Assembly (NCBI RefSeq): GCF_900182615.1
Contig: NZ_FXTE01000001.1
Span: forward strand, 186,001-250,000
Length of the DNA stretch: 64,000 bases
Source of the DNA: Ruegeria faecimaris
GTDB taxonomy: Bacteria; Pseudomonadota; Alphaproteobacteria; Rhodobacterales; Rhodobacteraceae
Direction of reading: 5' to 3'
The notes beneath the pieces were generated by a model. The model worked only from the letters and a program-made list of their open reading frames with translations. It searched no databases and had not been told where the DNA came from. Of the stretch, positions 1-64,000 are shown piece by piece (positions within the stretch are counted from its first letter, which is position 1; the number at the start of each line of letters is the position of its first letter). Position numbers and translations under genes: made by a program.

Positions 1-278
1 TGATGCACAAACCGCGCCTCATCGCTGCCGACATGCTCTGCAAGGTGGGTAAGAAAGGCGATGACGTCGTGTTTGGTGACAGCCTCGATCTCATCGATAC
101 GAGCGACATCGAATTCCACATCCTTTGCCTTCCACACGGCATCGGCGTTTTCACGCGGGATCACGCCCAGATCGGCCATGGCGTCACAGGCATGGGCCTC
201 GATCTCGTACCAGATGCGGAACTTCGTCTCAGGCGACCAGATGGCGACCATGTCGGGGCGGGAATAACGTGGAATCAT
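1..278 (-). CDS. purB: Adenylosuccinate lyase, N-terminal part (cut by window edge)
   Basis: Adenylosuccinate lyase acts twice in purine synthesis, splitting SAICAR and adenylosuccinate with release of fumarate in the cytoplasm. Only the first 92 codons lie in the window; the reading frame is open to base 1. It begins MIPRYSRPDMVAIWSPETKF and continues with RIWYEIEAHACDAM, the characteristic N-terminus of the family, and the last visible residues are SDEARFVH. The start is the ATG read from base 278 leftwards, preceded by AAGGTG about ten bases upstream. It is divergent from the small secreted gene at 368. Identification rests on recognised family sequence; the catalytic region lies outside the window. 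Confidence 0.93.
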   Translation of the reverse strand, partial: MIPRYSRPDMVAIWSPETKFRIWYEIEAHACDAMADLGVIPRENADAVWKAKDVEFDVARIDEIEAVTKHDVIAFLTHLAEHVGSDEARFVH

Positions 279-367
279 TGGCAGCGGCACCTTTTTATGA
301 TTTGGCAGAGGTCGTTGCGGCGCGGTTTAAACCCAGCCGCCCTACGGAACAAGGCGCGAGTGCGGTG

Positions 368-700
368 ATGAGACGGTTTGCCCTGATTTTATCCCTTTGG
401 CCTGGTGTTGCGGCAGCGACAGAGTTCTGGCCGCTGACGGGTGATGAAATTGCCGAAGCCTTTTCGGGCAAAAAACTAACTTATGGCGACGGCATCTGGC
501 AAACATTCGACCAAAGCGGGGTGACCCATTATTTTTCGGGTCGTCCCAGCACCGGAAAGTGGGCCGTGCAGGGCGATCAGTATTGCTCGGTTTGGCCGCC
601 TTCGGATATCTGGGCGTGTTATGATGTTCTGCAAAGCGGTGTCATCATTCGATTTATTGACGACGCAGGCGAGATCACAGACGGGTATTATCCCGAATGA
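368..700 (+). CDS. Small secreted protein of unknown function
   Basis: A 110-residue product beginning MRRFALILSLWPGVAAATEF, a short signal peptide with a likely cut after Ala-Ala-Ala. The mature part is rich in Trp, Asp and Gly, with two cysteines (QYCSVW and WACYDV) that could form one periplasmic disulfide. An upstream extension of the frame exists, but the ATG at 368 gives the signal peptide. The stop overlaps the start of the next gene as ATGA (697-700), so the two are almost certainly translated together. I do not recognise the family. Export is inferred from the signal peptide. Confidence 0.7.
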   Translation: MRRFALILSLWPGVAAATEFWPLTGDEIAEAFSGKKLTYGDGIWQTFDQSGVTHYFSGRPSTGKWAVQGDQYCSVWPPSDIWACYDVLQSGVIIRFIDDAGEITDGYYPE

Positions 701-1119
701 CCTTTCCAAACGAACTGACCGACTTCGAAGGAGGCTGGAGCCTGTCACGCACCATTCGGGATGCGCGGGCCGGGCAGGTGGTTTTGGCCGATGGCTCTGC
801 GCGATTCACAAGGTCCAAAGACAGTCTGATCTATGACGAGACGGTAACTCTGCGCATTCCGGGCCAGCCCGAGATGATGGGAACGCGCCGATACCTGTGG
901 CACGACAAGGGCGAAAGCGTTGCGGTGCATTTTGATGACGGGCGTTATTTCCACGCTCTCAAGCTGGGCCAGGCGCAGGCTGCGGATCACCATAATTGCC
1001 CGCCGGACAGCTATGACGCAGTCTATGATTTCTCGGGCTGGCCCTGCTGGAGGGTCCGTTGGACCGTGTCCGGCCCCCGGAAATCATACGAAATGAATAC
1101 GGAATACATGCTGCGGTAG
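697..1119 (+). CDS. DUF6314 family protein
   Basis: A 140-residue protein with no signal peptide, coupled by an ATGA overlap to the secreted protein before it. The pattern FEGGWSLSRTI near the start, a Gly-rich middle, GRYFHAL, then HHNCPPDSYDAVY and VSGPRKSYEM near the C-terminus matches the small proteins grouped as DUF6314, whose conserved residues suggest a calycin-like beta barrel. No function is established. The His-His-x-Cys-Pro-Pro-Asp run is the most conserved-looking part and could bind a ligand or metal. The gene precedes bioY by 75 bases, with no terminator seen between them. Confidence 0.75.
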   Translation: MTFPNELTDFEGGWSLSRTIRDARAGQVVLADGSARFTRSKDSLIYDETVTLRIPGQPEMMGTRRYLWHDKGESVAVHFDDGRYFHALKLGQAQAADHHNCPPDSYDAVYDFSGWPCWRVRWTVSGPRKSYEMNTEYMLR

Positions 1120-1194
1120 CGTAATCATCTTGCAGATGCGGCGCTGACAGGGCATTCCTGTTGCAGAATCTCGGTCCGTTTAGGGAGAAACAAC

Positions 1195-1782
1195 ATGAAT
1201 GCGAACGTATTGGCCAATGCATTTGGCCCTCGTGAAGGGACGGCGCTGCGCGTCAAACAGGTGGTTTTGGTTGCTTTGGGCATCGTTGCTTTGGCAGTCG
1301 CCGCCAAGATTAAAGTGCCGATGTGGCCAGTTCCAATCACCATGGGTACATTTGCGGTTCTGACCATCGGCACCGCCTATGGCGCAAGGCTGGGTCTGGT
1401 AACTATGATGGGCTATCTGCTGATCGGCGCGCTGGGCTTTGACGTATTCGCGGGCTCTTCGGCTGAAAAATTCGGCCTGACTTACATGATGGGTGGCACT
1501 GGCGGCTATCTGGTCGGATATGTGCTGGCTACCCTGATGCTGGGTACGCTGGCCGCGCGCGGCTGGGACCGTTCGGTCGTGAAAATGGCGCTGGCGCTGG
1601 TACTGGCCAACGTTCTGATCTACGTCCCCGGCCTGCTGTGGCTGGGCCAGCTCTATGGCTGGGACCAGCCGATCCTGGCATGGGGCCTGACACCATTCTT
1701 GGTGGGTGATGCGATCAAGCTCGCGCTGGCCGCGCTGCTGATCCCTGGCCTGTGGAAGCTGGTGGGCGACGCCCGCACCTAA
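1195..1782 (+). CDS. bioY: Biotin transporter substrate-binding subunit BioY
   Basis: BioY is the membrane S-component that binds biotin, alone or with the energy-coupling ATPase and T-component (BioM/BioN). The 195-residue product has about six hydrophobic helices and the family pattern KVPMWPVPITMGTFAVL near residue 40, then AYGARLG and a long MGYLLIGALGFDVF stretch. Length is normal for the family. The start is preceded by AGGGAGAAACAAC, a good ribosome site. No bioM or bioN gene is adjacent, so it either works alone or shares modules encoded elsewhere. I looked for a BioR-type palindrome in the 75-base upstream gap and saw none. A strong terminator follows. Confidence 0.95.
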   Translation: MNANVLANAFGPREGTALRVKQVVLVALGIVALAVAAKIKVPMWPVPITMGTFAVLTIGTAYGARLGLVTMMGYLLIGALGFDVFAGSSAEKFGLTYMMGGTGGYLVGYVLATLMLGTLAARGWDRSVVKMALALVLANVLIYVPGLLWLGQLYGWDQPILAWGLTPFLVGDAIKLALAALLIPGLWKLVGDART

Positions 1783-1806
1783 ACCACAGTCAACCTGGTT
1801 GACATG

Positions 1807-1840
1807 AACCGCGCCCGGAGCGATCCCGGCGCGGTTTTTT
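1807..1840 (+). terminator. Rho-independent terminator after bioY
   Basis: AACCGCGCC (1807-1815) pairs with GGCGCGGTT (1828-1836), followed by a run of six T ending at 1840. It ends the bioY transcript. Confidence 0.9.
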
Positions 1841-1918
1841 GTTGCGCCAACAAGAGGCTGGACAAAACCGGCCGACACAGTTCAAGCTGTAGCAATAGAA
1901 ACAACAGGTTATTCTGAT

Positions 1919-2476
1919 ATGCCTAATCTATTGAGGGCTGTAACCCTTTCCTGCGCGGTTGTTTGCGCCGGGGCAGGGAGTGCAAAAGCCGAAACACCGA
2001 TCACCTATACTGATGAAGGGCGCGCCTTGTTCAGCTTTGCGGTACCAGATTTTTGGTCGGTTCGTACTGGCGGCCCGCGTGAGGTCGATGACACCGAGCT
2101 GAACGATCCCCGCGCGGTTGCCCGGGTCATGGGGATCAAACCGGTAACGGATGACAACGTATGGATTGGATTTGTCTCGCCATCTGGTGTGTCATCCATC
2201 GACGGTGGCCTGCGATACCTTCAGGATATCGACAAGTTTCTGGTCAAAGATCCGATCGTTTCGGAAACAGTCGCAACCCGGATCGGAGGTCTGCCAGCGC
2301 GGGTTATCCGCGGTACCGGCACCCGTGATCGGCGGGGGATAAATTTCACGGCCACAGTGATTGACTTGCCGCGTGATCGCGTGGCTGTCGCAGTGGCCGT
2401 ATTAAGAGACGGCGCCGATCCTGGCTATGTGGACGACCTGAATGCCGTATTCGCGTCATTCCGGTCGCTTCAGTGA
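1919..2476 (+). CDS. Secreted protein of unknown function
   Basis: A 185-residue product with a typical signal peptide (VTLSCAVVCAGAGSAKAE, cut after Ala-Lys-Ala). The mature region is a mixed alpha/beta sequence with VWIGFVSPSG and a C-terminal DDLNAVFASFRSL. The pattern is reminiscent of small periplasmic proteins that carry a PsbP- or DUF1795-like fold, but I cannot assign it. The ribosome site is weak. The stop is ten bases before the start of the next gene, whose ribosome site GAGGAGG overlaps this stop, so the two are probably co-transcribed. Confidence 0.7.
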   Translation: MPNLLRAVTLSCAVVCAGAGSAKAETPITYTDEGRALFSFAVPDFWSVRTGGPREVDDTELNDPRAVARVMGIKPVTDDNVWIGFVSPSGVSSIDGGLRYLQDIDKFLVKDPIVSETVATRIGGLPARVIRGTGTRDRRGINFTATVIDLPRDRVAVAVAVLRDGADPGYVDDLNAVFASFRSLQ

Positions 2477-2486
2477 GGAGGTTTGG

Positions 2487-2825
2487 ATGACTCGTAAGCT
2501 GATGAAACGGTCGATCGCCGCGCTGGTATTCTGTTTGACCAGTATCACCTTGTCTGCCTGCGACGGCGTGACGGTTGGTGTGGGATACGGATATGATCCG
2601 TTCTATGACTCGATGCTTTGGAACGACTATTATCACGACGTTGATGTGGACATTGATGTAAATCGTCCACCGCAGGGTAAGCCTCCGGTCAAACCCAAAC
2701 CTCCGGTCGCCAAGCCCCCGGCGCGCCCACGCCCCCCGGTCGCCAAGCCCCCCGCACGTCCACCGGTTGCCCGGCCACCAGTTGCCCGGCCGCCTATTCA
2801 CCGCCCGTCACCGCGGCGGCGCTGA
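2487..2825 (+). CDS. Proline-rich lipoprotein
   Basis: A 112-residue product starting MTRKLMKRSIAALVFCL. The lipobox LSAC gives a lipidated cysteine at about residue 28. After a short acidic and aromatic segment (YDPFYDSMLW, then DVDVDIDV) the last 50 residues are imperfect repeats of the type KPPVAKPPARP, ending in basic residues. Pro-Lys/Arg tails of this sort on small lipoproteins are often periplasm-spanning or peptidoglycan-contacting, but that is inference. The start at 2487 follows GAGGAGG closely; an upstream in-frame ATG at 2442 lies inside the preceding gene and is less likely. It converges on the OsmC fusion gene with only six bases between the two stops. Confidence 0.75.
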   Translation: MTRKLMKRSIAALVFCLTSITLSACDGVTVGVGYGYDPFYDSMLWNDYYHDVDVDIDVNRPPQGKPPVKPKPPVAKPPARPRPPVAKPPARPPVARPPVARPPIHRPSPRRR

Positions 2826-2831
2826 TGCGGA

Positions 2832-4046
2832 TCAGGACAGCAATTCCGTCGTGATTTTCGCTGTTCCTTCAAGTGTCCTGTGAACAGGGCACTTGTCGGC
2901 GATTTCAAGCAGACGTGCGCGCTGATCCTGATCCAAGGGGCCCTCGAGCCGGATTTTGCGGCGGAACAGATCGACCTTGTTGTCAGTGATCAGACCCGCA
3001 TCCTGTGCGTGGACCTTGTTATGGCAAACATCGACAGTGATGCCTGTTAGTGGCCAGCCCTTGCGCCGCGCATACATCCGGATTGTCATCGAAGTACAGG
3101 CTCCCAGACCCGATGACACAAAGCCATAGGGCGACATACCGCGGTCGGTGCCTCCATATGAGGCCGGTTCGTCCGCAACAGCATGATGCTTGGGGCCGGA
3201 CTGAATGTCTTGCTGGAATCCGTTGGGATCGGCCTCAGTCACCCGCACTACGCCTTCGGGCGCACCCGGTGGTGGGGCAGGCGGGCGCAGCACCACATAG
3301 CGCGTAACCCAAGCCGCTATTACATCTGCAGCATATTCCGCATCCGCCGCGCGTGTAATCAGGTGATCAGCGTCGTCCAGCGTCACGAAGCTTTTGGGAT
3401 GTTTGGCTGCCAGAAAGATCGCGCTTGCATTGTCGATACTAACCGTTTCGTCGCGTGGCGCATGAAGTATCAGCAGCGCGGCCTTCAAATCCGCAATCGC
3501 AGGGGTTAGCGCGGATTGGGCGATATCTTCGACGAACGCTTTGCCAATACGGAACGGGCGACCACCCAAAGTTACCTCGGCCGATCCCTCTTGTTGGATT
3601 TCCGACAGTGCGGCGTCGAAATGGTGCGAGACATGCCCTGGATCGGCAGGCGCGCCCAGCGTCACAACGGCCTTAACACTCGAAATACCAGCTCGGGCGC
3701 GCAGAACCGCTGCCCCTCCGAGAGAATGCCCGATCAGCAGAGACGGGGACATGTTCCGTCCAGCCAGATACCGTGAGGCGGCGATCAGATCCTCAACATT
3801 CGAGGTGAAGGTGGTGTTTGCAAATTCGCCGTCTGAATGACCCAAGCCTGTGAAATCAAACCGTAACACCGCGATACCCATCGCTGCCAGACGGGCTGCG
3901 ATCCTGCGCGCGGCCGGGATATCTTTTGAACAGGTAAAGCAATGGGCAAACAATGCCGTAGCAAGGACAGGCCCGTCTGGCAGGTCGAGGCGCGCAGCCA
4001 GTTGGTGGCCGTCGTGACCGGCAAAGGTGATGCGTTCGGTGGGCAT
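2832..4046 (-). CDS. Bifunctional alpha/beta hydrolase - OsmC family protein
   Basis: A 404-residue two-domain protein. Residues 1 to about 255 form an alpha/beta hydrolase with nucleophile motif GHSLGG (Ser108), an acid (PRDETVS region) and a His (DADHLI). Residues about 270-404 form an OsmC/Ohr-type domain with the paired redox cysteines in GACTSM and CPVHR. OsmC proteins reduce organic hydroperoxides through these cysteines. The fused hydrolase may release fatty-acid or ester hydroperoxide substrates, which is inference. This fusion is a known architecture in proteobacteria, so it is not an assembly artefact. The start MPTERITFAGHDG has the usual hydrolase N-terminus. Its stop is six bases from that of the convergent lipoprotein gene, with no terminator seen between. 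Confidence 0.92.
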   Translation of the reverse strand: MPTERITFAGHDGHQLAARLDLPDGPVLATALFAHCFTCSKDIPAARRIAARLAAMGIAVLRFDFTGLGHSDGEFANTTFTSNVEDLIAASRYLAGRNMSPSLLIGHSLGGAAVLRARAGISSVKAVVTLGAPADPGHVSHHFDAALSEIQQEGSAEVTLGGRPFRIGKAFVEDIAQSALTPAIADLKAALLILHAPRDETVSIDNASAIFLAAKHPKSFVTLDDADHLITRAADAEYAADVIAAWVTRYVVLRPPAPPPGAPEGVVRVTEADPNGFQQDIQSGPKHHAVADEPASYGGTDRGMSPYGFVSSGLGACTSMTIRMYARRKGWPLTGITVDVCHNKVHAQDAGLITDNKVDLFRRKIRLEGPLDQDQRARLLEIADKCPVHRTLEGTAKITTELLS

Positions 4047-4278
4047 GGCAGTTCCTTACGTCATGAGGTGCCTCAATATTGTGGCCGCCAGCGAGGGGTC
4101 TCAACCCCTATGTAAGAAGCGTCACGGGAAGGTGAGACTGGGTCAGGGGCCGGCGGAGTTCTGGTGCGATAGATTGCATCAATTTTTGTGATGCATTCCC
4201 AATCAAACATTCACTTTAATAAAGCGAACGCCACCCTCATCTTGAGCCTGTCGAACACAACCAGCCACGGAGGCAACA

Positions 4279-4461
4279 ATGGTACATCTCACTTCTCAGC
4301 CACATGGCACAAATCTTCGCGTAGATTTACTGATCGCTATCGCCGTAACTGCGGTCATCAGTTTTGCCGCGGGTCAGAACTGGACACAGCCGACATCTTT
4401 TGCCAGCACCGAAATCGAGGACTGGCATGGGAACGTCAAACGATCAAACTGGCCGAACTGA
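4279..4461 (+). CDS. Small single-span membrane protein (60 aa), unrecognised
   Basis: A short open frame beginning MVHLTSQPHGTNLRVDLL, with one hydrophobic segment (LLIAIAVTAVISFAAG, residues about 17-32) and a polar tail ending NVKRSNWPN. GGAGG lies at an ideal distance before the ATG at 4279, which is the main reason to believe it. The stop is four bases from the end of the convergent dddP gene. No homologue is recognised and so short a frame could be chance, although the combination of ribosome site and membrane segment is persuasive. Predicted location is the inner membrane. Confidence 0.5.
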   Translation: MVHLTSQPHGTNLRVDLLIAIAVTAVISFAAGQNWTQPTSFASTEIEDWHGNVKRSNWPN

Positions 4462-4465
4462 CGGA

Positions 4466-5809
4466 TCAGGCGAAACCCATAAGCCGTGGATCAAAGGGAT
4501 AGGTGGACAGGTTTTCATACCCATCCTCAGTGATCAGAACCTGATCTTCGAGTTTGATTGAGAAATCTCCACCTACCTCGCCAACCGCAGCTTCGACGCA
4601 TAGAACCATGCCCGGTTCCAGCGGATAATCATAAGCGCCGGCGACGGCCTTGTCCGGATAGGCGACCAGAGGCCACTCGTCACACAGGCCAACGCCGTGC
4701 ATCAGGCAGCCGTATTTCTGGTCCTGAAACTTGCTATCCAACCTATGGCTGTTGGCGGTCAGTTCAGGGATCATAACGCCGGGTTTCAGCATCTCCATAT
4801 TTGTCATGATATGCTCATGCGCGTGCTGCATGGCATAGACCATATCCGGGCGGGGTTTCTCGTCCCCGATCCACCAAGTGCGCGAGATATCGATGCAGAT
4901 GCCGTAAGACCCGATCAAATCGGTATCGAAGGCGATGATTTCATTCTTTTGCGTGATCCGGGGACCACATTCCTGAAACCACGGGTTGGTGCGTTGGCCC
5001 GAGGCCAGCAGGCGGGTTTCGATCCATTCCCCGCCGCGCCGGATGTTTTCGGCATGCAGAATGGCCCAGATGTCGTCTTCCGAGGTTCTTCCGTTTCCCA
5101 CATTGGCGCGGGCAAATGCCTCCATCTCGGCCACCGCGGTCTCGCAGGCGTGGTTGGCACATCGCATCGCCAGAATTTCGTCCGGGCCTTTCACGGCGCG
5201 GGACTTTTCAGTGACTTCCTCGCCTTCCATGATCTCGAACCCCTGGGCCTCAAGGGCGCGCAAACCGTGCAGCATGATCTTGTCCACAGCCAGCCGCTTG
5301 TTACCGCCGCCATGCGCATCAATCAGCGCCCGCACTTCGTTCGAGAGTACATCCGCGGCAACATCGACCTTGTCGCCGCGATCGAAATAGAACAGGTCGG
5401 CGCCCGACCGCTGTTCCTTCACTAATGGGTTGAATTGGCTTAGAAAAGGTGAGTTTTTATAGTCCCAGATCACCATATACCCGTCGGCACATAACAGCAC
5501 TGCGCGGAAGGGGTTATGCGTGTTCCAGAGCTGCATGTTGGTGCTGTCTGTGGCGTATCGAATGTTCAGAGGATCAAACATCAACAAGCCACCATAGCCA
5601 CGATCAACGATGGCCTTGGTCAGACGTTTCCACCTATACTCACGCATCCTCTCAAGGTTCGGCAAGGTCAGGCCGGCGGCTTCCCATTCGGCGAAGGCCA
5701 GCTGTGTGGGGCCGATCTCGATCCGGTCCAAATCATTGGGAGTGCCGTCCCCAAGCGCTGTGCCTTTGGTGGGGTCGATCTTGCGGATATCTCTATGGTG
5801 ACGGTTCAT
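4466..5809 (-). CDS. dddP: DMSP lyase DddP (M24 peptidase fold)
   Basis: DddP splits dimethylsulfoniopropionate into dimethyl sulfide and acrylate in the cytoplasm. The 447-residue product has the M24 'pita-bread' fold. Counting from the start Met, the metal ligands and catalytic residues known from the Ruegeria lacuscaerulensis structure fall at identical positions: Asp295, Asp297, Asp307, His371, Glu406 and Glu421. Strongly conserved stretches include RYATDSTNMQLWN, VIWDYKNSPFLS and GCLMHGVGLCDEWPLVAYPD. These distinguish it from creatinase or prolidase relatives. It is divergent from the N-demethylase-like gene at 5932, with a 122-base shared upstream region. No other ddd genes or acrylate-handling genes are next to it in this window. 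Confidence 0.96.
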   Translation of the reverse strand: MNRHHRDIRKIDPTKGTALGDGTPNDLDRIEIGPTQLAFAEWEAAGLTLPNLERMREYRWKRLTKAIVDRGYGGLLMFDPLNIRYATDSTNMQLWNTHNPFRAVLLCADGYMVIWDYKNSPFLSQFNPLVKEQRSGADLFYFDRGDKVDVAADVLSNEVRALIDAHGGGNKRLAVDKIMLHGLRALEAQGFEIMEGEEVTEKSRAVKGPDEILAMRCANHACETAVAEMEAFARANVGNGRTSEDDIWAILHAENIRRGGEWIETRLLASGQRTNPWFQECGPRITQKNEIIAFDTDLIGSYGICIDISRTWWIGDEKPRPDMVYAMQHAHEHIMTNMEMLKPGVMIPELTANSHRLDSKFQDQKYGCLMHGVGLCDEWPLVAYPDKAVAGAYDYPLEPGMVLCVEAAVGEVGGDFSIKLEDQVLITEDGYENLSTYPFDPRLMGFA

Positions 5810-5931
5810 AGTAGCCCTCCCTGCCTGTCTATCGAGCGTGAAGAAGCATTCTTTCAGCGTCTTGATAATTTGCGACCGCCATCCGTCGCTTTTTGACCGA
5901 CAAGTCGAAGTGCCGATGTTAGGTCGGGCTC

Positions 5932-6675
5932 ATGACGACCATTTTGCAGACCTCTACTCCCTATGATCCTTTGAAACCCCGCCCGCTGCCGGGTATTCAG
6001 CCCGCCAGTATGGAAACTTGGTTGCATCAGGACGAAGCGTTCGCGGCCCAGATGCAATATCGGGAAGCGTTGCTGAAAGAGCGTCACGCTGATGTTCTTG
6101 CGCTGGCGCCCGAAGCCGAACCAGCCGCACAAGAAGTCTTGGACCTGGTGTTGCAATATGCGTACCCCGGATGCTCAGACCTCGTCACGAGAGCCGATGG
6201 GCAGAAGGTCCAGATTGATCGGCAGGCCCCAATGGAAACCCTTTGCAGACTGGTGCAGGAGGATATCTGTATCTTGCAAAAGCAAGGGGACGAACATGTT
6301 TTGACCGGCGCAATTCTGTGTTTCCCCGCCAGTTGGCGACTGTCAGAAAAATTCATGCGTCCCCTGATCGACATCCATGTACCGGTCAACAGCTACGACG
6401 AAAGCATCGCGCGCCGTGTCCAGCGGTTGTTTGATGGAATTCAGCCCGATAAGCCGCTCTGGCGGTTTAATGCGCTGTGGTATGAGGATGCCGATCTGCA
6501 TCAGCCTCGAAGCGCTACAGAACCGCGCGAGGTCAGTTCACCCGGAGCCGCGTGCTATTTGCGCAGCGAGCGGCAAACATTGTTGCGGCTGCCAAAAACG
6601 CGGGCTGTGGTTTTTTCGATCCACACCTATGTTCTTGAGGCTGGAAGCCTTCGCCAAAAAGAAAACCCCACCTGA
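5932..6675 (+). CDS. Heme-dependent oxidative N-demethylase family protein (DUF3445)
   Basis: A 247-residue protein with the conserved blocks of the HDOD/DUF3445 family: LCRLVQEDICIL (about residues 105-116), GAILCFPASWRLSEKF, IDIHVPV, and C-terminal LRSERQTLLRLPKT followed by SIHTYV. Characterised relatives bind heme and oxidatively demethylate small amines, for example the catalytic subunit of dimethylamine monooxygenase in roseobacters. The partner dmm subunits are not in this window, so this is a stand-alone paralogue with unknown substrate. It is divergent from dddP, which makes a role in methylated osmolyte use possible but unproven. Its stop codon lies in the loop of a hairpin that acts as terminator for the opposing gene. 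Confidence 0.85.
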   Translation: MTTILQTSTPYDPLKPRPLPGIQPASMETWLHQDEAFAAQMQYREALLKERHADVLALAPEAEPAAQEVLDLVLQYAYPGCSDLVTRADGQKVQIDRQAPMETLCRLVQEDICILQKQGDEHVLTGAILCFPASWRLSEKFMRPLIDIHVPVNSYDESIARRVQRLFDGIQPDKPLWRFNALWYEDADLHQPRSATEPREVSSPGAACYLRSERQTLLRLPKTRAVVFSIHTYVLEAGSLRQKENPT

Positions 6676-6683
6676 CGGCGGGG
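6656..6683 (-). terminator. Terminator of the minus-strand gene ending at 6713
   Basis: On the minus strand GGCGGGG's complement CCCCGCC pairs with GGTGGGG around a GTCA loop (plus-strand arms 6666-6672 and 6677-6683), then comes TTTTCTTTTT. The hairpin overlaps the 3' end of the plus-strand N-demethylase-like gene. Confidence 0.75.
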
Positions 6684-6712
6684 CTTCTTAGGAGGGTCTT
6701 ATTGGAATTAGT

Positions 6713-7627
6713 CTACATGCCTAAAGCAGTTGCCACACCGGCAAAGGCACCGCTGGTGCTGAGCGCTGATATTGCAACCGAATAGGCAAGTACCTGAGTA
6801 TTCAGGCGGAAATCTTCACCTCGGATCAGGTTGACGGCAGCCATCGAGGCCGCGATCGGGACCGACACGCTGGCCACGGCACCCGTAAGTCCCCAACTGG
6901 TAAGTCGCAGGATATCATTGGGTTTCTCGTGGTCGAGGGGGGGAGTGTCGGTCCGATCATCCGGTTTCTGCTCGATCGGTTCTGTCCGAAAAGCAATGCT
7001 AAGCAACTGCTCGTCTGACAGCTGGATTGGCCGCGCATGTGAGGTCTGCGTTTTGTTTCTTGGCTCATCCAGATCTTCTGTCTCCGTTAATTCAAGACCT
7101 GCAAACGGCCCGGAAACGGATTCGAAAATTTGTTTTCTGTCCCGCTGTTTAACGGGCGCCAGAGTGTCAAAAGCACTCATGAATTGTTCCATGGTCAGGA
7201 CTGTATTCGGAGACAGCCATTCCACGCGCTGAGTCGCACAGATATCAACCATGCGATACAGGATCACAACAAGCATAAGCTCCGAGATCTCGCTGTCGTC
7301 CAGCAAGGCGGATACAGGGGTAATTGTGACCGTCAACCGGTTTTCGGGCAGGGTCACCCGGGGTTTCGAGACGGTTCTCAGACCGGCCGCACGGTCCCGC
7401 CGTTCAAACCGGTCTTCTGTTTCAGCCAGTTGGGTATCCAGCGTAAGGCGCACGAGGTACTGACTTGAGACGATGCTCGCCTCGGTCGTGTTCAGGATCG
7501 TTTTGCGCTCAACAAGATGGCCGTAATCTTCCAGGGTCGCCGCCACAATGGCACCAAACCGCTCGATCGCGCCATTGGTCTTGCCTGTGAACTGCAGGCC
7601 GCCGTGATAGCTGTGCTTCGGAGTCAC
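6713..7627 (-). CDS. Membrane-anchored protein of unknown function
   Basis: A protein of about 304 residues. The chosen start is the GTG at 7627, which has AAAGGA seven bases upstream; a TTG start at 7663 would add twelve residues. The first 230 residues look soluble and hydrophilic, with a charged, probably unfolded stretch between about 180 and 240. Two hydrophobic segments follow near the C-terminus (TGAVASVSVPIAASMAAV and LAYSVAISALSTSGAFAGVA), so it is probably anchored in the inner membrane by a C-terminal hairpin. I recognise no domain. Upstream is an AT-rich 160-base gap. It has its own terminator at 6656-6683. Confidence 0.65.
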   Translation of the reverse strand: MTPKHSYHGGLQFTGKTNGAIERFGAIVAATLEDYGHLVERKTILNTTEASIVSSQYLVRLTLDTQLAETEDRFERRDRAAGLRTVSKPRVTLPENRLTVTITPVSALLDDSEISELMLVVILYRMVDICATQRVEWLSPNTVLTMEQFMSAFDTLAPVKQRDRKQIFESVSGPFAGLELTETEDLDEPRNKTQTSHARPIQLSDEQLLSIAFRTEPIEQKPDDRTDTPPLDHEKPNDILRLTSWGLTGAVASVSVPIAASMAAVNLIRGEDFRLNTQVLAYSVAISALSTSGAFAGVATALGM

Positions 7628-7824
7628 TGCGCATTCCTTTGTGCATTCCGTCAGATGACTCAAATTATCAACAGATAAGGGAAAGAATTGGGCGGAAATG
7701 GAAAAAAATGAGAAATCGGCAAGATTGATTACGCATTGGAAACCTAGGCATTTTAAGGGCTATTTAGCGTCTGTGGCGACAATGTGTCTGAATTGCGGTC
7801 GCCCTACATGACAGACCGACACAA

Positions 7825-8613
7825 TCATCCGTCGATTCGAGCAGCCATGATTGCGATGGATTCTTGGTACACCGTCGCGGCATTCCACTGTTGAATGACC
7901 GCAAAATTCGGTTGGCCCGGTTGATATCCGCGTCCGGGCTTCCAGCCCTTTTTACGCAGGAAATTAGCGGTCGAGGCCAGCGCATCGGTCATGTTGTAGA
8001 AATCGACCTGACCGTCACCGGTGGCATCAACACCGTATTCCAAGGCATTGCCCGGCAGAAACTGTGTATGTCCCAGTTCACCGTGTTTGGCACCAACGGT
8101 GTTGGTCGTAATGCTGCCTTGATCAACCAGTTTCAGTGCTCCAATGGCGTGAGGGACAAAGAACTCGGATCGGCGACAATCGTAAGCCAAAGTGGTTATT
8201 GCTGACACAACCTGGCTGTCACCCATGAAATTTCCAAATCCTGTTTCCATTCCGTGAATAGCGATCAGAACGCCCGCTGGCACCCCATACTGGCGCTCGA
8301 GCGTCGCATAGAACTGAGGGTTCCTGGCTTTGCGCTTACGGCCCTGCGCTACGATGGTATCCGCGCCGCGGATCTGCATGAATTTGTCCAGCGAGTATTT
8401 AAAACTCTTTTGGTTTCGGTCCGCGGCAATTGTTCGGGTGGCGTATTGGCTTTGGCTCAGCGCCTGCAATCCCTTCTTTTTTACTCCCGCGCGCTGGGCC
8501 TGCTTCGCGAAATCCCGCTTCCAGGTCTCAAATCCATTTCCGGTGTTGCCACAGGGGGCCGCTGCCGCAAAGCCAGGTAGAGAAATTGCCAAAATAAGAG
8601 CAAGCCGAAGCAT
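7825..8613 (-). CDS. MltB-type lytic murein transglycosylase
   Basis: A 262-residue exported enzyme that cleaves peptidoglycan glycan strands to 1,6-anhydro ends. Signal peptide MLRLALILAISLPGFAAAA, then an SLT_2/MltB domain. HGMETGFGNFMG carries the catalytic Glu (about residue 123). FLPGNALEYGVDATGDGQVDF and DALASTANFLRKKGWKPG are typical of the family's C-terminal half. The start at 8613 was preferred over the longer frame to 8667 because it gives a clean signal peptide. There is no lipobox, so it is probably soluble in the periplasm, unlike E. coli MltB. Confidence 0.92.
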   Translation of the reverse strand: MLRLALILAISLPGFAAAAPCGNTGNGFETWKRDFAKQAQRAGVKKKGLQALSQSQYATRTIAADRNQKSFKYSLDKFMQIRGADTIVAQGRKRKARNPQFYATLERQYGVPAGVLIAIHGMETGFGNFMGDSQVVSAITTLAYDCRRSEFFVPHAIGALKLVDQGSITTNTVGAKHGELGHTQFLPGNALEYGVDATGDGQVDFYNMTDALASTANFLRKKGWKPGRGYQPGQPNFAVIQQWNAATVYQESIAIMAARIDG

Positions 8614-8678
8614 CTTGTAATCCGATCCAATGAAATGACAGGGGCAGCCTAGGCAGGGAAGCCGCACACGAAAAGGGG

Positions 8679-9323
8679 TTAATAAAGGTCGAGTTCCCCG
8701 GTGCCCTTCAGGCTATCAAACCATTCATCCGGCGTTTTGTCGATTTTGGCGTGCTTGACCATCATGACGTTCATATTGGGAAGCCCTGATGAATCTGGCC
8801 AGTTTTCAGGTTGCCACAGATCCGACCGGATGACGCATTTAGGGCAATGTGCAAAAGCGGTCTCGATATGAATCATAAGGGCTAGCTTAGGCGCGCGATT
8901 ATTCACTGCCATACTGTTCAGCAAGTCCGGGTCAATACATATGCGCGCGGTTCCTCGGATGCGCAAAGTCTCCAGCTTGCCAGGCACTAGGAAGATCACA
9001 CTGACACGCGGGTCCTGTATTATATTGTGAAACGTGTCAGTCCGCTTGTTGCCTGGGCGGTCGGGAATGGCGATCAGAGTGTCTGAGATCACCCGAACAA
9101 ACCCTTCGGGATCCCCACGAGGAGAGATATCCAGATAACCACCCGGATTGGCCGAAGCTATCAGGCAGAAGGTCGACTTGGCGATAAAGTCGCGGCACAT
9201 GCCGTCCAGCGCGGCTTGTTCCTTGGCGATGATCTGGGGAAGGGGCGCGCCGGTGATGCGCTCCTGTCCCTCTTTCGAAGTGACGAAATCCGAGAACGGG
9301 GCGAATGCGGTTTCGGCTGACAT
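8679..9323 (-). CDS. FMN-dependent PPOX-type flavoprotein
   Basis: A 214-residue pyridoxamine-phosphate-oxidase-like split-barrel protein. Visible family features are SANPGGYLDISPRGDPEGFV, the flavin-phosphate region DRPGNKRTDTFHNIIQDPRVSV, RGTARI, and a late HCPKC pair. It most resembles the group of PPOX-type flavoproteins named after MSMEG_1061, whose substrates are not established. The start at 9323 follows GGAGAGATCGC; an upstream extension to 9380 runs over the glnA terminator region and is unlikely. It lies downstream of glnA on the same strand but beyond a terminator, so it is probably its own unit. Confidence 0.85.
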   Translation of the reverse strand: MSAETAFAPFSDFVTSKEGQERITGAPLPQIIAKEQAALDGMCRDFIAKSTFCLIASANPGGYLDISPRGDPEGFVRVISDTLIAIPDRPGNKRTDTFHNIIQDPRVSVIFLVPGKLETLRIRGTARICIDPDLLNSMAVNNRAPKLALMIHIETAFAHCPKCVIRSDLWQPENWPDSSGLPNMNVMMVKHAKIDKTPDEWFDSLKGTGELDLY

Positions 9324-9374
9324 GCGATCTCTCCTAACCGGGGTAATGGCAAGTGTGAAAGATCGGGCCAAACG

Positions 9375-9401
9375 AAACAAGGGGCGCCCGATGGACGCCC
9401 C
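9375..9401 (-). terminator. Terminator after glnA
   Basis: GGGGCG (9381-9386) and CGCCCC (9396-9401) form a hairpin. On the minus strand it is followed by CTTGTTTCG, a modest T-tract, 28 bases beyond the glnA stop. Confidence 0.6.
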
Positions 9402-9428
9402 TATAGAGTTATCGTCGAAAATGCTGGA

Positions 9429-10835
9429 TTAGCAGCTGTAATACATGCCGTATTCAACCGGATGCGGCGTGTGTTCGTAGGTTTCGACTTCGTCCATCTT
9501 CAGTGCGATGTAGCCGTCGATCTGGTCTTTAGTGAACACGTCGCCCTGCAGCAGGAAGTCGTGATCCGATGCCAGGGCTTCCAGAGCTTCACGCAGTGAA
9601 CCGCAAACCGTCGGGATGTCGGCCAGCTCTTCGGCCGGCAGATCGTACAGGTTCTTGTCCATGGCTTCGCCCGGATCGATCTTGTTCTTGATGCCGTCCA
9701 GACCAGCCATCAGCAGCGCGGCAAACGCCAGGTAGGGGTTTGCGGCCGGATCAGGGAAGCGGGCTTCGACGCGCTTGGCTTTCGGGCTTTCGGTCCATGG
9801 AATACGGACACAACCCGAACGGTTACGAGCCGAGTAAGCACGCAGGACGGGGGCTTCAAATCCGGGGATCAGACGCTTGTAGCTGTTGGTCGCCGGGTTG
9901 GTGAAGGCATTCAGTGTCTTGGCGTGCTTCAGGATACCACCGATGAAGAACAGTGCCTCGTCCGACAGATCAGCATACTTGTCGCCAGCAAACAGAGGCT
10001 TGCCGTCCTTCCAGATCGACATGTTCACATGCATGCCGGTACCGTTGTCGCCTGCGATTGGCTTCGGCATGAAGGTCGCCGATTTGCCGTATGCATGCGC
10101 CACGTTGTGGATGATGTATTTGAACTTCTGCAGCTCATCTGCCTGTTTGGTCAGGCTGTCAAAGATCAGGCCAAGCTCGTGCTGGCACGACGCAACCTCG
10201 TGGTGATGCTTGTCGACCTTCATGCCCAGACGCTTCATGGTCGACAGCATTTCCGAACGCAGATCCTGGGCTTCGTCGATCGGGTTGACCGGGAAGTAAC
10301 CGCCCTTAACCCCCGGGCGGTGGCCCATGTTGCCCATTTCGTATTCGGTGTCGGTGTTCCAGGATGCATCAGTTGCATCAACTTCGTAAGATACTTTGTT
10401 GATGCTGTTCGAAAAACGCACATCGTCGAACAGGAAGAATTCTGCTTCGGGCCCCATATAGGCCACGTCGCCGATACCGGTTGCTTTCAAGTAGGCTTCG
10501 GCTTTCTGGGCGGTGCCGCGCGGGTCACGCTCATAAGCTTCACCGGTGTCGGGCTCGACAACTGAGCAATGCACGCAGATGGTTTTCTCTGCGTAGAACG
10601 GATCGACATAGGCGCTGTTGGTATCGACCATCAGTTTCATGTCCGAGGCTTCGATGGACTTCCAGCCAGCGATGGAAGAGCCATCGAACATGAAGCCTTC
10701 TTCGAGGAAGTCTTCATCTACCTGATCGGCCACCAGGGTGACGTGCTGCAGTTTGCCGCGCGGGTCAGTGAAGCGGACGTCGACATATTCGGCGCCTTCG
10801 TCCTTGATTAGCTGAAGAACTGCGTCCTTGCTCAT
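9429..10835 (-). CDS. glnA: Glutamine synthetase type I
   Basis: GlnA makes glutamine from glutamate, ammonium and ATP and works as a cytoplasmic dodecamer. The 468-residue length and sequence are typical of class I-beta: DGSSIAGWKSIEASDMKL, MGPEAEFFLFD, the ATP/glutamate site NGTGMHVNMS, and the KNLYDLP loop that holds the adenylylated tyrosine. It is preceded by glnB with a 35-base gap, the standard alphaproteobacterial glnBA operon, and the PII protein encoded there controls its adenylylation through GlnE. A ribosome site is present (GAGGAATCAAGAGA before the ATG). The enzyme ends GMYYSC. Confidence 0.98.
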   Translation of the reverse strand: MSKDAVLQLIKDEGAEYVDVRFTDPRGKLQHVTLVADQVDEDFLEEGFMFDGSSIAGWKSIEASDMKLMVDTNSAYVDPFYAEKTICVHCSVVEPDTGEAYERDPRGTAQKAEAYLKATGIGDVAYMGPEAEFFLFDDVRFSNSINKVSYEVDATDASWNTDTEYEMGNMGHRPGVKGGYFPVNPIDEAQDLRSEMLSTMKRLGMKVDKHHHEVASCQHELGLIFDSLTKQADELQKFKYIIHNVAHAYGKSATFMPKPIAGDNGTGMHVNMSIWKDGKPLFAGDKYADLSDEALFFIGGILKHAKTLNAFTNPATNSYKRLIPGFEAPVLRAYSARNRSGCVRIPWTESPKAKRVEARFPDPAANPYLAFAALLMAGLDGIKNKIDPGEAMDKNLYDLPAEELADIPTVCGSLREALEALASDHDFLLQGDVFTKDQIDGYIALKMDEVETYEHTPHPVEYGMYYSC

Positions 10836-10870
10836 TCTCTTGATTCCTCTGAATTGAAGATTTGGTCTTG

Positions 10871-11221
<351 letters not shown>

Positions 11222-11378
11222 TTAACTCTTGTCAGGATGGCACTGACCACGTCTAAGATCGGGCGGCAATGTGAATGAGAAAATGGCGATGCCGGGTTGC
11301 ATGGAAATTGGATGGCCGGTGAAATTTTGAACAGTTTGCACAAAAAATAGTCGAAATTGAATCGCGCGAGGGTTCAGC

Positions 11379-13085
11379 ATGACAGACTTACTGACTGCAG
11401 CACAGATGCGGGCGATCGAACAAGCGGCCATTGAGTCCGGTGATGTGACCGGTCTTGAGCTGATGGAACGGGCTGGGCAGGGTGTTGTCGAGGCGATTTT
11501 CGAGGAGTGGCCAGAGTTGGACAAGCGAGGGGCCAGCCCCTCGCGTTCCCTGACGTATCCGCGGCCAGATGAAGAGGATCCGTTGCGGGCAGTTGTCTTG
11601 TGTGGGCCAGGAAACAACGGTGGGGACGGGTTCGTCGTGGCCAGGCTTTTGCGGGAGCAAGGGTGGGAGGTCGCGGTGTTTCTGTATGGCGACCTAGAGA
11701 AGCTGCCGCCGGATGCGCGGGTGAATTATGAGCGGTGGCTGGAGCTGGGTGAAGTTTCTAAGCTTACCCTGCCGACACCGACCAAACGTGAAGTTTCCAA
11801 GTTGGAGAAACACGCAGCCCGGCCGTCAAGTTCGCAAGGCCCTGATTTGATATTGGATGCTTTGTTTGGAACAGGGCTAATACGTCCGATTGGTGGATTG
11901 AAACCTGCTCTTGCCAAGCTTCAGATAGGTTCAGAGGCGGATGCCGATCCGTGGTGGCCGCGCGTCGTTTCGGTCGACATTCCGTCTGGTCTTTGCGCTG
12001 ATAGCGGTAGGATTCTGGGGGACGAAGGTGTAATTGTTGGCGCCCACCTAACAGTGACGTTTCATAGCAAAAAGCGTGGACATCTTCTGGACGTAGGGGC
12101 CCAGTTCTGTGGAAAGACCGTCATAGTTGACATTGGGTTGTCTTCGCCAAGCGATCTCGGTTCGATCTCGCGCAAGTCTTTGGCTGATCTGCATAGCGAG
12201 CGACGTTTGAGGAGAGTGCTGTCTCAATTGGTAGATGAAAGTGGATTGCCACAGAATCTCAGCAAGGCTTCGTTTGGGCACAAATACTCGCACGGCCACG
12301 CCTTGATCATGACCGGAGGCCCCGGCAAAACCGGTGCTGCGCGGCTGGCAGCGCGGGGGGCGCTGCGGATTGGGGCGGGGCTGGTGACTCTGGGCGTGCC
12401 TCCTGCGGCTCAGATGGAGGTTTCGGTGCAAGTGACGGCGGTCATGTTGCAGCGGGTCGAGAGCGCGGATGGTCTGTCGAAAATCCTAGAGGATGAGCGG
12501 CTGAATGCTCTGTGTCTCGGCCCCGGTCTAGGGCTGGACCGTGCGCGCGATCTGGTGCCGGTTGCGTTGGCTGCGGAGCGCGCAACGGTTCTGGATGCTG
12601 ACGCACTGACGGCTTTCGCGGATGATCCTGCAGCCCTGTTTGGGATGCTGCATGAAAACTGTGTTCTCACCCCGCATGGCGGCGAGTTTGCGCTGTTGTT
12701 CCCGGACATTGCGGAAAAACTGAAGGCGGTTCCCATCAAGGGTCCGGCCTATTCCAAAGTGGACGCCACCCGAGAGGCTGCCGGGCGGGCAGGGTGCGTG
12801 GTTCTGTTCAAGGGACCCGATACCGTGATTGCGGATCCGAACGGCCGATGCTCAGTGAATTCGGCCGTTTATGAACGTGCGGCGCCCTGGTTGGCGACAG
12901 CCGGGGCCGGGGACGTGTTGGCGGGGTTTATCACCGGGTTGCTGGCGCGGCGGTTCTCGCCCTTGCAGGCCGCGGAAACTGCGGCATGGCTGCATGTGGA
13001 ATGTGCGCGATCTTTCGGGCCGGGGTTGATCGCTGAAGATTTGCCCGAACAGTTGCCACGGGTTTTGCGGGAAGTGGGTTCTTAA
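11379..13085 (+). CDS. nnr: Bifunctional NAD(P)HX epimerase / ADP-dependent dehydratase
   Basis: Nnr repairs hydrated NADH and NADPH. The N-terminal YjeF_N domain (about residues 1-250) epimerises the hydrate; the C-terminal ribokinase-like domain (about 290-568) dehydrates it with ADP. Seen are LCGPGNNGGDGFVVARLL, DALFGTGL and VSVDIPSGL in the first domain, and GGPGKTGAARLAA, LGPGLG, LTPHGGEFA and ATAGAGDVLAGFI in the second. At 568 residues it is longer than usual because of extra segments in the first domain: about 20 residues before the GNNGGDG motif, another in the 130-155 region and a short one near 185. The first contains a perfect inverted repeat (11525-11544). The frame stays open, so the protein is presumably made. 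Confidence 0.95.
   Translation: MTDLLTAAQMRAIEQAAIESGDVTGLELMERAGQGVVEAIFEEWPELDKRGASPSRSLTYPRPDEEDPLRAVVLCGPGNNGGDGFVVARLLREQGWEVAVFLYGDLEKLPPDARVNYERWLELGEVSKLTLPTPTKREVSKLEKHAARPSSSQGPDLILDALFGTGLIRPIGGLKPALAKLQIGSEADADPWWPRVVSVDIPSGLCADSGRILGDEGVIVGAHLTVTFHSKKRGHLLDVGAQFCGKTVIVDIGLSSPSDLGSISRKSLADLHSERRLRRVLSQLVDESGLPQNLSKASFGHKYSHGHALIMTGGPGKTGAARLAARGALRIGAGLVTLGVPPAAQMEVSVQVTAVMLQRVESADGLSKILEDERLNALCLGPGLGLDRARDLVPVALAAERATVLDADALTAFADDPAALFGMLHENCVLTPHGGEFALLFPDIAEKLKAVPIKGPAYSKVDATREAAGRAGCVVLFKGPDTVIADPNGRCSVNSAVYERAAPWLATAGAGDVLAGFITGLLARRFSPLQAAETAAWLHVECARSFGPGLIAEDLPEQLPRVLREVGS
11525..11544. repeat. Perfect 9-bp inverted repeat inside nnr
   Basis: GCGAGGGGC and GCCCCTCGC flank a two-base CA spacer. 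It lies in an in-frame segment of nnr that relatives normally lack, just before the NAD(P)HX-binding motif, as if a small palindromic element had been inserted without breaking the gene. Confidence 0.65.
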
Positions 13086-13212
13086 TCGTCTCGGCGAAAA
13101 TCCGCCGCTGCAGTATTCGATGTCCCAAAATGAGCGTATGATGAAATTCAGGTCAGGCGTCAGTATTGCGGCAAGCGGTCTGGGTGACTTGGATGACATA
13201 TATTCTATCGTT

Positions 13213-13226
13213 TTGAAGTAGATCAA
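13213..13226. promoter_or_regulatory. Candidate FNR/FnrL-type box upstream of the porin
   Basis: TTGAAGTAGATCAA matches the FNR consensus TTGAT-N4-ATCAA at all but one position. It lies 125 bases before the porin start in the 265-base gap after nnr. Oxygen-responsive control is inference from one site. Confidence 0.4.
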
Positions 13227-13350
13227 ATTAACACCCTTCAGCTGCGGTTATATTCGCACAAGATGCGCGAGCTGAATGGGCCCGAGACAGGGGATCATAG
13301 AGAAATCGCGCACAAGCGAGCAGTGCCCGTAAATGGATCCATTATGGTGA

Positions 13351-14481
13351 ATGACTATGACCCAGAAAGTATCAATAAGCACGATTGCGACCTGCCTGAC
13401 CGCTGCATCGGCCATCCCAGCAGCGGCAGAGCTTAGATATAACAATAACAGCGGCGGTTATGTTGAGCTATATGGCCAGTTTAACCCCGTCATTGTCTCG
13501 GTTGACGACGGCGATGAAACGGAAACCCGTTTGCTGGACAATGATCTGTCAAACAGCCGGGTCGGGCTGTTCTTGATGCAACCCTATGGCAGCAATGAGT
13601 TTACCTTCCGGTTCGAATCCGGTCTGGGCCTGCCCAGCACGGGGAGCGCCAATCAGGATGGGACAAACACCGATGGCTGGAACCGCGAAGATATTCGGCA
13701 TGTCGATTTTGCGCTGAAGGGGGGCTTTGGTAAGTTCTCTGCCGGGCAGGGCAGCATGGCCTCGGACGGGGCGGCAGAATCCGATCTGTCCTATGTTGGT
13801 ACCGCGCTCTATTCCTTTACCAACGATGAGAACGGTGCATTTTTCTACCGTGAGGCTGATGGTATGCTCAGCGGCATTACCGTTGGTGACACCTCTGATA
13901 ACTTCGATGGATCACGGCGCGGGCGCATTCGCTATGACACGCCGGATTTCAATGGGTTTTCAGCAGCCATAGCCTATGGTCAAAACATCCTGTCCAGCAG
14001 CGATGACGATGATTACTACGATGTGTCGGTGTCCTATGGAAATACCTTATCCAACGGGGTGGAGATTGCTGCATCCCTCGCCTACGCCGTGCGCGATTAC
14101 GATAGCAGATCCGGGGAGAGAAAAGACACAATCGGGTCCGCCTCGGTTCTGCTGCCCAGTGGTTTCAGCGTAACCGCAGCTTTGGGTACAAGAGATGACA
14201 CTTCCAGCGGTGCCAGTGACCCGAATTATTGGTATGCGAAGCTTGCGTATGAAGACGATTGGGTGTCATGGGGTAAGACTGGTATCGGCATCGACTATTT
14301 CGACGGATCTGATTTCTCGATCGACGGCTCGAGTACTAAGGCCTGGGGTATCGCTGTGGTACAGCGCATCGACAGTATCAATACCGATGCCTATTTGAAA
14401 TACCGTAACCATGATTTCGATGACACCACGAGTTTCGATGACAACGAGGCCTGGGTGCTGGGTGCGCGCTGGAAGTTCTGA
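13351..14481 (+). CDS. Gram-negative porin
   Basis: A 376-residue outer-membrane beta-barrel. Signal peptide ends IPAAAE; mature N-terminus LRYNNNSGGYVELYGQFNP is typical of alphaproteobacterial general porins. Alternating strands with aromatic girdles follow, a gly/ser/asp-rich surface loop near residues 95-110 (GSANQDGTNTDGW), another Asp-rich loop SSDDDDYYDVS, and the obligatory C-terminal Phe (ARWKF) recognised by the BAM complex. Many acidic residues suggest cation preference, as in other marine porins; that is inference. Monocistronic: a 265-base gap upstream holds an FNR-like box and a strong terminator follows. The ribosome site is weak (ATGGTGA). Confidence 0.9.
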   Translation: MTMTQKVSISTIATCLTAASAIPAAAELRYNNNSGGYVELYGQFNPVIVSVDDGDETETRLLDNDLSNSRVGLFLMQPYGSNEFTFRFESGLGLPSTGSANQDGTNTDGWNREDIRHVDFALKGGFGKFSAGQGSMASDGAAESDLSYVGTALYSFTNDENGAFFYREADGMLSGITVGDTSDNFDGSRRGRIRYDTPDFNGFSAAIAYGQNILSSSDDDDYYDVSVSYGNTLSNGVEIAASLAYAVRDYDSRSGERKDTIGSASVLLPSGFSVTAALGTRDDTSSGASDPNYWYAKLAYEDDWVSWGKTGIGIDYFDGSDFSIDGSSTKAWGIAVVQRIDSINTDAYLKYRNHDFDDTTSFDDNEAWVLGARWKF

Positions 14482-14503
14482 TCCCGCGAACAATTCCTCA
14501 AGA

Positions 14504-14533
14504 ACGCTCCGGCCAGGTCCGGGGCGTTTTTTT
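14504..14533 (+). terminator. Terminator after the porin gene
   Basis: ACGCTCCGG (14504-14512) pairs with CCGGGGCGT (14519-14527), one G-T pair, followed by seven T. Confidence 0.9.
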
Positions 14534-14664
14534 GGTCAAATCGGCGGCAAAACAAGGCTGATCCGGGCTTTGCCCCTTGCACGCGGGCGGCTGGGCAAAT
14601 AGAAGGCCTCAAATTTGCCCGGCGCGCCGTTTTGCGCGCCCCGAATCCTATGGGGACTACCATA

Positions 14665-15996
14665 ATGCAGGTTACCGAGACGCTGAACGAAGGTCTGAAA
14701 CGCGGCTATAACATTGTCGTATCCGCAGCTGAGCTGGACGACAAAGTTAACGAGAAACTGGTCGAAGCACAGCCTGAAGTCGAGATGAAAGGCTTCCGCA
14801 AAGGCAAGGTACCGATGGCACTGTTGAAAAAGCAGTTTGGTCAGCGTCTGCTTGGCGAGGCGATGCAAGAAAGCATCGACGGTGCAATGAACCAGCATTT
14901 CGAAGACAGCGGTGAGCGTCCGGCACTTCAGCCTCAGGTGAAGATGACCAATGAGGATTGGAAAGAAGGCGACGACGTACATGTCGAGATGTCTTATGAG
15001 GCCCTGCCTGCAATCCCTGAGGTCGACCTGAAATCGGTTGAATTGGAAAAGCTGGTTGTCAAAGCCGATGACGCGGCCGTTGAAGAAGCGTTGGGCAACC
15101 TGGCTGAAACCGCGCAGGATTTCAAATCCCGCCGCAAAGGCTCGAAAGCCAAGGACGGCGACCAGATTGTGTTCGATTTTGTTGGCAAGGTTGATGGCGA
15201 AGAGTTCGAGGGCGGATCCGCTGAAGACTATCCGTTGGTTCTGGGTTCCAACAGCTTCATCCCCGGTTTCGAAGAGCAGCTGGTTGGCGTAAAGGCCGAG
15301 GAAGAAAAAGACGTAAACGTCACCTTCCCCGAAGAGTACGGTGCCGAGCATCTGGCCGGCAAAGACGCTGTGTTTACCTGCACCGTCAAGGATGTGAAAG
15401 AACCCGTCGCCGCCGAGATCAACGACGAGCTGGCCACCAAATTTGGTGCAGAAGACTTGGAAGCGCTGAAAGGCCAGATTTCAGAACGTCTGGAAGCGGA
15501 ATATAGCGGTGCTTCGCGGGCGGTGATGAAGCGTGCTCTGCTGGACGCATTGGACGTGAAGGTTTCGTTTGATCTGCCACCGTCGCTGGTAGATGCCGAG
15601 GCCAAGCAGATCGCACACCAGCTGTGGCACGAAGAAAACCCGGAAGTGGAAGGCCACGACCACGAAGAGATCGAACCGACTGACGAGCACAACAAGCTGG
15701 CCGAACGCCGCGTGCGTCTTGGCCTGTTGCTGGCCGAGCTGGGCCAGAAGGCCGAAGTTGAAGTCACCGATGCCGAGATGACCCAAGCGATCATGAACCA
15801 GGCGCGCCAATACCCTGGTCAGGAACGCCAGTTCTTTGAGTTCGTGCAGCAGAACGCTCAGATGCAGCAGCAACTGCGCGCGCCGATCTTCGAAGACAAA
15901 GTCATCGACTATATCGTCGAGCTGGCCCAGGTTGCGGATAAAGAAGTCAGCAAAGACGACCTGCAGAAAGCCGTAGAGGCATTGGAAGAGGAGTAA
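14665..15996 (+). CDS. tig: Trigger factor
   Basis: Ribosome-bound chaperone with peptidyl-prolyl isomerase activity that meets nascent chains at the exit tunnel. The 443-residue product has an N-terminal ribosome-binding domain with the signature GFRKGKVP (about residues 43-50), an FKBP-type domain (about 150-240, [21 protein letters not shown]) and a helical C-terminal arm domain ending in alternating acidic residues. The start at 14665 ([15 protein letters not shown]) is the family's usual one; the open frame extends upstream to 14632 without support. It stands alone, not next to clpP or lon. Confidence 0.97.
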
Positions 15997-16028
15997 TCCT
16001 CTTCTGCCCATAGAATTCTTATGGGCAC

Positions 16029-16062
16029 AAAAAACGGAGCCGTCTGAAAAAGACGGCTCCGT
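16029..16062 (-). terminator. Terminator of luxI (minus strand)
   Basis: ACGGAGCCGTCT (16034-16045) pairs perfectly with AGACGGCTCCGT (16051-16062) around a GAAAA loop. On the minus strand six T follow, so it serves luxI. It may also stop tig read-through, although the plus side lacks a T-tract. Confidence 0.9.
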
Positions 16063-16093
16063 GTGGGTGGCTTTATGCTATGAGGTGAGGGGG

Positions 16094-16957
16094 TCAGGCC
16101 TCATGAGCAAAAGCACGGGGGGTCCTTAGCAGAGCAGTTTTCTGCTCTGGGGTGAACCGATCCGAAACTGCTTCGATCAGGTTCAATACAGCTTCGGCTT
16201 CGGCTTTTGTGGTTGCCGAATTCATCTGTTCGACAAAGTATTTTTCCATCTGGCTTAGTGGCTGGTGGTCGTAATTCGCCACACCTGTATCTGCCGGTGT
16301 TTTGTTTCTGGCATACAGATCTATTGCCTGCTCGTCCGTCAGGAATACATCGTGAGCGATGTTCGCATATTCCCGAATTCCGGAAATTCTCTCATCTGAG
16401 CAGTCCATCAAAGCGGCCATGGCTACGACTTTACCCATGGGCTTAGCACTGCCGAGGTAGTCATAAGGCGCGTTACCGGACCTTTGCAGAACGCGGTTCA
16501 TAACTGGATCAATCACCGCGATCGAGTCAAGAACGCCAGCCGCTTTGGCATATTCGAAAGAGCCAATCATAACTTCGCTGGTCACATAGGATACAGAATT
16601 TTCACCGCGCCCTCGGCCCAGTTTTTTAGTATCGACACAGAACCGGGTGGCTTCCCAGACTTGCGCGCTCCGAATTGGAGGTTCTCCATCCAGGATCGAA
16701 TGGAAAACATCGGACAGCATATGCGGTCCTTTGGTTTGCAGTAGTCTCATGCACCCGACAACGTCCCCCTCGTCGTCGATGCTGACTACATGTGCTGGAT
16801 GCAGATCATCGAAGTGGTCGCGCTCGCGCCCATCCTCAATATTGACCTCCCAACCAAGGCGATCGCCGAAAACACGAGCGCGCAGTTTGAACATGTCATC
16901 CAAGACATCTTTGAACTTATGTTGATTAATACCATCAATAACGATGATCATTTCCAT
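16094..16957 (-). CDS. luxI: Acyl-homoserine-lactone synthase, LuxI family
   Basis: LuxI enzymes make N-acyl-homoserine lactones from SAM and acyl-ACP. All canonical residues are present with a shift of one: Arg26, Phe30, Trp36, Asp47, Asp50, Arg71, Phe85, Glu102 and Arg105 (for example GDRLGWEV, CMRLLQ, VWEATRFCV). The protein has 287 residues, about 80 more than the usual 200-220. The excess is a C-terminal extension (ADTGVANYDHQPLSQMEKYF onward) that looks helical and acidic. A ribosome site GGGGG precedes the ATG. It lies directly downstream of luxR in the same direction with a 91-base gap holding a palindrome, and ends at a strong terminator. Confidence 0.96.
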   Translation of the reverse strand: MEMIIVIDGINQHKFKDVLDDMFKLRARVFGDRLGWEVNIEDGRERDHFDDLHPAHVVSIDDEGDVVGCMRLLQTKGPHMLSDVFHSILDGEPPIRSAQVWEATRFCVDTKKLGRGRGENSVSYVTSEVMIGSFEYAKAAGVLDSIAVIDPVMNRVLQRSGNAPYDYLGSAKPMGKVVAMAALMDCSDERISGIREYANIAHDVFLTDEQAIDLYARNKTPADTGVANYDHQPLSQMEKYFVEQMNSATTKAEAEAVLNLIEAVSDRFTPEQKTALLRTPRAFAHEA

Positions 16958-16969
16958 CCCCCTACAGTC

Positions 16970-16996
16970 TGGTTACCGTAGGGATTAGGTTAACCA
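16970..16996. promoter_or_regulatory. Candidate lux-box palindrome upstream of luxI
   Basis: TGGTTACC (16970-16977) and GGTTAACCA (16988-16996) form an imperfect inverted repeat 13-39 bases before the luxI ATG. The internal CCGTAGGG (16976-16983) recurs as TATTAGGG (17013-17020) in the same gap and as CCTTAGGG (17803-17810) upstream of luxR. Repetition of the core at both promoters suggests a LuxR-type site. This is inference from pattern only. Confidence 0.4.
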
Positions 16997-17048
16997 AGAA
17001 ATAAGCGCAGACTATTAGGGATTTCCCGTAGAAGTGCTTTTTTTTTGA

Positions 17049-17750
17049 TTAACCAGGGGCAATTAGGCCCAGGCCGATCGCACGACCAATAGCCTGTGAG
17101 GTGGTCAGTGCGCCCAACTTTTCACGCCCGGACCGCATATGAACTTCGACGGTACGGTGTGAAATAGACAAAATATCACCGATATCTTGTTGCGACTTTC
17201 CGTCAGCTACCCATTGGAGGATTTCCTGTTCGCGTGTGGACAGCGTGGGCAGGTAAAGAGCTTTGGCCAGCAAGCCGGATTGCATAACAGTATCGTGGGC
17301 TTGAACGGCAGCAAGTTGCAGATCACCCATGACATGTTTCTTTAGCTTATCCCATTCGGAATCCGAACAGTCCCGGGTAACGTTTAACAGTCCGCATTCA
17401 CCATAAGGTCCACGAACAGGAACTGTTAACCCTCTGGAACTAATGCCAAAATCATGGGCGTCACGGAACACCGCGTTGAACTTCTCGTCCTGATCAAAGC
17501 GTCCCCAATCAACGGGTGCAATGCTTAGGACAGATTGATAAAGCGTCGGATCGAAGTGATGAAAGCCCTGGCTGCCATAGTGGATTTTCCACTCATCAGG
17601 ATAGTTTGCATAGCCCTGCACATCACCTTTCACAGGGTTAAAGGTGGCATAAGACGCATAGTCGAAGCCAAGCTCTTCGCAGACGGCGTTTATAACGTCA
17701 GCGGCCGACTTCTCTGTGTGGTCGACCGCGGCCAAATCTATAAGTTTCAC
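17049..17750 (-). CDS. luxR: LuxR-type quorum-sensing regulator
   Basis: A complete LuxR: an N-terminal autoinducer-binding domain and a C-terminal GerE helix-turn-helix. The ligand-pocket residues are all present (Trp and Tyr in EWKIHYG, Asp-Pro in HFDPTL, Trp in VDWGRF, Gly in SRGLTVPV). The DNA-binding domain reads LSTREQEILQWVADGKSQQD with the conserved Glu, Leu and Gly. So it should answer the signal made by the adjacent LuxI and is not a defective solo regulator. The start chosen is the GTG at 17750 (AAGGG eight bases upstream); a TTG at 17786 would add twelve residues. A run of T follows the stop. Confidence 0.94.
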   Translation of the reverse strand: MKLIDLAAVDHTEKSAADVINAVCEELGFDYASYATFNPVKGDVQGYANYPDEWKIHYGSQGFHHFDPTLYQSVLSIAPVDWGRFDQDEKFNAVFRDAHDFGISSRGLTVPVRGPYGECGLLNVTRDCSDSEWDKLKKHVMGDLQLAAVQAHDTVMQSGLLAKALYLPTLSTREQEILQWVADGKSQQDIGDILSISHRTVEVHMRSGREKLGALTTSQAIGRAIGLGLIAPG

Positions 17751-17941
17751 CTGTCCAACCCTTGTGGCGGCATATCTCTCCCCCAAGACATGCCAGACTT
17801 GTCCTTAGGGGTATACGTTGCGTCAACCACAGGGCATTGTGCAAGCAAATTGTTCGCCTTGTGTAGTCATATTGCGATGTAATGGCAACAGAATGGTCCG
17901 AAACAGCATGTCTCAGATGATTCGTTTCGGGGTAAATCCGG

Positions 17942-18418
17942 TTATTCCGGACGTAGCCCTGTTTCGACCAGCATCCCACGTGCCTTGGCTTCGGGATAGA
18001 ACCCTTTTGCGTAAAGGAATATGGCGCGTTGCTGGTCGCCGTCGGACAATAGCCAAGCGCCCCGCAGATATTTCCCGGCAAATTCGAGATTTGTGTCTGC
18101 ATCCAAAAGGCCTTTGGCGTTTCCAGTATGTCCCATTGAACGAGCTGTGGCTGGCAGGATTTGCAGCAAGCCATAATAGGGCCGATTCACAGCCCAAGGT
18201 CGGTGGGTGCTTTCGCGAATTGCTAGCTTGTGCACCAGTTCGCGCGGCACTTCGTAGTGGTCGGCCCATTTGTTTATGGAGGCCCGCAGTTCCGGTGTTT
18301 CGTTGGGATAGAGCGGAGGATCAAACGTGTTCTGGGTTGGGGTATCGGGCCCTCCGCACGCCGCAAAGGGTGCAATTAACAATAATGCCAATACACTGCG
18401 GCGCAGAAGAAATGTCAT
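17942..18418 (-). CDS. Lytic transglycosylase lipoprotein (SLT domain)
   Basis: A 158-residue peptidoglycan lyase. MTFLLRRSVLALLLIAPFAA precedes the lipobox cysteine (FAAC, Cys21), so it should be a lipoprotein, probably in the outer membrane. The SLT domain starts near residue 45; IRESTHRPWAV carries the catalytic Glu69, with YGLLQILPATARSMG and the later DADTNLEFAGKYL as the remaining family motifs. It is a minimal single-domain enzyme, similar in size to E. coli EmtA/MltE. GGAGACGATCA precedes the ATG. It sits between luxR and rplI with its own promoter space on each side. Confidence 0.9.
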   Translation of the reverse strand: MTFLLRRSVLALLLIAPFAACGGPDTPTQNTFDPPLYPNETPELRASINKWADHYEVPRELVHKLAIRESTHRPWAVNRPYYGLLQILPATARSMGHTGNAKGLLDADTNLEFAGKYLRGAWLLSDGDQQRAIFLYAKGFYPEAKARGMLVETGLRPE

Positions 18419-18516
18419 TGATCGTCTCCGAATAGTTATTATGCGATGATAAGAAACCTATTGATGACCGCAAGCAAAGGCCGGGGCCCAAGCTGGATTT
18501 CGCCGGGCGGAGGCAT

Positions 18517-18545
18517 AAAAAAGGCCGCACAGATCGTGCGGCCTT
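18517..18545 (-). terminator. Terminator of the rpsF-rpsR-rplI operon
   Basis: AAGGCCGCAC (18521-18530) pairs with GTGCGGCCTT (18536-18545). On the minus strand TTTTTTAT follows, 26 bases beyond the rplI stop. Confidence 0.9.
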
Positions 18546-18570
18546 TCTTGTTCAATTCGAAACCCGAGGA

Positions 18571-19191
18571 TCAGGCTTTGGCTTCGTCTTCTTCGGCCGA
18601 AGCATCCTGAGCAACCAGATCGTCGTCGTCGGAAGCGGCGGAACCGATATCGTCGAACAGCTCGGCGATTTCGAATTCTGCGGCGGCTTCTTCTTCGGCG
18701 GCCAGTTCCTGAATCGATTTGCCAGATGCCTGTAGTTCGGCTTCTTCTTGCGAACGAGCAACGTTCATTTCGATTTTCACTTCAACCTCGGGGTGCAGTT
18801 TAACTGCGACTGTGTGCAGACCCAGATCCTTGATCGGTGCAATCAAGGCAATCTGCTTCTTGTCGACAGTGAAACCTGCTTCGGTAGCGGCGTCTGCGGC
18901 GTCACGCGGGGTGACCGATCCGTACAGTGCGCCGGCATCCGAGGCCGATCGAATCACGATGAATTGCTGTCCGTCCAGCTTTTCAGCCAGCGCTTCAGAT
19001 TCTTTCTTGGATTCCAGGTTGCGGGCTTCAAGCTGCGCTTTCTGGGCTTCGAACGACGCGATGTTGGCGTCCGATGCGCTCAGCGCTTTGCCCTGAGGCA
19101 ACAGGAAGTTGCGGGCATAACCGGACTTGACGTCAACGACGTCGCCCATCTGACCCAGTTTCGCAACGCGTTCCAGCAGGATAACTTGCAT
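18571..19191 (-). CDS. rplI: 50S ribosomal protein L9
   Basis: L9 binds 23S rRNA near the L1 stalk. It starts [21 protein letters not shown] and contains [13 protein letters not shown], both signature elements, then the long connecting helix and the C-terminal domain. At 206 residues it is longer than the usual 150; the excess is an acidic Ala/Glu-rich tail ([18 protein letters not shown] onward), common in alphaproteobacteria. Last gene of the rpsF-rpsR-rplI operon, 12 bases after rpsR, with GGAG before its ATG. Confidence 0.98.
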
Positions 19192-19203
19192 GTCAGTATC
19201 TCC

Positions 19204-19431
19204 TTACTTAACGGCGTAGGGCAGCAGGGCGAGGAAGCGGGCGCGCTTGATAGCACGGGCCAGTTCACGCTGCTTTTTCGCCGAAACGGCGGTGATGCGC
19301 GAAGGTACAATCTTGCCACGCTCAGAGATGTAACGCTGCAGCAGACGAGTGTCTTTATAGTCGATCTTCGGCGCGTTCTCACCCGAGAACGGGCAGACCT
19401 TGCGGCGGCGGAAAAATGGTTTTGCGGCCAT
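19204..19431 (-). CDS. rpsR: 30S ribosomal protein S18
   Basis: S18 pairs with S6 on the 30S platform. 75 residues, with [14 protein letters not shown] at the start, [19 protein letters not shown], and the conserved [20 protein letters not shown]. The zinc-type CxxC of some S18 proteins is reduced to a single Cys here. It lies 28 bases after rpsF in the usual S6-S18-L9 order. Confidence 0.98.
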
Positions 19432-19459
19432 GGTTTAGTGTCCTTTCTTCAGGCGTTAA

Positions 19460-19813
19460 TCAACGGCGCTCGCGGCGGCCTTCGCGCTCGTCGCGCTTCT
19501 GCATCTGGACCGAAGGGCCCTCGTTGTGCTCGTCGACCTTGATGGTCAGAACGCGCATAACGTCGTCATGCAGGCGCATCAGGCGTTCCATTTCCTGAAC
19601 GGCGCCAGCGGGAGCGTCGGTCTTGAGGAAGGAATAGTGACCCTTGCGGTTCTTGTTGATCTTGTAGGCCATCGTCTTGACGCCCCAGTACTCGCTGTCG
19701 ATGACGTTGCCGCCATTGTCAGCCAGAACGGTGCCGAAATGTTCGACGAGGCTTTCTGCCTGCGCGTTGGACAAATCCTGACGCGCGATCATTACATGCT
19801 CATATAGTGGCAT
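19460..19813 (-). CDS. rpsF: 30S ribosomal protein S6
   Basis: S6 starts MPLYEHVMIARQDLS and carries MAYKINKNRKGHY and MRLHDDVMRVLTIKVDEH, the family core, followed by a charged tail. 117 residues. The start at 19813 follows AGGAGTGCAC; the open frame extends upstream to 20002 but without homology. First gene of the operon. The upstream 285-base region should hold the promoter and possibly an S6:S18 autoregulatory leader, which I could not establish by eye. Confidence 0.97.
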   Translation of the reverse strand: MPLYEHVMIARQDLSNAQAESLVEHFGTVLADNGGNVIDSEYWGVKTMAYKINKNRKGHYSFLKTDAPAGAVQEMERLMRLHDDVMRVLTIKVDEHNEGPSVQMQKRDEREGRRERR

Positions 19814-20098
19814 GTGCACTCCTGTTTCTATCAAGGCGCATTTCATAGGCGGGGCCGTTTCGTCCTTCGCGACCCTGCCACGAGAGGCTGCGCGATTCAT
19901 ATCGTTTGCGAAGGATGGCCCGATATACACGTTTGTACGCTGGGGGCAAGGCCTGCCACAGATGCCTTTGTGAAGTCGCGCTATTTCCTCTGCGCTGCCC
20001 AATTCCTGACGCTTTTCGGCTCAAAGTTGTTTTGTATACCGGAAATTAACCGGACTGACAAAAGTTGGAACGGCAACCTGAGAAACAGGGTACTGAAA

Positions 20099-20617
20099 AT
20101 GACCGCGATTAACACAAATACCTTCGAGAAATCCGCCACAGGCGTAAGTTTTGAAAAGTCAGTGCCGGTGCTCATTAGCTTTGCACCAAATTGGAAAGCT
20201 CGGATGGTTCTGGCCCGTGTGGCTGGTGCGCTACTGATAGTTTCTGCCTTTTCCATGTGGTTGATGCCCAGCACGGCAATGGCCGCTGAAGTCTGGCCGA
20301 TCAAATTGGCGGCTTCTCTGATGTTCCTTCTGGTAGGTGTCAGCCTTCTGACGATCGAAGTTCTGGACGCGCGTCCTGATGCGTATTTTGACCCGATCCG
20401 CCGCGAGGTCCGGGTATTGCAAAAAAATGAAAATGGCCGCCCGCAGACAGTTTTGCGCCGGAGCTATGACAGCCTGGGTGGTGCCCGTTTCATTGAAGAC
20501 CAGATCGAGTTGTTCGATGTGGACGGCAGCCTGTTGATGAAATTGCCGCTTGAATCGGCGGATGTCAGCCGAGCGCTTAAAGGTCAACTTAGCGGAAGTG
20601 TAACAATTTTCGCCTGA
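20099..20617 (+). CDS. Two-span inner-membrane protein of unknown function
   Basis: 172 residues. The first 40 are soluble; two hydrophobic helices follow (LARVAGALLIVSAFSMWLM and IKLAASLMFLLVGVSLLTIE). The C-terminal 90 residues look like a compact beta-rich domain (YFDPIRREVRVLQKNENGRP onward) ending LSGSVTIFA. I see this organisation as a membrane-anchored PH-like or DUF-type domain but cannot name it. The ATG at 20099 has AGGG upstream; the frame is open further upstream without support. It is divergent from rpsF. No terminator was recognised after it. Confidence 0.65.
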   Translation: MTAINTNTFEKSATGVSFEKSVPVLISFAPNWKARMVLARVAGALLIVSAFSMWLMPSTAMAAEVWPIKLAASLMFLLVGVSLLTIEVLDARPDAYFDPIRREVRVLQKNENGRPQTVLRRSYDSLGGARFIEDQIELFDVDGSLLMKLPLESADVSRALKGQLSGSVTIFA

Positions 20618-20743
20618 GTTTTATTCTGTTCAATTAAGAACAGATATTGTGAAATAATATTACTTGTGTGCTGCCCTAGGGCAGCACATTTTCGTTGTCG
20701 AGCAACCCAAGAGGTTTGCATCTACAAAATTGCGGAGATTATC

Positions 20744-21316
20744 ATGAAATCCACCCTTCTTGCAGCAGCGCTCGCGGTTTCGGCCACAACGGCATTTGCC
20801 GGCGCCGAAAAATACGTTCTGGACTCAAGCCACAGCCAGGTTCTTTTCAGCTATAACCACCTTGGCTTCTCGACCACCCATGGCATGTTCTCGGGGTTTG
20901 AAGGCGAGATCATGTTCGATCAGGAAAACCCGGCTGCATCCAGTGTTACAGTTTCCATGCCAGTGGTTGAGATGATTACCGGTTGGAAGCCACGTCAAGA
21001 CCACTTTATGTCCGAAGATTTCTTTGGTGTGACCGAAGGAGAAATGGTGACCTTTACTTCTACTGGTATCGAAGTCACGGGCGAAAACACTGCCAACATC
21101 ACTGGCGATCTGACTATGAACGGTGTGACCAAATCGGTTGTTCTGGATGCCAAGCTGAACCAGGTGGGTGAACATCCTATGGCAGGAAAGCCCTGGGCCG
21201 GTTTCGACGCAACCACCACCTTGGTGCGTAGTGAGTTCGACCTTGGTCAGTTTGCGCCATTCGTAAGCGACGAAGTTGAACTTCAGATTTCAGTCGAAGC
21301 CCAGAAGGCCGACTAA
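20744..21316 (+). CDS. YceI family periplasmic protein
   Basis: A 190-residue exported lipocalin-like barrel that binds isoprenoid or other amphipathic lipids. Signal peptide MKSTLLAAALAVSATTAFAG; mature start AEKYVLDSSHSQVLFSYNHL is the family signature, followed by MVTFTSTGIE, ITGDLTMNGVTKSVVLD and the C-terminal beta strands. GGAG lies before the ATG. It faces, across a terminator, a cytochrome b561-YceI fusion gene, so two YceI domains are encoded side by side from opposite strands. A shared substrate is possible, but that is inference. Confidence 0.92.
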   Translation: MKSTLLAAALAVSATTAFAGAEKYVLDSSHSQVLFSYNHLGFSTTHGMFSGFEGEIMFDQENPAASSVTVSMPVVEMITGWKPRQDHFMSEDFFGVTEGEMVTFTSTGIEVTGENTANITGDLTMNGVTKSVVLDAKLNQVGEHPMAGKPWAGFDATTTLVRSEFDLGQFAPFVSDEVELQISVEAQKAD

Positions 21317-21340
21317 TACGATTACAACGAGTTGAAACGA

Positions 21341-21373
21341 GGCCGCCGGAGTAACCCTTCGGCGGCCCATTTT
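21341..21373 (+). terminator. Terminator after the yceI gene
   Basis: GGCCGCCG (21341-21348) pairs with CGGCGGCC (21360-21367); the T-tract is short (ATTTTCTT). The hairpin sits between two convergent stops. Confidence 0.7.
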
Positions 21374-21374
21374 C

Positions 21375-22601
21375 TTAGTTGCCACGTTTTGCTGTAAGAT
21401 CAACTGATACTGTAACAGCAAAACCCAGCGAATCCTCGGTCGACTGCGAAGTGCCGATGTCGAAATCCAGCCGGTTCAGTTCAAGCTGTCCTGAAATAGC
21501 TGCGCTGTCACCCTGAAGGTCGAGGGTAAATGGCAACACTACGTCCACACTCTTGTCGCGAATGGTCAACGCGCCGCGCGCTTCGTACCCGTCCTCAGTT
21601 TTGAAGAGATCAGCTTTGAATTGAGCGGTTGGAAATTGCGCACTGTCGAAGAAATCAGCACCCATTGCCTGATCTGTGACGGTCCCGAGTTTGAGCGACG
21701 TTATCGCGATTGTGACATCTGCTGATCCGGCTAAGCCCGGCGTGGGCGGAACTTCGAAAACGATTGCAGCGGTCCAATCGGAAAAGCTGCCGGTTACCGG
21801 GCTGCCCAACTGGGTGATGGTAATGCTTAGATTGCCTTCCTGGACGTTCCAGTCGGACTGTACCTGGGTCAGTTCTGCGACCTCTGTGCTAGCTGTAGAT
21901 TGGTGGTCAAACGCGCCGATTGACCATCCTCCGACCAGAACGGCACCCCAAATGGCCAAAGAGGCCAATGCGGGGGTCATTGAATGGATTTGCTCTGGCG
22001 GTTCCGGTGCATCCGAGGCGCCCGGCATCATTCGGCGCAGCGTGCTGTCTTTATCGATAATGTGGTGTTTTAGCGCCCCGGCGACGTGCAGCGCGACTGA
22101 ACCGGCCAGTGTCCAGACGAACAGCCAATGCAGGCTTCCGGTCAGCTCTGCCAGATACTCGGATTTTGGTACAAGGGGTAGGCCCTGTCCGAAGGGCCAC
22201 AAAATCGGAGCGAAACCTTCGGCGGCAGCGTGATGGGTCCACCCGGTTAGTGGGGCCAGAACCAAAGATGCGTAAAGCAGCCAATGCACGGTTTCAGCTG
22301 CAAAGGCCTCGGGCTTGTTCTCGGCGTTCAATAGACCGGGTTTGGTCTGCGCTATCGCCCACATGATACGCGCGAGCGCGACAAAGAAAACAGTGACCCC
22401 GACGGTTTTATGGAGAGAAAAAAGGCTGGCGGCGCGTGCAATGTCATCTTCGGTTGTGGCTATGGCCGGATCATAAATCGCATGGGCCAATCCGTTGGCG
22501 ACCCACCCCAGAGGGAATGCGGTGAAGATAAGTAACGCTGTCAGCCAGTGAAAAGTCTTGGTTACGCTTCCATAGCTTGAGAAGGTGTTTGACGAAGGCA
22601 T
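21375..22601 (-). CDS. Cytochrome b561 - YceI fusion protein
   Basis: A 408-residue membrane protein. Residues 1 to about 190 form a four-helix di-heme cytochrome b561 domain with the expected histidines (KTFHWLTALL, SLHKTVG, TVHWLLYASL, SLHWLFVW and ALHVAGALKHH). A single further helix (LASLAIWGAVLVGGWSIGAF) leads to a periplasmic YceI domain covering about 230-408. Such b561-YceI fusions are known and are thought to couple quinol electrons to a lipid-bound acceptor; the substrate is unknown. The start at 22601 follows GGAGCCTCAG; the open frame extends eleven codons upstream. It is convergent with the stand-alone yceI. Confidence 0.9.
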   Translation of the reverse strand: MPSSNTFSSYGSVTKTFHWLTALLIFTAFPLGWVANGLAHAIYDPAIATTEDDIARAASLFSLHKTVGVTVFFVALARIMWAIAQTKPGLLNAENKPEAFAAETVHWLLYASLVLAPLTGWTHHAAAEGFAPILWPFGQGLPLVPKSEYLAELTGSLHWLFVWTLAGSVALHVAGALKHHIIDKDSTLRRMMPGASDAPEPPEQIHSMTPALASLAIWGAVLVGGWSIGAFDHQSTASTEVAELTQVQSDWNVQEGNLSITITQLGSPVTGSFSDWTAAIVFEVPPTPGLAGSADVTIAITSLKLGTVTDQAMGADFFDSAQFPTAQFKADLFKTEDGYEARGALTIRDKSVDVVLPFTLDLQGDSAAISGQLELNRLDFDIGTSQSTEDSLGFAVTVSVDLTAKRGN

Positions 22602-22772
22602 CTGAGGCTCCGGAAGGTGGATCGTATGCAACAACCTACCGCTACAAGCCTAGGACACAATAGCAAGGGATGCACAGAGCCGGTGCCAAAGTGCAGAGAT
22701 CAGGCAAAGCTTGTGCCGCGCGGTCTGTCGGTTTACACCCCGCGGCAACCTAACGTCATCCAAGAGGTTGCA

Positions 22773-23711
22773 ATGACACGCGCATTTGTTTTCCCGGGGC
22801 AAGGTGCCCAGACTATCGGTATGGGCAAGGCTCTGGCCGAGGCCTATCCGGCTGCACAGGCTGTATTCGACGAGGTGGACGAGGCGCTTGGGGAAAAGCT
22901 AAGCGATCTGATCTGGGAAGGTGATATTGCGGACCTGACCCTGACACAGAACGCGCAGCCAGCGCTAATGGCGACCTCGATGGCTGCGATGCGGGCCCTG
23001 GAGGCCAATGGGATTTCGATTGCGGATGCTTGTTTTGTCGCTGGGCATTCGCTGGGGGAATACTCCGCGCTCGCTGCGGCAGGGGCATTGTCGGTCGCTG
23101 ATACGGCGCGCCTTTTGCGCACCCGCGGGCAAGCGATGCAGAGTGCGGTTCCCGTTGGAGAGGGCGCAATGGCCGCTATTCTTGGATTGGATCTTGATGC
23201 TGTGCGCGCTGTTGCAGACCAAGCTGCGCAGGGTCAAGTTTGTCAGGCTGCCAATGACAATGATCCCACACAAGTCGTGGTATCAGGCGCAAAGGCTGCC
23301 GTGGAACGCGCCGCCGAAATCGCCAAAGAAAAAGGCGCCAAGCGCGCGGTCATGTTGCCCGTCAGCGCACCTTTTCACTGTGCATTGATGCAACCTGCCG
23401 CTGATGTCATGGCCGAAGCCCTGGCAAATGTCGAAATCAAAGCTCCTGCCGTGCCATTGATTGCCAATGTGCGGGCCGAGGCTGTCACAGATCCCGATCT
23501 GATCCGTGGGTTGCTGATCGAGCAGGTCACAGGTTCGGTTCGCTGGCGCGAAAGCGTATTGTACATGGTTGCGCAAGGCGTGAGTGAAACTTGGGAAATC
23601 GGGGCGGGCAAAGCTCTGTCCGGTATGATTCGCAAAATTGACCGTGCGATTGTTGGTAAAGCTGTCGGTACGCCTGATGACGTGCAGAATGTGACACAGG
23701 CCGAATCGTAA
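22773..23711 (+). CDS. fabD: Malonyl-CoA:ACP transacylase
   Basis: FabD moves malonate from CoA to acyl carrier protein for fatty acid elongation. 312 residues, with FVFPGQGAQTIGMG at the start, the nucleophile Ser93 in GHSLGEYSAL, an Arg in RTRGQAMQ and the catalytic His in VSAPFHCALM. The ATG at 22773 follows AAGAGG; the frame is open to 22617 but the extension lacks family sequence. It opens the fabD-fabG-acpP-fabF set, 27 bases before fabG. Confidence 0.97.
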   Translation: MTRAFVFPGQGAQTIGMGKALAEAYPAAQAVFDEVDEALGEKLSDLIWEGDIADLTLTQNAQPALMATSMAAMRALEANGISIADACFVAGHSLGEYSALAAAGALSVADTARLLRTRGQAMQSAVPVGEGAMAAILGLDLDAVRAVADQAAQGQVCQAANDNDPTQVVVSGAKAAVERAAEIAKEKGAKRAVMLPVSAPFHCALMQPAADVMAEALANVEIKAPAVPLIANVRAEAVTDPDLIRGLLIEQVTGSVRWRESVLYMVAQGVSETWEIGAGKALSGMIRKIDRAIVGKAVGTPDDVQNVTQAES

Positions 23712-23738
23712 GACACCGAGCATCAAGAGGAAAACCGA

Positions 23739-24476
23739 ATGTTTGATTTGACAGGTAAGAATGCACTGATCACCGGTGCATCGGGTGGGATCGGTGGAGA
23801 AATTGCGCGAAGTTTGCATGCAGCTGGTGCAACTGTGGCTTTGTCTGGTACGCGAGTTGAGCCGCTACAGGCTCTGGCCGACGAATTGGGTGAACGCGCC
23901 CATGTTCTGCCCTGCAACCTGAGTGATGCCGAGGCGGTGACAGCCCTTCCGAAGCAGGCTGCTGAGGCAATGGGATCGGTTGATATCCTGGTGAATAATG
24001 CCGGGATCACGCGAGACAATCTGTTCATGCGCATGTCCGATGAGGAATGGCAGAGCGTGATTGACGTCAACCTGACATCTACTGCTCGGCTGTGCAAAGG
24101 CGTTTTGAGGGGCATGATGAAAGCGCGCTGGGGCCGGATCATTAATATCTCATCGGTGGTGGGTGCGACTGGGAACCCGGGACAGGCCAACTATGCTGCA
24201 TCCAAAGCAGGCATGGTGGGCATGACCAAATCGTTGGCCTATGAGGTTGCCAGCCGTGGAATCACCGCCAATGCGGTGGCACCTGGTTTCATTACGACTG
24301 CGATGACCGACAAACTGACCGAGGATCAGAAATCTGGGATTTTGACGCAGGTTCCTGCCGGTCGTATGGGTGACCCCTCGGAAATTGCTGCGGCTGTGCT
24401 GTATCTTGCAAGTGCCGAAGCCGGATATGTTACCGGAACCACCTTGCATGTGAACGGCGGTATGGCCATGTTGTGA
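23739..24476 (+). CDS. fabG: 3-oxoacyl-ACP reductase
   Basis: NADPH-dependent reductase of the fatty acid cycle, a short-chain dehydrogenase of 245 residues. The cofactor motif is TGASGGIGG; NNAG, then ISSVVGATGNPGQANYAASK with the catalytic Ser, Tyr and Lys; PGFITTAMTDKL and the C-terminal TLHVNGGMAML are typical. The context between fabD and acpP removes doubt about which of the many SDR activities it has. The ribosome site is AAGAGGAAAACCGA. Confidence 0.97.
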   Translation: MFDLTGKNALITGASGGIGGEIARSLHAAGATVALSGTRVEPLQALADELGERAHVLPCNLSDAEAVTALPKQAAEAMGSVDILVNNAGITRDNLFMRMSDEEWQSVIDVNLTSTARLCKGVLRGMMKARWGRIINISSVVGATGNPGQANYAASKAGMVGMTKSLAYEVASRGITANAVAPGFITTAMTDKLTEDQKSGILTQVPAGRMGDPSEIAAAVLYLASAEAGYVTGTTLHVNGGMAML

Positions 24477-24685
24477 GCGCGGATCGAGGTGGGCGCGAAA
24501 GCGTTTGCCTCGGGCGTTGTCTGTGTTATAGGCGGCGCACATATGCAGGGGCTGGCCGGATGGTCAACCTTCTACTTACCCGGTAATCGGGGACCTAAAC
24601 CGCCCAGAACGGGCACATCAAGGCCAGCCTGAGCGGGCAAGGGCAGAACCGGGCACTATGCCCTGAAATGAAATGAGGAATAGAC

Positions 24686-24919
24686 ATGAGCGACGTCGCA
24701 GATCGCGTTAAAAAGATCGTTGTTGAGCACTTGGGTGTTGAAGAAGATAAAGTGACCGAAAACGCGTCCTTCATCGACGATCTGGGTGCAGACAGCCTGG
24801 ACACTGTTGAGCTGGTTATGGCCTTCGAAGAAGAGTTCGGCATCGAGATTCCTGATGACGCAGCCGAAACCATCCAAACGTTTGGCGACGCCGTCAAATT
24901 CATCTCTGAAGCGTCTTAA
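24686..24919 (+). CDS. acpP: Acyl carrier protein
   Basis: 77 residues, very acidic, with the phosphopantetheine Ser37 in [10 protein letters not shown]. It carries the growing acyl chain and also supplies acyl groups to the LuxI synthase in this window. A 209-base gap separates it from fabG, so it probably has its own strong promoter. TGAGGAAT precedes the ATG and a strong terminator follows. Confidence 0.98.
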
Positions 24920-24937
24920 GACCTTCTTTATCCGCTA

Positions 24938-24976
24938 AAACGGCGCTTCCGGGCAACGGAGGCGCCGTTTTTTTTG
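24938..24976 (+). terminator. Terminator after acpP
   Basis: AAACGGCGCTTCCG pairs with CGGAGGCGCCGTTT around a short loop, followed by a run of nine T. Confidence 0.92.
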
Positions 24977-25057
24977 CCCAGCCGGAATTCGCGCTTGCCA
25001 GATAGCTATTGACCCGCAACCATTTACGCGAGGCAGGAAATTCTGAGCGGGCAGGGC

Positions 25058-25597
25058 ATGCTACGATCCACCCCGATGATAAATACGGCACGTCTGATGC
25101 TTTGCGCCATGCGTCCCGACGACTTTAGTCGTTACGCTGAGATTTGGCGGAACCCTTGTGTTGTGCGCCATCTTGGCCGGGAACCGCTATCGCGGGGCGA
25201 AGCGTGGGAATCCTTTCTGAGGAATGCCGGCCACTGGCAGATGGCCGGTTTTGGCCAATGGGCCGTCTTTCGACAGTCGAATCGTCAGATGATAGGTCAA
25301 GCAGGCTTTTTCTATCGTAACCGAGGGTTAGGCGACGACTTCGACAGCTTTCCCGAGGCCGGATGGCTATTGGCACCAGAAGCCCAGGGGCAGGGATTTG
25401 GTCTTGAAGCGGCTCAGGCCGCACATGACTGGTTTGACAGAATAATGCCTGGGCCACTGGTTTCCCTGATTGATGCTGAAAACCACGCGTCGCAAAATCT
25501 GGCGGCAAAGCTTGGTTATGAGCTCATGGCCGAGCGCGACTATATGGGAAGTCAGGTGAACCTGCTGAAAAGAAACGGGCCGCCCAAACTGGCTTAA
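25058..25597 (+). CDS. GNAT-family N-acetyltransferase (RimJ/RimL-like)
   Basis: A 179-residue acetyltransferase of the Acetyltransf_3 type. TARLMLCAMRPDDFSRYAEI is the classic start; the acetyl-CoA loop is probably the EAQGQGFGLEA stretch (Gln/Arg-x-x-Gly-x-Gly/Ala variant), and DAENHASQNLAAKLGYEL is the conserved C-terminal block. A second ATG at 25076 (MINTARL) may be the true start. Substrate unknown: relatives modify ribosomal proteins or small molecules. It sits alone between the acpP terminator and the HisA-like gene. Confidence 0.85.
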   Translation: MLRSTPMINTARLMLCAMRPDDFSRYAEIWRNPCVVRHLGREPLSRGEAWESFLRNAGHWQMAGFGQWAVFRQSNRQMIGQAGFFYRNRGLGDDFDSFPEAGWLLAPEAQGQGFGLEAAQAAHDWFDRIMPGPLVSLIDAENHASQNLAAKLGYELMAERDYMGSQVNLLKRNGPPKLA

Positions 25598-25717
25598 CCT
25601 TTCTCTTTGATCGTGCCGCAAATTGCCTTTGGTTTGCCGAAACTGGAAATTCTCGCCGATAGGGTTGAGGGTATGGTATCCTCTATTGACGTTGCGATTG
25701 AGCGGAGGAGCAAGCTC

Positions 25718-26461
25718 ATGAGGATTTACCCTACGATGGAACTGCAGAACGGCCGCTGTGTCACACTGGACAAGGGTCGTCTGGATGAGGCCATGATTTG
25801 GCACGTGAATCCCGCAGAAACGGCACGCAGTTGGGCCGATGCTGGAGCCGAGTGGATGCACTTGACCGATTTTGACGCGATTGAAGGGCGCGATAGCAAT
25901 TCGGAGTTGGTTGAAGAGATCATCCGTTCTGCCGAAATCCCTGTGCAGTTGGCAGGTGGTATGAGATCGCGCGAGCAAGTCGAGCATTGGATCGACAAGG
26001 GCGCAGGCCGGATTGTTATCGGCACTATGGCTGCGTGGGATCCAAATCTGGTGAAAGAACTGGCCAAACTCTACCCGGACCAAATCGTTCTGGCCGTGGA
26101 CGTATGGCAAGGCTCAGTGATGACCGACGGTTGGCGTAGTCAAAGTGCGTTTACACCAGAGGCCTTTATCGAAGCGTTTTCAGAAACGCCGTTTGCGGCA
26201 ATTCTGGTCACTGATATCGATAGCGACATGGAAGACGTTGAGGCACAGCTGGGCCTGATCTCGGGGCTGGCAGAGACATCTCGCACACCGATCATCGCAA
26301 GCGGTGTGGTCCGCACGACAGATGATATCTCGCGGTTGGCTTATATCCCGAATATTTCGGGCGCCTTGGTTGGCCGCGCGCTGTTCAGAAAGACGCTCGA
26401 GCTTTCAGATGCGCTGAATGTTGCCAGCACAGCGCACGAACCGGTTGCGGCGTTTCAATAA
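25718..26461 (+). CDS. HisA-like TIM-barrel protein (paralogue)
   Basis: A 247-residue (beta/alpha)8 protein of the HisA/HisF family. HisA isomerises ProFAR in histidine synthesis. Here the start MRIYPTMELQNGRCVTL keeps the fold, but the first catalytic Asp of HisA (position 8) is Glu. The second Asp is kept (Asp128 in LAVDVWQG, followed by MTDGW), and phosphate-binding glycines are present (LAGGMRS, IASGVV). It is isolated from other his genes, between a GNAT gene and fabF, so it is probably not the housekeeping HisA. The start at 25718 follows GGAGGAG. A terminator follows. Confidence 0.85.
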   Translation: MRIYPTMELQNGRCVTLDKGRLDEAMIWHVNPAETARSWADAGAEWMHLTDFDAIEGRDSNSELVEEIIRSAEIPVQLAGGMRSREQVEHWIDKGAGRIVIGTMAAWDPNLVKELAKLYPDQIVLAVDVWQGSVMTDGWRSQSAFTPEAFIEAFSETPFAAILVTDIDSDMEDVEAQLGLISGLAETSRTPIIASGVVRTTDDISRLAYIPNISGALVGRALFRKTLELSDALNVASTAHEPVAAFQ

Positions 26462-26484
26462 GATTTCTTCCAAAACAACAGGTT

Positions 26485-26518
26485 CCGCCCTTTCATGTCC
26501 AGTGAAAGGGCGGGCTTT
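26485..26518 (+). terminator. Hairpin terminator after the HisA-like gene
   Basis: CCGCCCTTTCA (26485-26495) pairs perfectly with TGAAAGGGCGG (26503-26513). The trailing tract GCTTTCAT is weak, so termination may be partial. Confidence 0.65.
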
Positions 26519-26665
26519 CATCTGGCCAGGAGCCGCATTGCAAGAGTGTATACTGTAGATGTTCCGCTCAATCTGCTTGTATGATGATTGCGCCTTGCTC
26601 TTGCCCCCGCACCCCGGCCCGGGGTATGAGCGTTTCTCAAACAGGAAGCAGGCAAGAGGCATTTT

Positions 26666-27931
26666 ATGCGCAGAGTCGTTGTAACCGGTCTTGGGTTGGT
26701 CACTCCATTGGCCAGCGGGGTCGAGGAAACATGGTCGCGGTTGCTGGATGGGGAATCCGGTGCAGGCCCGATCACGCAATTTGATGCTGAGGCAAGTGGG
26801 GTCACCACAACGTATGCCTGCGAAGTTCCGCGAGGCGACGGCACCGACGGGACATTCAATCCTGACGACTGGATGCCGCCGAAAGAGCAGCGCAAGATCG
26901 AAGACTTCATTCTGTACTCGATTGCAGCTGCTGAAATGGCCTGCAAGGATTCCGACTGGCTGCCCGAGGATGAAGAGGCGCGTTTGCGCACTGGTGTTCT
27001 TATCGGTTCAGGTATCGGTGGGCTGGGCTCCATTGCAGCAACGGCTAACCTGATCCGTGACAAGGGCCCTCGACGGGTGTCGCCTTTCTTTATTCCAGGC
27101 GCGCTGATTAACCTGGCCTCGGGTCAGGTGTCGATCCGCCATGGATTCAAAGGCCCGAACCATTCGGTTGTGACTGCATGTTCGACCGGTGCTCACGCTA
27201 TTGGTGACGCAAGCCGCATTATCCGTGCCGGTGACGCTGACGTAATGGTTGCCGGTGGTGGCGAAGGGTGCATTTGCGAAATCGGTATCGCTGGATTCAA
27301 CGCTTGCAAGGCGCTGTCGACCAAATACGCGGATAACCCCAAAGCAGCCAGCCGCCCCTATGACGTCGACCGAGACGGTTTTGTCATGGGTGAAGGTTCG
27401 GGCATCGTTGTTCTGGAAGAGTACGAACACGCAAAAGCGCGTGGCGCGAAAATCTATGCCGAAGTTCTGGGCTATGGCATGTCCGGTGATGCCTATCATA
27501 TCACCGCACCCAGTGAGGACGGCGATGGCGCAGAGCGTTCTATGAACGCAGCGCTACGCAGCGCGGGGCTGGAGCCGAAGGACCTAGACTATATTAACGC
27601 GCATGGCACATCGACCATGGCCGATACCATTGAATTGGGTGCGGTCGAGCGTCTCCTGGGCGAGCATTCGGCGAATGTAACCATGAGTTCGACCAAATCG
27701 GCCACGGGCCATCTGTTGGGCGCTGCAGGCGCGATCGAAGCCATTTTCTCGATCCTCGCAATCCGCGATCAGGTTGCGCCACCGACGATCAATTTGGACA
27801 ACCCAGCGGTCGAGACACCGATTGATTTGGCTCCGAATGCCAAGCGTGAGCGCAAGATTGATGTGGCGTTGTCAAACTCGTTTGGATTTGGCGGCACCAA
27901 TGCAAGTGTGATCTTCGGAAAGGTCAGCTAA
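26666..27931 (+). CDS. fabF: 3-oxoacyl-ACP synthase II
   Basis: Condensing enzyme of fatty acid elongation, a 421-residue thiolase-fold protein. The Cys-His-His triad is visible: TACSTGAHAIGDA, NAHGTSTMADT and KSATGHLLGAAGA. VVTGLGLVTPLASG starts the protein, and the C-terminal SNSFGFGGTNAS is the family signature. Its stop TAA abuts directly the ATG of mltG, so the two are translationally linked. It follows the HisA-like gene after a 204-base gap. Confidence 0.97.
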   Translation: MRRVVVTGLGLVTPLASGVEETWSRLLDGESGAGPITQFDAEASGVTTTYACEVPRGDGTDGTFNPDDWMPPKEQRKIEDFILYSIAAAEMACKDSDWLPEDEEARLRTGVLIGSGIGGLGSIAATANLIRDKGPRRVSPFFIPGALINLASGQVSIRHGFKGPNHSVVTACSTGAHAIGDASRIIRAGDADVMVAGGGEGCICEIGIAGFNACKALSTKYADNPKAASRPYDVDRDGFVMGEGSGIVVLEEYEHAKARGAKIYAEVLGYGMSGDAYHITAPSEDGDGAERSMNAALRSAGLEPKDLDYINAHGTSTMADTIELGAVERLLGEHSANVTMSSTKSATGHLLGAAGAIEAIFSILAIRDQVAPPTINLDNPAVETPIDLAPNAKRERKIDVALSNSFGFGGTNASVIFGKVS

Positions 27932-29092
27932 ATGTGGCGCGCGATGGCCTCCAACATGCTGACCATCCTGGTGGTCGGCCTGTTTCTTGCCGGTGGACTG
28001 ATTTTATGGGGGCAGGCGCGATACAAGAATGCGGGCCCTCTGGAAACTGCGATGTGTTTGCAGGTCGAACGTGGCTCGAACATGACGCAGGTCAGCCGAC
28101 AGCTGGAGGATCAGGGCGCGATCAGCAGCGCTACTATATTCCGTATGGCGGCGGATTATACCGACAAGGCACCTCAGCTGAAGGCAGGCAGCTTTCTGGT
28201 CCGCGAGGGTGCTTCGATGGAGCAGATCATTGATGAGATTACGCGCAGCGGTGCCAGCACCTGCGGATCCGAGATTGAGTACCGGATCGGTGTAACCCGC
28301 ATACAAACCCGTGTACGCGAATTGAACCCCGCAACATTGGACTTCGATGAAATCGCATCGTTCGATGTGACGGAAGAAGAAGTGCCCGCGGCTTATACCC
28401 AAAAGCGCGAAGACTCAGACACACGGTACCGGGTCTCGATTGCTGAAGGTGTTACATCCTGGCAAGTGGTCGAGGGTCTTAAGCAGATCGACGCGTTGAC
28501 GGGAGATATCCCTGAAATACCGGCCGAAGGGGCGCTGGCACCGGACAGCTATGACATTGTGCGAGGTGCCGATCGGGCGGCAATCCTGCAGTCGATGCAG
28601 GATAAGCAGCAACTGCGCATTAACGCCGCCTGGGAAGGGCGGCAGGATGATTTGCCAATCAAATCCCCCGAAGAGATGCTGATTTTGGCGTCAATCATCG
28701 AAAAGGAAACTGGTGTTCCGCATGAGCGTGGACAGGTTGCCAGCGTATTTGTAAACCGGCTTGAGCGAGGCATGAAGCTGCAGACGGACCCGACTGTAAT
28801 CTATGGTGTCACCAAGGGGCAGGGCGCGTTGGGCCGAGGCCTGCGCCGCAGCGAACTGCGCCGTGCAACGCCTTGGAACACTTATGTGATTGATGGGCTC
28901 CCGCCAACACCTATCGCAAATCCTGGTCTTGCAAGTCTTGAAGCCGCAGTTTCGCCCGAAGCGACTGATTTTGTTTTCTTTGTTGCAGATGGCACCGGCG
29001 GACATGCCTTTGCCGAGACACTGGATGAGCATAATCGAAACGTCGCCAAATGGCGTGAGATTGAGGCCGAGCGCCAAAGCACCGGAAACTAA
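27932..29092 (+). CDS. mltG: Endolytic murein transglycosylase MltG
   Basis: MltG cuts nascent peptidoglycan at the inner membrane and is thought to set glycan strand length. 386 residues: one N-terminal membrane helix (LTILVVGLFLAGGLILWG), a LysM-like segment (VERGSNMTQVSRQLEDQGAI), and the YceG domain with the catalytic Glu in LASIIEKETGV, then VFVNRLERGMKLQTDPTVIY and DGLPPTPIANPG. The fabF-mltG coupling is widespread in alphaproteobacteria and links membrane and wall synthesis. It is longer than E. coli MltG by an insertion before the catalytic domain. Confidence 0.96.
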   Translation: MWRAMASNMLTILVVGLFLAGGLILWGQARYKNAGPLETAMCLQVERGSNMTQVSRQLEDQGAISSATIFRMAADYTDKAPQLKAGSFLVREGASMEQIIDEITRSGASTCGSEIEYRIGVTRIQTRVRELNPATLDFDEIASFDVTEEEVPAAYTQKREDSDTRYRVSIAEGVTSWQVVEGLKQIDALTGDIPEIPAEGALAPDSYDIVRGADRAAILQSMQDKQQLRINAAWEGRQDDLPIKSPEEMLILASIIEKETGVPHERGQVASVFVNRLERGMKLQTDPTVIYGVTKGQGALGRGLRRSELRRATPWNTYVIDGLPPTPIANPGLASLEAAVSPEATDFVFFVADGTGGHAFAETLDEHNRNVAKWREIEAERQSTGN

Positions 29093-29121
29093 AAAAGGCG
29101 CCGCTAATAGCGGCGCCTTTT
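29091..29121. terminator. Bidirectional terminator between mltG and the helicase gene
   Basis: AAAAGGCGCCGCT and AGCGGCGCCTTTT pair perfectly around AAT, with A/T tracts on both sides, so the hairpin serves both convergent genes. Confidence 0.92.
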
Positions 29122-29125
29122 AGAT

Positions 29126-30388
29126 TTAGGCGGCGGAGGATCGACGCGGTCGCCGACGTTTTGGGCCTCCGGGATTGCCCGACTTGTTAGCTGCTTGCGG
29201 CTTTGGACCACGGCGACGGAACCCTCCGCCTTTCCGCGATTTTGCGGGTTCGGCGAACTCGGGCATTGTGCCGCTGGCGACCGGAACCTCAATTTTCATC
29301 AGTTTCTGAATCTGCTTCAGTTGATCCAGTTCATCCGGTGCACAGAAAGCGATCGCCTCGCCTTCGCGACCGGCACGGGCGGTTCGGCCAATGCGGTGGA
29401 CGTAGTTATCCGGCACTTCGGGTAGGTCGTAGTTGATGACATAGGCAACGCCCGGGATGTCGATGCCGCGAGCGGCCACGTCTGTTGCCACCAAGACATT
29501 TATTTCGCCTGCGCGGAAAGCTTTGATCGCCCTGTCACGCTGTCCCTGACTTTTGTTGCCATGGATCGAGGCGGCGTTGAAGCCGTCGGCCACGAGACCC
29601 TTCATCAGCTTCTCGGCGCCATGTTTTGTACGCGAAAACACCAGCGTCAGAGCTTCTTTGTCCGCAGATAAAATCTCCCGCAGTTTGCTCGGTTTTTCCG
29701 CGCGGCTCAGGAAATGAACCGATTGGGTGATCTTGTCGGCGGCTTTACCCGGAGGGGACACTTGAATGCGTTGCGGGTTTGTCAGGTAGGCCTGGCTGAG
29801 TTCTTCCATCTGCTTGGGCATAGTGGCAGAGAACAGCATCGTTTGGCGGGGCGTGCCCAACTGCGGTGCAATCCGGCGCAGAGCATGAATAAAGCCCATG
29901 TCCAGCATCTGATCGGCTTCGTCCAGTACCAGATGACGTACCGAGCCGAGGTCGACTGCTCTGCGTTCCATCAGGTCGATCAAACGACCAGGGGTGGCAA
30001 CCAGAATGTCTGTGCCGCGTGCCAGAAACGAAATCTGCCTGCTGATGGACTGACCGCCAACAACTGTCGCCACGCGCAGCTTCGTATTCGTGGTCAAATT
30101 GCGCAGGCTATCTGCGATTTGGTTGACCAGTTCACGGGTCGGAGCAAGGATCAGAGCCTTGGCGGTTTTCGGCGCAGGCTTGCCGGTCTGAGCCAGCAGG
30201 TGATCGATCAGAGGTAGGCCAAAAGCCAGTGTCTTGCCGGTGCCGGTCTGGGCAAGGCCCAGAATATCGTGCCCCTGCAATGCCATGGGGATTGCCTGGT
30301 TCTGAATCGGAGTGGGTTGTGAAAAATTGGCGCGTTTCAATGCGTCATTCAGGGCCGGGGCCAGGCCCAGCATATCAAAGTCGAACAA
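29126..30388 (-). CDS. DEAD-box RNA helicase (RhlE-like)
   Basis: A 420-residue ATP-dependent RNA helicase. All core motifs are visible in order: Q motif (FSQPTPIQNQAIP), AQTGTGKT, PTRELVNQI, TPGRLID, DEAD in VLDEADQM, SAT, ARGIDIPG and HRIGRTARAGREG. The C-terminal 45 residues are basic and Gly/Arg/Pro-rich (KGGGFRRRGPKP onward), an RNA-binding tail. Members of this group help ribosome assembly and RNA decay, often in the cold. It is preceded by a 317-base region without genes, which may be a regulatory leader. Confidence 0.94.
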   Translation of the reverse strand: MFDFDMLGLAPALNDALKRANFSQPTPIQNQAIPMALQGHDILGLAQTGTGKTLAFGLPLIDHLLAQTGKPAPKTAKALILAPTRELVNQIADSLRNLTTNTKLRVATVVGGQSISRQISFLARGTDILVATPGRLIDLMERRAVDLGSVRHLVLDEADQMLDMGFIHALRRIAPQLGTPRQTMLFSATMPKQMEELSQAYLTNPQRIQVSPPGKAADKITQSVHFLSRAEKPSKLREILSADKEALTLVFSRTKHGAEKLMKGLVADGFNAASIHGNKSQGQRDRAIKAFRAGEINVLVATDVAARGIDIPGVAYVINYDLPEVPDNYVHRIGRTARAGREGEAIAFCAPDELDQLKQIQKLMKIEVPVASGTMPEFAEPAKSRKGGGFRRRGPKPQAANKSGNPGGPKRRRPRRSSAA

Positions 30389-30705
30389 ATATCATTCCTT
30401 TTTTGCCCCTGGCGACTGGATCACCACGGGCGACATAAATCAGCAGCGCAATATGCGATGCCAACAGGGTTACGCTAAGACTCTGGATGCACAGGCGTTT
30501 CCTGCGGCATCCGGCCGTCGCATTCAGAACCCTGCGTGAAGGGGAACTATGGGGTGAATCGAGCGCTGTGGAGCAGGTCGGACCTGCCAATGCTCACGCG
30601 TCAGCGCTTTGTTAAGGCGCTCATGCAGGTTGCGGGGCGGAATGTCAAGCTGTGCGTTATAGATCACATCCGGCGAAAAGGATCGTTGTGGGCTGTCTGC
30701 AACCT
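30389..30705. other. 317-base region without genes
   Basis: It separates the start of the helicase gene from the end of the winged-helix regulator; both are on the minus strand. No supported coding frame or tRNA. It holds a perfect palindrome, GCAGGTC-G-GACCTGC (30573-30587). Helicase genes of this type can have long 5' leaders, so it may be promoter plus leader. The A-rich stretch next to the helicase start (ATTCCTTTTTTG on the plus strand) holds its ribosome site. Confidence 0.5.
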
Positions 30706-31242
30706 TTAAGCAGTGAGATTGACCGCTTGGTTGATCGCAAAACCTGTTCTTACAGCTCGATATGTAGGGAAGGGCATCCGCGCGGCAGTTTCAATGTCCC
30801 GTCGGATCCAGTCGAGCGCCTCTAGCTGTTGAAGGGACGACGACAGCGCCCGATCCGTGATCGATACCAAATCCGATTTGATGGCGGAAAAGCGGTGCGG
30901 AGTGCCGGTGAGTGCCAGGATCGGGACGGTCCAGGATTTACGGACGAGCTTGAACTTGGTGTCATCCGGAACGGCGTTTACGATTGCGCTGGCCATACTG
31001 GCGGCTTCGATCCCCGGCAGGGTTAATCGGAATTCAGGGCGCAATGGGTGCCCGTGGCCCGGATTCCTTTCGATCAGGTCAAGGCGTATGAGATGGTCCA
31101 GGCTTGCCGCGAAGGCAGTTCTTCCTGCGCTGGTGGCAGCAAGCAGAGCGGCCTGCCTGCCAGGAGTGCCGGAATGCATGAGTGCCAGAATATTCAGCGA
31201 CCAAGCTCGGGAGGTCAGCTTGACAAGCAAATTAATGTCCAT
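30706..31242 (-). CDS. Winged-helix transcriptional regulator (HxlR-like, two domains)
   Basis: A 178-residue protein built of two related halves. The second half (about 95-170) has the HxlR pattern: RKSWTVPILALTGTPHRFSA, then LSSSLQQLEALDWIRRD and the beta wing. The first half (MDINLLVKLTSRAWSLNILA, then FAASLDHLIRLDLIERN) repeats it. Two fused winged helices in one chain would act like a built-in dimer. The gene is divergent from the VOC-domain gene at 31283, its most likely target. The 40-base intergenic gap is AT-rich (TATAGTTAATATAATTTAG). The effector is unknown. Confidence 0.75.
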   Translation of the reverse strand: MDINLLVKLTSRAWSLNILALMHSGTPGRQAALLAATSAGRTAFAASLDHLIRLDLIERNPGHGHPLRPEFRLTLPGIEAASMASAIVNAVPDDTKFKLVRKSWTVPILALTGTPHRFSAIKSDLVSITDRALSSSLQQLEALDWIRRDIETAARMPFPTYRAVRTGFAINQAVNLTA

Positions 31243-31282
31243 AAAGTATAGTTAATATAATTTAGCTCAAAAGGAAAGATTG

Positions 31283-31660
31283 ATGCCCCTTGTTTCTTTG
31301 AAAAACACGATCACCCTTGCGATTTCGGTTCGGGACCGCCATGCAAGCGCCGAATGGTTCAGCGACAAATTGGGGTTTGAACTTTCCCATCACATAGATG
31401 AGGCGGGTTGGAGTGAGATGCGCACCAATGTGGATGGCGTCACATTGGGTTTAGGAGAGCAGGCCGAGCCCTCACCGGGCAATTGTGTTCCAGTGTTTGA
31501 GGTCGCCGATATCACCACCGCGCGCAGTGCGTTAGAGGATGCAGGGGTGGCATTCGACGGTGCGACGGAAACGATCGAAGGAATGGTCAGCACGGCCACG
31601 TTTTATGATCCGGATATGAATGCGCTGATGCTGGCACAGGATTTGACTGGCAGCAGCTAA
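31283..31660 (+). CDS. VOC / glyoxalase-fold protein
   Basis: A 125-residue single vicinal-oxygen-chelate domain: NTITLAISVRDRHASAEWFS, GFELSHHIDEAGWSEM, PVFEVADITTARSALEDAGV and FYDPDMNALMLAQD. Relatives include glyoxalases, antibiotic-binding proteins and dioxygenases; the metal ligands are not complete enough to predict which. The start at 31283 follows AAGGAAAG. It is divergent from the HxlR-like regulator and precedes the GTA cluster by about 200 bases. Confidence 0.85.
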   Translation: MPLVSLKNTITLAISVRDRHASAEWFSDKLGFELSHHIDEAGWSEMRTNVDGVTLGLGEQAEPSPGNCVPVFEVADITTARSALEDAGVAFDGATETIEGMVSTATFYDPDMNALMLAQDLTGSS

Positions 31661-31730
31661 AGACGCGCGCGGGGAAGAAATTGTTAACCTGCACCGAACG
31701 TTCCCTGTTGCGTGGGTGTTGCGCAATTCA

Positions 31731-31759
31731 TTGACTTTTCGAACTTAATTTGGTACGAA
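31731..31759 (+). promoter_or_regulatory. Possible promoter upstream of the GTA cluster
   Basis: TTGACT (31731-31736), a 17-base spacer, and TACGAA (31754-31759) resemble a sigma-70 promoter with a good -35 and a weak -10. It lies 108 bases before g1 and just upstream of a terminator hairpin. Confidence 0.35.
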
Positions 31760-31784
31760 CTGTGTCATGCTAGAAGAAGTGAGC

Positions 31785-31818
31785 AACGGCCTCGGGGTAA
31801 CATCCGGCGGCCGTTTTT
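31785..31818 (+). terminator. Terminator-like hairpin in the GTA leader
   Basis: AACGGCC (31785-31791) pairs with GGCCGTT (31809-31815), with further inner pairs across one bulge, followed by five T. It either ends the VOC gene transcript or attenuates transcription into g1 starting from the promoter-like site 30 bases upstream. Confidence 0.65.
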
Positions 31819-31866
31819 CGTTTCTCTCGTGCGGAGAAAACTCACGCATGAGGTCAATACGCAAAC

Positions 31867-32211
31867 ATGACATTGATTACCCCGGAAGAGCGGATTTCCC
31901 AAACGGCTGACTTGTTGCAGTCACTTGAGACATCCATTCGCGGTCTGCGCAAAGCAGCGGAAGAACTGTGCAGGCAGATCGGTGCCGGGGAGGATGCAGA
32001 TATTGCTGGTGCAGGTAAGCAACTGGGACAGCTTGAGGGGCTGATCCGAAGTTGCCAAAAAGTGGAGACAAGCTTTGTCGAACAACATCACAGACAAGCC
32101 GGAATTGCCCAAGGGGGCTATGCGCTCGACCTTGATAGGGCACGATCTGAGATCGGGTGCAGGCTGGCTCGCCTCCGAGCCTGCTGTGGTGCAGGACAGA
32201 TTTCTGAGTGA
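31867..32211 (+). CDS. orfg1: GTA g1, small-terminase-like protein
   Basis: A 114-residue helical protein (ERISQTADLLQSLETSIRGL, then EELCRQIGAGEDADIAG). Position and pattern match GTA g1, which acts with g2 in packaging random host DNA into heads. GTA small terminase is thought to have lost specific DNA recognition, which would explain the lack of preferred packaging sites. The end overlaps the beginning of g2 substantially in another frame, as in other GTA clusters. It lies 206 bases after the VOC gene. Confidence 0.85.
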   Translation: MTLITPEERISQTADLLQSLETSIRGLRKAAEELCRQIGAGEDADIAGAGKQLGQLEGLIRSCQKVETSFVEQHHRQAGIAQGGYALDLDRARSEIGCRLARLRACCGAGQISE

Positions 32212-33490
32212 GATCGGGGAGGGGGGGCTGTGCGCCCTCCCTTTCCTGTTTGAGTTCTGGGCGCTGCCGCATCAATTGCCGCCAGAAGGTGACTGGCGGT
32301 CCTGGGTGATCATGGGCGGGCGCGGAGCCGGTAAGACCCGGGCCGGGGCTGAATGGGTGCGGTCTATGGTCGAGGGGTCTTTGCCGTTGGACACGGGTAA
32401 GGCGCGCCGGGTGGCTCTGCTTGGCGAGACGTTTGATCAGGTGCGCGACGTGATGATCTTTGGCGATAGTGGGATATTGCAATGCTCACCACCGGATCGT
32501 CGACCTATTTGGAAGGCGTCAGAGCGAAAACTAGTCTGGCCCAACGGGGCCGAGGCGCAGGCGTTCTCGGCCCATGATCCTGAGAGATTGCGCGGGCCGC
32601 AATTCGATGCGGCCTGGGTGGATGAGCTGGCTAAGTGGAAAAAGGCGGGCGAGACATGGGATATGCTGCAGTTTGCTTTGCGGTTGGGGGATCAGCCCCG
32701 GGTCTGTGTGACAACCACGCCGCGCAATGTGAAAGTTTTGAAGGATCTGCTGGCGTCGCCGTCCACGGTGCAGACCCATGCGCCGACCGAGGCGAACCGG
32801 GCCAATTTGGCGGGGTCGTTTCTAGCCGAGGTGCGCGCGCGCTATGCCGGTACACGGCTGGGGCGGCAGGAGCTGGATGGGGTGCTATTGTCGGATGTCG
32901 AGGGGGCGCTGTGGACAGGTTCGATGCTGGAGGCGGCGCGGGTTAGCCAAGTGCCAGAGTTGGACCGCATCGTGGTGGCGTTGGACCCGGCGGTGACGGC
33001 GGGGGCGGCTGCGGATGCTTGCGGGATCGTCGTCGTTGGAGCGTGTTTGCAAGGGCCGCCCGAGGAGTGGCGCGCCTATGTGCTGGCCGACCGGACGGTG
33101 CAGGGGGTTGGCCCGGCGGGCTGGGCGCACGCGGCGATTGACGCGATGGATGAGTTCGGGGCCGAGCGGCTGGTGGCCGAGGTCAATCAGGGCGGTCAAC
33201 TGGTGGAAGAGGTCGTGCGGCAGGTGGATCCTCTGGTCCCGTTTCGGGCTGTGCGGGCCTCACGTGGCAAGGTGGCACGGGCCGAGCCTGTGGCAGCGTT
33301 GTATGAGCAGGGGCGGGTGTCGCATGTGGCCGGGCTGGACGCGCTGGAGGAGCAGATGTGTCAGATGACCGCGCGGGGGTATCAAGGGCAGGGCTCGCCC
33401 GACCGGGTCGACGCGCTGGTCTGGGCGCTGCATGAGTTGGTTGTAGGGCCTGCGGGGGCGTATCGGCGGCCTAGGGTGCGGAGTTTGTGA
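32120..33490 (+). CDS. orfg2: GTA g2, large terminase (DNA packaging ATPase/nuclease)
   Basis: The motor that fills GTA heads. The ATPase half has Walker A in MGGRGAGKTRAGAEW and Walker B in FDAAWVDELAKW; the C-terminal RNase H-like nuclease half carries ALDPAVTAG, LVAEVNQGG and SPDRVDALVWAL with the acidic metal ligands. LPFLFEFWALPHQLP before the ATPase is a GTA-specific signature. Two starts are possible: ATG at 32120 with AAGGGGG just upstream (chosen), or TTG at 32075 with GGAG; the overlap with g1 is 92 or 137 bases. About 450-470 residues, normal for the family. Confidence 0.95.
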   Translation: MRSTLIGHDLRSGAGWLASEPAVVQDRFLSEIGEGGLCALPFLFEFWALPHQLPPEGDWRSWVIMGGRGAGKTRAGAEWVRSMVEGSLPLDTGKARRVALLGETFDQVRDVMIFGDSGILQCSPPDRRPIWKASERKLVWPNGAEAQAFSAHDPERLRGPQFDAAWVDELAKWKKAGETWDMLQFALRLGDQPRVCVTTTPRNVKVLKDLLASPSTVQTHAPTEANRANLAGSFLAEVRARYAGTRLGRQELDGVLLSDVEGALWTGSMLEAARVSQVPELDRIVVALDPAVTAGAAADACGIVVVGACLQGPPEEWRAYVLADRTVQGVGPAGWAHAAIDAMDEFGAERLVAEVNQGGQLVEEVVRQVDPLVPFRAVRASRGKVARAEPVAALYEQGRVSHVAGLDALEEQMCQMTARGYQGQGSPDRVDALVWALHELVVGPAGAYRRPRVRSL

Positions 33491-33609
33491 GGATAAAAAA
33501 AGGCGGAGAGCGGCGGTTGAAGGACTGATCGCGGTCCGAAGTGACGTAGCCAGCGATTTATGCTAGGAATACACCCTTTGCGACCACAGGGTCGGGGAGG
33601 GATTTCGTA

Positions 33610-34422
33610 GTGTCTACAAGTGACAAAAACTTCACCGGCTCAATTCCAGACATTTATGATGAATTTCTGGTTCCATTGATTTTCGAATCTTATGCTGCAG
33701 ACTTGGCAAAGAGAGTCGCTGATACCAAACCCAAAGCTGTTTTGGAGACCGCCGCGGGTAGCGGAGTAGTAACACGTGCGTTGGCCCCGCTGCTGAGCGA
33801 CGAAATTCGTTATGTGGTTACTGATTTAAATCAACCGATGTTGGACAGAGCGTCAACGCAGCAACCGAAAGCCAATCGAATAGAATGGAAGCAGGCGGAT
33901 GCGTTGGCGTTGCCCTTTGAGACAAATACATTTGACGTTGTCTGTTGCCAGTTTGGGGTGATGTTTTTTCCTGACAAAGTAGCTGGTTACAAGGAAGCCC
34001 TTCGTGTTTTGAAGGATGGCGGGTGTTTTATCTTCAATGTTTGGGACAGTATCGAAGAGAACGAGTTTGCGCATTGCGTGACGAAGACGGCATCTCGGTT
34101 TTTCCCGGAAGATCCCCCAGTGTTTTTAGCAAGAACACCCCATGGGCACGGCAATATTGATTCAATTGTCGATGATCTTAAGGAAGCTGGTTTTTCGGAT
34201 ATCGAAACACTGACCATTTCCGAGCAAAGCCGAGCGAGCAATCCGCAAGCTCCGGCAGTGGCTTACTGCCAGGGGACACCGCTTAGAAATGAGTTGGAAG
34301 AACGTGCTGCGGGCTCATTGACTGAAATTACAGACGCCGCCGCCGCCGACATCGAAAAGCTGTTTGGTAAAGGGCCGGTGTCCGGCAAAATTCAGGGGCA
34401 TGTTTTTCTTGCGAGACCGTAA
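33610..34422 (+). CDS. Class I SAM-dependent methyltransferase, inserted in the GTA cluster
   Basis: A 270-residue Rossmann-fold methyltransferase. Motif I is VLETAAGSGVVTRAL (about 45-59), motif II region VVTDLNQPMLDRA, then ADALALPF, FDVVCCQFGVMFFPDKV and ALRVLKDGGCFIFNVW. The substrate cannot be told. It starts with GTG at 33610 after GGGGAGGG. It lies between terminase and portal, where known GTA clusters have no such gene. Its composition differs sharply: bases 33661-33720 contain 25 G+C of 60, against 41 of 60 in the portal gene at 34741-34800. It has its own spacers, 119 bases before and 171 after. Recent acquisition is inferred. It could be cargo, a host gene or a modifier of packaged DNA. 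Confidence 0.88.
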   Translation: MSTSDKNFTGSIPDIYDEFLVPLIFESYAADLAKRVADTKPKAVLETAAGSGVVTRALAPLLSDEIRYVVTDLNQPMLDRASTQQPKANRIEWKQADALALPFETNTFDVVCCQFGVMFFPDKVAGYKEALRVLKDGGCFIFNVWDSIEENEFAHCVTKTASRFFPEDPPVFLARTPHGHGNIDSIVDDLKEAGFSDIETLTISEQSRASNPQAPAVAYCQGTPLRNELEERAAGSLTEITDAAAADIEKLFGKGPVSGKIQGHVFLARP

Positions 34423-34593
34423 ACGCCAAATTGATTTTTCTACCCACTCTATTCGCTTCTGCGTTGTGAATTAGTAAGAATTCCAACCCGTTGCCCTACC
34501 CCCGTACGTTCTATTCCCGAGGCATAAACTTCTCTGCGTCATAACTCCTTTCAACAAGCCGGACACAGCGGCGACAGAAAGGAGCATCTGGAC

Positions 34594-35757
34594 ATGGTAT
34601 TCGATTTCTTGCGTCGTGGAGCGGCAGAGGAAGCGCCCGAAGCAAAGGCAAGTGCAGCCGGACCCGTGGTTGCATGGCAAACCGGTGGGCGCGTGGCGTG
34701 GAGCCCTCGGGACACGGTATCGCTGACGCGGACGGGGTTTTCGGGGAACCCGGTGGGGTTTCGCTCGGTCAAGCTGATTGCCGAGGCGGCGGCGGCGTTA
34801 CCTTTGGTGCTGCAGGATCAGGCGCAGCGGTATGAGACGCATCCGATCCTGTCCCTGATGCGGCGTCCTAATGCGGCGCAGGGACGGGCAGAGTTGATGG
34901 AGGCCTTGTTCGGGCAGTTGCTGCTGTCGGGCAATGCCTATGTTGAGGCTGTGCAGGCCGAGGAAGGACTGCCGGTTGAGCTGCATGTGCTGCGATCCGA
35001 TCGGATGAGCGTGGTGCCGGGAGCGGATGGCTGGCCCAAGGCGTATGATTACGCTGTGGGCGGCAAGAAACACCGGTTTGCGGCGGAAAATATCTGTCAT
35101 ATCAAGTCGTTCCACCCGCAAGATGATCATTACGGGTTCTCGCCGATGCAGGCGGCGGCGATGGCGATTGATGTGCATAACAGCGCGTCGCGTTGGTCAA
35201 AATCGCTGCTGGACAATGCGGCGCGGCCTTCGGGGGCGCTGGTCTGGAAGGGCGGTGATGGCCATGGAGTTATGGCCGAGGACCAGTTCCGGCGTCTGTC
35301 CGATGAGATTGAGCAGAACTATCGCGGGGCGCGGAATGCTGGTCGTCCGATGGTTCTGGAAGGGGGGTTGGATTGGAAGCCGATGGGCTTTTCGCCCTCG
35401 GACATGGAGTTTCAGAAGACCAAGGAAGCCGCCGCCCGCGAGATCGCGCTGGCCTTTGGGGTCCCGCCGATGCTGCTGGGGATACAAGGCGACGCGACCT
35501 ATTCGAACTATCAGGAGGCCAACCGGGCGTTCTATCGCCTGACCGTGCTGCCCCTGGTGACGCGGGTGGCGGCGGCGGTGTCGGAGTGGCTGGCGGGTTT
35601 TTCCGGTGAGGAATTGGTGCTGAAGCCCGATCTGGATCAGGTGCCTGCGCTGTCGGCGGAACGGGACGCGCAATGGGCGCGGGTCAATGGGGCCGAATTC
35701 CTGAGCGATGCCGAAAAGCGCGCCTTGCTGGGGCTGCCGGAGCGTGCGGATGGCTGA
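34594..35757 (+). CDS. orfg3: GTA g3, portal protein
   Basis: An HK97-type portal of 387 residues forming the dodecameric DNA gate of the head. Typical stretches are FSGNPVGFRSVKLIAEAAAA, PLVLQDQ, RPNAAQGRAELMEALFGQLL, GNAYVEAV, SPMQAAAMAIDVHNSASRWS and GVPPMLLGIQGDATYSNYQE. The ATG at 34594 follows AAAGGAGCATCTGGAC. It begins with a short Ala/Glu-rich leader after MVFDFLRRG. Its stop overlaps the start of g3.5 by eight bases. Neighbouring g2 is displaced by the methyltransferase insertion. Confidence 0.96.
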   Translation: MVFDFLRRGAAEEAPEAKASAAGPVVAWQTGGRVAWSPRDTVSLTRTGFSGNPVGFRSVKLIAEAAAALPLVLQDQAQRYETHPILSLMRRPNAAQGRAELMEALFGQLLLSGNAYVEAVQAEEGLPVELHVLRSDRMSVVPGADGWPKAYDYAVGGKKHRFAAENICHIKSFHPQDDHYGFSPMQAAAMAIDVHNSASRWSKSLLDNAARPSGALVWKGGDGHGVMAEDQFRRLSDEIEQNYRGARNAGRPMVLEGGLDWKPMGFSPSDMEFQKTKEAAAREIALAFGVPPMLLGIQGDATYSNYQEANRAFYRLTVLPLVTRVAAAVSEWLAGFSGEELVLKPDLDQVPALSAERDAQWARVNGAEFLSDAEKRALLGLPERADG

Positions 35758-35968
35758 AGGATATCCGCCATTCGATTGCGCGCCAGGCTTGCGGCTGGCC
35801 GCGCATGAGCGGGTGGCCGAGATCCAGCATGAACATCTGTGCAGGCGGCTGGATCAGATCGAAGAGATGATGGAGCGGCTGGAGAGGCGGTTGTGGCTGA
35901 CGGTGTATGGCGTGGCAGCGGTGATCCTGGCGCAGGCGTTTCAGTCATTCCTTTCAGTAACACCATGA
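35750..35968 (+). CDS. orfg3.5: GTA g3.5, head formation protein
   Basis: A 72-residue protein starting MAEGYPPFDCAPGLRLAAHE, with a central coiled-coil-prone stretch (RRLDQIEEMMERLERRL) and a C-terminal hydrophobic segment (TVYGVAAVILAQAFQSFL). Position between portal and protease and the short length match RcGTA g3.5, which is needed for head formation. The start overlaps the end of g3 (ATGGCTGA), indicating coupled translation. The hydrophobic end suggests transient membrane contact, which is inference. Confidence 0.8.
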   Translation: MAEGYPPFDCAPGLRLAAHERVAEIQHEHLCRRLDQIEEMMERLERRLWLTVYGVAAVILAQAFQSFLSVTP

Positions 35969-35994
35969 ATTCAGCAGGTTACATGGAGAAGATT

Positions 35995-36540
35995 ATGGAT
36001 TTGGAGCATAAGTTCGCACGGTTCGGAGAGGGCCTTTCGGTGACCGAGGACGCGGTGATCGAAGGTTATGCCAGCCTGTTTGGACAGGTGGATCAGGGCA
36101 GTGACGTGGTGCAGAAAGGTGCGTATCGCGGTTCCCTTGAGGGGCTGGCTACAGCGGGCCAAAGGGTCAAGATGCTGTGGCAGCACGATCCGGCGCAACC
36201 CATCGGGGTTTGGGACGAGGTGCGCGAGGACGACCGGGGCCTGTGGGTCAAGGGCCGTCTGCTGAAAAGCACGCAAAAGGGCCGCGAGGCGGCCGAGTTG
36301 ATCCGGGCGGGCGCAATGGATGGCCTGTCGATTGGCTATCGTACCAAGCGCGCCGTGAAGAATGACAAGGGCCAGCGGGTCCTGACCGAACTGGAGCTGT
36401 GGGAGGTGTCGCTGGTGACGTTCCCGATGCTGCCCAGTGCGCGGGTGGCGGCAAAGGGGGTGGACCCCGAGGCCGAGAACACCTGGCGCAGTATTGCCGA
36501 GGTGTTTGATCACGCCCGGCAGGAACTGGCGCGAACCTAG
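35995..36540 (+). CDS. orfg4: GTA g4, prohead protease
   Basis: A caudoviral prohead protease (HK97 gp4 / U35 family), about 181 residues, that trims the capsid protein during head maturation. GYASLFGQVDQGSDVVQKGA, the catalytic His in LWQHDPAQPIGVW, and AGAMDGLSIGYRTK with the catalytic Ser, followed by LWEVSLVTFPMLPSA, are the family blocks. Starts at 35965, 35983 and 35995 are all possible; 35995 has GGAG six bases upstream and gives MDLEHKFARF, the usual GTA N-terminus. The frame stays open upstream to 35839 through g3.5, which I take as chance. Confidence 0.92.
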   Translation: MDLEHKFARFGEGLSVTEDAVIEGYASLFGQVDQGSDVVQKGAYRGSLEGLATAGQRVKMLWQHDPAQPIGVWDEVREDDRGLWVKGRLLKSTQKGREAAELIRAGAMDGLSIGYRTKRAVKNDKGQRVLTELELWEVSLVTFPMLPSARVAAKGVDPEAENTWRSIAEVFDHARQELART

Positions 36541-36575
36541 CGCGCCGAAACCTCACCCCCAAAAAGGAAGTGCTG

Positions 36576-37754
36576 ATGAGCAAGACCGAAACCCCGGCCT
36601 TGACCGGAGAGGGTGTGCCCCTGGTTCAGGAGGTGAAGCAGGCGATGACTGGCTTCGTGAACGAATTCAAGGGCCTCAAGGCTGAAGTTAAGACAAAATT
36701 GCAACAGACAGAAGAGCGACTGACCATGCTGGATCGTAAATCAACCATCGCGGCACGCCCGCATCTTGCGGCCTCAATCGAGGACGGCGCACCGCATCAG
36801 AAGGCCTTTGATGCCTATGTGCGTTCGGGTGAGGATGACGGCCTGCGTGGTCTTGAGATGGAGGTGAAATCCCTCTCGAGCGCTGTGAACAGTGACGGTG
36901 GGTACCTGATTGACCCGCAAACCGCCGAGATCATCAAATCGGTGCTGAAATCTACGGCCTCTATCCGCTCGATTGCTTCGATCGTAAATGTCGAGGCGAA
37001 CTCGTTCGATGTTTTGATCGACCACACGGATGTCGGTGCGGGCTGGGCAGATGAAAATGCTGCGGCGAGCGAAACCAGCACCCCGTCGATTGACCGAATC
37101 TCGATCCCGCTGCACGAGTTGAGCGCACTGCCCAAAGCCTCGCAGCGACTGCTGGATGACAGCGCGTTCGATGTCGAGGGTTGGCTGGCCGGCCGTATCG
37201 CGGACAAGTTTGCACGCGCCGAGGCCTCGGCCTTTATCAACGGCGACGGTGCGGACAAACCCAAGGGTATTCTGAACCACGCCAAGGTCGACAACGATGT
37301 CTGGGATTGGGGTAACATTGGTTATATCCCCACCGGCATCGATGGCGGTGTCGAGGCGGATGCCATTGTGGACGTGGTTTATGCGCTGGGTGCGCAGTAC
37401 CGGGTCAACGGGACCTTCGTGATGAACTCGAAAACTGCTGGTCTGATCCGCAAGCTGAAAGACAGCGATGGCCGCTTCTTGTGGTCGGACGGTCTGGCTG
37501 CGGGTGAGCCGGCACGTCTGATGGGGTATCCGGTGCTGATCGCCGAAGATATGCCGGATGCGGGAACCGACAGCTTTTCGATTGCTTTCGGTGACTTCCA
37601 GGCGGGCTATACCATCGCCGAGCGTCCGGACCTGCGCGTATTGCGCGATCCCTTCAGCGCCAAACCGCATGTTCTGTTCTATGCGACCAAGCGCGTCGGC
37701 GGCGATGTCAGCGACTTTGCTGCGATCAAACTCGTGAAATTCGGCACCGCCTAA
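36576..37754 (+). CDS. orfg5: GTA g5, major capsid protein
   Basis: An HK97-fold capsid protein of 392 residues. Residues 1 to about 100 form the helical scaffolding (delta) region (VKQAMTGFVNEFKGLKAEV), removed by g4 in maturation. The capsid core follows: GGYLIDPQTAEIIKSVLKST, PLHELSALPKASQRLLDD, EASAFINGDGADKPKGIL, NSKTAGLIRKLKDSDGRFLW and GDFQAGYTIAERPDLRVLRD. The start ATG at 36576 follows AAGGAAGTGCTG. A structured 171-base spacer separates it from g6; this is the only large gap between structural genes apart from the methyltransferase insertion. Confidence 0.97.
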   Translation: MSKTETPALTGEGVPLVQEVKQAMTGFVNEFKGLKAEVKTKLQQTEERLTMLDRKSTIAARPHLAASIEDGAPHQKAFDAYVRSGEDDGLRGLEMEVKSLSSAVNSDGGYLIDPQTAEIIKSVLKSTASIRSIASIVNVEANSFDVLIDHTDVGAGWADENAAASETSTPSIDRISIPLHELSALPKASQRLLDDSAFDVEGWLAGRIADKFARAEASAFINGDGADKPKGILNHAKVDNDVWDWGNIGYIPTGIDGGVEADAIVDVVYALGAQYRVNGTFVMNSKTAGLIRKLKDSDGRFLWSDGLAAGEPARLMGYPVLIAEDMPDAGTDSFSIAFGDFQAGYTIAERPDLRVLRDPFSAKPHVLFYATKRVGGDVSDFAAIKLVKFGTA

Positions 37755-37925
37755 AGCGGGCTGAATCCCGGGGGGCCTTCGCCCCTCGGGGCGGCGGGCA
37801 CGGGTCGGGGTGAGACCCCTGCGTTGTCTAGCTGCTCCCCTCCGTCCGAGCAACGTGGGGCGGCGCGTGCCCGTCAATTCCTGAAGTTACGGCCCCGGAG
37901 GGGTCCGAGATTGCGGAGTGAATGG
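37755..37925 (+). other. Structured GC-rich spacer between g5 and g6
   Basis: No supported gene. Several complementary segments suggest a folded RNA: GGGCACG (37796-37802) with CGTGCCC (37866-37872), enclosing GGGTC...GACCC and a second stem CCCC-TG-CGTTG with CAACG-T-GGGG. There is no T-tract, so it is not a plain terminator. It follows the most highly needed product, the capsid, so a role in mRNA stability or dosage is possible. Confidence 0.45.
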
Positions 37926-38525
37926 ATGATGTTGATCGAAGAAACCGCCATCGCGGATGCGGCGCTGCCGGTGGATCAGTTCAAGGCGCATTTGAGGCTG
38001 GGAACAGGCTTTACTGGTGCCGGCGTGCAGGATGAAGTGCTCAAGGGCTTCTTAAGGGCGGCGATTGCTGCGATTGAGGCGCTTACCGGGAAGGTACTTA
38101 TCACGCGTGAGTTTTCCTGGAGCCTTAACAGTTGGCGTGACCCTGCGGGCGAAGTGCTGCCTGTGGCGCCGGTCTCGACCATCAATACGGTCAGTTTGAC
38201 GGATGCAGCGGGTACTGAAACCGCCGTTTCGTCTGACAGATACAGATTGGATCTCGATAGCCAGCGCCCGCGGATACGCCCTGCCGGGGCTGTCTTGCCC
38301 GCTATTTCGACCGGCGGATCCGTGAAGATCGCGTTTATCGCCGGTATTGTCGGGGAATGGTCAAGCTTGCCGGCAGATCTTGGGCAGGCGGTTCTGCTGT
38401 TGGCCGCGCATTACTATGAATACCGGGATGAGACCACGTTGGGTGCCGGCTGTATGCCCTTTGGCGTGACCAGCCTGATCCAACGCTATCGTGTGGTTCG
38501 TTTTGGTGCAGGGGTGGCCCAATGA
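37926..38525 (+). CDS. orfg6: GTA g6, head-tail connector (adaptor)
   Basis: A 199-residue helical connector related to phage gp6-like adaptors. MMLIEETAIADAALPVDQFK starts the protein; FLRAAIAAIEALTGKVLITR and LGQAVLLLAAHYYEYRDE are characteristic of the fold that docks below the portal. The ATG at 37926 follows GGAG seven bases earlier; a longer frame to 37824 runs through the structured spacer and has no family sequence. It is linked to g7 by an ATGA overlap. Confidence 0.9.
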   Translation: MMLIEETAIADAALPVDQFKAHLRLGTGFTGAGVQDEVLKGFLRAAIAAIEALTGKVLITREFSWSLNSWRDPAGEVLPVAPVSTINTVSLTDAAGTETAVSSDRYRLDLDSQRPRIRPAGAVLPAISTGGSVKIAFIAGIVGEWSSLPADLGQAVLLLAAHYYEYRDETTLGAGCMPFGVTSLIQRYRVVRFGAGVAQ

Positions 38526-38860
38526 AGGCGCCCCGGCTGAATAGAAAACTGTTGCTTGAATCCTCCGTGCGCACCGCTGATGGCGCCGGTGGGTATCTGG
38601 AAACATGGGTCGCCTTGGGCTCGGTTTGGGCCGAAGTCACTGCGCGCAGCGGGTCAGAGCGAAATGTTGCAGGGTTGCCGGTTTCGCGTGTCGGCTACCG
38701 GATTGTGGTTCGTGGCGCACCCGAAGGATCGACCATGCGCCCCTCGCCGGATCAGCGGTTTGCGGAAGGCACACGCCGTTTCGTTATCCGCGCCGTCGCC
38801 GAGCGGGACCTGCGCGGCCAGTACTTGATCTGCTTTGCGGATGAGGAGGTGGCGGTATGA
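38522..38860 (+). CDS. orfg7: GTA g7, head-tail closure (stopper) protein
   Basis: A 112-residue protein of the phage head-tail joining family (SPP1 gp16 / Bacteriophage SPBc2-like). RKLLLESSVRTADGAGGYLE, WVALGSVWAEVTARSGSE and the final RFVIRAVAERDLRGQYLICF are typical. It probably closes the channel beneath g6. Its start overlaps the g6 stop and its stop overlaps the g8 start, both as ATGA. Confidence 0.9.
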   Translation: MKAPRLNRKLLLESSVRTADGAGGYLETWVALGSVWAEVTARSGSERNVAGLPVSRVGYRIVVRGAPEGSTMRPSPDQRFAEGTRRFVIRAVAERDLRGQYLICFADEEVAV

Positions 38861-39270
38861 GCTATGGTGTTTCAGCCGCGTTGCAGGCGGCAATTTACCA
38901 GAAATTGTCGGAAGACACACAGATCAGCACTCTTTCAGGTGGAGCGATCTATGACGCCGTTCCAGCGGGTTCAGTTCCGCAAACCTATGTGACGCTGGGC
39001 CCGGAAGAGGTGCGCGATGCCTCGGACCGGTCGGGGACCGGTGCGGTGCATCGGTTCACGGTGTCCGTCGTGTCCGAAGCTGCCGGGTTCGGTGCAGCAA
39101 AAACGTTGGCGGGGGCGGTTTGTGACGCCCTGGACAGTGCGGGGCTGACCCTGGATCGAGGCCGATTGGTCGGGCTGTGGTTCGAACGTGCCTCGGCCCG
39201 TCGGACCGGAACGGGCGGCGCGATCCGCCAGATCGACCTGAAATTCCGCGCCCGCGTGGAAGACGATTAA
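38857..39270 (+). CDS. orfg8: GTA g8, tail terminator (DUF3168)
   Basis: 137 residues, DUF3168 family. ALQAAIYQKLSEDTQISTL is the usual start; GAIYDAVPAGSVPQTYVTLG and the terminal RQIDLKFRARVEDD complete the compact fold that caps the tail tube at the head interface. ATGA overlap with g7 and 20 bases before g9. Confidence 0.9.
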   Translation: MSYGVSAALQAAIYQKLSEDTQISTLSGGAIYDAVPAGSVPQTYVTLGPEEVRDASDRSGTGAVHRFTVSVVSEAAGFGAAKTLAGAVCDALDSAGLTLDRGRLVGLWFERASARRTGTGGAIRQIDLKFRARVEDD

Positions 39271-39290
39271 GCAATCAACGGAGAGAGCAA

Positions 39291-39704
39291 ATGGCTGCCC
39301 AGAACGGAAAAGACCTGTTGGTCAAAGTGGATATGAACGGCTCAGGCCTGTTCGAGACCATTGCGGGGCTGCGTGCCACGCGGGTCAGTTTCAACGCGGA
39401 AAGTGTCGATGTGACCAGCCTGGAAAGCCAGGGTGGCTGGCGCGAGCTTTTGTCTGGCGCGGGGGTCAAGTCGGCCTCGATTTCGGGCTCGGGCGTATTC
39501 AAGGACGCGGGAACGGATGAACGCGCGCGACAGCTGTTCTTTGACGGTGAGACACCGGGTTTCCAGATCATCATCCCGGATTTCGGGATTGTTGAGGGTG
39601 CGTTCCAGGTGACCGGCATCGAATATGCGGGCTCTCACAATGGCGAAGCGACCTATGAAATGAGCATGGCAAGCGCCGGTGCTCTGACCTTTACGGCGCT
39701 GTAA
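39291..39704 (+). CDS. orfg9: GTA g9, major tail (tube) protein
   Basis: A 137-residue tube-forming protein (phage major tail protein, TP901-1 type). QNGKDLLVKVDMNGSGLFET, then AESVDVTSLESQGGWRELL, and FQVTGIEYAGSHNGEATYEM near the C-terminus are family motifs. Hexameric rings of it build the GTA tail. GGAGAGAGCAA precedes the ATG. It is immediately followed by g10. Confidence 0.93.
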   Translation: MAAQNGKDLLVKVDMNGSGLFETIAGLRATRVSFNAESVDVTSLESQGGWRELLSGAGVKSASISGSGVFKDAGTDERARQLFFDGETPGFQIIIPDFGIVEGAFQVTGIEYAGSHNGEATYEMSMASAGALTFTAL

Positions 39705-39706
39705 CG

Positions 39707-40027
39707 ATGGCCAATCCGTGGACAGGAGAGGTGGCACTGACCATCGATGGAGAGCAACGGGTTCTGAAGCTGACCTTGGGCGCTTTGGCGGAACTGGAAC
39801 GGGAATTGGGCACAGGGACACTGGTTGAACTGGTGCAAAGGTTCGAAGGCGGCGCCTATTCCAGCGGTGATGTTCTGGCGCTTATCGTCGCCGGGCTGCG
39901 GGGGGGCGGGGCCAATGTCACCCGCGCCGATCTGCTGAGTGCCGAGATTGAGGGCGGGCCAATGCACGGCGCGTGTGCTGCGGCCGAGTTGTTGGCAAGG
40001 GCCTTCATGGTGCCGGGGCAGGCATGA
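39707..40027 (+). CDS. orfg10: GTA g10, tail assembly chaperone
   Basis: A 106-residue protein of the gene-transfer-agent g10 family (GTA TAC 1 type). GEVALTIDGEQRVLKLTLGA, LAELERELGTGTLVELVQRF and DVLALIVAGLRGGG are characteristic. With g10.1 it should coat the tape measure before tube assembly. It starts two bases after the g9 stop and overlaps g10.1 by ATGA, replacing the programmed frameshift that many phages use here. Confidence 0.9.
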   Translation: MANPWTGEVALTIDGEQRVLKLTLGALAELERELGTGTLVELVQRFEGGAYSSGDVLALIVAGLRGGGANVTRADLLSAEIEGGPMHGACAAAELLARAFMVPGQA

Positions 40028-40233
40028 GCGGGTTCGACTGGCCCGCATTGATGCGGGCCGGATACCTCAGCCTACGCCTGACACCGGATCAATTCTGGAG
40101 CCTTACCCCGGCCGAGTTGCGGCTGATGCTGGGGCATGGCGCGGGCATGCCTTCGATGAACAGAATGGGTTTGGATGCGTTGCTGACGGCCTATCCGGAC
40201 AAGACAATAGGAGAGCGTGATGACGGATCGTAA
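40024..40233 (+). CDS. orfg10.1: GTA g10.1, second tail assembly chaperone
   Basis: A 69-residue protein, MSGFDWPALMRAGYLSLRLT then PDQFWSLTPAELRLMLG, matching the small phage tail assembly chaperone family seen in all GTA clusters of this type. It overlaps both neighbours (g10 by four bases, g11 by 14), so the three are translated as a coupled block. Confidence 0.88.
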   Translation: MSGFDWPALMRAGYLSLRLTPDQFWSLTPAELRLMLGHGAGMPSMNRMGLDALLTAYPDKTIGERDDGS

Positions 40234-40882
40234 CGGGTTGGAAGACCTGCAGGAGCGGGGCGAGGCGCTTGGCGACTCGTTGGGTGATGCGGCGTCGATG
40301 GCCGCGGCATTTGATGGGCAGATGAAGCGCATCAAAGCAGCCTTTGAGGAAACGGGCAAGGATGTTGCAACGCTGGAGCGTGGCATGTCCGGTGGCCTGC
40401 GACGGGCGTTCGATGGAGTCGTGATGGACGGAATGAACCTGTCCGATGCGCTGGACGTTTTGAAGAACTCGATGATCCGCACCGCTTATTCTGCTGCGAT
40501 CAAACCGGTCACGGATCATTTCGGCGGCCTTCTAGCCAATGGGATCGGAGGTTTTGTGAAGGGCATTCTTCCTTTTGCTGACGGCGGCAGCTTCAGCCAA
40601 GGACGGGTGATGCCCTTTGCCAACGGTGGAGTGATCAGCGGTCCAACCACGTTTCCAATGCGTGGCGGCACCGGGCTGATGGGCGAGGCTGGCCCCGAGG
40701 CCATCATGCCGCTGGCCCGCGGTACCGATGGGAAGTTGGGCGTGCGCATGTCTGGCGGCGGCTCTGCGGTGAACGTGGTGATGAACATCACGACCCCGGA
40801 CGTGCAAGGTTTCCGTCGAAGCCAAAGCCAGATCGCGGCCCAGATGAGCCGCGCGCTGGGCCGTGGCAATCGCAATAAGTAG
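40220..40882 (+). CDS. orfg11: GTA g11, tape measure protein
   Basis: At 220 residues this is a very short tape measure, in keeping with the short GTA tail. A helical N-terminal half (LEDLQERGEALGDSLGDAAS, then MKRIKAAFEETGKDVATLER) leads to a Gly-rich hydrophobic segment (FGGLLANGIGGFVKGILPFA) and the conserved FADGGSFSQGRVMPFANGGV region. ATG at 40220 is chosen over GTG at 40217. It overlaps g10.1. Confidence 0.92.
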   Translation: MTDRNGLEDLQERGEALGDSLGDAASMAAAFDGQMKRIKAAFEETGKDVATLERGMSGGLRRAFDGVVMDGMNLSDALDVLKNSMIRTAYSAAIKPVTDHFGGLLANGIGGFVKGILPFADGGSFSQGRVMPFANGGVISGPTTFPMRGGTGLMGEAGPEAIMPLARGTDGKLGVRMSGGGSAVNVVMNITTPDVQGFRRSQSQIAAQMSRALGRGNRNK

Positions 40883-40897
40883 ATCAGGGAGCAGACC

Positions 40898-41530
40898 ATG
40901 AATTTCCACGAGGTGAGATTTCCGGCCAGCCTGAGTTTTGGTTCGGTCGGTGGGCCCGAGAGGCGCACGGATATTGTGACGCTGGCGAACGGGTTCGAAG
41001 AGCGCAATACCCCCTGGGCGCATTCGCGGCGTCGCTATGATGCCGGTCTGGGTATGCGATCCTTGGATGACATCGAAACGTTGATCTCGTTCTTCGAGGC
41101 GAGGCAGGGACAGATGTTTGGATTTCGCTGGAAAGACTGGTCCGATTTTAAATCTGGTGCGGCTACGGGCGAAGTTGCCCAAGGCGACCAGATCATTGCG
41201 CAAGGTGATGGCGTAGCGACAGAATTCCAGTTGGTAAAGACCTATTCCTCGGGTGGATTCAGTTATGTAAGGCCGGTCGTCAAACCCGTATTGGGAACCG
41301 TCCGCGTGGGCGTCGAGCAGGATGAGATGCGTGAAGGTGTCGACTTCGAGGTGGATCTGAACTCGGGGTTGGTCACGTTCTATTCGCCTCCGCCTGAACG
41401 GGTTGATATCACCGCCGGCTTTGAATTCGATGTGCCAGTGAGGTTTGACACCGACAAGATCCAGACAAGTGTCGCGAGTTTTCAGGCAGGGGACGTTCCG
41501 AACGTGCCAGTGGTCGAGGTGCGTGTCTGA
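40898..41530 (+). CDS. orfg12: GTA g12, distal tail protein (DUF2460 / TIGR02217)
   Basis: A 210-residue Dit-like protein at the start of the baseplate. MNFHEVRFPASLSFGSVGGP, RRTDIVTLANGFEERN, YDAGLGMRSLDDIETLISFF, and RWKDWSDFKS are family signatures. Ends VPVVEVRV with the stop overlapping the ATG of g13 by one base. Confidence 0.94.
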   Translation: MNFHEVRFPASLSFGSVGGPERRTDIVTLANGFEERNTPWAHSRRRYDAGLGMRSLDDIETLISFFEARQGQMFGFRWKDWSDFKSGAATGEVAQGDQIIAQGDGVATEFQLVKTYSSGGFSYVRPVVKPVLGTVRVGVEQDEMREGVDFEVDLNSGLVTFYSPPPERVDITAGFEFDVPVRFDTDKIQTSVASFQAGDVPNVPVVEVRV

Positions 41531-42417
41531 TGGCTGGTGACAAACAGGCACTGCAGGCCCATCTGCAGAGCGGTCTGACAACGACCTGTCGGTGTTGGGC
41601 GATTACGCGCACAGACGGTGTTCAGTTTGGCTTTACCGACCATGACCTGAAGCTGAGCTTTGAAGGCCTGGACTTCAATGCAAGTTCGGGTCTGACGGCG
41701 GCCGCGATCGAGCAGGCAACGGGGCTGTCCATTGATAACTCGGAAGCAATGGGTGCGTTATCGGATGTCGCAGTAACCGAAGAGGATATCGAATCCGGTC
41801 GCTTCGACGGGGCCGAGGTGCGGGCATGGCTTGTGAACTGGGCCGATCCATCGCAGCGAATGTTGCAGTTCCGCGGATCAATCGGTGAATTGCGACGGGC
41901 AGGTGGGGCTTTTCATGCCGAACTGCGGGGCCTGACAGATAAGTTGAACCGACCTTTGGGCCGGATTTACCAAAAGCCCTGCACAGCCGTGTTGGGCGAC
42001 AAGGCGTGCGGGTTCAACACCGATGCCCCGGGATACTCGGCCGAAGCTGAGATCGTCGGTTTGACGGGTGGCAGTATTTTGCAGCTGCGAGGGGCGGAAA
42101 CTCACCTTGAGGCATGGTTCGAACGTGGGCGGCTCGATGTGCTGACAGGCCGCGCGGCTGGGCTGTGGGGGGCGGTCAAGAAGGACCAAAAGACTGACGA
42201 TGGCCGTTCGATCGTTCTGTGGTCTGCAATCAGCGGAGGATTGGCCGAGGGCGACAAGGTAAGGCTGACCGCGGGTTGTGACAAGCGCATGACGACCTGT
42301 CGTGTGAAGTTCAATAATATCAATAATTTCCAAGGCTTTCCTGACCTGCCTTCCGAAGATTGGGTGATGGCCGTTCCCAAGAACAACGGGGCGAACCGCG
42401 GAGGCAGCAGACGATGA
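41530..42417 (+). CDS. orfg13: GTA g13, baseplate hub protein (DUF2163 / TIGR02218)
   Basis: A 295-residue hub. RCWAITRTDGVQFGFTDHDL, AEVRAWLVNWADPSQRMLQF and the C-terminal FNNINNFQGFPDLPSED are diagnostic. Four cysteines (KPCTAVLGDKACGF and GCDKRMTTC) are placed like a metal or iron-sulfur site, consistent with the cluster-binding hub described for RcGTA. One-base overlap with g12 and ATGA overlap with g14. Confidence 0.94.
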   Translation: MAGDKQALQAHLQSGLTTTCRCWAITRTDGVQFGFTDHDLKLSFEGLDFNASSGLTAAAIEQATGLSIDNSEAMGALSDVAVTEEDIESGRFDGAEVRAWLVNWADPSQRMLQFRGSIGELRRAGGAFHAELRGLTDKLNRPLGRIYQKPCTAVLGDKACGFNTDAPGYSAEAEIVGLTGGSILQLRGAETHLEAWFERGRLDVLTGRAAGLWGAVKKDQKTDDGRSIVLWSAISGGLAEGDKVRLTAGCDKRMTTCRVKFNNINNFQGFPDLPSEDWVMAVPKNNGANRGGSRR

Positions 42418-42860
42418 CCCCGATAAAGCAAAGCATTGTTGATGAGGCCCGAAGCTGGCTTGGTACCCCCTATGTTCATCAAGCTTCTGTCAAAGGGGTC
42501 GGAACAGACTGTCTGGGCCTGCTGCGCGGCGTATGGCGGGCGGTGCTTGGGCACGAACCTGAGGCCGTCCCGATCTATAGCATGGATTGGTCTGAACCAC
42601 AGGGCGAAGAGCGTATGTGGGCCGCAGCACGCCGCCATCTTATCGAGAAAGACCCGGCATGGTTTTCTGTCGGAGACGTGTTGCTGTTTCGTATGCGGGA
42701 AAGTGGCGTTGCCAAGCATTTGGGGATTGTCAGCACCTGTCGAGACATCCCTCGGTTCATTCACGCTTATTCCGGACATGGCGTTGTTGAAAGCGCCCTG
42801 AGCGACCCGTGGCGACGGCGGGTTGTTTCTTGTTTTGAGTTCCCCACGGAGGATATCTAG
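42414..42860 (+). CDS. orfg14: GTA g14, NlpC/P60 cell-wall peptidase
   Basis: A 148-residue tail-tip peptidase expected to open the peptidoglycan of the recipient. The catalytic Cys33 is in GVGTDCLGLLRG and the His at about 102 in VAKHLGIVS. EARSWLGTPYVHQAS is the usual start. The next gene, g15, starts directly after its stop. Confidence 0.94.
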   Translation: MTPIKQSIVDEARSWLGTPYVHQASVKGVGTDCLGLLRGVWRAVLGHEPEAVPIYSMDWSEPQGEERMWAAARRHLIEKDPAWFSVGDVLLFRMRESGVAKHLGIVSTCRDIPRFIHAYSGHGVVESALSDPWRRRVVSCFEFPTEDI

Positions 42861-45800
42861 ATGGCGACGATATTACTGTCTGCGGCGGGTGCCGCTGTTG
42901 GCGGGGCCATTGGCGGGACGGTTGCGGGGCTGTCCACGGCAGTTATCGGCCGTGCCATTGGTGCCACTCTTGGGCGTGTCATCGACCAGCGTTTGATGAG
43001 CCAGTCGGTCATGGGCAGCGGCAGCGAAGTTGTAGAAACGGGCCGATTGGACCGTTTTCGCCTTACTCAGACGGGCGAGGGCGCCGCTGTCGCCAACATC
43101 TTTGGTCGGATGCGTGTCGGGGGGCAGGTTATCTGGGCTTCGGATTTTCTGGAAGCCCGCAGCACCAGCTCTACCACGCAATCGGTTGGGGGTGGCAAGG
43201 GATCCCCCAAGCAGCCCGAGGTTACAACGACCACCAACAGCTACAGCTATTCAGTTTCATTAGCGGTCGCGTTGGGCGCGGGGCAAATATCTGACGTGCC
43301 GCGTGTCTGGGCAGATGGCGAAGAGATTGAGCGCAGCAGTTTGAATATGCGCGTCTATCCTGGCACCGACGATCAGCTGCCCGATCCGTTGATCGAAGCA
43401 ATCGAAGGTAGTGGAAATGTCCCGGCCTATCGTGGCACCGCCTATATTGTGATCGAAGATTTGAAGCTGGGCGCTTTTGGAAACCGCGTCCCGCAGTTCT
43501 CGTTCGAGGTCGTGCGGCAAGAGCAGCCTGGTTTGCCTGATACCGAAAATTCCTTGTCACGTATTGTACGAGGCGTGGCGCTAATGCCTGGGACCGGTGA
43601 ATATGCACTGGCGTCCCAGCAGGTGAATTACACAAAAGGCCGCGGCCGCAGTTGGGCGGCCAATGTGAATTCAACCTCTGGTTTGCCTGATCTCGTGACG
43701 TCCACACAAGCCTTGAAAAGTGAACTTCCGGGCTGTGAAGCCGCCTCTTTGGTTGTGTCCTGGTTCGGAAGTGATCTGCGATGCGGTCAATGCAAGATAC
43801 AACCAAAGGTTCTGCAAAATGGTATCGAAGGCAAAAATATGTCCTGGGGTGTCGCGGGGCTGACAAGGGCAACCGCCCAGATCGTTCGTCAGGAAAATAA
43901 CGAGCCCGTCTATGGCGCGACACCAGCGGACGCATCGGTCATTCAAGCGATCCAACACCTTAAGCAAGAGGGGAAGCGGGTCATGTTCTACCCGTTTATC
44001 CTGATGGATCAGATCGGTGGAAACGGATTGCCCGATCCGTGGTCAGACGCCAGCGATCAGCCCCACCTTCCCTGGCGCGGTCGCATCACCCTGAGCGTTG
44101 CGCCTGGGCGGGACGGGTCTCCGGACCAGATGGCTGAGGCCGATGTTCAGGTGTCCGATTTCTTTGGTCAGGCGCGAGCGGATGATTTTGTTATCGGAAA
44201 CGGCACGGTTTCCTATTCTGGCCCGCAGGAATGGGGGTTGTGCCGATTTATTCTTCACTACGCTGCCTTGTGTAAGGCGGCAGGTGGGGTGGACTCCTTC
44301 TGTATCAGTTCGGAAATGCGTGGTCTTACCCAGATTCGTGGCCTAAACGGATTTCCGGCCGTTGAGCAGCTGCGCGTTTTGGCAGGGCAAGTGCGTAGTA
44401 TTCTGGGGCCAGACACAAAGATCGGTTATGCGGCGGACTGGAGCGAGTATTTCGGCTACCAGCCAAATGATGGCAGTGGGGATCGCTACTTCCACCTCGA
44501 TCCGCTTTGGGCGGATGACAACATAGATTTCGTCGGTATCGACAACTACATGCCTCTGTCCGACTGGCGGGACGGTGAAGATCACGTGGATGCGGATGCC
44601 GGCGCAAAATCCATCTACGATCTTTCCTATCTGCTTGGGAACATCGAAGGTGGCGAAGGCTATGACTGGTATTATGCCTCGCCCGAAGAAGAGGCGGCAC
44701 AAATCCGCACACCGATCGAAGACGGCACCCATAACGAGCCGTGGATCTGGCGTTATAAGGACGTTCGCAACTGGTGGTCACAACCGCATCACGAGCGAAT
44801 CAATGGTGTGCGCAGCGATAACCCGACTCTTTGGTTGCCAGAGTCCAAGCCAATCTGGTTCACTGAGCTCGGTTGTGCGGCAGTAGACAAAGGCACCAAT
44901 CAGCCCAACAAGTTTCTGGATCCTAAATCTTCAGAATCCGGGTTGCCGAAATATTCAAACGGGTTTCGGGACGACTTTCTGCAGGCGCAATACCTCAGGG
45001 CGGTCCTTGGCTATTGGTCGGACGCAGATATCAATCCAGTTTCATCCAGCTATGGTGGCCCGATGGTGGACGTGTCCAATGCCTATGTCTGGGCGTGGGA
45101 TGCGCGGCCCTATCCGACCTTTCCAAACCTGCGCAGCCAATGGAGCGATGGGGCAAACTATGCCCGCGGCCATTGGCTTAATGGGCGTTCCGGCTCACGA
45201 ACGCTGGCCTCTGTTGTGACCGAACTTTGCCATGCAGCCGGCGTTACCGAGATTGATGTCTCGGGTCTTTACGGTACCGTTCAGGGCTATGCGGTTGAAC
45301 AGGTTTCGGATGCCCGTTCGGCATTGCAACCGCTCATGCTGCGGTATGGTTTCGATGCGCTTGAACGCGAAGGAAAGCTGATCTTTCAGATGCGGGATGG
45401 CGCACGTGCCCTGACCCTGAATGAAGAGCAGTTGGCCATCACTTCGGACATTGACGGACACGTGGAATATCGTCGCGAGGCTGAGGCGGAAATATCTGGC
45501 CGTGTCAGGCTGCGCTTTGTTCAGTCTGATGCTGACCATGAAATATCCTCGGAAGAGGCTGTGTTGCCTGATGATGAAACCCATTCGGTATCGGTAAATG
45601 AGATGCCGTTGTCCATGACGCGGGCCGAGGGGCGTCAAACGGTGGAACGCTGGCTGAGTGAGGCGCGTGTCTCGCGTGAAACGGCCAGGTTTGCATTACC
45701 GCCTTCGCATTTGAATGTCGGGGCAGGGGATGTTGTGCGGCTGGTCAGTGGTGGGCAGGACGCGCGCTATCGCATTGACAGGCTTGAACAGGCCGAAATG

Positions 45801-46823
45801 CAACTGGCCGAGGCTGTCAGGATCGAACCCGGCGTTTACACACCGCCAGATGCCCCCGCTGATGAAGTTACAGCGAAGCCATTTGTCGCTCCGGTGCCGG
45901 TGCTGCCGGTATTCTTGGACCTGCCTCAGATCCCCGGTTCCGAAGTGCCGCATGCGCCATATCTTGCGGTTGCAGCAGACCCTTGGCCAGGAAGCGTTGC
46001 GGTGTATGCCGCATCAAGCGATGAGGATTACGCGTTGCATCAGGTGATTACAGGGCAGGCCATAATAGGCTTCACCGAAAGCCCGATGCGAAGGGCCAGT
46101 GCCGGACTTTGGGACGAGGGCGATGCCTTGCAGGTCAATCTGGTAGATGGCGTCCTGGAGTCCCGTCCACGGTCTGCCTTGTTAAACGGCGCAAATCTTG
46201 CAGCGATTGGCGACGGAACGCCCGGCAATTGGGAGGTGTTCCAGTTCGCGGATGCTGCTCTGCAAGAGGAAGGTGTCTATACCCTATCCGGGCGGCTGCG
46301 CGGTCAGCTGGGGACAGATGCAATCATGCCCGATCTCTGGCCCGAAGGATCAATGTTCGTGTTGTTGGACGAACGTGTCTTCCAGACAGGGTTGTTGCGG
46401 TCGGAACGTGGCCTGACCAAACATTATCGCATTGGCCCTGCAACCAGAGGGTATGAAGATCCCTCTTACGAGCATCTGGTCGAGGCCTTTGAAGGCAATG
46501 GTTTGCGGCCCTATGCCCCCTCTCATCTTCGCGTGCAGCAATCCAGCTCGAGGGACGTGTTCTCATGGGTGCGGCGGACACGTCTGGATGGCGATGACTG
46601 GTCCGGGCTGGATGTGCCGTTGAATGAAGAAACCGAAGCCTACCTTGTTCAGGTCCGGCAGAATGGTAGCCTGATCCGCGAAGAGGTCGTTGCCCAGCCG
46701 GATTGGCACTATACGTCATCCATGAAGGCCACGGATACTGTTACAGGGTCTTATGAGGTGTCGGTTTCGCAGATATCTGCGGCTTACGGACCCGGATTGC
46801 CTGTCAGGCTGCAGGTCGGATAG
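42861..46823 (+). CDS. orfg15: GTA g15, baseplate megatron (host-specificity) protein
   Basis: A 1320-residue protein, the largest of the cluster. It begins with a Gly/Ala-rich hydrophobic segment (LLSAAGAAVGGAIGGTVAGL) that may insert in the recipient membrane. A GTA-TIM-barrel glycosidase-like domain follows (about 430-720: RGLTQIRGLNGFPAVEQLRV, DYMGIDNY-like VGIDNYMPLSDWRDG, IWFTELGCAAVDKGTNQPNK). A phage tail-3 domain and C-terminal beta domains end the chain. It is thought to pass DNA through the outer membrane and to contact the peptidoglycan. The frame is intact and the length is normal for GTA g15. Confidence 0.95.
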   Translation: MATILLSAAGAAVGGAIGGTVAGLSTAVIGRAIGATLGRVIDQRLMSQSVMGSGSEVVETGRLDRFRLTQTGEGAAVANIFGRMRVGGQVIWASDFLEARSTSSTTQSVGGGKGSPKQPEVTTTTNSYSYSVSLAVALGAGQISDVPRVWADGEEIERSSLNMRVYPGTDDQLPDPLIEAIEGSGNVPAYRGTAYIVIEDLKLGAFGNRVPQFSFEVVRQEQPGLPDTENSLSRIVRGVALMPGTGEYALASQQVNYTKGRGRSWAANVNSTSGLPDLVTSTQALKSELPGCEAASLVVSWFGSDLRCGQCKIQPKVLQNGIEGKNMSWGVAGLTRATAQIVRQENNEPVYGATPADASVIQAIQHLKQEGKRVMFYPFILMDQIGGNGLPDPWSDASDQPHLPWRGRITLSVAPGRDGSPDQMAEADVQVSDFFGQARADDFVIGNGTVSYSGPQEWGLCRFILHYAALCKAAGGVDSFCISSEMRGLTQIRGLNGFPAVEQLRVLAGQVRSILGPDTKIGYAADWSEYFGYQPNDGSGDRYFHLDPLWADDNIDFVGIDNYMPLSDWRDGEDHVDADAGAKSIYDLSYLLGNIEGGEGYDWYYASPEEEAAQIRTPIEDGTHNEPWIWRYKDVRNWWSQPHHERINGVRSDNPTLWLPESKPIWFTELGCAAVDKGTNQPNKFLDPKSSESGLPKYSNGFRDDFLQAQYLRAVLGYWSDADINPVSSSYGGPMVDVSNAYVWAWDARPYPTFPNLRSQWSDGANYARGHWLNGRSGSRTLASVVTELCHAAGVTEIDVSGLYGTVQGYAVEQVSDARSALQPLMLRYGFDALEREGKLIFQMRDGARALTLNEEQLAITSDIDGHVEYRREAEAEISGRVRLRFVQSDADHEISSEEAVLPDDETHSVSVNEMPLSMTRAEGRQTVERWLSEARVSRETARFALPPSHLNVGAGDVVRLVSGGQDARYRIDRLEQAEMQLAEAVRIEPGVYTPPDAPADEVTAKPFVAPVPVLPVFLDLPQIPGSEVPHAPYLAVAADPWPGSVAVYAASSDEDYALHQVITGQAIIGFTESPMRRASAGLWDEGDALQVNLVDGVLESRPRSALLNGANLAAIGDGTPGNWEVFQFADAALQEEGVYTLSGRLRGQLGTDAIMPDLWPEGSMFVLLDERVFQTGLLRSERGLTKHYRIGPATRGYEDPSYEHLVEAFEGNGLRPYAPSHLRVQQSSSRDVFSWVRRTRLDGDDWSGLDVPLNEETEAYLVQVRQNGSLIREEVVAQPDWHYTSSMKATDTVTGSYEVSVSQISAAYGPGLPVRLQVG

Positions 46824-46828
46824 GCGCG

Positions 46829-47125
46829 GTGCGGCCCGTATTGCACGGAGATGTCAGCGCGGCGGCGCGTGTTTTGTTGAACGCGCCGCCCGATCAGCGT
46901 GACCGTTTATGCCGACGTATGATTGCCGAAGCTGAAACGGCTGACGGCCATGTAAGTAAAACAGGGCGGCTACACCCGTTGTTCGGCAACGGTTCGTTAA
47001 TGGCTGCGGCGCGAAACCGGCGCCTTGCCGCCGAACCCTCATTCGATGATCTGCAGTATTGCCGGTGTTTTGAGACGGTGCTGCGTCATTTGATCCGGTT
47101 CCGCATTAACCAGAAGCACAGCTGA
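46829..47125 (+). CDS. Small conserved-looking protein after GTA g15
   Basis: A 98-residue protein with GTG start, five bases after the g15 stop, so it is probably the last gene of the GTA transcript. It is rich in Arg and Ala (SAAARVLLNAPPDQRDRLCR, TGRLHPLFGNGSLMAAA, CRCFETVLRHLIRFR), looks helical, and has no membrane segment. I do not recognise a function; a similar small gene closing GTA clusters in other roseobacters is possible. Its end overlaps by 20 bases the end of the convergent DksA-like gene. Confidence 0.7.
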   Translation: MRPVLHGDVSAAARVLLNAPPDQRDRLCRRMIAEAETADGHVSKTGRLHPLFGNGSLMAAARNRRLAAEPSFDDLQYCRCFETVLRHLIRFRINQKHS

Positions 47126-47444
47126 CACATCTGGTTGCGGCGAGGTCCAATTCAAGTCGGCCATTTGGAATCGGCTCGCCGCAATCTTCGCAGAAACCGT
47201 ATTCTTGACTTTCAATCCGCTTCAGCGCGGCCAAAAGGCGTCGGTATTTCAGGTCCCGATTGACTTGGTGCGCCTTGGCCATGGCCTGGTTCTGTAGCGC
47301 ATCCATCCGGCTCAGACGACCGATAGATTGTTGATCCAGTTCAACAACAGATTGCGCATCTTTCCCGGCCTGCGACTGGCGCTCCAATTCGTCCATCCTG
47401 GCACGGATTTTCTCGTTGATTTGCTTCAGGTCAGCCTCATTCAT
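47106..47444 (-). CDS. DksA/TraR-type zinc-finger protein
   Basis: A 112-residue member of the DksA/TraR family, which binds RNA polymerase in its secondary channel. A coiled-coil N-terminal half (QINEKIRARMDELERQ, then VELDQQSIGRLSRMDALQNQ) leads to a four-cysteine zinc finger, CEDCGEPIPNGRLELDL followed by CVSC. The coiled-coil tip DALQNQA differs from the DxxDxA of true DksA, so this is a shorter relative. The start ATG at 47444 is preferred to the GTG at 47465. It ends within the small gene after g15. Confidence 0.9.
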   Translation of the reverse strand: MNEADLKQINEKIRARMDELERQSQAGKDAQSVVELDQQSIGRLSRMDALQNQAMAKAHQVNRDLKYRRLLAALKRIESQEYGFCEDCGEPIPNGRLELDLAATRCVSCASG

Positions 47445-47528
47445 TTTCGTTGCTTTGCCGATCACGGGTTTGCGTTTGGCCTTTTAGCCACTAAATGGCA
47501 TTCTAGGCGCAGCAAAGGATCAAAAGCC

Positions 47529-48338
47529 ATGTTGGAAAAGCGCAGTCATGTCACACCTGTAGATCCCGTTTGGGATCGCATCACGACCGAGGCTCAGGCA
47601 GCGGTCGAGAATGAACCACTGATGGGTGGATTGGTGCACGCCTGTATTCTGCATCATCGCAGCCTGACCAGAGCATTGTCCTATCGCGTTTCCGCTAAAC
47701 TATGCTCGAACGAAATGTCGATGATGGTTCTGCGCGAGATCGTGGACGAAGCTTATGCTGACGATCCCCATTTGATTGAGGCCGCCCGCGCAGACCTGAT
47801 GGCGGTCTACGAGAGGGACCCGGCCTGCCACCGTCTTCTGCAACCGATTCTGTATTTCAAGGGTTATCAAGCGATGCAGGCCTACCGCGTCGCCCATTGG
47901 CTATGGCTCAAGGGGCGATATGATCTGGCCTATTTCTTCCAGATGCGGTCCTCCGAAATCTTCGGCATCGACATTCACCCGGCTGCCAAAATCGGTAAGG
48001 GGATCATGATCGACCATGCTCATTCCATCGTGATCGGTGAAACGGCCATCGTTGGCGACAATGTTTCGATGTTGCATTCGGTCACGCTGGGCGGGACCGG
48101 AAAAGAAGAGGAGCAACGTCACCCCAAGATTGGTGATGGCGTTTTGATCGGCGCCGGCGCCAAAGTCTTGGGCAATATCAAAGTGGGCCATTGTAGCCGG
48201 ATTGCCGCCGGTTCGGTGGTGCTGCAAGAGGTGCCACCATGCAAAACTGTTGCCGGTATTCCGGCCAAGATCGTCGGTGAAGCAGGATGTGACCAGCCCT
48301 CGATCTCGATGGATCATATGCTGGGCAAAGATCACTAG
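47529..48338 (+). CDS. cysE: Serine O-acetyltransferase
   Basis: CysE acetylates serine, the first step of cysteine synthesis. 269 residues: an N-terminal helical domain (VWDRITTEAQAAVENEPLMG) and a left-handed beta helix of hexapeptide repeats with the active-site MIDHAHSIVIGETAIVGDNV (catalytic His and Asp) and the acetyl-CoA loop SVTLGGTGKE. The C-terminal tail ends after DQPSISMDH and lacks the usual terminal Ile that docks into cysteine synthase (it ends GKDH). Divergent from the DksA-like gene; a terminator follows. Confidence 0.95.
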   Translation: MLEKRSHVTPVDPVWDRITTEAQAAVENEPLMGGLVHACILHHRSLTRALSYRVSAKLCSNEMSMMVLREIVDEAYADDPHLIEAARADLMAVYERDPACHRLLQPILYFKGYQAMQAYRVAHWLWLKGRYDLAYFFQMRSSEIFGIDIHPAAKIGKGIMIDHAHSIVIGETAIVGDNVSMLHSVTLGGTGKEEEQRHPKIGDGVLIGAGAKVLGNIKVGHCSRIAAGSVVLQEVPPCKTVAGIPAKIVGEAGCDQPSISMDHMLGKDH

Positions 48339-48357
48339 ATCTGAAGGTTCTTAAAGA

Positions 48358-48390
48358 AAAAGGCCGCCCAGTAGAGGGCGGCCTTTTTTT
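48358..48390. terminator. Bidirectional terminator between cysE and pdhC
   Basis: AAGGCCGCCC (48360-48369) pairs with GGGCGGCCTT (48376-48385), with T-tracts on both strands. Confidence 0.92.
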
Positions 48391-48399
48391 AGCCAGATA

Positions 48400-49704
48400 T
48401 CAGGCTAGCATGACCATCGGGTTTTCCAGATTGTCGACGATCGCCTGCAGCAGCTGCGCACCGAGGGCACCGTCGATGACCCGGTGATCGACCGACATCG
48501 TAACCGACATGACTGTTGCAACCGTCAGTTCGCCATCGTCACCAACAACTGGTTTCTTTGCGCCAGTGCCGACGGCCAGAATGCCCGCATGCGGTGGGTT
48601 CACGATAGCGTCGAAATTGTCGATGCCGAACATGCCCAGGTTCGAGACCGCAAATGTGCCGCCCTGATACTCATGCGGGGCCAGCTTGCGTTCGCGGGCA
48701 CGGGCAGCCAGGTCCTTCATCTCGGTTGAAAGCGCTGACAGCGACTTGGTGTCGGCGTTTTGCAGGACCGGCGTGAACAGGCCACCTTCGATCGCGACGG
48801 CAACGGCCACGTCCGAGGGTTTCAGCTGCAGAACCCGATCTCCCGCCCAGACGGCGTTGCATTCGGGCACCTGTTGCAGCGCATTGGCCAGGGCCTTGAT
48901 GATGAAGTCATTGACGCTGAGTTTGACGCCGCGGGCCTCAAGTTGCTTATTCAACTGACCGCGGAATTTCAGCAGTGCATCCAGCTTGATATCCCGGCGT
49001 AGATAGAAATGCGGGATTGTTTGTTTGGCCTCGGTCAAGCGCGCGGCGATGGTTTTGCGCATCCCGTCCAGCTTAACCTCTTCGTAATCGCGGGATTCGT
49101 ACATCCGCATGACCATATCCGTCGAGGGGCCGGTTGGCGCGGCTGTGGAGGCTGGTGCTAATGCGGCCTGTACAGGGGCAGCCGCCACAGCAGGGGCTGC
49201 GGTTGCGCTTTCGACATCCGCCTTGACGATACGCCCATGTGGGCCGGATCCACTGATTTGCGCTAGGTCGAGACCTTTTTGCGCAGCGATGCGACGAGCC
49301 AGGGGCGAGGCGAAGATACGACCGCCATCTGCCTTGACCGGCGCTGCCGGGGCGGGGACGGGCGCTTCGGACGCCGCTGGAGCGGAGGCCTCGTTGCCCG
49401 TGGCGGCTGGCGCCGCCGCCGGAGCCGCTGCAGGCGTTGCACTGATATCATCAGCGCTTTCGCCTTCTTCCAGCAAAACCGCGATGGCGGTGTTGACCTT
49501 GACCCCTTCGGTTCCTTCAGGGATCAGGATTTTGCCGATTGTGCCTTCGTCAACGGCCTCGAACTCCATCGTGGCCTTGTCGGTTTCGATTTCGGCGAGC
49601 AGATCTCCGGAGGAGACTGTGTCGCCCTCTTTGACCAGCCATTTGGCAAGCGTGCCTTCCTCCATGGTCGGCGACAGGGCGGGCATCAGAATTTCGGTGG
49701 GCAT
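48400..49704 (-). CDS. pdhC: Pyruvate dehydrogenase E2, dihydrolipoamide acetyltransferase
   Basis: The core of the pyruvate dehydrogenase complex. 434 residues: one lipoyl domain (lipoyl Lys in ETDKATMEF, about residue 44), an Ala/Pro linker, the E1/E3-binding domain [20 protein letters not shown], a second linker, and the catalytic domain with the His/Asp motif [16 protein letters not shown]. Its lipoyl domain is nearly identical to that on E1-beta in the next gene. Third gene of pdhA-pdhB-pdhC; 15 bases after pdhB. The E3 gene is not next to it in this window. Confidence 0.97.
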
Positions 49705-49719
49705 CTGTCTGTTGCTCCC

Positions 49720-51090
49720 TTACCGGTAGGTCACTTGTTTGACGGCTGCGATCACCTCGTCGGTGGTCACCAGCGCCAGTTTTTCGAGGTTCGCTGCGTA
49801 GGGCATCGGAACATCCTTGCCGGTGCAGTTGATGACAGGCGCGTCGAGGTAATCAAACGCTTCCTGCATCACCACCGATGAAATGTAGCTGCCGACCGAG
49901 CCTTGCGGCCAGCCTTCTTCGACGGTCACAAGACGGTTGGTTTTCATCACCGAATTGATGATTGCGCCTGTGTCCATCGGGCGGATGGTGCGCAGGTCGA
50001 TCACTTCGGCGCTGATGCCGTCCTCGGCCAGTTTATCGGCGGCTTCCAGTGCGAACTGCATGCCGATCCCAAAGCTGACGATGGTCACGTCTGTGCCCTC
50101 GCGCCAGATGCGGGCCTTGCCCAACGGAATGCTCAGGTCATCCACCTGCGGTACTTCGAATGAACGACCATAGAGGATTTCGTTTTCAAGGAAGATCACC
50201 GGGTTCGGGTCACGGATCGCGGATTTCAGCAAGCCTTTGGCGTCGGCCGCTGAATAGGGCATGACGACCTTGAGGCCGGGGATCTGCATATACCAGGCTG
50301 CATAGTCCTGGCTGTGCTGGGCTGCCACGCGGGCGGCGGCACCGTTCGGACCCCGGAACACGATGGGACAGCCCATCTGACCGCCGGACATATAGAGCGT
50401 TTTCGCGGCCGAGTTGATGATCTGGTCAATCGCCTGCATGGCGAAGTTGAAGGTCATGAACTCGACAATCGGTTTCAACCCGCCAAAGGCCGAACCAACT
50501 GCGATCCCGGCAAAACCATGTTCGGTGATCGGGGTGTCGATTACGCGCTTGGCGCCAAACTCATCCAGCAAACCTTGCGAGATTTTATAAGCGCCCTGAT
50601 ATTCGGCGACTTCTTCACCCATCAGGTAGACGTCACCGTCATTGCGCATTTCTTCGGCCATGGCGTCGCGCAGGGCTTCACGCACGGTTTCAGATTTCAT
50701 CTCGGCATCAGCTGGCCAATCTGGGGACAGATCTACCTTAGGTGCGGCTGGGGCAGAGACAGGAGCAGGGGCCTCAACCGCAGCAGGGGCGGCTTCGGTC
50801 GTCGCTGCGGCTGTGGGTGCAGCCGCAGGCAGGGCGGAGGCGTCTTCGCCTTCTTCGACGAGGATGGCGATAGGGGTATTTACTTTGACCCCTTCGGTGC
50901 CTTCAGCGATCAGGATCTTGCCCATGATCCCTTCATCAACGGCTTCAAACTCCATCGTGGCCTTATCTGTTTCGATTTCGGCCATGATATCGCCGCTTGA
51001 TACGGTGTCGCCTTCCTTGACCAGCCATTTGGCCAGGGTGCCCTCTTCCATCGTGGGGGAAAGGGCGGGCATGAGAATTTCGGTTGCCAT
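49720..51090 (-). CDS. pdhB: Pyruvate dehydrogenase E1 beta with N-terminal lipoyl domain
   Basis: 456 residues, about 130 more than a bare E1 beta. Residues 1-80 are a lipoyl domain ([17 protein letters not shown], Lys in ETDKATMEF), then an Ala/Pro/Glu-rich linker to about 130, then the transketolase-like E1 beta with [36 protein letters not shown] and LRTIRPMD. A lipoylated E1 beta is a known alphaproteobacterial trait. Middle gene of the operon, 15 bases after pdhA. Confidence 0.97.
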
Positions 51091-51105
51091 GTCTTAATCG
51101 TCCTC

Positions 51106-52095
51106 TCAGGCGTAGATATCTGTCCAAAGCTCGTCCAGCGACGGCTCGGGGCTTTCTTTCGAGAATTCAGCGGCTTGATTGACGATCTCCTTGATCTCTT
51201 TGTCGATCGCCTTCAGGTCATCCTCGGTCGCGTGTTTGCCGGAAAGCAGCAGCTCGCGGACATGTTCGATCGGGTCGCTTTGTTCGCGCACCTTCTGAAC
51301 CTCTTCGCGGGTGCGGTACTTGGCCGGGTCGGACATCGAGTGTCCGCGATAGCGATAGGTTTTGATTTCCAGAATGTACGGACCTTTGCCTGCGCGGCAA
51401 TGGGCGACGGCCTTTTCGCTGGCCTCTTTGACCGCTAGCACATCCATGCCGTTGACGATCTCGCCGGGGATGCCGAACGCCTCGCCTCGATGGTAGATGT
51501 CTTTGGTCGAGGTCGAACGTGCCTGGGACGTCCCCATGGCGTATTGGTTGTTCTCGATCACAAAGATCACCGGCAGCTCCCAGATCGCGGCCATATTGAA
51601 GGTCTCATAGACCTGCCCCTGGTTTGCGGCGCCGTCCCCGAAATAGGTGAAGGTGACGCGGCCGTTTTCCTGATACTTGTCGGCAAAGGCCAGACCGGCA
51701 CCCAGAGGAACCTGCGCCCCGACGATGCCGTGACCGCCATAGAAATGCTTCTCTTTCGAGAACATATGCATCGAACCGCCTTTGCCCTTGGACAATCCGC
51801 CCTCGCGCCCGGTCAGTTCTGCCATTACGCCGCCCGGATCCATGCCGCAGGCCAGCATATGCCCATGATCGCGATAAGAGGTGATCCGCTTGTCACCTTC
51901 TTCGGCGGCTGCTTCCAGTCCCACAACAACTGCCTCTTGACCGATATACAGGTGGCAGAAACCACCGATCAGACCCATGCCGTATAGCTGGCCAGCCTTT
52001 TCTTCGAATCGGCGGATCAGCAACATTTCACGGTAATAGGTCTTGAGTTCTTCCGCAGAAACGTTTGGTTTCTTTGTGGTTTTTCGCGCAGCCAT
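51106..52095 (-). CDS. pdhA: Pyruvate dehydrogenase E1 alpha
   Basis: The thiamine-diphosphate-binding chain of E1, 329 residues. ELKTYYREMLLIRRFEEKAG at the start, GFCHLYIGQEAVVVG, and the ThDP motif GDGAANQGQVYETFNMAAIW followed by ENNQYAMGTS are diagnostic; the regulated YRGHSMSD loop is present. First gene of the operon. The upstream region has GGGGGAG before the ATG and a perfect inverted repeat at 52121-52142. Confidence 0.97.
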   Translation of the reverse strand: MAARKTTKKPNVSAEELKTYYREMLLIRRFEEKAGQLYGMGLIGGFCHLYIGQEAVVVGLEAAAEEGDKRITSYRDHGHMLACGMDPGGVMAELTGREGGLSKGKGGSMHMFSKEKHFYGGHGIVGAQVPLGAGLAFADKYQENGRVTFTYFGDGAANQGQVYETFNMAAIWELPVIFVIENNQYAMGTSQARSTSTKDIYHRGEAFGIPGEIVNGMDVLAVKEASEKAVAHCRAGKGPYILEIKTYRYRGHSMSDPAKYRTREEVQKVREQSDPIEHVRELLLSGKHATEDDLKAIDKEIKEIVNQAAEFSKESPEPSLDELWTDIYA

Positions 52096-52120
52096 TGTGG
52101 CGATCTCCCCCTCTCGGCAA

Positions 52121-52142
52121 GATAGTTTAGCGTTAAACTATC
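52121..52142. promoter_or_regulatory. Perfect inverted repeat upstream of the pdh operon
   Basis: GATAGTTTA (52121-52129), spacer GCGT, TAAACTATC (52134-52142), 26-47 bases before the pdhA start. The central CG with AT-rich half-sites resembles a LacI-family operator; carbon regulators of that family exist in Rhodobacterales. The regulator is inference. Confidence 0.55.
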
Positions 52143-52270
52143 TAATAGAACATTTGAGGCTTTCTGGCGAGTGGAAATATTGCGCTGTGGCTTGACACGC
52201 GGAAAACCGTTCAGGTAGGGACGTATACGTTACCACAGCAGGGATTTCCGACGAAGAATTTTGGTCCCGC

Positions 52271-52570
52271 TCAGCGGATGACAATCTCATCCGAGCGGAT
52301 CATACCAAGGATCGAGCGCGCCTGCTGATCCAGTAAATCGAGGTCAAGATAGGTGTCTGAAAGCCTGCGGGTCAGATTTTCCATTTCGGCGATTTCGGTG
52401 CTCAACGCTGCAAGGTCGCGCGACAGAGCATCCCGTTCCGCTGCAATCTCGACCCGTCGAAACAGGCCATAGTCACCTTGGACGGCAGCAAAGGTGAAAT
52501 ACACACCCAGCATGAAAGCCACCGAGAAAAAAGCAACTGAGCCCAAACCGGGCCGATGGGAACGGGACAC
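52271..52570 (-). CDS. ftsB: Septum formation initiator FtsB/DivIC
   Basis: A 99-residue bitopic division protein: a short cytoplasmic start (SRSHRPG), one membrane helix (SVAFFSVAFMLGVYFTFAAV), then a periplasmic coiled coil (AAERDALSRDLAALSTEIAE, then NLTRRLSDTYLDLDLLDQQA) with the FtsB-type RSILGMIRSDEIV end. It forms a complex with FtsL and FtsQ. Its position upstream of pdhA is the common alphaproteobacterial arrangement. Confidence 0.9.
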   Translation of the reverse strand: MSRSHRPGLGSVAFFSVAFMLGVYFTFAAVQGDYGLFRRVEIAAERDALSRDLAALSTEIAEMENLTRRLSDTYLDLDLLDQQARSILGMIRSDEIVIR

Positions 52571-52696
52571 TCTGTTTACCGCCGTATGAAGTCTGCCTCA
52601 ATGTCGTGCCATTATGCTTGGCATCTGACTGCACTATGTCACAGGTGATTCGGCTTGTGAATCCCCCGATTCGCAAAATTACCCGTGCAGCTGAAT

Positions 52697-53887
52697 TTAT
52701 TGTTCCAGCGCGGCGACGCCGGGCAGGGTTTTTCCTTCCATCCATTCCAGGAATGCGCCGCCTGCTGTCGAGATATAGGTGAAATCCCGCGCCGCGCCGG
52801 ACGCGTTCAGAGCGGCTACGGTATCACCACCGCCCGCGACCGAGACCAACTGGCCCGAACGGCTGAGCGCGGCAGCCTTCAGTGCGGCCGCATTCGTTGC
52901 AGCATCGAACGGTTCCAGTTCAAAGGCGCCCAAAGGGCCGTTCCAGATCAGGGTTCGGCTTTGGCTGATGACTTCAGTGATAGCGGCGACACTCTCGGGG
53001 CCTGCATCCAGGATCATGCCGTCTTCGGGGCATTGGTCTGCGGGCAAAACTTGATGCGGCGCATTGGCCTGGAAGGCTTTTGCAACGACCACGTCACACG
53101 GCAGAACGATCTGACAACCAGAGTTTTCCGCCTTGGCAAGAATCTCTGCGGCAGTGTCTTTCATCGCGGTTTCGGCCAGCGATTTGCCGACACTGATACC
53201 TTGTGCCACCAGAAAGGTGTTGGCCATGCCACCGCCGATGATCAGGTGATCCACCTTGTCGATCAGGTTGCCCAGCAGCTCTAGCTTGGTTGACACTTTT
53301 GCCCCACCGACCACCGCTGTCACCGGACGCTCGGGCGCGCCAAGGGCGCTTTCAAGTGCTTGCAGCTCGGCCTGCATCAGCCGACCAGCGCAGGCAGGCA
53401 GCAGGCGAGCGATAGCTTCGGTTGAGCTGTGGGCGCGGTGCGCAGCGGAAAAGGCGTCGTTGCAATAGACCTCGCCCAGTTTGGCCATGCCAGCAGCCAG
53501 ATCAGGATCATTCTTGGTTTCAGCAGCATGAAAACGGGTGTTTTCCAACAGCAATACTTGTCCGGCTTGCAGAGTGTCTGCGACAAGCTCGGCCTCGATT
53601 CCGACGCAATCGGCTGCGAACAGAACCTGCGCGCCAAAGGCGCTTTCCAGTGTGGGAATAAGTTGTTTCAGCGACAGGCTTTCGCGCCGCTCTCCGCCCG
53701 GGCGTCCGAAATGGGCCAAAAGGATAGGCTTGCCGCCTGAGGCGAGAATATCGCGTACTGTGGGAACGATGCGCTGAATCCGGGTAGCGTCGGTCACGAC
53801 CCCATCCACCACGGGCACATTGATATCCACGCGCACCAGCACGCGTTTACCGTTCAGGTCCATATCGTCCAGTGTTTTCCAGCCCAT
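52697..53887 (-). CDS. pgk: Phosphoglycerate kinase
   Basis: Transfers phosphate between 1,3-bisphosphoglycerate and ADP. 396 residues with [15 protein letters not shown], the substrate-binding [42 protein letters not shown] and the nucleotide motif [12 protein letters not shown]. Monocistronic, convergent spacing of 126 bases to ftsB. The neighbouring pdh genes place two carbon-metabolism units together. Confidence 0.97.
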
Positions 53888-54020
53888 CGCGCGATCCTCG
53901 TGTTTGGCAACCGATCTAGGCGGTTCTTTTCCTGCATTTTGCCCTCAGGTCAATGCGTCACTTGGCTTTCGCGTGTGTGGCGCATAGGTATTTGCGCAAG
54001 ATAAACGACAGGAGGGCCAC

Positions 54021-54527
54021 ATGGCCGAGATCAAGGATCCCGAAAACACAATCATCATCGAGCTGAAGGGCGGCAATGTCGTCATCGAGCTGCTGCCAGA
54101 TTTGGCCCCGCAGCATAGCGCTCGGATGAAGGAACTGGCGCGCAGCGGTGAATATGACAACGTGGCATTTCACCGTGTGATCGACGGTTTCATGGCGCAA
54201 ACCGGTGACGTGCAGCACGGCGATATGGAAGACGGATTCAATCTGCGCAGTGCAGGCACAGGCGGGTCATCGCTGCCGAATGTTCCGGCAGAGTTTTCGA
54301 AACTGCCGCATGATCGCGGTACGTTGGGCGCGGCTCGGTCGCAGAATCCGGACTCGGCCAATTCGCAGTTTTTCATCAACTTTAGCGACAACCATTTCCT
54401 GAACGGCCAATACACGGTCTATGGCCGTGTCATCGACGGGATGGAGCATGTGGACGCCATCGTTCGGGGCGAGCCACCCGCAAGCCCGGATCGTATGATC
54501 AGCGTCAAGGTGGCTGCCGATGTATAA
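54021..54527 (+). CDS. Cytoplasmic peptidyl-prolyl cis-trans isomerase (cyclophilin)
   Basis: A 168-residue cyclophilin without signal peptide. VAFHRVIDGFMAQTGD holds the catalytic Arg and Phe; RSQNPDSANSQFFINF and FLNGQYTVYGRVIDGME are the remaining conserved blocks. GGAGGG precedes the ATG. It overlaps by eight bases the next gene, an exported cyclophilin of the same family, so one transcript supplies both compartments. Confidence 0.95.
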   Translation: MAEIKDPENTIIIELKGGNVVIELLPDLAPQHSARMKELARSGEYDNVAFHRVIDGFMAQTGDVQHGDMEDGFNLRSAGTGGSSLPNVPAEFSKLPHDRGTLGAARSQNPDSANSQFFINFSDNHFLNGQYTVYGRVIDGMEHVDAIVRGEPPASPDRMISVKVAADV

Positions 54528-55068
54528 GCTGGCCGCCGCATTTGTCCTGCTGGCCGGTCCTGCACTGGCCACGGGCCTTGAGATCGAGATTGAGGGAGAG
54601 GGGGCCAATGGCACCGTAACCGTTGATCTGTTTGACGATATTGCCCCCAAGCATGTTGAACAAATTAGCGCCCTTGCCGCTGCTGGTCAGTATGATGGCG
54701 TGGTGTTTCACCGCGTGATCGACGGCTTCATGGCTCAGACCGGTGACGTTGAACACGGTCGGGTCGGTGGCGATATGCGTCGTGCCGGTACTGGTGGTTC
54801 GGATCGGCCGGATCTGCCAGCTGAGTTCTCGGACTATAACTTTGATCGTGGTGTTATTGGCATGGCGCGGGCGCAGGATCCCGACAGTGCCAACTCGCAA
54901 TTCTTCATAATGTTTGAACCTGGGCCGTTCCTGAACGGTCAGTATACGGTTGTCGGTCAGGTCACTGACGGTATGGACGTTGTTGATGCGATCAAGCGGG
55001 GCGAAGGCCCGAACGGAGCCGTAATCGGCCAGCCGGATGCGATGAAAAAGGTCACCGTGACCGAATAG
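54520..55068 (+). CDS. Exported peptidyl-prolyl cis-trans isomerase (cyclophilin)
   Basis: A 182-residue cyclophilin whose signal peptide MYKLAAAFVLLAGPALATG directs it to the periplasm. VVFHRVIDGFMAQTGDVEHG, RAQDPDSANSQFFIMF and FLNGQYTVVGQVTDGMD match the cytoplasmic neighbour closely, so the pair arose by tandem duplication. The start codon lies within the end of the preceding gene. A strong terminator follows. Confidence 0.94.
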   Translation: MYKLAAAFVLLAGPALATGLEIEIEGEGANGTVTVDLFDDIAPKHVEQISALAAAGQYDGVVFHRVIDGFMAQTGDVEHGRVGGDMRRAGTGGSDRPDLPAEFSDYNFDRGVIGMARAQDPDSANSQFFIMFEPGPFLNGQYTVVGQVTDGMDVVDAIKRGEGPNGAVIGQPDAMKKVTVTE

Positions 55069-55070
55069 AT

Positions 55071-55110
55071 AAAAGGACCCCGGTGCCTGGTCAGGTGCCG
55101 GGGTCTTTTT
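55071..55110. terminator. Terminator between the cyclophilin pair and aqpZ
   Basis: GACCCCGG (55076-55083) pairs with CCGGGGTC (55098-55105), followed by five T on the plus strand; the minus strand also has CCTTTTATC, so it may serve aqpZ. Confidence 0.85.
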
Positions 55111-55127
55111 GTAAGCGTGCGCTTGGA

Positions 55128-55814
55128 TCAGTCGTCAGACATGGCCTTCCAGATCAGCGCACCAATCGCGCCACCAATCAGCGGGGCAACCCAGAACAAC
55201 CATAGCTGAGCCAGCGCCGGCCCATCGGCAAACAGGGCAACACCGGTTGACCGTGCCGGGTTGACAGATGTGTTGGTCACCGGGATCGAGATCAGGTGGA
55301 TCAGCGTCAGCGCCAGACCGATGGCAATCGGCGCGAACCCTGCCGGAGCACCGCTTGAGGTCGCGCCCAGAATGATCAGGATGAAAAACGCCGTCAGCAC
55401 GATCTCGATCGCCAAGGCGGACATCATCGAATAGCCCATGGGTGAAGCCTCGCCATAGCCATTGGACGCAAAGCCTCCGACCCCGGCGAAATCTGGTGCG
55501 CCGCTGACGATCAGATACAGAACAGCCGCTGCTGCAATGGCTCCGATAACCTGAGCAATCCAATAGGGCAGCAGATCCTTAGCCGGGAACCGTCCGCCGA
55601 TCATTAAACCCAGACTGACTGCCGGATTGAAATGCCCGCCTGAAATGTGGCCAACGGCAAATGCCATAGTCAGCACTGTTAGGCCAAAGGCGAAAGATAC
55701 GCCCAACCAGCCGATACCGACATCCGCGACGCCAGCCGCTAAAACAGCGCTGCCGCAACCGCCAAGCACCAACCAGAATGTACCGAAAAATTCAGCCATG
55801 AGTTTTGTTGACAT
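55128..55814 (-). CDS. aqpZ: Aquaporin Z
   Basis: A 228-residue water channel of six helices and two half-helices carrying the NPA boxes: [11 protein letters not shown] and [11 protein letters not shown]. The Arg after the second NPA and the narrow aromatic/His residues of a water-selective filter are in place. The start at 55814 follows GGAGGACTTTTC; the frame extends seven codons further without support. Likely role: osmotic balance. Convergent with the cyclophilin pair. Confidence 0.95.
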
Positions 55815-55967
55815 GAAAAGTCCTCCGAAAACCAACGGGCTGTAGTGTAATCCAAAACACAGAAATATCGAAGCTACTCATCACACATAGAAATTCGGCG
55901 GAGAATGAAGGGGTATTTGAGCGCGCTTGCCACGTCAAAAGTGGGCAGATAGACCTATGGGTGTGGC

Positions 55968-56765
55968 ATGGAAATATGGGTTCAGCCTACGATGACGTCA
56001 AAGACGAATAAGCCGGTTAAGGCCAAGTTATTGCCGGATGATCCGTTCTTCCCGCTCATTCAGGATGCTTATCGCGTTTTTAAACGTCCAAAGCCAAGCA
56101 ATATCGAGGTCTGCGAAGGGTGCTGCATGGAACCGGATATCGAGGCTGATTTCTTTCACCCGCCCATTCAGGAACTGCCGTTGCACTATCTTCAGGACTG
56201 GTTTTTTGCAGCGAGTGATCCGGGAGGGATTGCCAAGAATACCTGGGCCTATCTTTTGCCGCGTGTGCTAGAGGTCTTGGCCTGTGGCGAAGAGGTAAGC
56301 TCTGTCGGGATCGAAGTCAGCCTGAGCCGGTATCCGACGGGACAGGCCCGGAACTGGTCGTCGGAGGAGTGGCGTGTCCTGGACGATTTCCAGAAACGTT
56401 TTCTTCTGAAGGCGATCGAAGGGGGCTCAGAAGAATGTCTGGACGATACGCTATGCATGTTTCGCCTCGGGGGTTGGCCAATGGATGGCCTTTTGGCGCA
56501 AGTAGCCGCAGTTAAAACGGCGACTTTGGCAGAACGGTTCTGGCAGGACTGGTGTTACGGGTATGCACCCTCGGTTTGGATCACGGCCTTCTGGGAAAGC
56601 CCGGACGGCACGGCTGCATTTGATTTTTACACGTCTGAAGTCATGTATCGAAGAATGCAGCAGCTTGCCTTTGATGATGGCACGCCACCAGAATTGTCCG
56701 AAAAGGCGCTGATGGTCGCAGAAGTGATCGAGGCCAATGCGACCTGGAACCAACCTGATCAGTGA
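55968..56765 (+). CDS. Protein of unknown function with a CxxCC motif
   Basis: A 265-residue soluble protein; an internal ATG at 55992 (MTSKTNKP) may be the true start. NIEVCEGCCMEPDIEADFF near residue 50 and several Trp/Cys-containing segments (WQDWCYGYAPSVW, CLDDTLCMF) suggest a helical protein possibly binding a metal, but I do not recognise it. The nearest upstream gene, aqpZ, is divergent and the following bactofilin gene is convergent, so it stands alone. Confidence 0.65.
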   Translation: MEIWVQPTMTSKTNKPVKAKLLPDDPFFPLIQDAYRVFKRPKPSNIEVCEGCCMEPDIEADFFHPPIQELPLHYLQDWFFAASDPGGIAKNTWAYLLPRVLEVLACGEEVSSVGIEVSLSRYPTGQARNWSSEEWRVLDDFQKRFLLKAIEGGSEECLDDTLCMFRLGGWPMDGLLAQVAAVKTATLAERFWQDWCYGYAPSVWITAFWESPDGTAAFDFYTSEVMYRRMQQLAFDDGTPPELSEKALMVAEVIEANATWNQPDQ

Positions 56766-56792
56766 AAGCCTTTCGGTCAGAATTGCAAAAGA

Positions 56793-56824
56793 AAACGCCG
56801 CAGGCTGTCCCGCGGCGTTTGTTT
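56793..56824. terminator. Terminator between the CxxCC gene and the bactofilin gene
   Basis: AAACGCCGC (56793-56801) pairs with GCGGCGTTT (56812-56820). T-rich on both sides (TTTG on the plus strand, TTTTCTTTTG on the minus strand), so probably bidirectional. Confidence 0.8.
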
Positions 56825-56842
56825 CCTGTCAGTCTGTCAGGA

Positions 56843-57343
56843 TTACTGTTTGACGTCAGCAGCCGGGTTAGCGCCCGGTTTTCCGCTGCGGCCAGGGTTC
56901 AGAGGATCGTCCTGACGCTGAACGGAGCCTTCGAAATGCGCGCCGCTTTCGATGGCGATTGTCTTGTGAATGATGTCGCCTTCGACCCGTGCGGTCGAGG
57001 TCAGGCGCACTTTCAGGCCACGCACGCGGCCAACGATACGGCCGTTGATGACAACGTCATCTGCAGTGACTTCGCCCTTGATGGTCGCCGTTTCACCGAT
57101 GGTCAGCAGATGCGCACGAATGTCACCTTCCACCGTACCTTCGACCTGAATGTCACCCGAGGTTTTCAGGTTTCCGGTGATGTGCAGATCCGAAGACAGG
57201 ACCGATGCGGGTGGCTTGGGTTTGGGCGCGGTGCTGGCCTTGGCTTCCGTCGGTGCAGGGGTTGCCGGAGTGGCCGGAGCGGCAGGCTTGGCGGCCTCTG
57301 GGGCATTGGTTCCGGGCTCGTTGATTTTGCTCTTAGAAAACAT
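56843..57343 (-). CDS. Bactofilin
   Basis: A 166-residue polymer-forming cytoskeletal protein. An Ala/Pro/Thr/Lys-rich unstructured N-terminus (residues 1-45) precedes the beta-helix core: LHITGNLKTSGDIQVEGTVE, IRAHLLTIGETATIKGEV, DVVINGRIVGRVRGLKVRLT and GDIIHKTIAIESGAHFEGSV. Its start lies inside the 3' end of the M23 peptidase gene (11-base overlap). Bactofilins commonly guide M23 peptidases to local wall sites, so the coupling fits. Confidence 0.93.
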   Translation of the reverse strand: MFSKSKINEPGTNAPEAAKPAAPATPATPAPTEAKASTAPKPKPPASVLSSDLHITGNLKTSGDIQVEGTVEGDIRAHLLTIGETATIKGEVTADDVVINGRIVGRVRGLKVRLTSTARVEGDIIHKTIAIESGAHFEGSVQRQDDPLNPGRSGKPGANPAADVKQ

Positions 57344-58658
57344 TTCTTGCAGCCTTGATGTAAGTCATTGGGTTAACAGGTTTTCCGTTTACGCGGACCT
57401 CATAGTGCAGGTGCGTTCCGGTCGACCGTCCGGTGTTACCCATATCAGCAATATGATCCCCGCGCGAGACCCTTTGGCCAACCTTAACCCGTAACTTGGT
57501 GTTATGAGCGTAAAGTGTCTCAATTCCAAAGGCGTGCCGGATTTTGACCAGACGCCCGAAACCCGATTGCCAGCCCGCATGGGTGACAACGCCGTCGGCG
57601 GTCGCAAAGATATCAGTTCCATGTGCACCTGCAAAATCGGAACCGTTATGCATGCGACGACCGCCCGTTTTAGGGTCACGGCGCGTGCCGAAGCCACTGG
57701 TAAAGCGGACAGCCGCTTTCACCGGGCTGGCAAACGGGGCCTTTTCTGCTGCGATACGATAGAGGTTCAGCTGGTCCATCTGTTGCAACAGAGTGTTCGC
57801 GCGGATCTCGTCGGGGGTCAGGTCCTCACCGCGCGTGCTGAAGGAAATTGGGGTGAGGGGGCCACCCATGCCGCTATAGCCACGCCGTACTTCTTCAATG
57901 ATACGGTCAGTTGGCATACCTGCCTGTCGGAACATCTTGTCGAGCGGTTCAACCGAGATGATCATTGCTTCTTCTAGCTGACGGAAAATCTCGTCGCTGC
58001 GTTCCTGCATCAGCCGGATCTCAAGCTCGAGATCGTCCCGCTGATCCAGTGCGTTCCGGGCGTCGGCTGCGATCTGATCACGCTCCTGCGCGGTGCGGGT
58101 CAGAGCAACGGCCATAAATTCCATCTGTTCGGGGCTGGCAGTGTTTGCCAACGTGAGCCCATCATCGGAATCTGATTGTTGCAGCGCCGCAAGCTCCTGA
58201 CGGGCAGATTCCCGTTGTTTCATGGTGGTGCGCAGGGTGGACTGGATTACCTCGATCCCCGTTTCCAACTCACGGCGGCTGTTTTCGGACGCCAGCAGCT
58301 CGGATTGCATCGCAGAGATCTGTTCAAGCGCGGCGTTGAACCGGTCCTGAGCCATCAGAGCCTCATGAGCGCGCACGTCACGCTCTGCTGACAGAATATT
58401 CAGCCGCTCCTGATATGTCGCCTGATCGCGCTTGGCCTGTTCTCGGAAGTTGCCTGATCCGATGCTGTCCATCAACAGGATTGCCGTAGTGACCGCAGTC
58501 CAGCCAACAAACAGGGCAACACCAGCAACTGCAAAGATCTGTGTCTCTGAGCTGAGCCGGATGAACCGTGTGTCATTGTCAGATTTCAGAAAGACCCGGC
58601 GTTCCGGGAAGTGCTGCTCAAGCAGCGAATGTAGTTTGATTGCCAGACGTGCTCGCAC
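57333..58658 (-). CDS. M23 family metallopeptidase with coiled coil
   Basis: A 441-residue inner-membrane-anchored murein hydrolase or its regulator. One helix near residue 40 (IFAVAGVALFVGWTAVTTAI), a long coiled coil (about 75-215), then an M23/LytM domain with zinc ligands intact: HNGSDFAGAHG (His, Asp) and GTHLHYEVRVNGKPVNP (His-x-His). So it is probably a working endopeptidase. GTG start with GAGG upstream. Overlaps bactofilin by 11 bases. Confidence 0.92.
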   Translation of the reverse strand: MRARLAIKLHSLLEQHFPERRVFLKSDNDTRFIRLSSETQIFAVAGVALFVGWTAVTTAILLMDSIGSGNFREQAKRDQATYQERLNILSAERDVRAHEALMAQDRFNAALEQISAMQSELLASENSRRELETGIEVIQSTLRTTMKQRESARQELAALQQSDSDDGLTLANTASPEQMEFMAVALTRTAQERDQIAADARNALDQRDDLELEIRLMQERSDEIFRQLEEAMIISVEPLDKMFRQAGMPTDRIIEEVRRGYSGMGGPLTPISFSTRGEDLTPDEIRANTLLQQMDQLNLYRIAAEKAPFASPVKAAVRFTSGFGTRRDPKTGGRRMHNGSDFAGAHGTDIFATADGVVTHAGWQSGFGRLVKIRHAFGIETLYAHNTKLRVKVGQRVSRGDHIADMGNTGRSTGTHLHYEVRVNGKPVNPMTYIKAARNVF

Positions 58659-58868
58659 GCGCCTTACCTCTCGATCCCCAAATTCGGGATCGGTTGTGAG
58701 TGGTCTCCGTCCCTTGGGGCAACTGAATAGAGGGGACGTCCGATTTGGGCAAGTTTGTTAACTAGTTCACACAACAAACAGGGTTAATCCCGCCAATTCT
58801 CGGCGAGAAATTGCCGATTACATCAACTGGAGGATGATTCAAAGACCGCTATGAACGTGCATGCCGAC

Positions 58869-59741
58869 CTAGCGGGCAGAGCCGGGCGGCGGCAGGCCTT
58901 CGGACAGCGGCCAATAGAAATCCGGCGGTAACCCGGCTTCGGCCCGCTTTTCTTCGTTGAAGGGCGGTTTAAGAACGCCATGAAAATAGCGCCGGACCAG
59001 ATCGTGAAAGATACCCTTTGGGTCAGCGTTCTCGCGTCCGCAAAGGAAATGGAACCACTTGGACCCGTAAGCAACATGCCCGACTTCTTCGGCGTAGATC
59101 ACCTCGAGCGCGGCAATGGCCTGTTCAGCCTTGGCCTTGCGGAAGATGTCAATCATGCCGGGGGTCACATCCAGACCCCGCGCCTCAAGCACCATCGGCA
59201 CTACGGCCAAACGGCCCATCAAATCTTCTGCTGTATCTTCGGCAGCGCGCCACATACCCGCATGGGCGGGCAGGGCGCCGTAATGACTGCCCATCTGTTC
59301 CAGGCAATCACAGACCATTTCGAAGTGGCGCGATTCCTCTTCGGCGCATTTGACCCAGTCGTCGTAGAAACCGATAGGCATAGGGACATGGCCAAATCGG
59401 GCGATTAAATCCCAATGCAGATCAACCGCGTTCAGTTCGATATGGGCGACCGCGTGTAGCAGGGCGATGCGCCCAGCCTCGGAGCCGGGGCGGCGCTTCG
59501 GCACATCCCGGGGGGACAGCAAATCTGGTTTGTCCGGTCGGGCCGGATTTAACGGCGGTGTTGCGGTGCCCACTTCAATCGCAGGAGCTTCTCCCGACCG
59601 CGCAGCAAACCAGGCGGCGGCGTGGCGCCTGGACAGGGCGGTCTTTTCGCGCCCGTCTGCTGTGGTCAGAACTTCGGTCGCCATTTGGGTCAGTGTTTTC
59701 GACACCGGGATAACTCCGCTTTCAAGATTTGTTCGGGTCAT
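58869..59741 (-). CDS. DUF455 ferritin-like protein
   Basis: A 290-residue all-helical protein with the diiron carboxylate pattern of the ferritin-like fold: AHIELNAVDLHWD, EEESRHFEMVCDCL and EEVGHVAYGSKWFH each give Glu or His ligands. DUF455 proteins have no settled function; a diiron oxidase or tRNA-modifying role is suggested by relatives such as MiaE. Start uncertain: ATG at 59741 has only a weak ribosome site. Same direction as the peroxidase gene, 29 bases after it. Confidence 0.85.
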   Translation of the reverse strand: MTRTNLESGVIPVSKTLTQMATEVLTTADGREKTALSRRHAAAWFAARSGEAPAIEVGTATPPLNPARPDKPDLLSPRDVPKRRPGSEAGRIALLHAVAHIELNAVDLHWDLIARFGHVPMPIGFYDDWVKCAEEESRHFEMVCDCLEQMGSHYGALPAHAGMWRAAEDTAEDLMGRLAVVPMVLEARGLDVTPGMIDIFRKAKAEQAIAALEVIYAEEVGHVAYGSKWFHFLCGRENADPKGIFHDLVRRYFHGVLKPPFNEEKRAEAGLPPDFYWPLSEGLPPPGSAR

Positions 59742-59770
59742 AATCCGGATGACGACCGCGGTGAAGAGGA

Positions 59771-60232
59771 CTACATCGCGCGCACGGCTTCCAGTACCTC
59801 TTCCACATGGCCAGGCACTTTGACCTTTCGCCAGATGCGAGCGATCTTACCGTCGGCGTCAATCAGAAAGGTCGAACGCTCGATCCCCATCGACTTGCGT
59901 CCGTACATGTTCTTCTCGACCCACACACCGTAATCCTCGCAAACGGTCGAGCCTTCGTCGGACAAAAGTGGCGTCGTAAGACCGTGTTTGGCGACGAATT
60001 TGTCATGCTTAGCCACCGTGTCGCGCGAGATGCCGAAAACCTGGGCGCCGGCATCAGCAAAGGCTTGAAGTTGTTCCGAGAAACCGATGGATTCCTTGGT
60101 GCAGCCCGGCGTATCATCACGGGGATAGAAAAACAAAACGACGGCGCTGCCTTGCAGGTCTGACAGCGTAACCTCACCACCGCCGTCGCGGGGCAAAGTG
60201 AAACCGGGGGCGATGTCTGTAACGTCGGGCAT
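59771..60232 (-). CDS. bcp: Bcp/PrxQ-type thiol peroxidase
   Basis: A 153-residue thioredoxin-fold peroxidase that reduces hydrogen peroxide and organic peroxides. The peroxidatic Cys44 is in PRDDTPGCTKES. The usual resolving Cys five residues later is absent (Ile49), but Cys98 (STVCEDYG) is placed like the resolving Cys of the other PrxQ class. So it should be a two-cysteine enzyme with a different pairing. First gene of a pair with the DUF455 protein, and divergent from the AsmA-like gene. Confidence 0.94.
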   Translation of the reverse strand: MPDVTDIAPGFTLPRDGGGEVTLSDLQGSAVVLFFYPRDDTPGCTKESIGFSEQLQAFADAGAQVFGISRDTVAKHDKFVAKHGLTTPLLSDEGSTVCEDYGVWVEKNMYGRKSMGIERSTFLIDADGKIARIWRKVKVPGHVEEVLEAVRAM

Positions 60233-60300
60233 TGGAAACTCCGCTAAAGGTTTTTAAGTGCTGCCTGACATCATGGTGCGGTGCAAGCAGGTAATAGGGC

Positions 60301-63300
60301 GTGGGTCGGAATTTGGCGCGGCAAGAAGATACACAAGAAGGCCCGGACGGGAAACCCCGCCTCCGTCGGTCACGCCGCCGCATCGCTGCGTGGGGGATCG
60401 TCGGAACCTTCCTGTTGCTTTGCCTGCTGGCCTTTGGCGGCTGGTTCTTTCTGATTGGCAAACAACTGCACGCGCCCGACTGGATGCGGGCGCAGGCCGA
60501 AAAACGGCTGGATGAAAGCCTTGGAGGGATCAAGATCCGCTTTGGCGACGCCAGCTTTATCGTCAACGAAAACTGGCTGCCACGTTTGCGGCTGACGGAT
60601 GTGACGATCAGCGACGCGGCGGGACAACAGATCGCGCAAGTGGCGGATATGCGCACACGGTTGTCGATGCGGTGGCTGCTACGGGGGAAAATCCGGCCGC
60701 GCACGATTACCCTGCGCGATGCCCAAATCGCATTGACCCGCGGATTTGACGGGGCGCTTTCGTTGACAGTCGGTTCTGGCAGTGCACCGGTTCAGCGGGC
60801 GCGGACATTGATCGAGTTGATCGAGGAATCTGACGATGTCTTTTTGTCACCGCTGCTGTCGGGGCTGAGGTCGGTCGAGCTTGAGTCGTTGACGCTGGAC
60901 TATCAGGATTTGCGCCTGTCGCGCGCCTGGGTTTTCGACGGCGGACATATTTCGATCATCCGTACCGGTGACGAAATGCGCATGTCCACCGGGTTCTCTG
61001 TTCTGACAGGGCGCGATTATGCCAGTTCGATTGAGGTAAACTATACCAGCGTACTTGGAACGCCCCAGGCAAGCTTTGGCTTTGCGATAACCGACCTGCC
61101 TGCCGAGGATATTGCAAGTCAAAGCCTAGCCTTGTCATGGTTGCAGGTCCTTGACGCTCCGATCTCGGGCGCGGTGCGCGGCAGTGTTGATGGCAACGCG
61201 GCGCTGGGGCCGTTATTTGCGACCCTGAACCTTGCGGCAGGCGCGGTGCAAGCCAACCAAGAGACAAAACCGATTCCGTTTGAATCCGCCAGGGCTTATT
61301 TCAGCTATGACCCAAGTCGGCAGGAGCTGGATTTCGACGAGGTTTCTGTAGTCTCCGCCTGGGGGTCCGTTCAGGCCGAGGGAAGGGCCTTTTTGAGAGG
61401 TATCGAGAATGGACTGCTGGAAAGCCTGACCTCTCAACTCCGTCTCAGCAGCATCGACATCAACCCGGCTGGTCTGTTTCCGGAACCCCTCAAGTTGGCG
61501 CGTGCCGACCTTGATCTGAAGATGAAGCTGGCCCCGTTCGAGTTGCGCCTCGGACAGATGACGGTTGAAGACGAAAACCTAACGCTGCGTGCTAGGGGTA
61601 ATCTGAATGGTGAAGCCGAAGGTTGGTCAGGTTACCTCGAGGCTCATCTGGACGAGTTGGAGTCAGGCCAGTTGCTGAGATACTGGCCCCAATTACTTGC
61701 CGAAAAGCCGCGTAAATGGGTGTCCGAAAATTTATTTGAAGGCCGGCTCTCGGATGTCGATTTTGCATTACGGTTGAAGCCGGACACCAAGCCGGACATT
61801 TACTTGGACTTCGGGTTCGACGACGCCAAAGTCCGCTTTGCCAAAACTTTACCTCCGGTCCAGGACGCTCAGGGGCAGGCCAGCCTGATCAACCAACGGT
61901 TTACCGTGACAGCCGAGAAAGCGGTTGTCATTGCCGATCAGGGCGGCCCGATAGACGGGTCAGGAACATCCTTCATTATTCCGGATACGTCGATCAAAAA
62001 GCTTTCGCCGGCGATTGTGCGCGTCAAGGCCAAGGGCTCGGCAACGGCCGCCTTGTCTTTGATGGATCGTCCCCCTCTGCAGCTGATGACAAAGGCAAAT
62101 TTGCCCGTGGATGTGGCCTCTGGCGATGTGGAACTGTCAGGCACCTTATCTCTGCCGATGAAGAAGGGGCTGAAGTTCGATGAAACCCAGTTTCACTTTA
62201 CTGGTAAGATTGGTGATGTGCACAGTGCTCGCTTGGTCAAAGGTTTTGTCGTCAGCGCGCCTCAGTTGACTATTTCAGGTGACCAATCCGCTGTCGAAGT
62301 CGGCGGCGACGGATATTTCGGCGACGTGCCCCTGCAGGCAACCTGGCGCCAGCCTATTGGGGGTCGAGAACCGAAACCCAGTGAACTGAAAGGGCAGATC
62401 GAGATTTCGCCCCGGTTGGTGACCGAGCTGCGTGCCGGGTTACCAAAGGGTATGCTGACCGGAAAAGGCGTGGCCGACATAACCTTGGGCATCGGTGCTG
62501 GCCGCCCCCCGAAACTGACGGCGACATCGAATCTGGAAGGCGTTGTGCTGTCCATCCCCGAGCTCGGGTGGCGCAAAGGCGCTGGTACCAAGGGGTCGAT
62601 GGATGTCGAGGCAACGCTGGGCGATCAGATGCGCGTGGATACACTTCGGCTGGATGCGGGGGGGTTGCGAAGCCTGGCCTCCATTAATTTCAAAAATGGT
62701 GCTTTCGATCGTGTTGAGTTCAGCTCATTCGAACTGGGGAACTGGCTTGCGGTTCCGGCGGAGCTGATATCACGGGGGTCAGCCTTGCCCGATATCAGGG
62801 TTCTGGGGGGCGTGATGAATCTGGGGGGCGCGACCTTTGGATCCTCCGAAGGTGGTGGCGGTGGTTCCGGGCAGGGGCCCGAGCTGGATGTAGTGTTGGA
62901 TCGCCTCCAGATTACAGAGACGATCGCCCTGACCGGGTTCAAAGGAAAATTTGCGACAACTAGCGGTGTCAGCGGCGCGTTCACGGCGAATGTAAACGGC
63001 GGTGCTGCTGTGCGCGGACAGGTGACCCCGCGCGGAGGGCGCAGTGCAGTCAATCTAATCTCTGGTGATGCAGGCGACGTTCTGAGATCGGCCAAAATGA
63101 TAACCCAGGCGCGCGGTGGCAAACTGGACCTGCAACTGGAACCGGTCGGCGGGGCCGGGAACTTCGATGTCATCATGAAGATCGTGAACACCCGAATTCA
63201 TGACGCCCCGGCCATGGCTGCCTTGCTGAACGCAATCAGCCTTGTTGGACTTGTGGATGAAATGGCTGGGCAAGGCATCTTTTTCTCGAGCATCGAAAGC

Positions 63301-63684
63301 CGAATGCGGATTACTCCGACCGAAATCAAGGTTCTCAGCGGCAGCGCCGTCGGTCCTTCGATGGGATTGTCCTTCGACGGGACAATCGACACGGTTAGCG
63401 AAATGCTGAACTTGCGTGGCGCGATTTCCCCAATCTATCTGGTGAATGCGATTGGAAGTGTCTTCACCAAAAAAGGTGAGGGTGTGATCGCGTTCAATTA
63501 TACTCTGACCGGCCCTTTGAAATCACCCTCTGTCTCGGTCAACCCTCTGTCAGGGCTTGCGCCATTGTTCTTGCGCAACCTTCTAAGGGAGCCCGCGCCG
63601 AAGGTTCAGGATGGGCCAAATGCACAGAAAGCCAAGCCGGATGAGCCCAAGCGCACCTTTGGATCGCCGCCAAAAGACAACTGA
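60301..63684 (+). CDS. AsmA-like / DUF3971 envelope protein
   Basis: A 1127-residue inner-membrane-anchored periplasmic protein. One N-terminal helix (IAAWGIVGTFLLLCLLAFGGWFF region, residues about 28-50) is followed by a long beta-rich body and the AsmA-like C-terminal domain (LNAISLVGLVDEMAGQG, then ISPIYLVNAIGSVFTKKGEG and FNYTLTGPLKSPSVSVNPLS). Proteins of the AsmA/YhdP group form bridges that carry phospholipid between membranes. GTG start. A Pro/Lys tail follows the domain. It precedes queA by 44 bases and may be co-transcribed with it. Confidence 0.88.
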   Translation: MGRNLARQEDTQEGPDGKPRLRRSRRRIAAWGIVGTFLLLCLLAFGGWFFLIGKQLHAPDWMRAQAEKRLDESLGGIKIRFGDASFIVNENWLPRLRLTDVTISDAAGQQIAQVADMRTRLSMRWLLRGKIRPRTITLRDAQIALTRGFDGALSLTVGSGSAPVQRARTLIELIEESDDVFLSPLLSGLRSVELESLTLDYQDLRLSRAWVFDGGHISIIRTGDEMRMSTGFSVLTGRDYASSIEVNYTSVLGTPQASFGFAITDLPAEDIASQSLALSWLQVLDAPISGAVRGSVDGNAALGPLFATLNLAAGAVQANQETKPIPFESARAYFSYDPSRQELDFDEVSVVSAWGSVQAEGRAFLRGIENGLLESLTSQLRLSSIDINPAGLFPEPLKLARADLDLKMKLAPFELRLGQMTVEDENLTLRARGNLNGEAEGWSGYLEAHLDELESGQLLRYWPQLLAEKPRKWVSENLFEGRLSDVDFALRLKPDTKPDIYLDFGFDDAKVRFAKTLPPVQDAQGQASLINQRFTVTAEKAVVIADQGGPIDGSGTSFIIPDTSIKKLSPAIVRVKAKGSATAALSLMDRPPLQLMTKANLPVDVASGDVELSGTLSLPMKKGLKFDETQFHFTGKIGDVHSARLVKGFVVSAPQLTISGDQSAVEVGGDGYFGDVPLQATWRQPIGGREPKPSELKGQIEISPRLVTELRAGLPKGMLTGKGVADITLGIGAGRPPKLTATSNLEGVVLSIPELGWRKGAGTKGSMDVEATLGDQMRVDTLRLDAGGLRSLASINFKNGAFDRVEFSSFELGNWLAVPAELISRGSALPDIRVLGGVMNLGGATFGSSEGGGGGSGQGPELDVVLDRLQITETIALTGFKGKFATTSGVSGAFTANVNGGAAVRGQVTPRGGRSAVNLISGDAGDVLRSAKMITQARGGKLDLQLEPVGGAGNFDVIMKIVNTRIHDAPAMAALLNAISLVGLVDEMAGQGIFFSSIESRMRITPTEIKVLSGSAVGPSMGLSFDGTIDTVSEMLNLRGAISPIYLVNAIGSVFTKKGEGVIAFNYTLTGPLKSPSVSVNPLSGLAPLFLRNLLREPAPKVQDGPNAQKAKPDEPKRTFGSPPKDN

Positions 63685-63728
63685 ACAGGGATATAGCCGA
63701 ATCTGATACGACCCTGTAAGGCGCGCCC

Positions 63729-64000
63729 ATGAAACTCAGCGATTTCGATTTCCACTTGCCCGAAAATTTGATTGCCACTCGGCCTGCCAACCCGCGGTCC
63801 TCGGCGCGTTTGCTTGTGGCCGAGGGCGATGCAATCTCGGATGCGCACGTCTTTGACCTGCCAGACTGGCTGCGACCCGGTGACCGGCTGGTGTTGAATG
63901 ATACGCGGGTCATCCCAGCACGCCTCACCGGGCGGCGTCATCGCGACAGTGCGCAAGGGCCGGTTTCTGCGTCGATCGAAGCGACGTTGCTTGATCCGCA
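63729..64000 (+). CDS. queA: tRNA preQ1(34) S-adenosylmethionine ribosyltransferase-isomerase, N-terminal part
   Basis: QueA adds the epoxycyclopentane ring in queuosine synthesis on tRNA, using SAM as ribosyl donor. The visible 90 residues begin [20 protein letters not shown] and contain RSSARLLV and [20 protein letters not shown], the family signatures. The gene runs off the right edge of the window. It follows the AsmA-like gene on the same strand. The remaining about 250 residues are outside the window. Confidence 0.95.

Follow-up and report, generated by a model that had tools for sequence, protein, structure and literature searches.

A methyltransferase gene as the occupant of a probably exchangeable slot between the terminase and portal genes of Ruegeria gene transfer agent clusters

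Introduction

Gene transfer agent (GTA) clusters are generally regarded as conserved units that carry no cargo themselves, and the R. capsulatus cluster (RcGTA) provides their detailed gene order. In phages, morons are variable genes that lie between two conserved neighbours. Among GTA-like clusters, a lysozyme gene is found between terminase and portal in Agrobacterium and Rhizobium, and a DNA-cytosine methylase gene in the cluster of Rhodopseudomonas palustris (PMC11409702). A report of a variable slot in the GTAs of Ruegeria was not found in the open-licence literature, as far as its partly available texts extend, which is weak evidence of absence.

We analyzed a stretch of 64,000 nucleotides from Ruegeria faecimaris (hereafter, the window) that holds a cluster of the RcGTA type of Rhodobacterales. 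It shares with this type the presence of g1, the terminase gene g2, the portal gene g3 and the genes up to g15 on one strand. It differs in that a slot, probably an exchangeable one, separates g2 from g3 in Ruegeria, and in that one Ruegeria species has the two halves of the cluster on separate contigs. As in the clusters of PMC11409702, a non-structural gene is found inside the cluster, in the lysozyme case at the identical junction. The genes described there, however, have phage homologues, given as a sign of phage ancestry, whereas the contents of the Ruegeria slot vary by species and extra DNA is present in every measurable genome of the genus. The slot also resembles chromosomal insertion hotspots between core genes, as the available part of PMC5635113 presents them, in holding variable genes between conserved neighbours, and resembles both these and morons in its low G+C, use of either orientation and rapid turnover. 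It is set apart from these systems by being flanked by two packaging genes of a domesticated phage-like particle, and no integrase was found among 26 slot ORFs scanned with Pfam.

Results

The methyltransferase gene

The features of the locus in the window are as follows.

31867..32211, + strand: g1, probable small terminase, matched before g2 in 10 loci holding g2; small terminase is the role given for RcGTA g1 in the available part of PMC7947584
32075..33490, + strand: g2, large terminase (Pfam Terminase_6N/6C), bordering the slot on the left with its 3' end, the part that is duplicated in three other slots
33491..34489, no strand: cargo slot, from the g2 stop codon to the conserved g3 leader, here with the methyltransferase gene and its flanks; between most species homology is lost right after g2, and the length is 554-2968 bp (leader included) in 38 of 38 genomes
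33610..34422, + strand: class I SAM-dependent methyltransferase (UbiE/Methyltransf_11 type), the slot occupant, from Pfam, NCBIfam and PHROG matches, an alignment of 17 homologues and purifying selection
34490..34593, + strand: conserved g3 leader, a GTTGC-N8-CCGTACG block followed by a hairpin predicted in the RNA across the ribosome site of g3, from 38 Ruegeria and seven other-genus leaders aligned and from folding
34594..35757, + strand: g3, portal protein of HK97 type (Pfam Phage_portal, E 6e-94; TIGR01537 above cut-off), flanking the slot on the right
35758..46823, + strand: the remaining GTA head-tail cluster, to g15, from the ORF list, with the genes between named by order

The preliminary description of this DNA placed an intact class I SAM methyltransferase gene between g2 and g3 in the GTA direction, with spacers of 119 and 171 bases and a good ribosome site, and all of this is borne out. 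The ORF at 33610-34422 (+) starts with GTG, encodes 270 aa, contains no internal stop and is flanked by spacers of exactly these lengths, and the ribosome site reads GGGGAGGG-N8-GTG. The GTG start fits, because 17 aligned homologues start in the same column. The composition contrast that had been described is likewise exact in its counts (25 and 41 G+C of 60), and the gene as a whole has a G+C content of 49.0%, vs 65.3% for g2 and 63.2% for g3. Among 813-nt segments taken across the 64 kb at a step of 50 nt, 0.6% are as low in G+C as the gene; there are eight such segments, half of which are the gene itself. The only other low-G+C places found with these segments are at window positions 16801-17713 and 20601-21413.

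The gene shows a dN of 0.15-0.16 to its relatives in G007 and G016, with dS saturated and not computable, and these two relatives show a dN/dS of 0.12 between them. Together, these values indicate a working gene under purifying selection. Decay, which the preliminary description had already discounted, is rejected on this selection and on the intact frame. As the relatives in G007, G016 and G032 have a G+C of 50-52% and those in G025 and G028 of 63%, the low G+C belongs to a branch of the family and the GTA locus is not its cause.

All six Pfam matches of the protein are class I SAM methyltransferase models (Methyltransf_11, E 7e-19, together with Methyltransf_25, _12, _31, _23 and Ubie_methyltran). 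None of the 25 listed (of 26) NCBIfam matches reaches its cut-off; for the UbiE/MenG equivalogs, the best score is 70.6 bits (TIGR01934), vs the 158.35 required. No DNA-methylase family occurs in the Pfam matches or in the 25 of 26 NCBIfam matches listed. In a phmmer search of the PDB, the protein matches class I-type enzymes (best 1vl5, E 1.4e-10). A comparison with structures had been proposed for separating DNA from small-molecule methyltransferases. By sequence, the closest chains are methyltransferases of the UbiE/COQ5-like kind and others that act on small molecules or peptides, several having an unknown substrate. PADLOC returns the mad2 model only (residues 26-209), a match that we take for the shared methyltransferase domain. 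Judged by its sequence, the protein looks like the small-molecule enzymes and unlike DNA methylases.

The family is large and widespread. At E 1e-3, a protein search yields at least 8000 relatives, with a length of 270 aa in most of the best 120, and a search of genome contigs confirmed 422 relatives, with 80 of the 422 loci, from alpha-, beta- and other bacteria, being kept. At E <= 1e-60, relatives are present in six of 54 Ruegeria genomes, including that of the window, and none of the other five lies on the contig of its own g2. No GTA gene was found near the relatives in the 12 loci checked, which represent 10 distinct places, and the DNA similarity to the nearest relatives hardly extends past the ORF. 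The gene is found between g2 and g3 in one of the 54 Ruegeria genomes. A core RcGTA component would occupy the same place in related GTA clusters, and the methyltransferase does so in this single genome; nor is it the case that most relatives carry the same gene there with matched composition.

This bears on the proposal that the gene serves the GTA, for instance through methylation of the packaged DNA or of a component of the particle, or through an effect on the level of production. The gene does share the direction of the GTA, with a good ribosome site and an intact frame, and the protein weakly matches a phage family named tRNA methyltransferase in PHROG (46.7 bits). Against these stand the single occurrence at g2-g3, the different DNA held there by the other measured Ruegeria, whose longest ORF opposes the GTA in 25 of 37, the DNA-methylase families missing from the Pfam and the 25 (of 26) listed NCBIfam matches, and the 12 loci (10 distinct places) in which a relative has no GTA gene nearby. 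We give the proposal a chance close to negligible. The modification of packaged DNA and the control of particle production, both raised in the preliminary description, do not fit a protein that resembles small-molecule methyltransferases by sequence in a place where other Ruegeria carry other DNA. Given its occurrence at g2-g3 in only one of 54 genomes, a role in the GTA was rejected, and a GTA function is unlikely. The protein would instead be an ordinary accessory enzyme that acts on a small molecule, not a GTA component.

The g2-g3 junction in Ruegeria and other genera

Our Ruegeria set comprises 54 genomes, 38 of which have g2 and g3 on one contig. The remaining 16 are G036, where the two genes are on two contigs, 13 genomes with a partial g2 and no g3 at 1e-60, and G004 and G005, in which g2 is not found at 1e-60. 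G002 is among the 38, as its slot is still measurable even though only the first 225 residues of g3 were matched. In all 38, g2 and g3 are separated by 554-2968 bp (leader included; median 1015.5), the insertion point is identical, and the G+C of the slot is below that of both flanks. The methyltransferase had been seen as a special cargo gene of this strain; as extra DNA is present at the same site in all 38 measured Ruegeria, this is not supported. Compared across relatives, the site is shared and the gene is not, its place usually being taken by another gene, more often antisense to the GTA.

For the family, we considered 150 genomes, 134 of which have g2. Of these, 13 with partial or divergent matches were omitted, leaving 121; three lack g3 and five have it on another contig, and one of the resulting 113 genomes is that of the window itself. 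In the 112 genomes of other genera, the median gap is 124 bp, which leaves no room for a gene and agrees with the usual order, as described before, in which nothing lies between g2 and g3. The gap exceeds 400 bp in seven of the 112 and is at least 554 bp in six.

The rest of the cluster is stable. The ORFs downstream of g3 continue to g15 (1320 aa), and the g3-g15 spacing is 7081-7148 bp (range 67 bp, sd 14) in 35 Ruegeria genomes, these being the 39 with g3 after removal of G046 (contig break) and of G032, G048 and G002 (partial g15). In 34 slots from the same 35 genomes, slot length has an sd of 399 vs this 14, so the variability is confined to the g2-g3 junction and is not cluster-wide. The junction thus has the features of an insertion hotspot, being occupied in 38 of 38 genomes by about 24 types of cassette between conserved flanks, with a stable g3-g15 part. 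The slot itself is well supported.

The cluster can also be split at this place. In G036, contig C20 holds g1-g2 and contig C41 holds g3-g15, each part far from the contig ends, and the leader is still attached in front of g3. In G145, of another genus, g2 and g3 are also on different contigs, but g3 is 545 nt from a contig end, making this the weaker case. These split clusters suggest that the g2/g3 junction acts as a seam of the cluster.

Borders of the slot and the g3 leader

Homology between species ends at the g2 stop codon, in most species being absent from the first base after g2, and restarts at the GTTGC of a g3 leader of ~104 bp. An empty site is found in G116 and G084, where the leader GTTGC begins 2 nt past the g2 stop; these belong to the other genera that are nearest by g2 identity (82% and 81%). 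In G079, of a further genus, an insert of 5853 bp ends at the same g3 leader. The leader motif, searched as a regular expression, is present in 33 of 38 Ruegeria and in six of 20 other-genus leaders, and the remaining five Ruegeria leaders have the GTTGC with small changes further on.

Upstream of g1, two GTTGC boxes occur in 15 of 16 loci in the right orientation and TTGAC follows in all 16, while a CGNNCG element precedes the boxes in about 11 of 16, as judged by eye; 14 other loci, in the opposite orientation, differ in sequence. In the leader of g3, the order of GTTGC and CCGTACG is the reverse of that in the g1 upstream region. Taken on its sequence, the leader is probably the promoter of g3 and is perhaps under the same regulator as g1. 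In R. capsulatus, binding of the activator GafA at the g1 promoter is described, and the accounts of this binding mention no internal promoter in the parts of them that are available. A scan around the slot gave one promoter-like site, where 0.7 are expected, and two terminator-like sites on the minus strand, where 1.9 are expected, and thus no promoter or terminator above chance. This weighs against the reading, as separate transcription of the cassette and g3 is then suggested only by the conservation of the leader. Rfam has no match at gathering scores in window positions 30000-48000.

In the leader, at window positions 34548-34581, the predicted fold pairs part of the ribosome site, CUUUC with GAAAG, and a similar pairing is predicted in one more Ruegeria and in three other genera. 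The folding energies of five sequences have z values of -3.7 to +0.2 against shuffles, so that the fold stands out in some of them only.

Slot contents and turnover

Pfam was run on 26 slot ORFs, many of which have no match. The types recognized are cation-efflux (CDF) transporters, short-chain dehydrogenases, SMI1/KNR4 (SUKH) proteins, a luciferase-domain protein, an adenylate/guanylate-cyclase domain, an isochorismatase, a Hint-domain protein, an Imm33-like protein, a DUF2971 protein and a second type of methyltransferase, RMNT_CmcI. Most slots have one ORF > 130 aa. The longest ORF is in GTA sense in 12 of 37 slots and antisense in 25, whereas the slot of G014 has no ORF of 60 aa; these counts took the longest ORF of at least 60 aa in each slot by eye, and some may be chance frames. 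PADLOC, run on 10 slot proteins, gave scattered matches for three besides the methyltransferase.

Some of the cassettes are similar to components of conflict or defence systems (L058 in G053, L067 in G012, L074 in G003 and L069 in G049), with a cyclase domain similar to the Pycsar PycC models, a DUF2971 protein similar to the PADLOC candidate PDC-S31, and SUKH and Imm33-like proteins. A short-chain dehydrogenase is found at the g2-g3 junction in four Ruegeria (L076 of G020 among them), one of them scanned and the three others alike by BLAST, as well as in a different genus (L225, G095). Among the inserts of other genera, eight of the 11 listed ORFs were scanned and matches were obtained only for G183 (GntR/FCD), G095 (dehydrogenase) and G126 (GNAT); the scanned ORFs of G079, G125 and G083 gave none.

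In the 38 genomes, we distinguish about 24 cassette types: eight recurring families, the methyltransferase and 15 other singletons. A label refers to the main ORF only, and the double or triple slots of G015, G043 and G045 have one label each. On the rpoB tree, the labels require 29 Fitch changes, vs 31.4 on average and no fewer than 28 in 500 shuffles, the lowest number possible being 23; on this single-gene tree, cassettes thus follow the species only weakly. The nearest rpoB neighbour shares the cassette family in six of the 38 genomes, and five of the eight recurring families have two carriers that are not sisters.

One reading of such diversity is a neutral junk slot, in which independent non-homologous insertions enter a permissive g2-leader junction with neither flank exchange nor use. 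The 16 of 24 labels that are seen in a single genome would fit, as would the G014 slot with no ORF of 60 aa and the same-junction inserts of at least 554 bp in six of 112 other-genus genomes. The recurrence of eight families, five with non-sister carriers, the single ORF > 130 aa in most slots, the selection values of the methyltransferase and its relatives given above and the copies of the g2 tail that directly precede cassettes, described below, speak against it, and we consider its chance of being right to be small.

Probable traces of recombination

Four extra copies of the g2 3' end are present in three slots, measuring 100 nt in G043, about 155-160 nt in G045, and 158 and 105 nt in G015, where the slot also holds a partial copy of the leader. 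All of these relics keep the g2 register and stop no more than about 10 nt from the g2 stop codon, and cassette DNA comes next. The DNA after the relic matches the first bases past g2 of other genomes, those of G044 and G050 in the case of G043 and those of G014 in the case of G045. The second copy in G015 is up to 92% identical to the g2 of other species vs 87% to its own, while the difference for the G043 relic is small (92% vs 90% to its own g2). As each relic stands before another cassette, they point to recombination by way of the flanks. Most simply, incoming DNA, carrying a g2 tail, cassette, leader and g3, would have recombined on the g3 side and been joined without homology on the other side. 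No relics were found at E 1e-3 in 35 of the 38 slots; the short length of the relics (just about 100-160 nt) and their presence in three of 38 genomes weigh against flank exchange.

The relics also raise the question of a site-specific element, in which non-autonomous integrative cassettes recognise the 3' end of g2 and bring their own copy of it, with the integrase encoded elsewhere, in the manner of elements that enter a gene at its 3' end and restore it. That the relics are g2 3'-end copies ending at or near the stop codon and that 38 of 38 genomes have one insertion point agree with it. The four left ends of the relics, however, all differ (about 100, 105, 155-160 and 158 nt), which is not expected from a fixed att core; no integrase or transposase family is found in the 26 Pfam-scanned slot ORFs, many of them without any match, and 35 of 38 slots show no relic at E 1e-3. 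An element of this kind is very improbable, and one with fixed ends was rejected on the differing left ends.

Recent exchange is not apparent in the flanks. The difference between the g2 tail and the rest of g2 is 1.2 points in 24 cassette-sharing pairs (1.9 when the dehydrogenase clade is removed) and 1.7 in 679 others, with an sd of 2.7. As g2 tails are no more alike in genomes that share a cassette, there is no visible sign of a recent transfer of flank and cassette together, and exchanges are either old or leave little flank. Over 703 pairs, long near-identical stretches between species are not in excess in g2/g3 (11 rows) vs rpoB (412), which is more conserved overall. A near-identical tract of 973 nt in the g2 of G043 and G046 stops before the slot, and their cassettes differ. 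Exchange through the flanks is nonetheless probable.

Deletions in the GTA cluster

Loss of the GTA is frequent in Ruegeria. In 10 of the 54 genomes, the interior from g2 to g15 is lost with the same in-frame junction, which joins g2 residue 185 to about g15 residue 671 (..AAWVDEL|GCAA..); the loci are L082-L087 and L244-L247 in Ruegeria and L250-L257 in other genera. The joined places correspond to window positions near 32621 (g2) and 44862 (g15). A single open frame of 845-848 aa is present in eight of the 10, that of G028 being longer and that of G037 broken. We read the junction letter by letter in nine Ruegeria and six other genera, and g15 is the gene joined in eight of the nine other-genus fusion loci examined. 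On both the rpoB and the g2 tree, the carriers are scattered. In the strain of the window, both places share CTGG-N5-TGAGCT, which makes repeated deletion between short similar stretches likely. With an intact frame in many lineages, the chimera could be in use. Other deletions have differing end points, at g2/g15 residues 261/19 in G008 (L089), 212/1219 in G029 (L081) and 169/1225 in G026 (L088), and G032, G048 and G002 have g3 with a partial g15.

Discussion

We consider it likely that the methyltransferase gene at present occupies a cargo slot of Ruegeria with exchangeable contents, located at a fixed point between the g2 stop and the g3 leader. The gene is probably interchangeable cargo and not part of the particle machinery. 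The point would be tolerated because g3-g15 start from their own leader or promoter, such that an insert in either orientation spares the expression of g2 and g3. Cassettes would be replaced when incoming DNA recombines homologously with the conserved g2 and g3 on either side; at times one end would be joined without homology, leaving a second g2 tail in the slot.

How the cassettes reach new genomes is a separate matter. The GTA particle of R. capsulatus carries a load of about 4 kb. As g2, a cassette of ~1 kb and g3 together measure ~3.7 kb, close to one such load, a particle could deliver a complete cassette. The slot might thus be a cargo bay that is spread by the GTAs of Ruegeria, with the particle delivering a cassette and its homology arms and overwriting the cassette of the recipient. 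We hold this to be improbable. According to the available part of PMC7947584, citing Hynes 2012, no region of R. capsulatus is packaged less than the RcGTA genes, and this counts against a spread by GTA particles. If the cargo-bay reading were true, the GTA would be a vehicle for the sole freely varying part of its own cluster.

For the genus, the changing genes at one junction form a natural record of DNA exchange at the GTA locus. The slot further suggests that the cluster has two parts, with g1-g2 expressed separately from g3-g15, and it offers a simple way to ask whether the particles move GTA-linked DNA.
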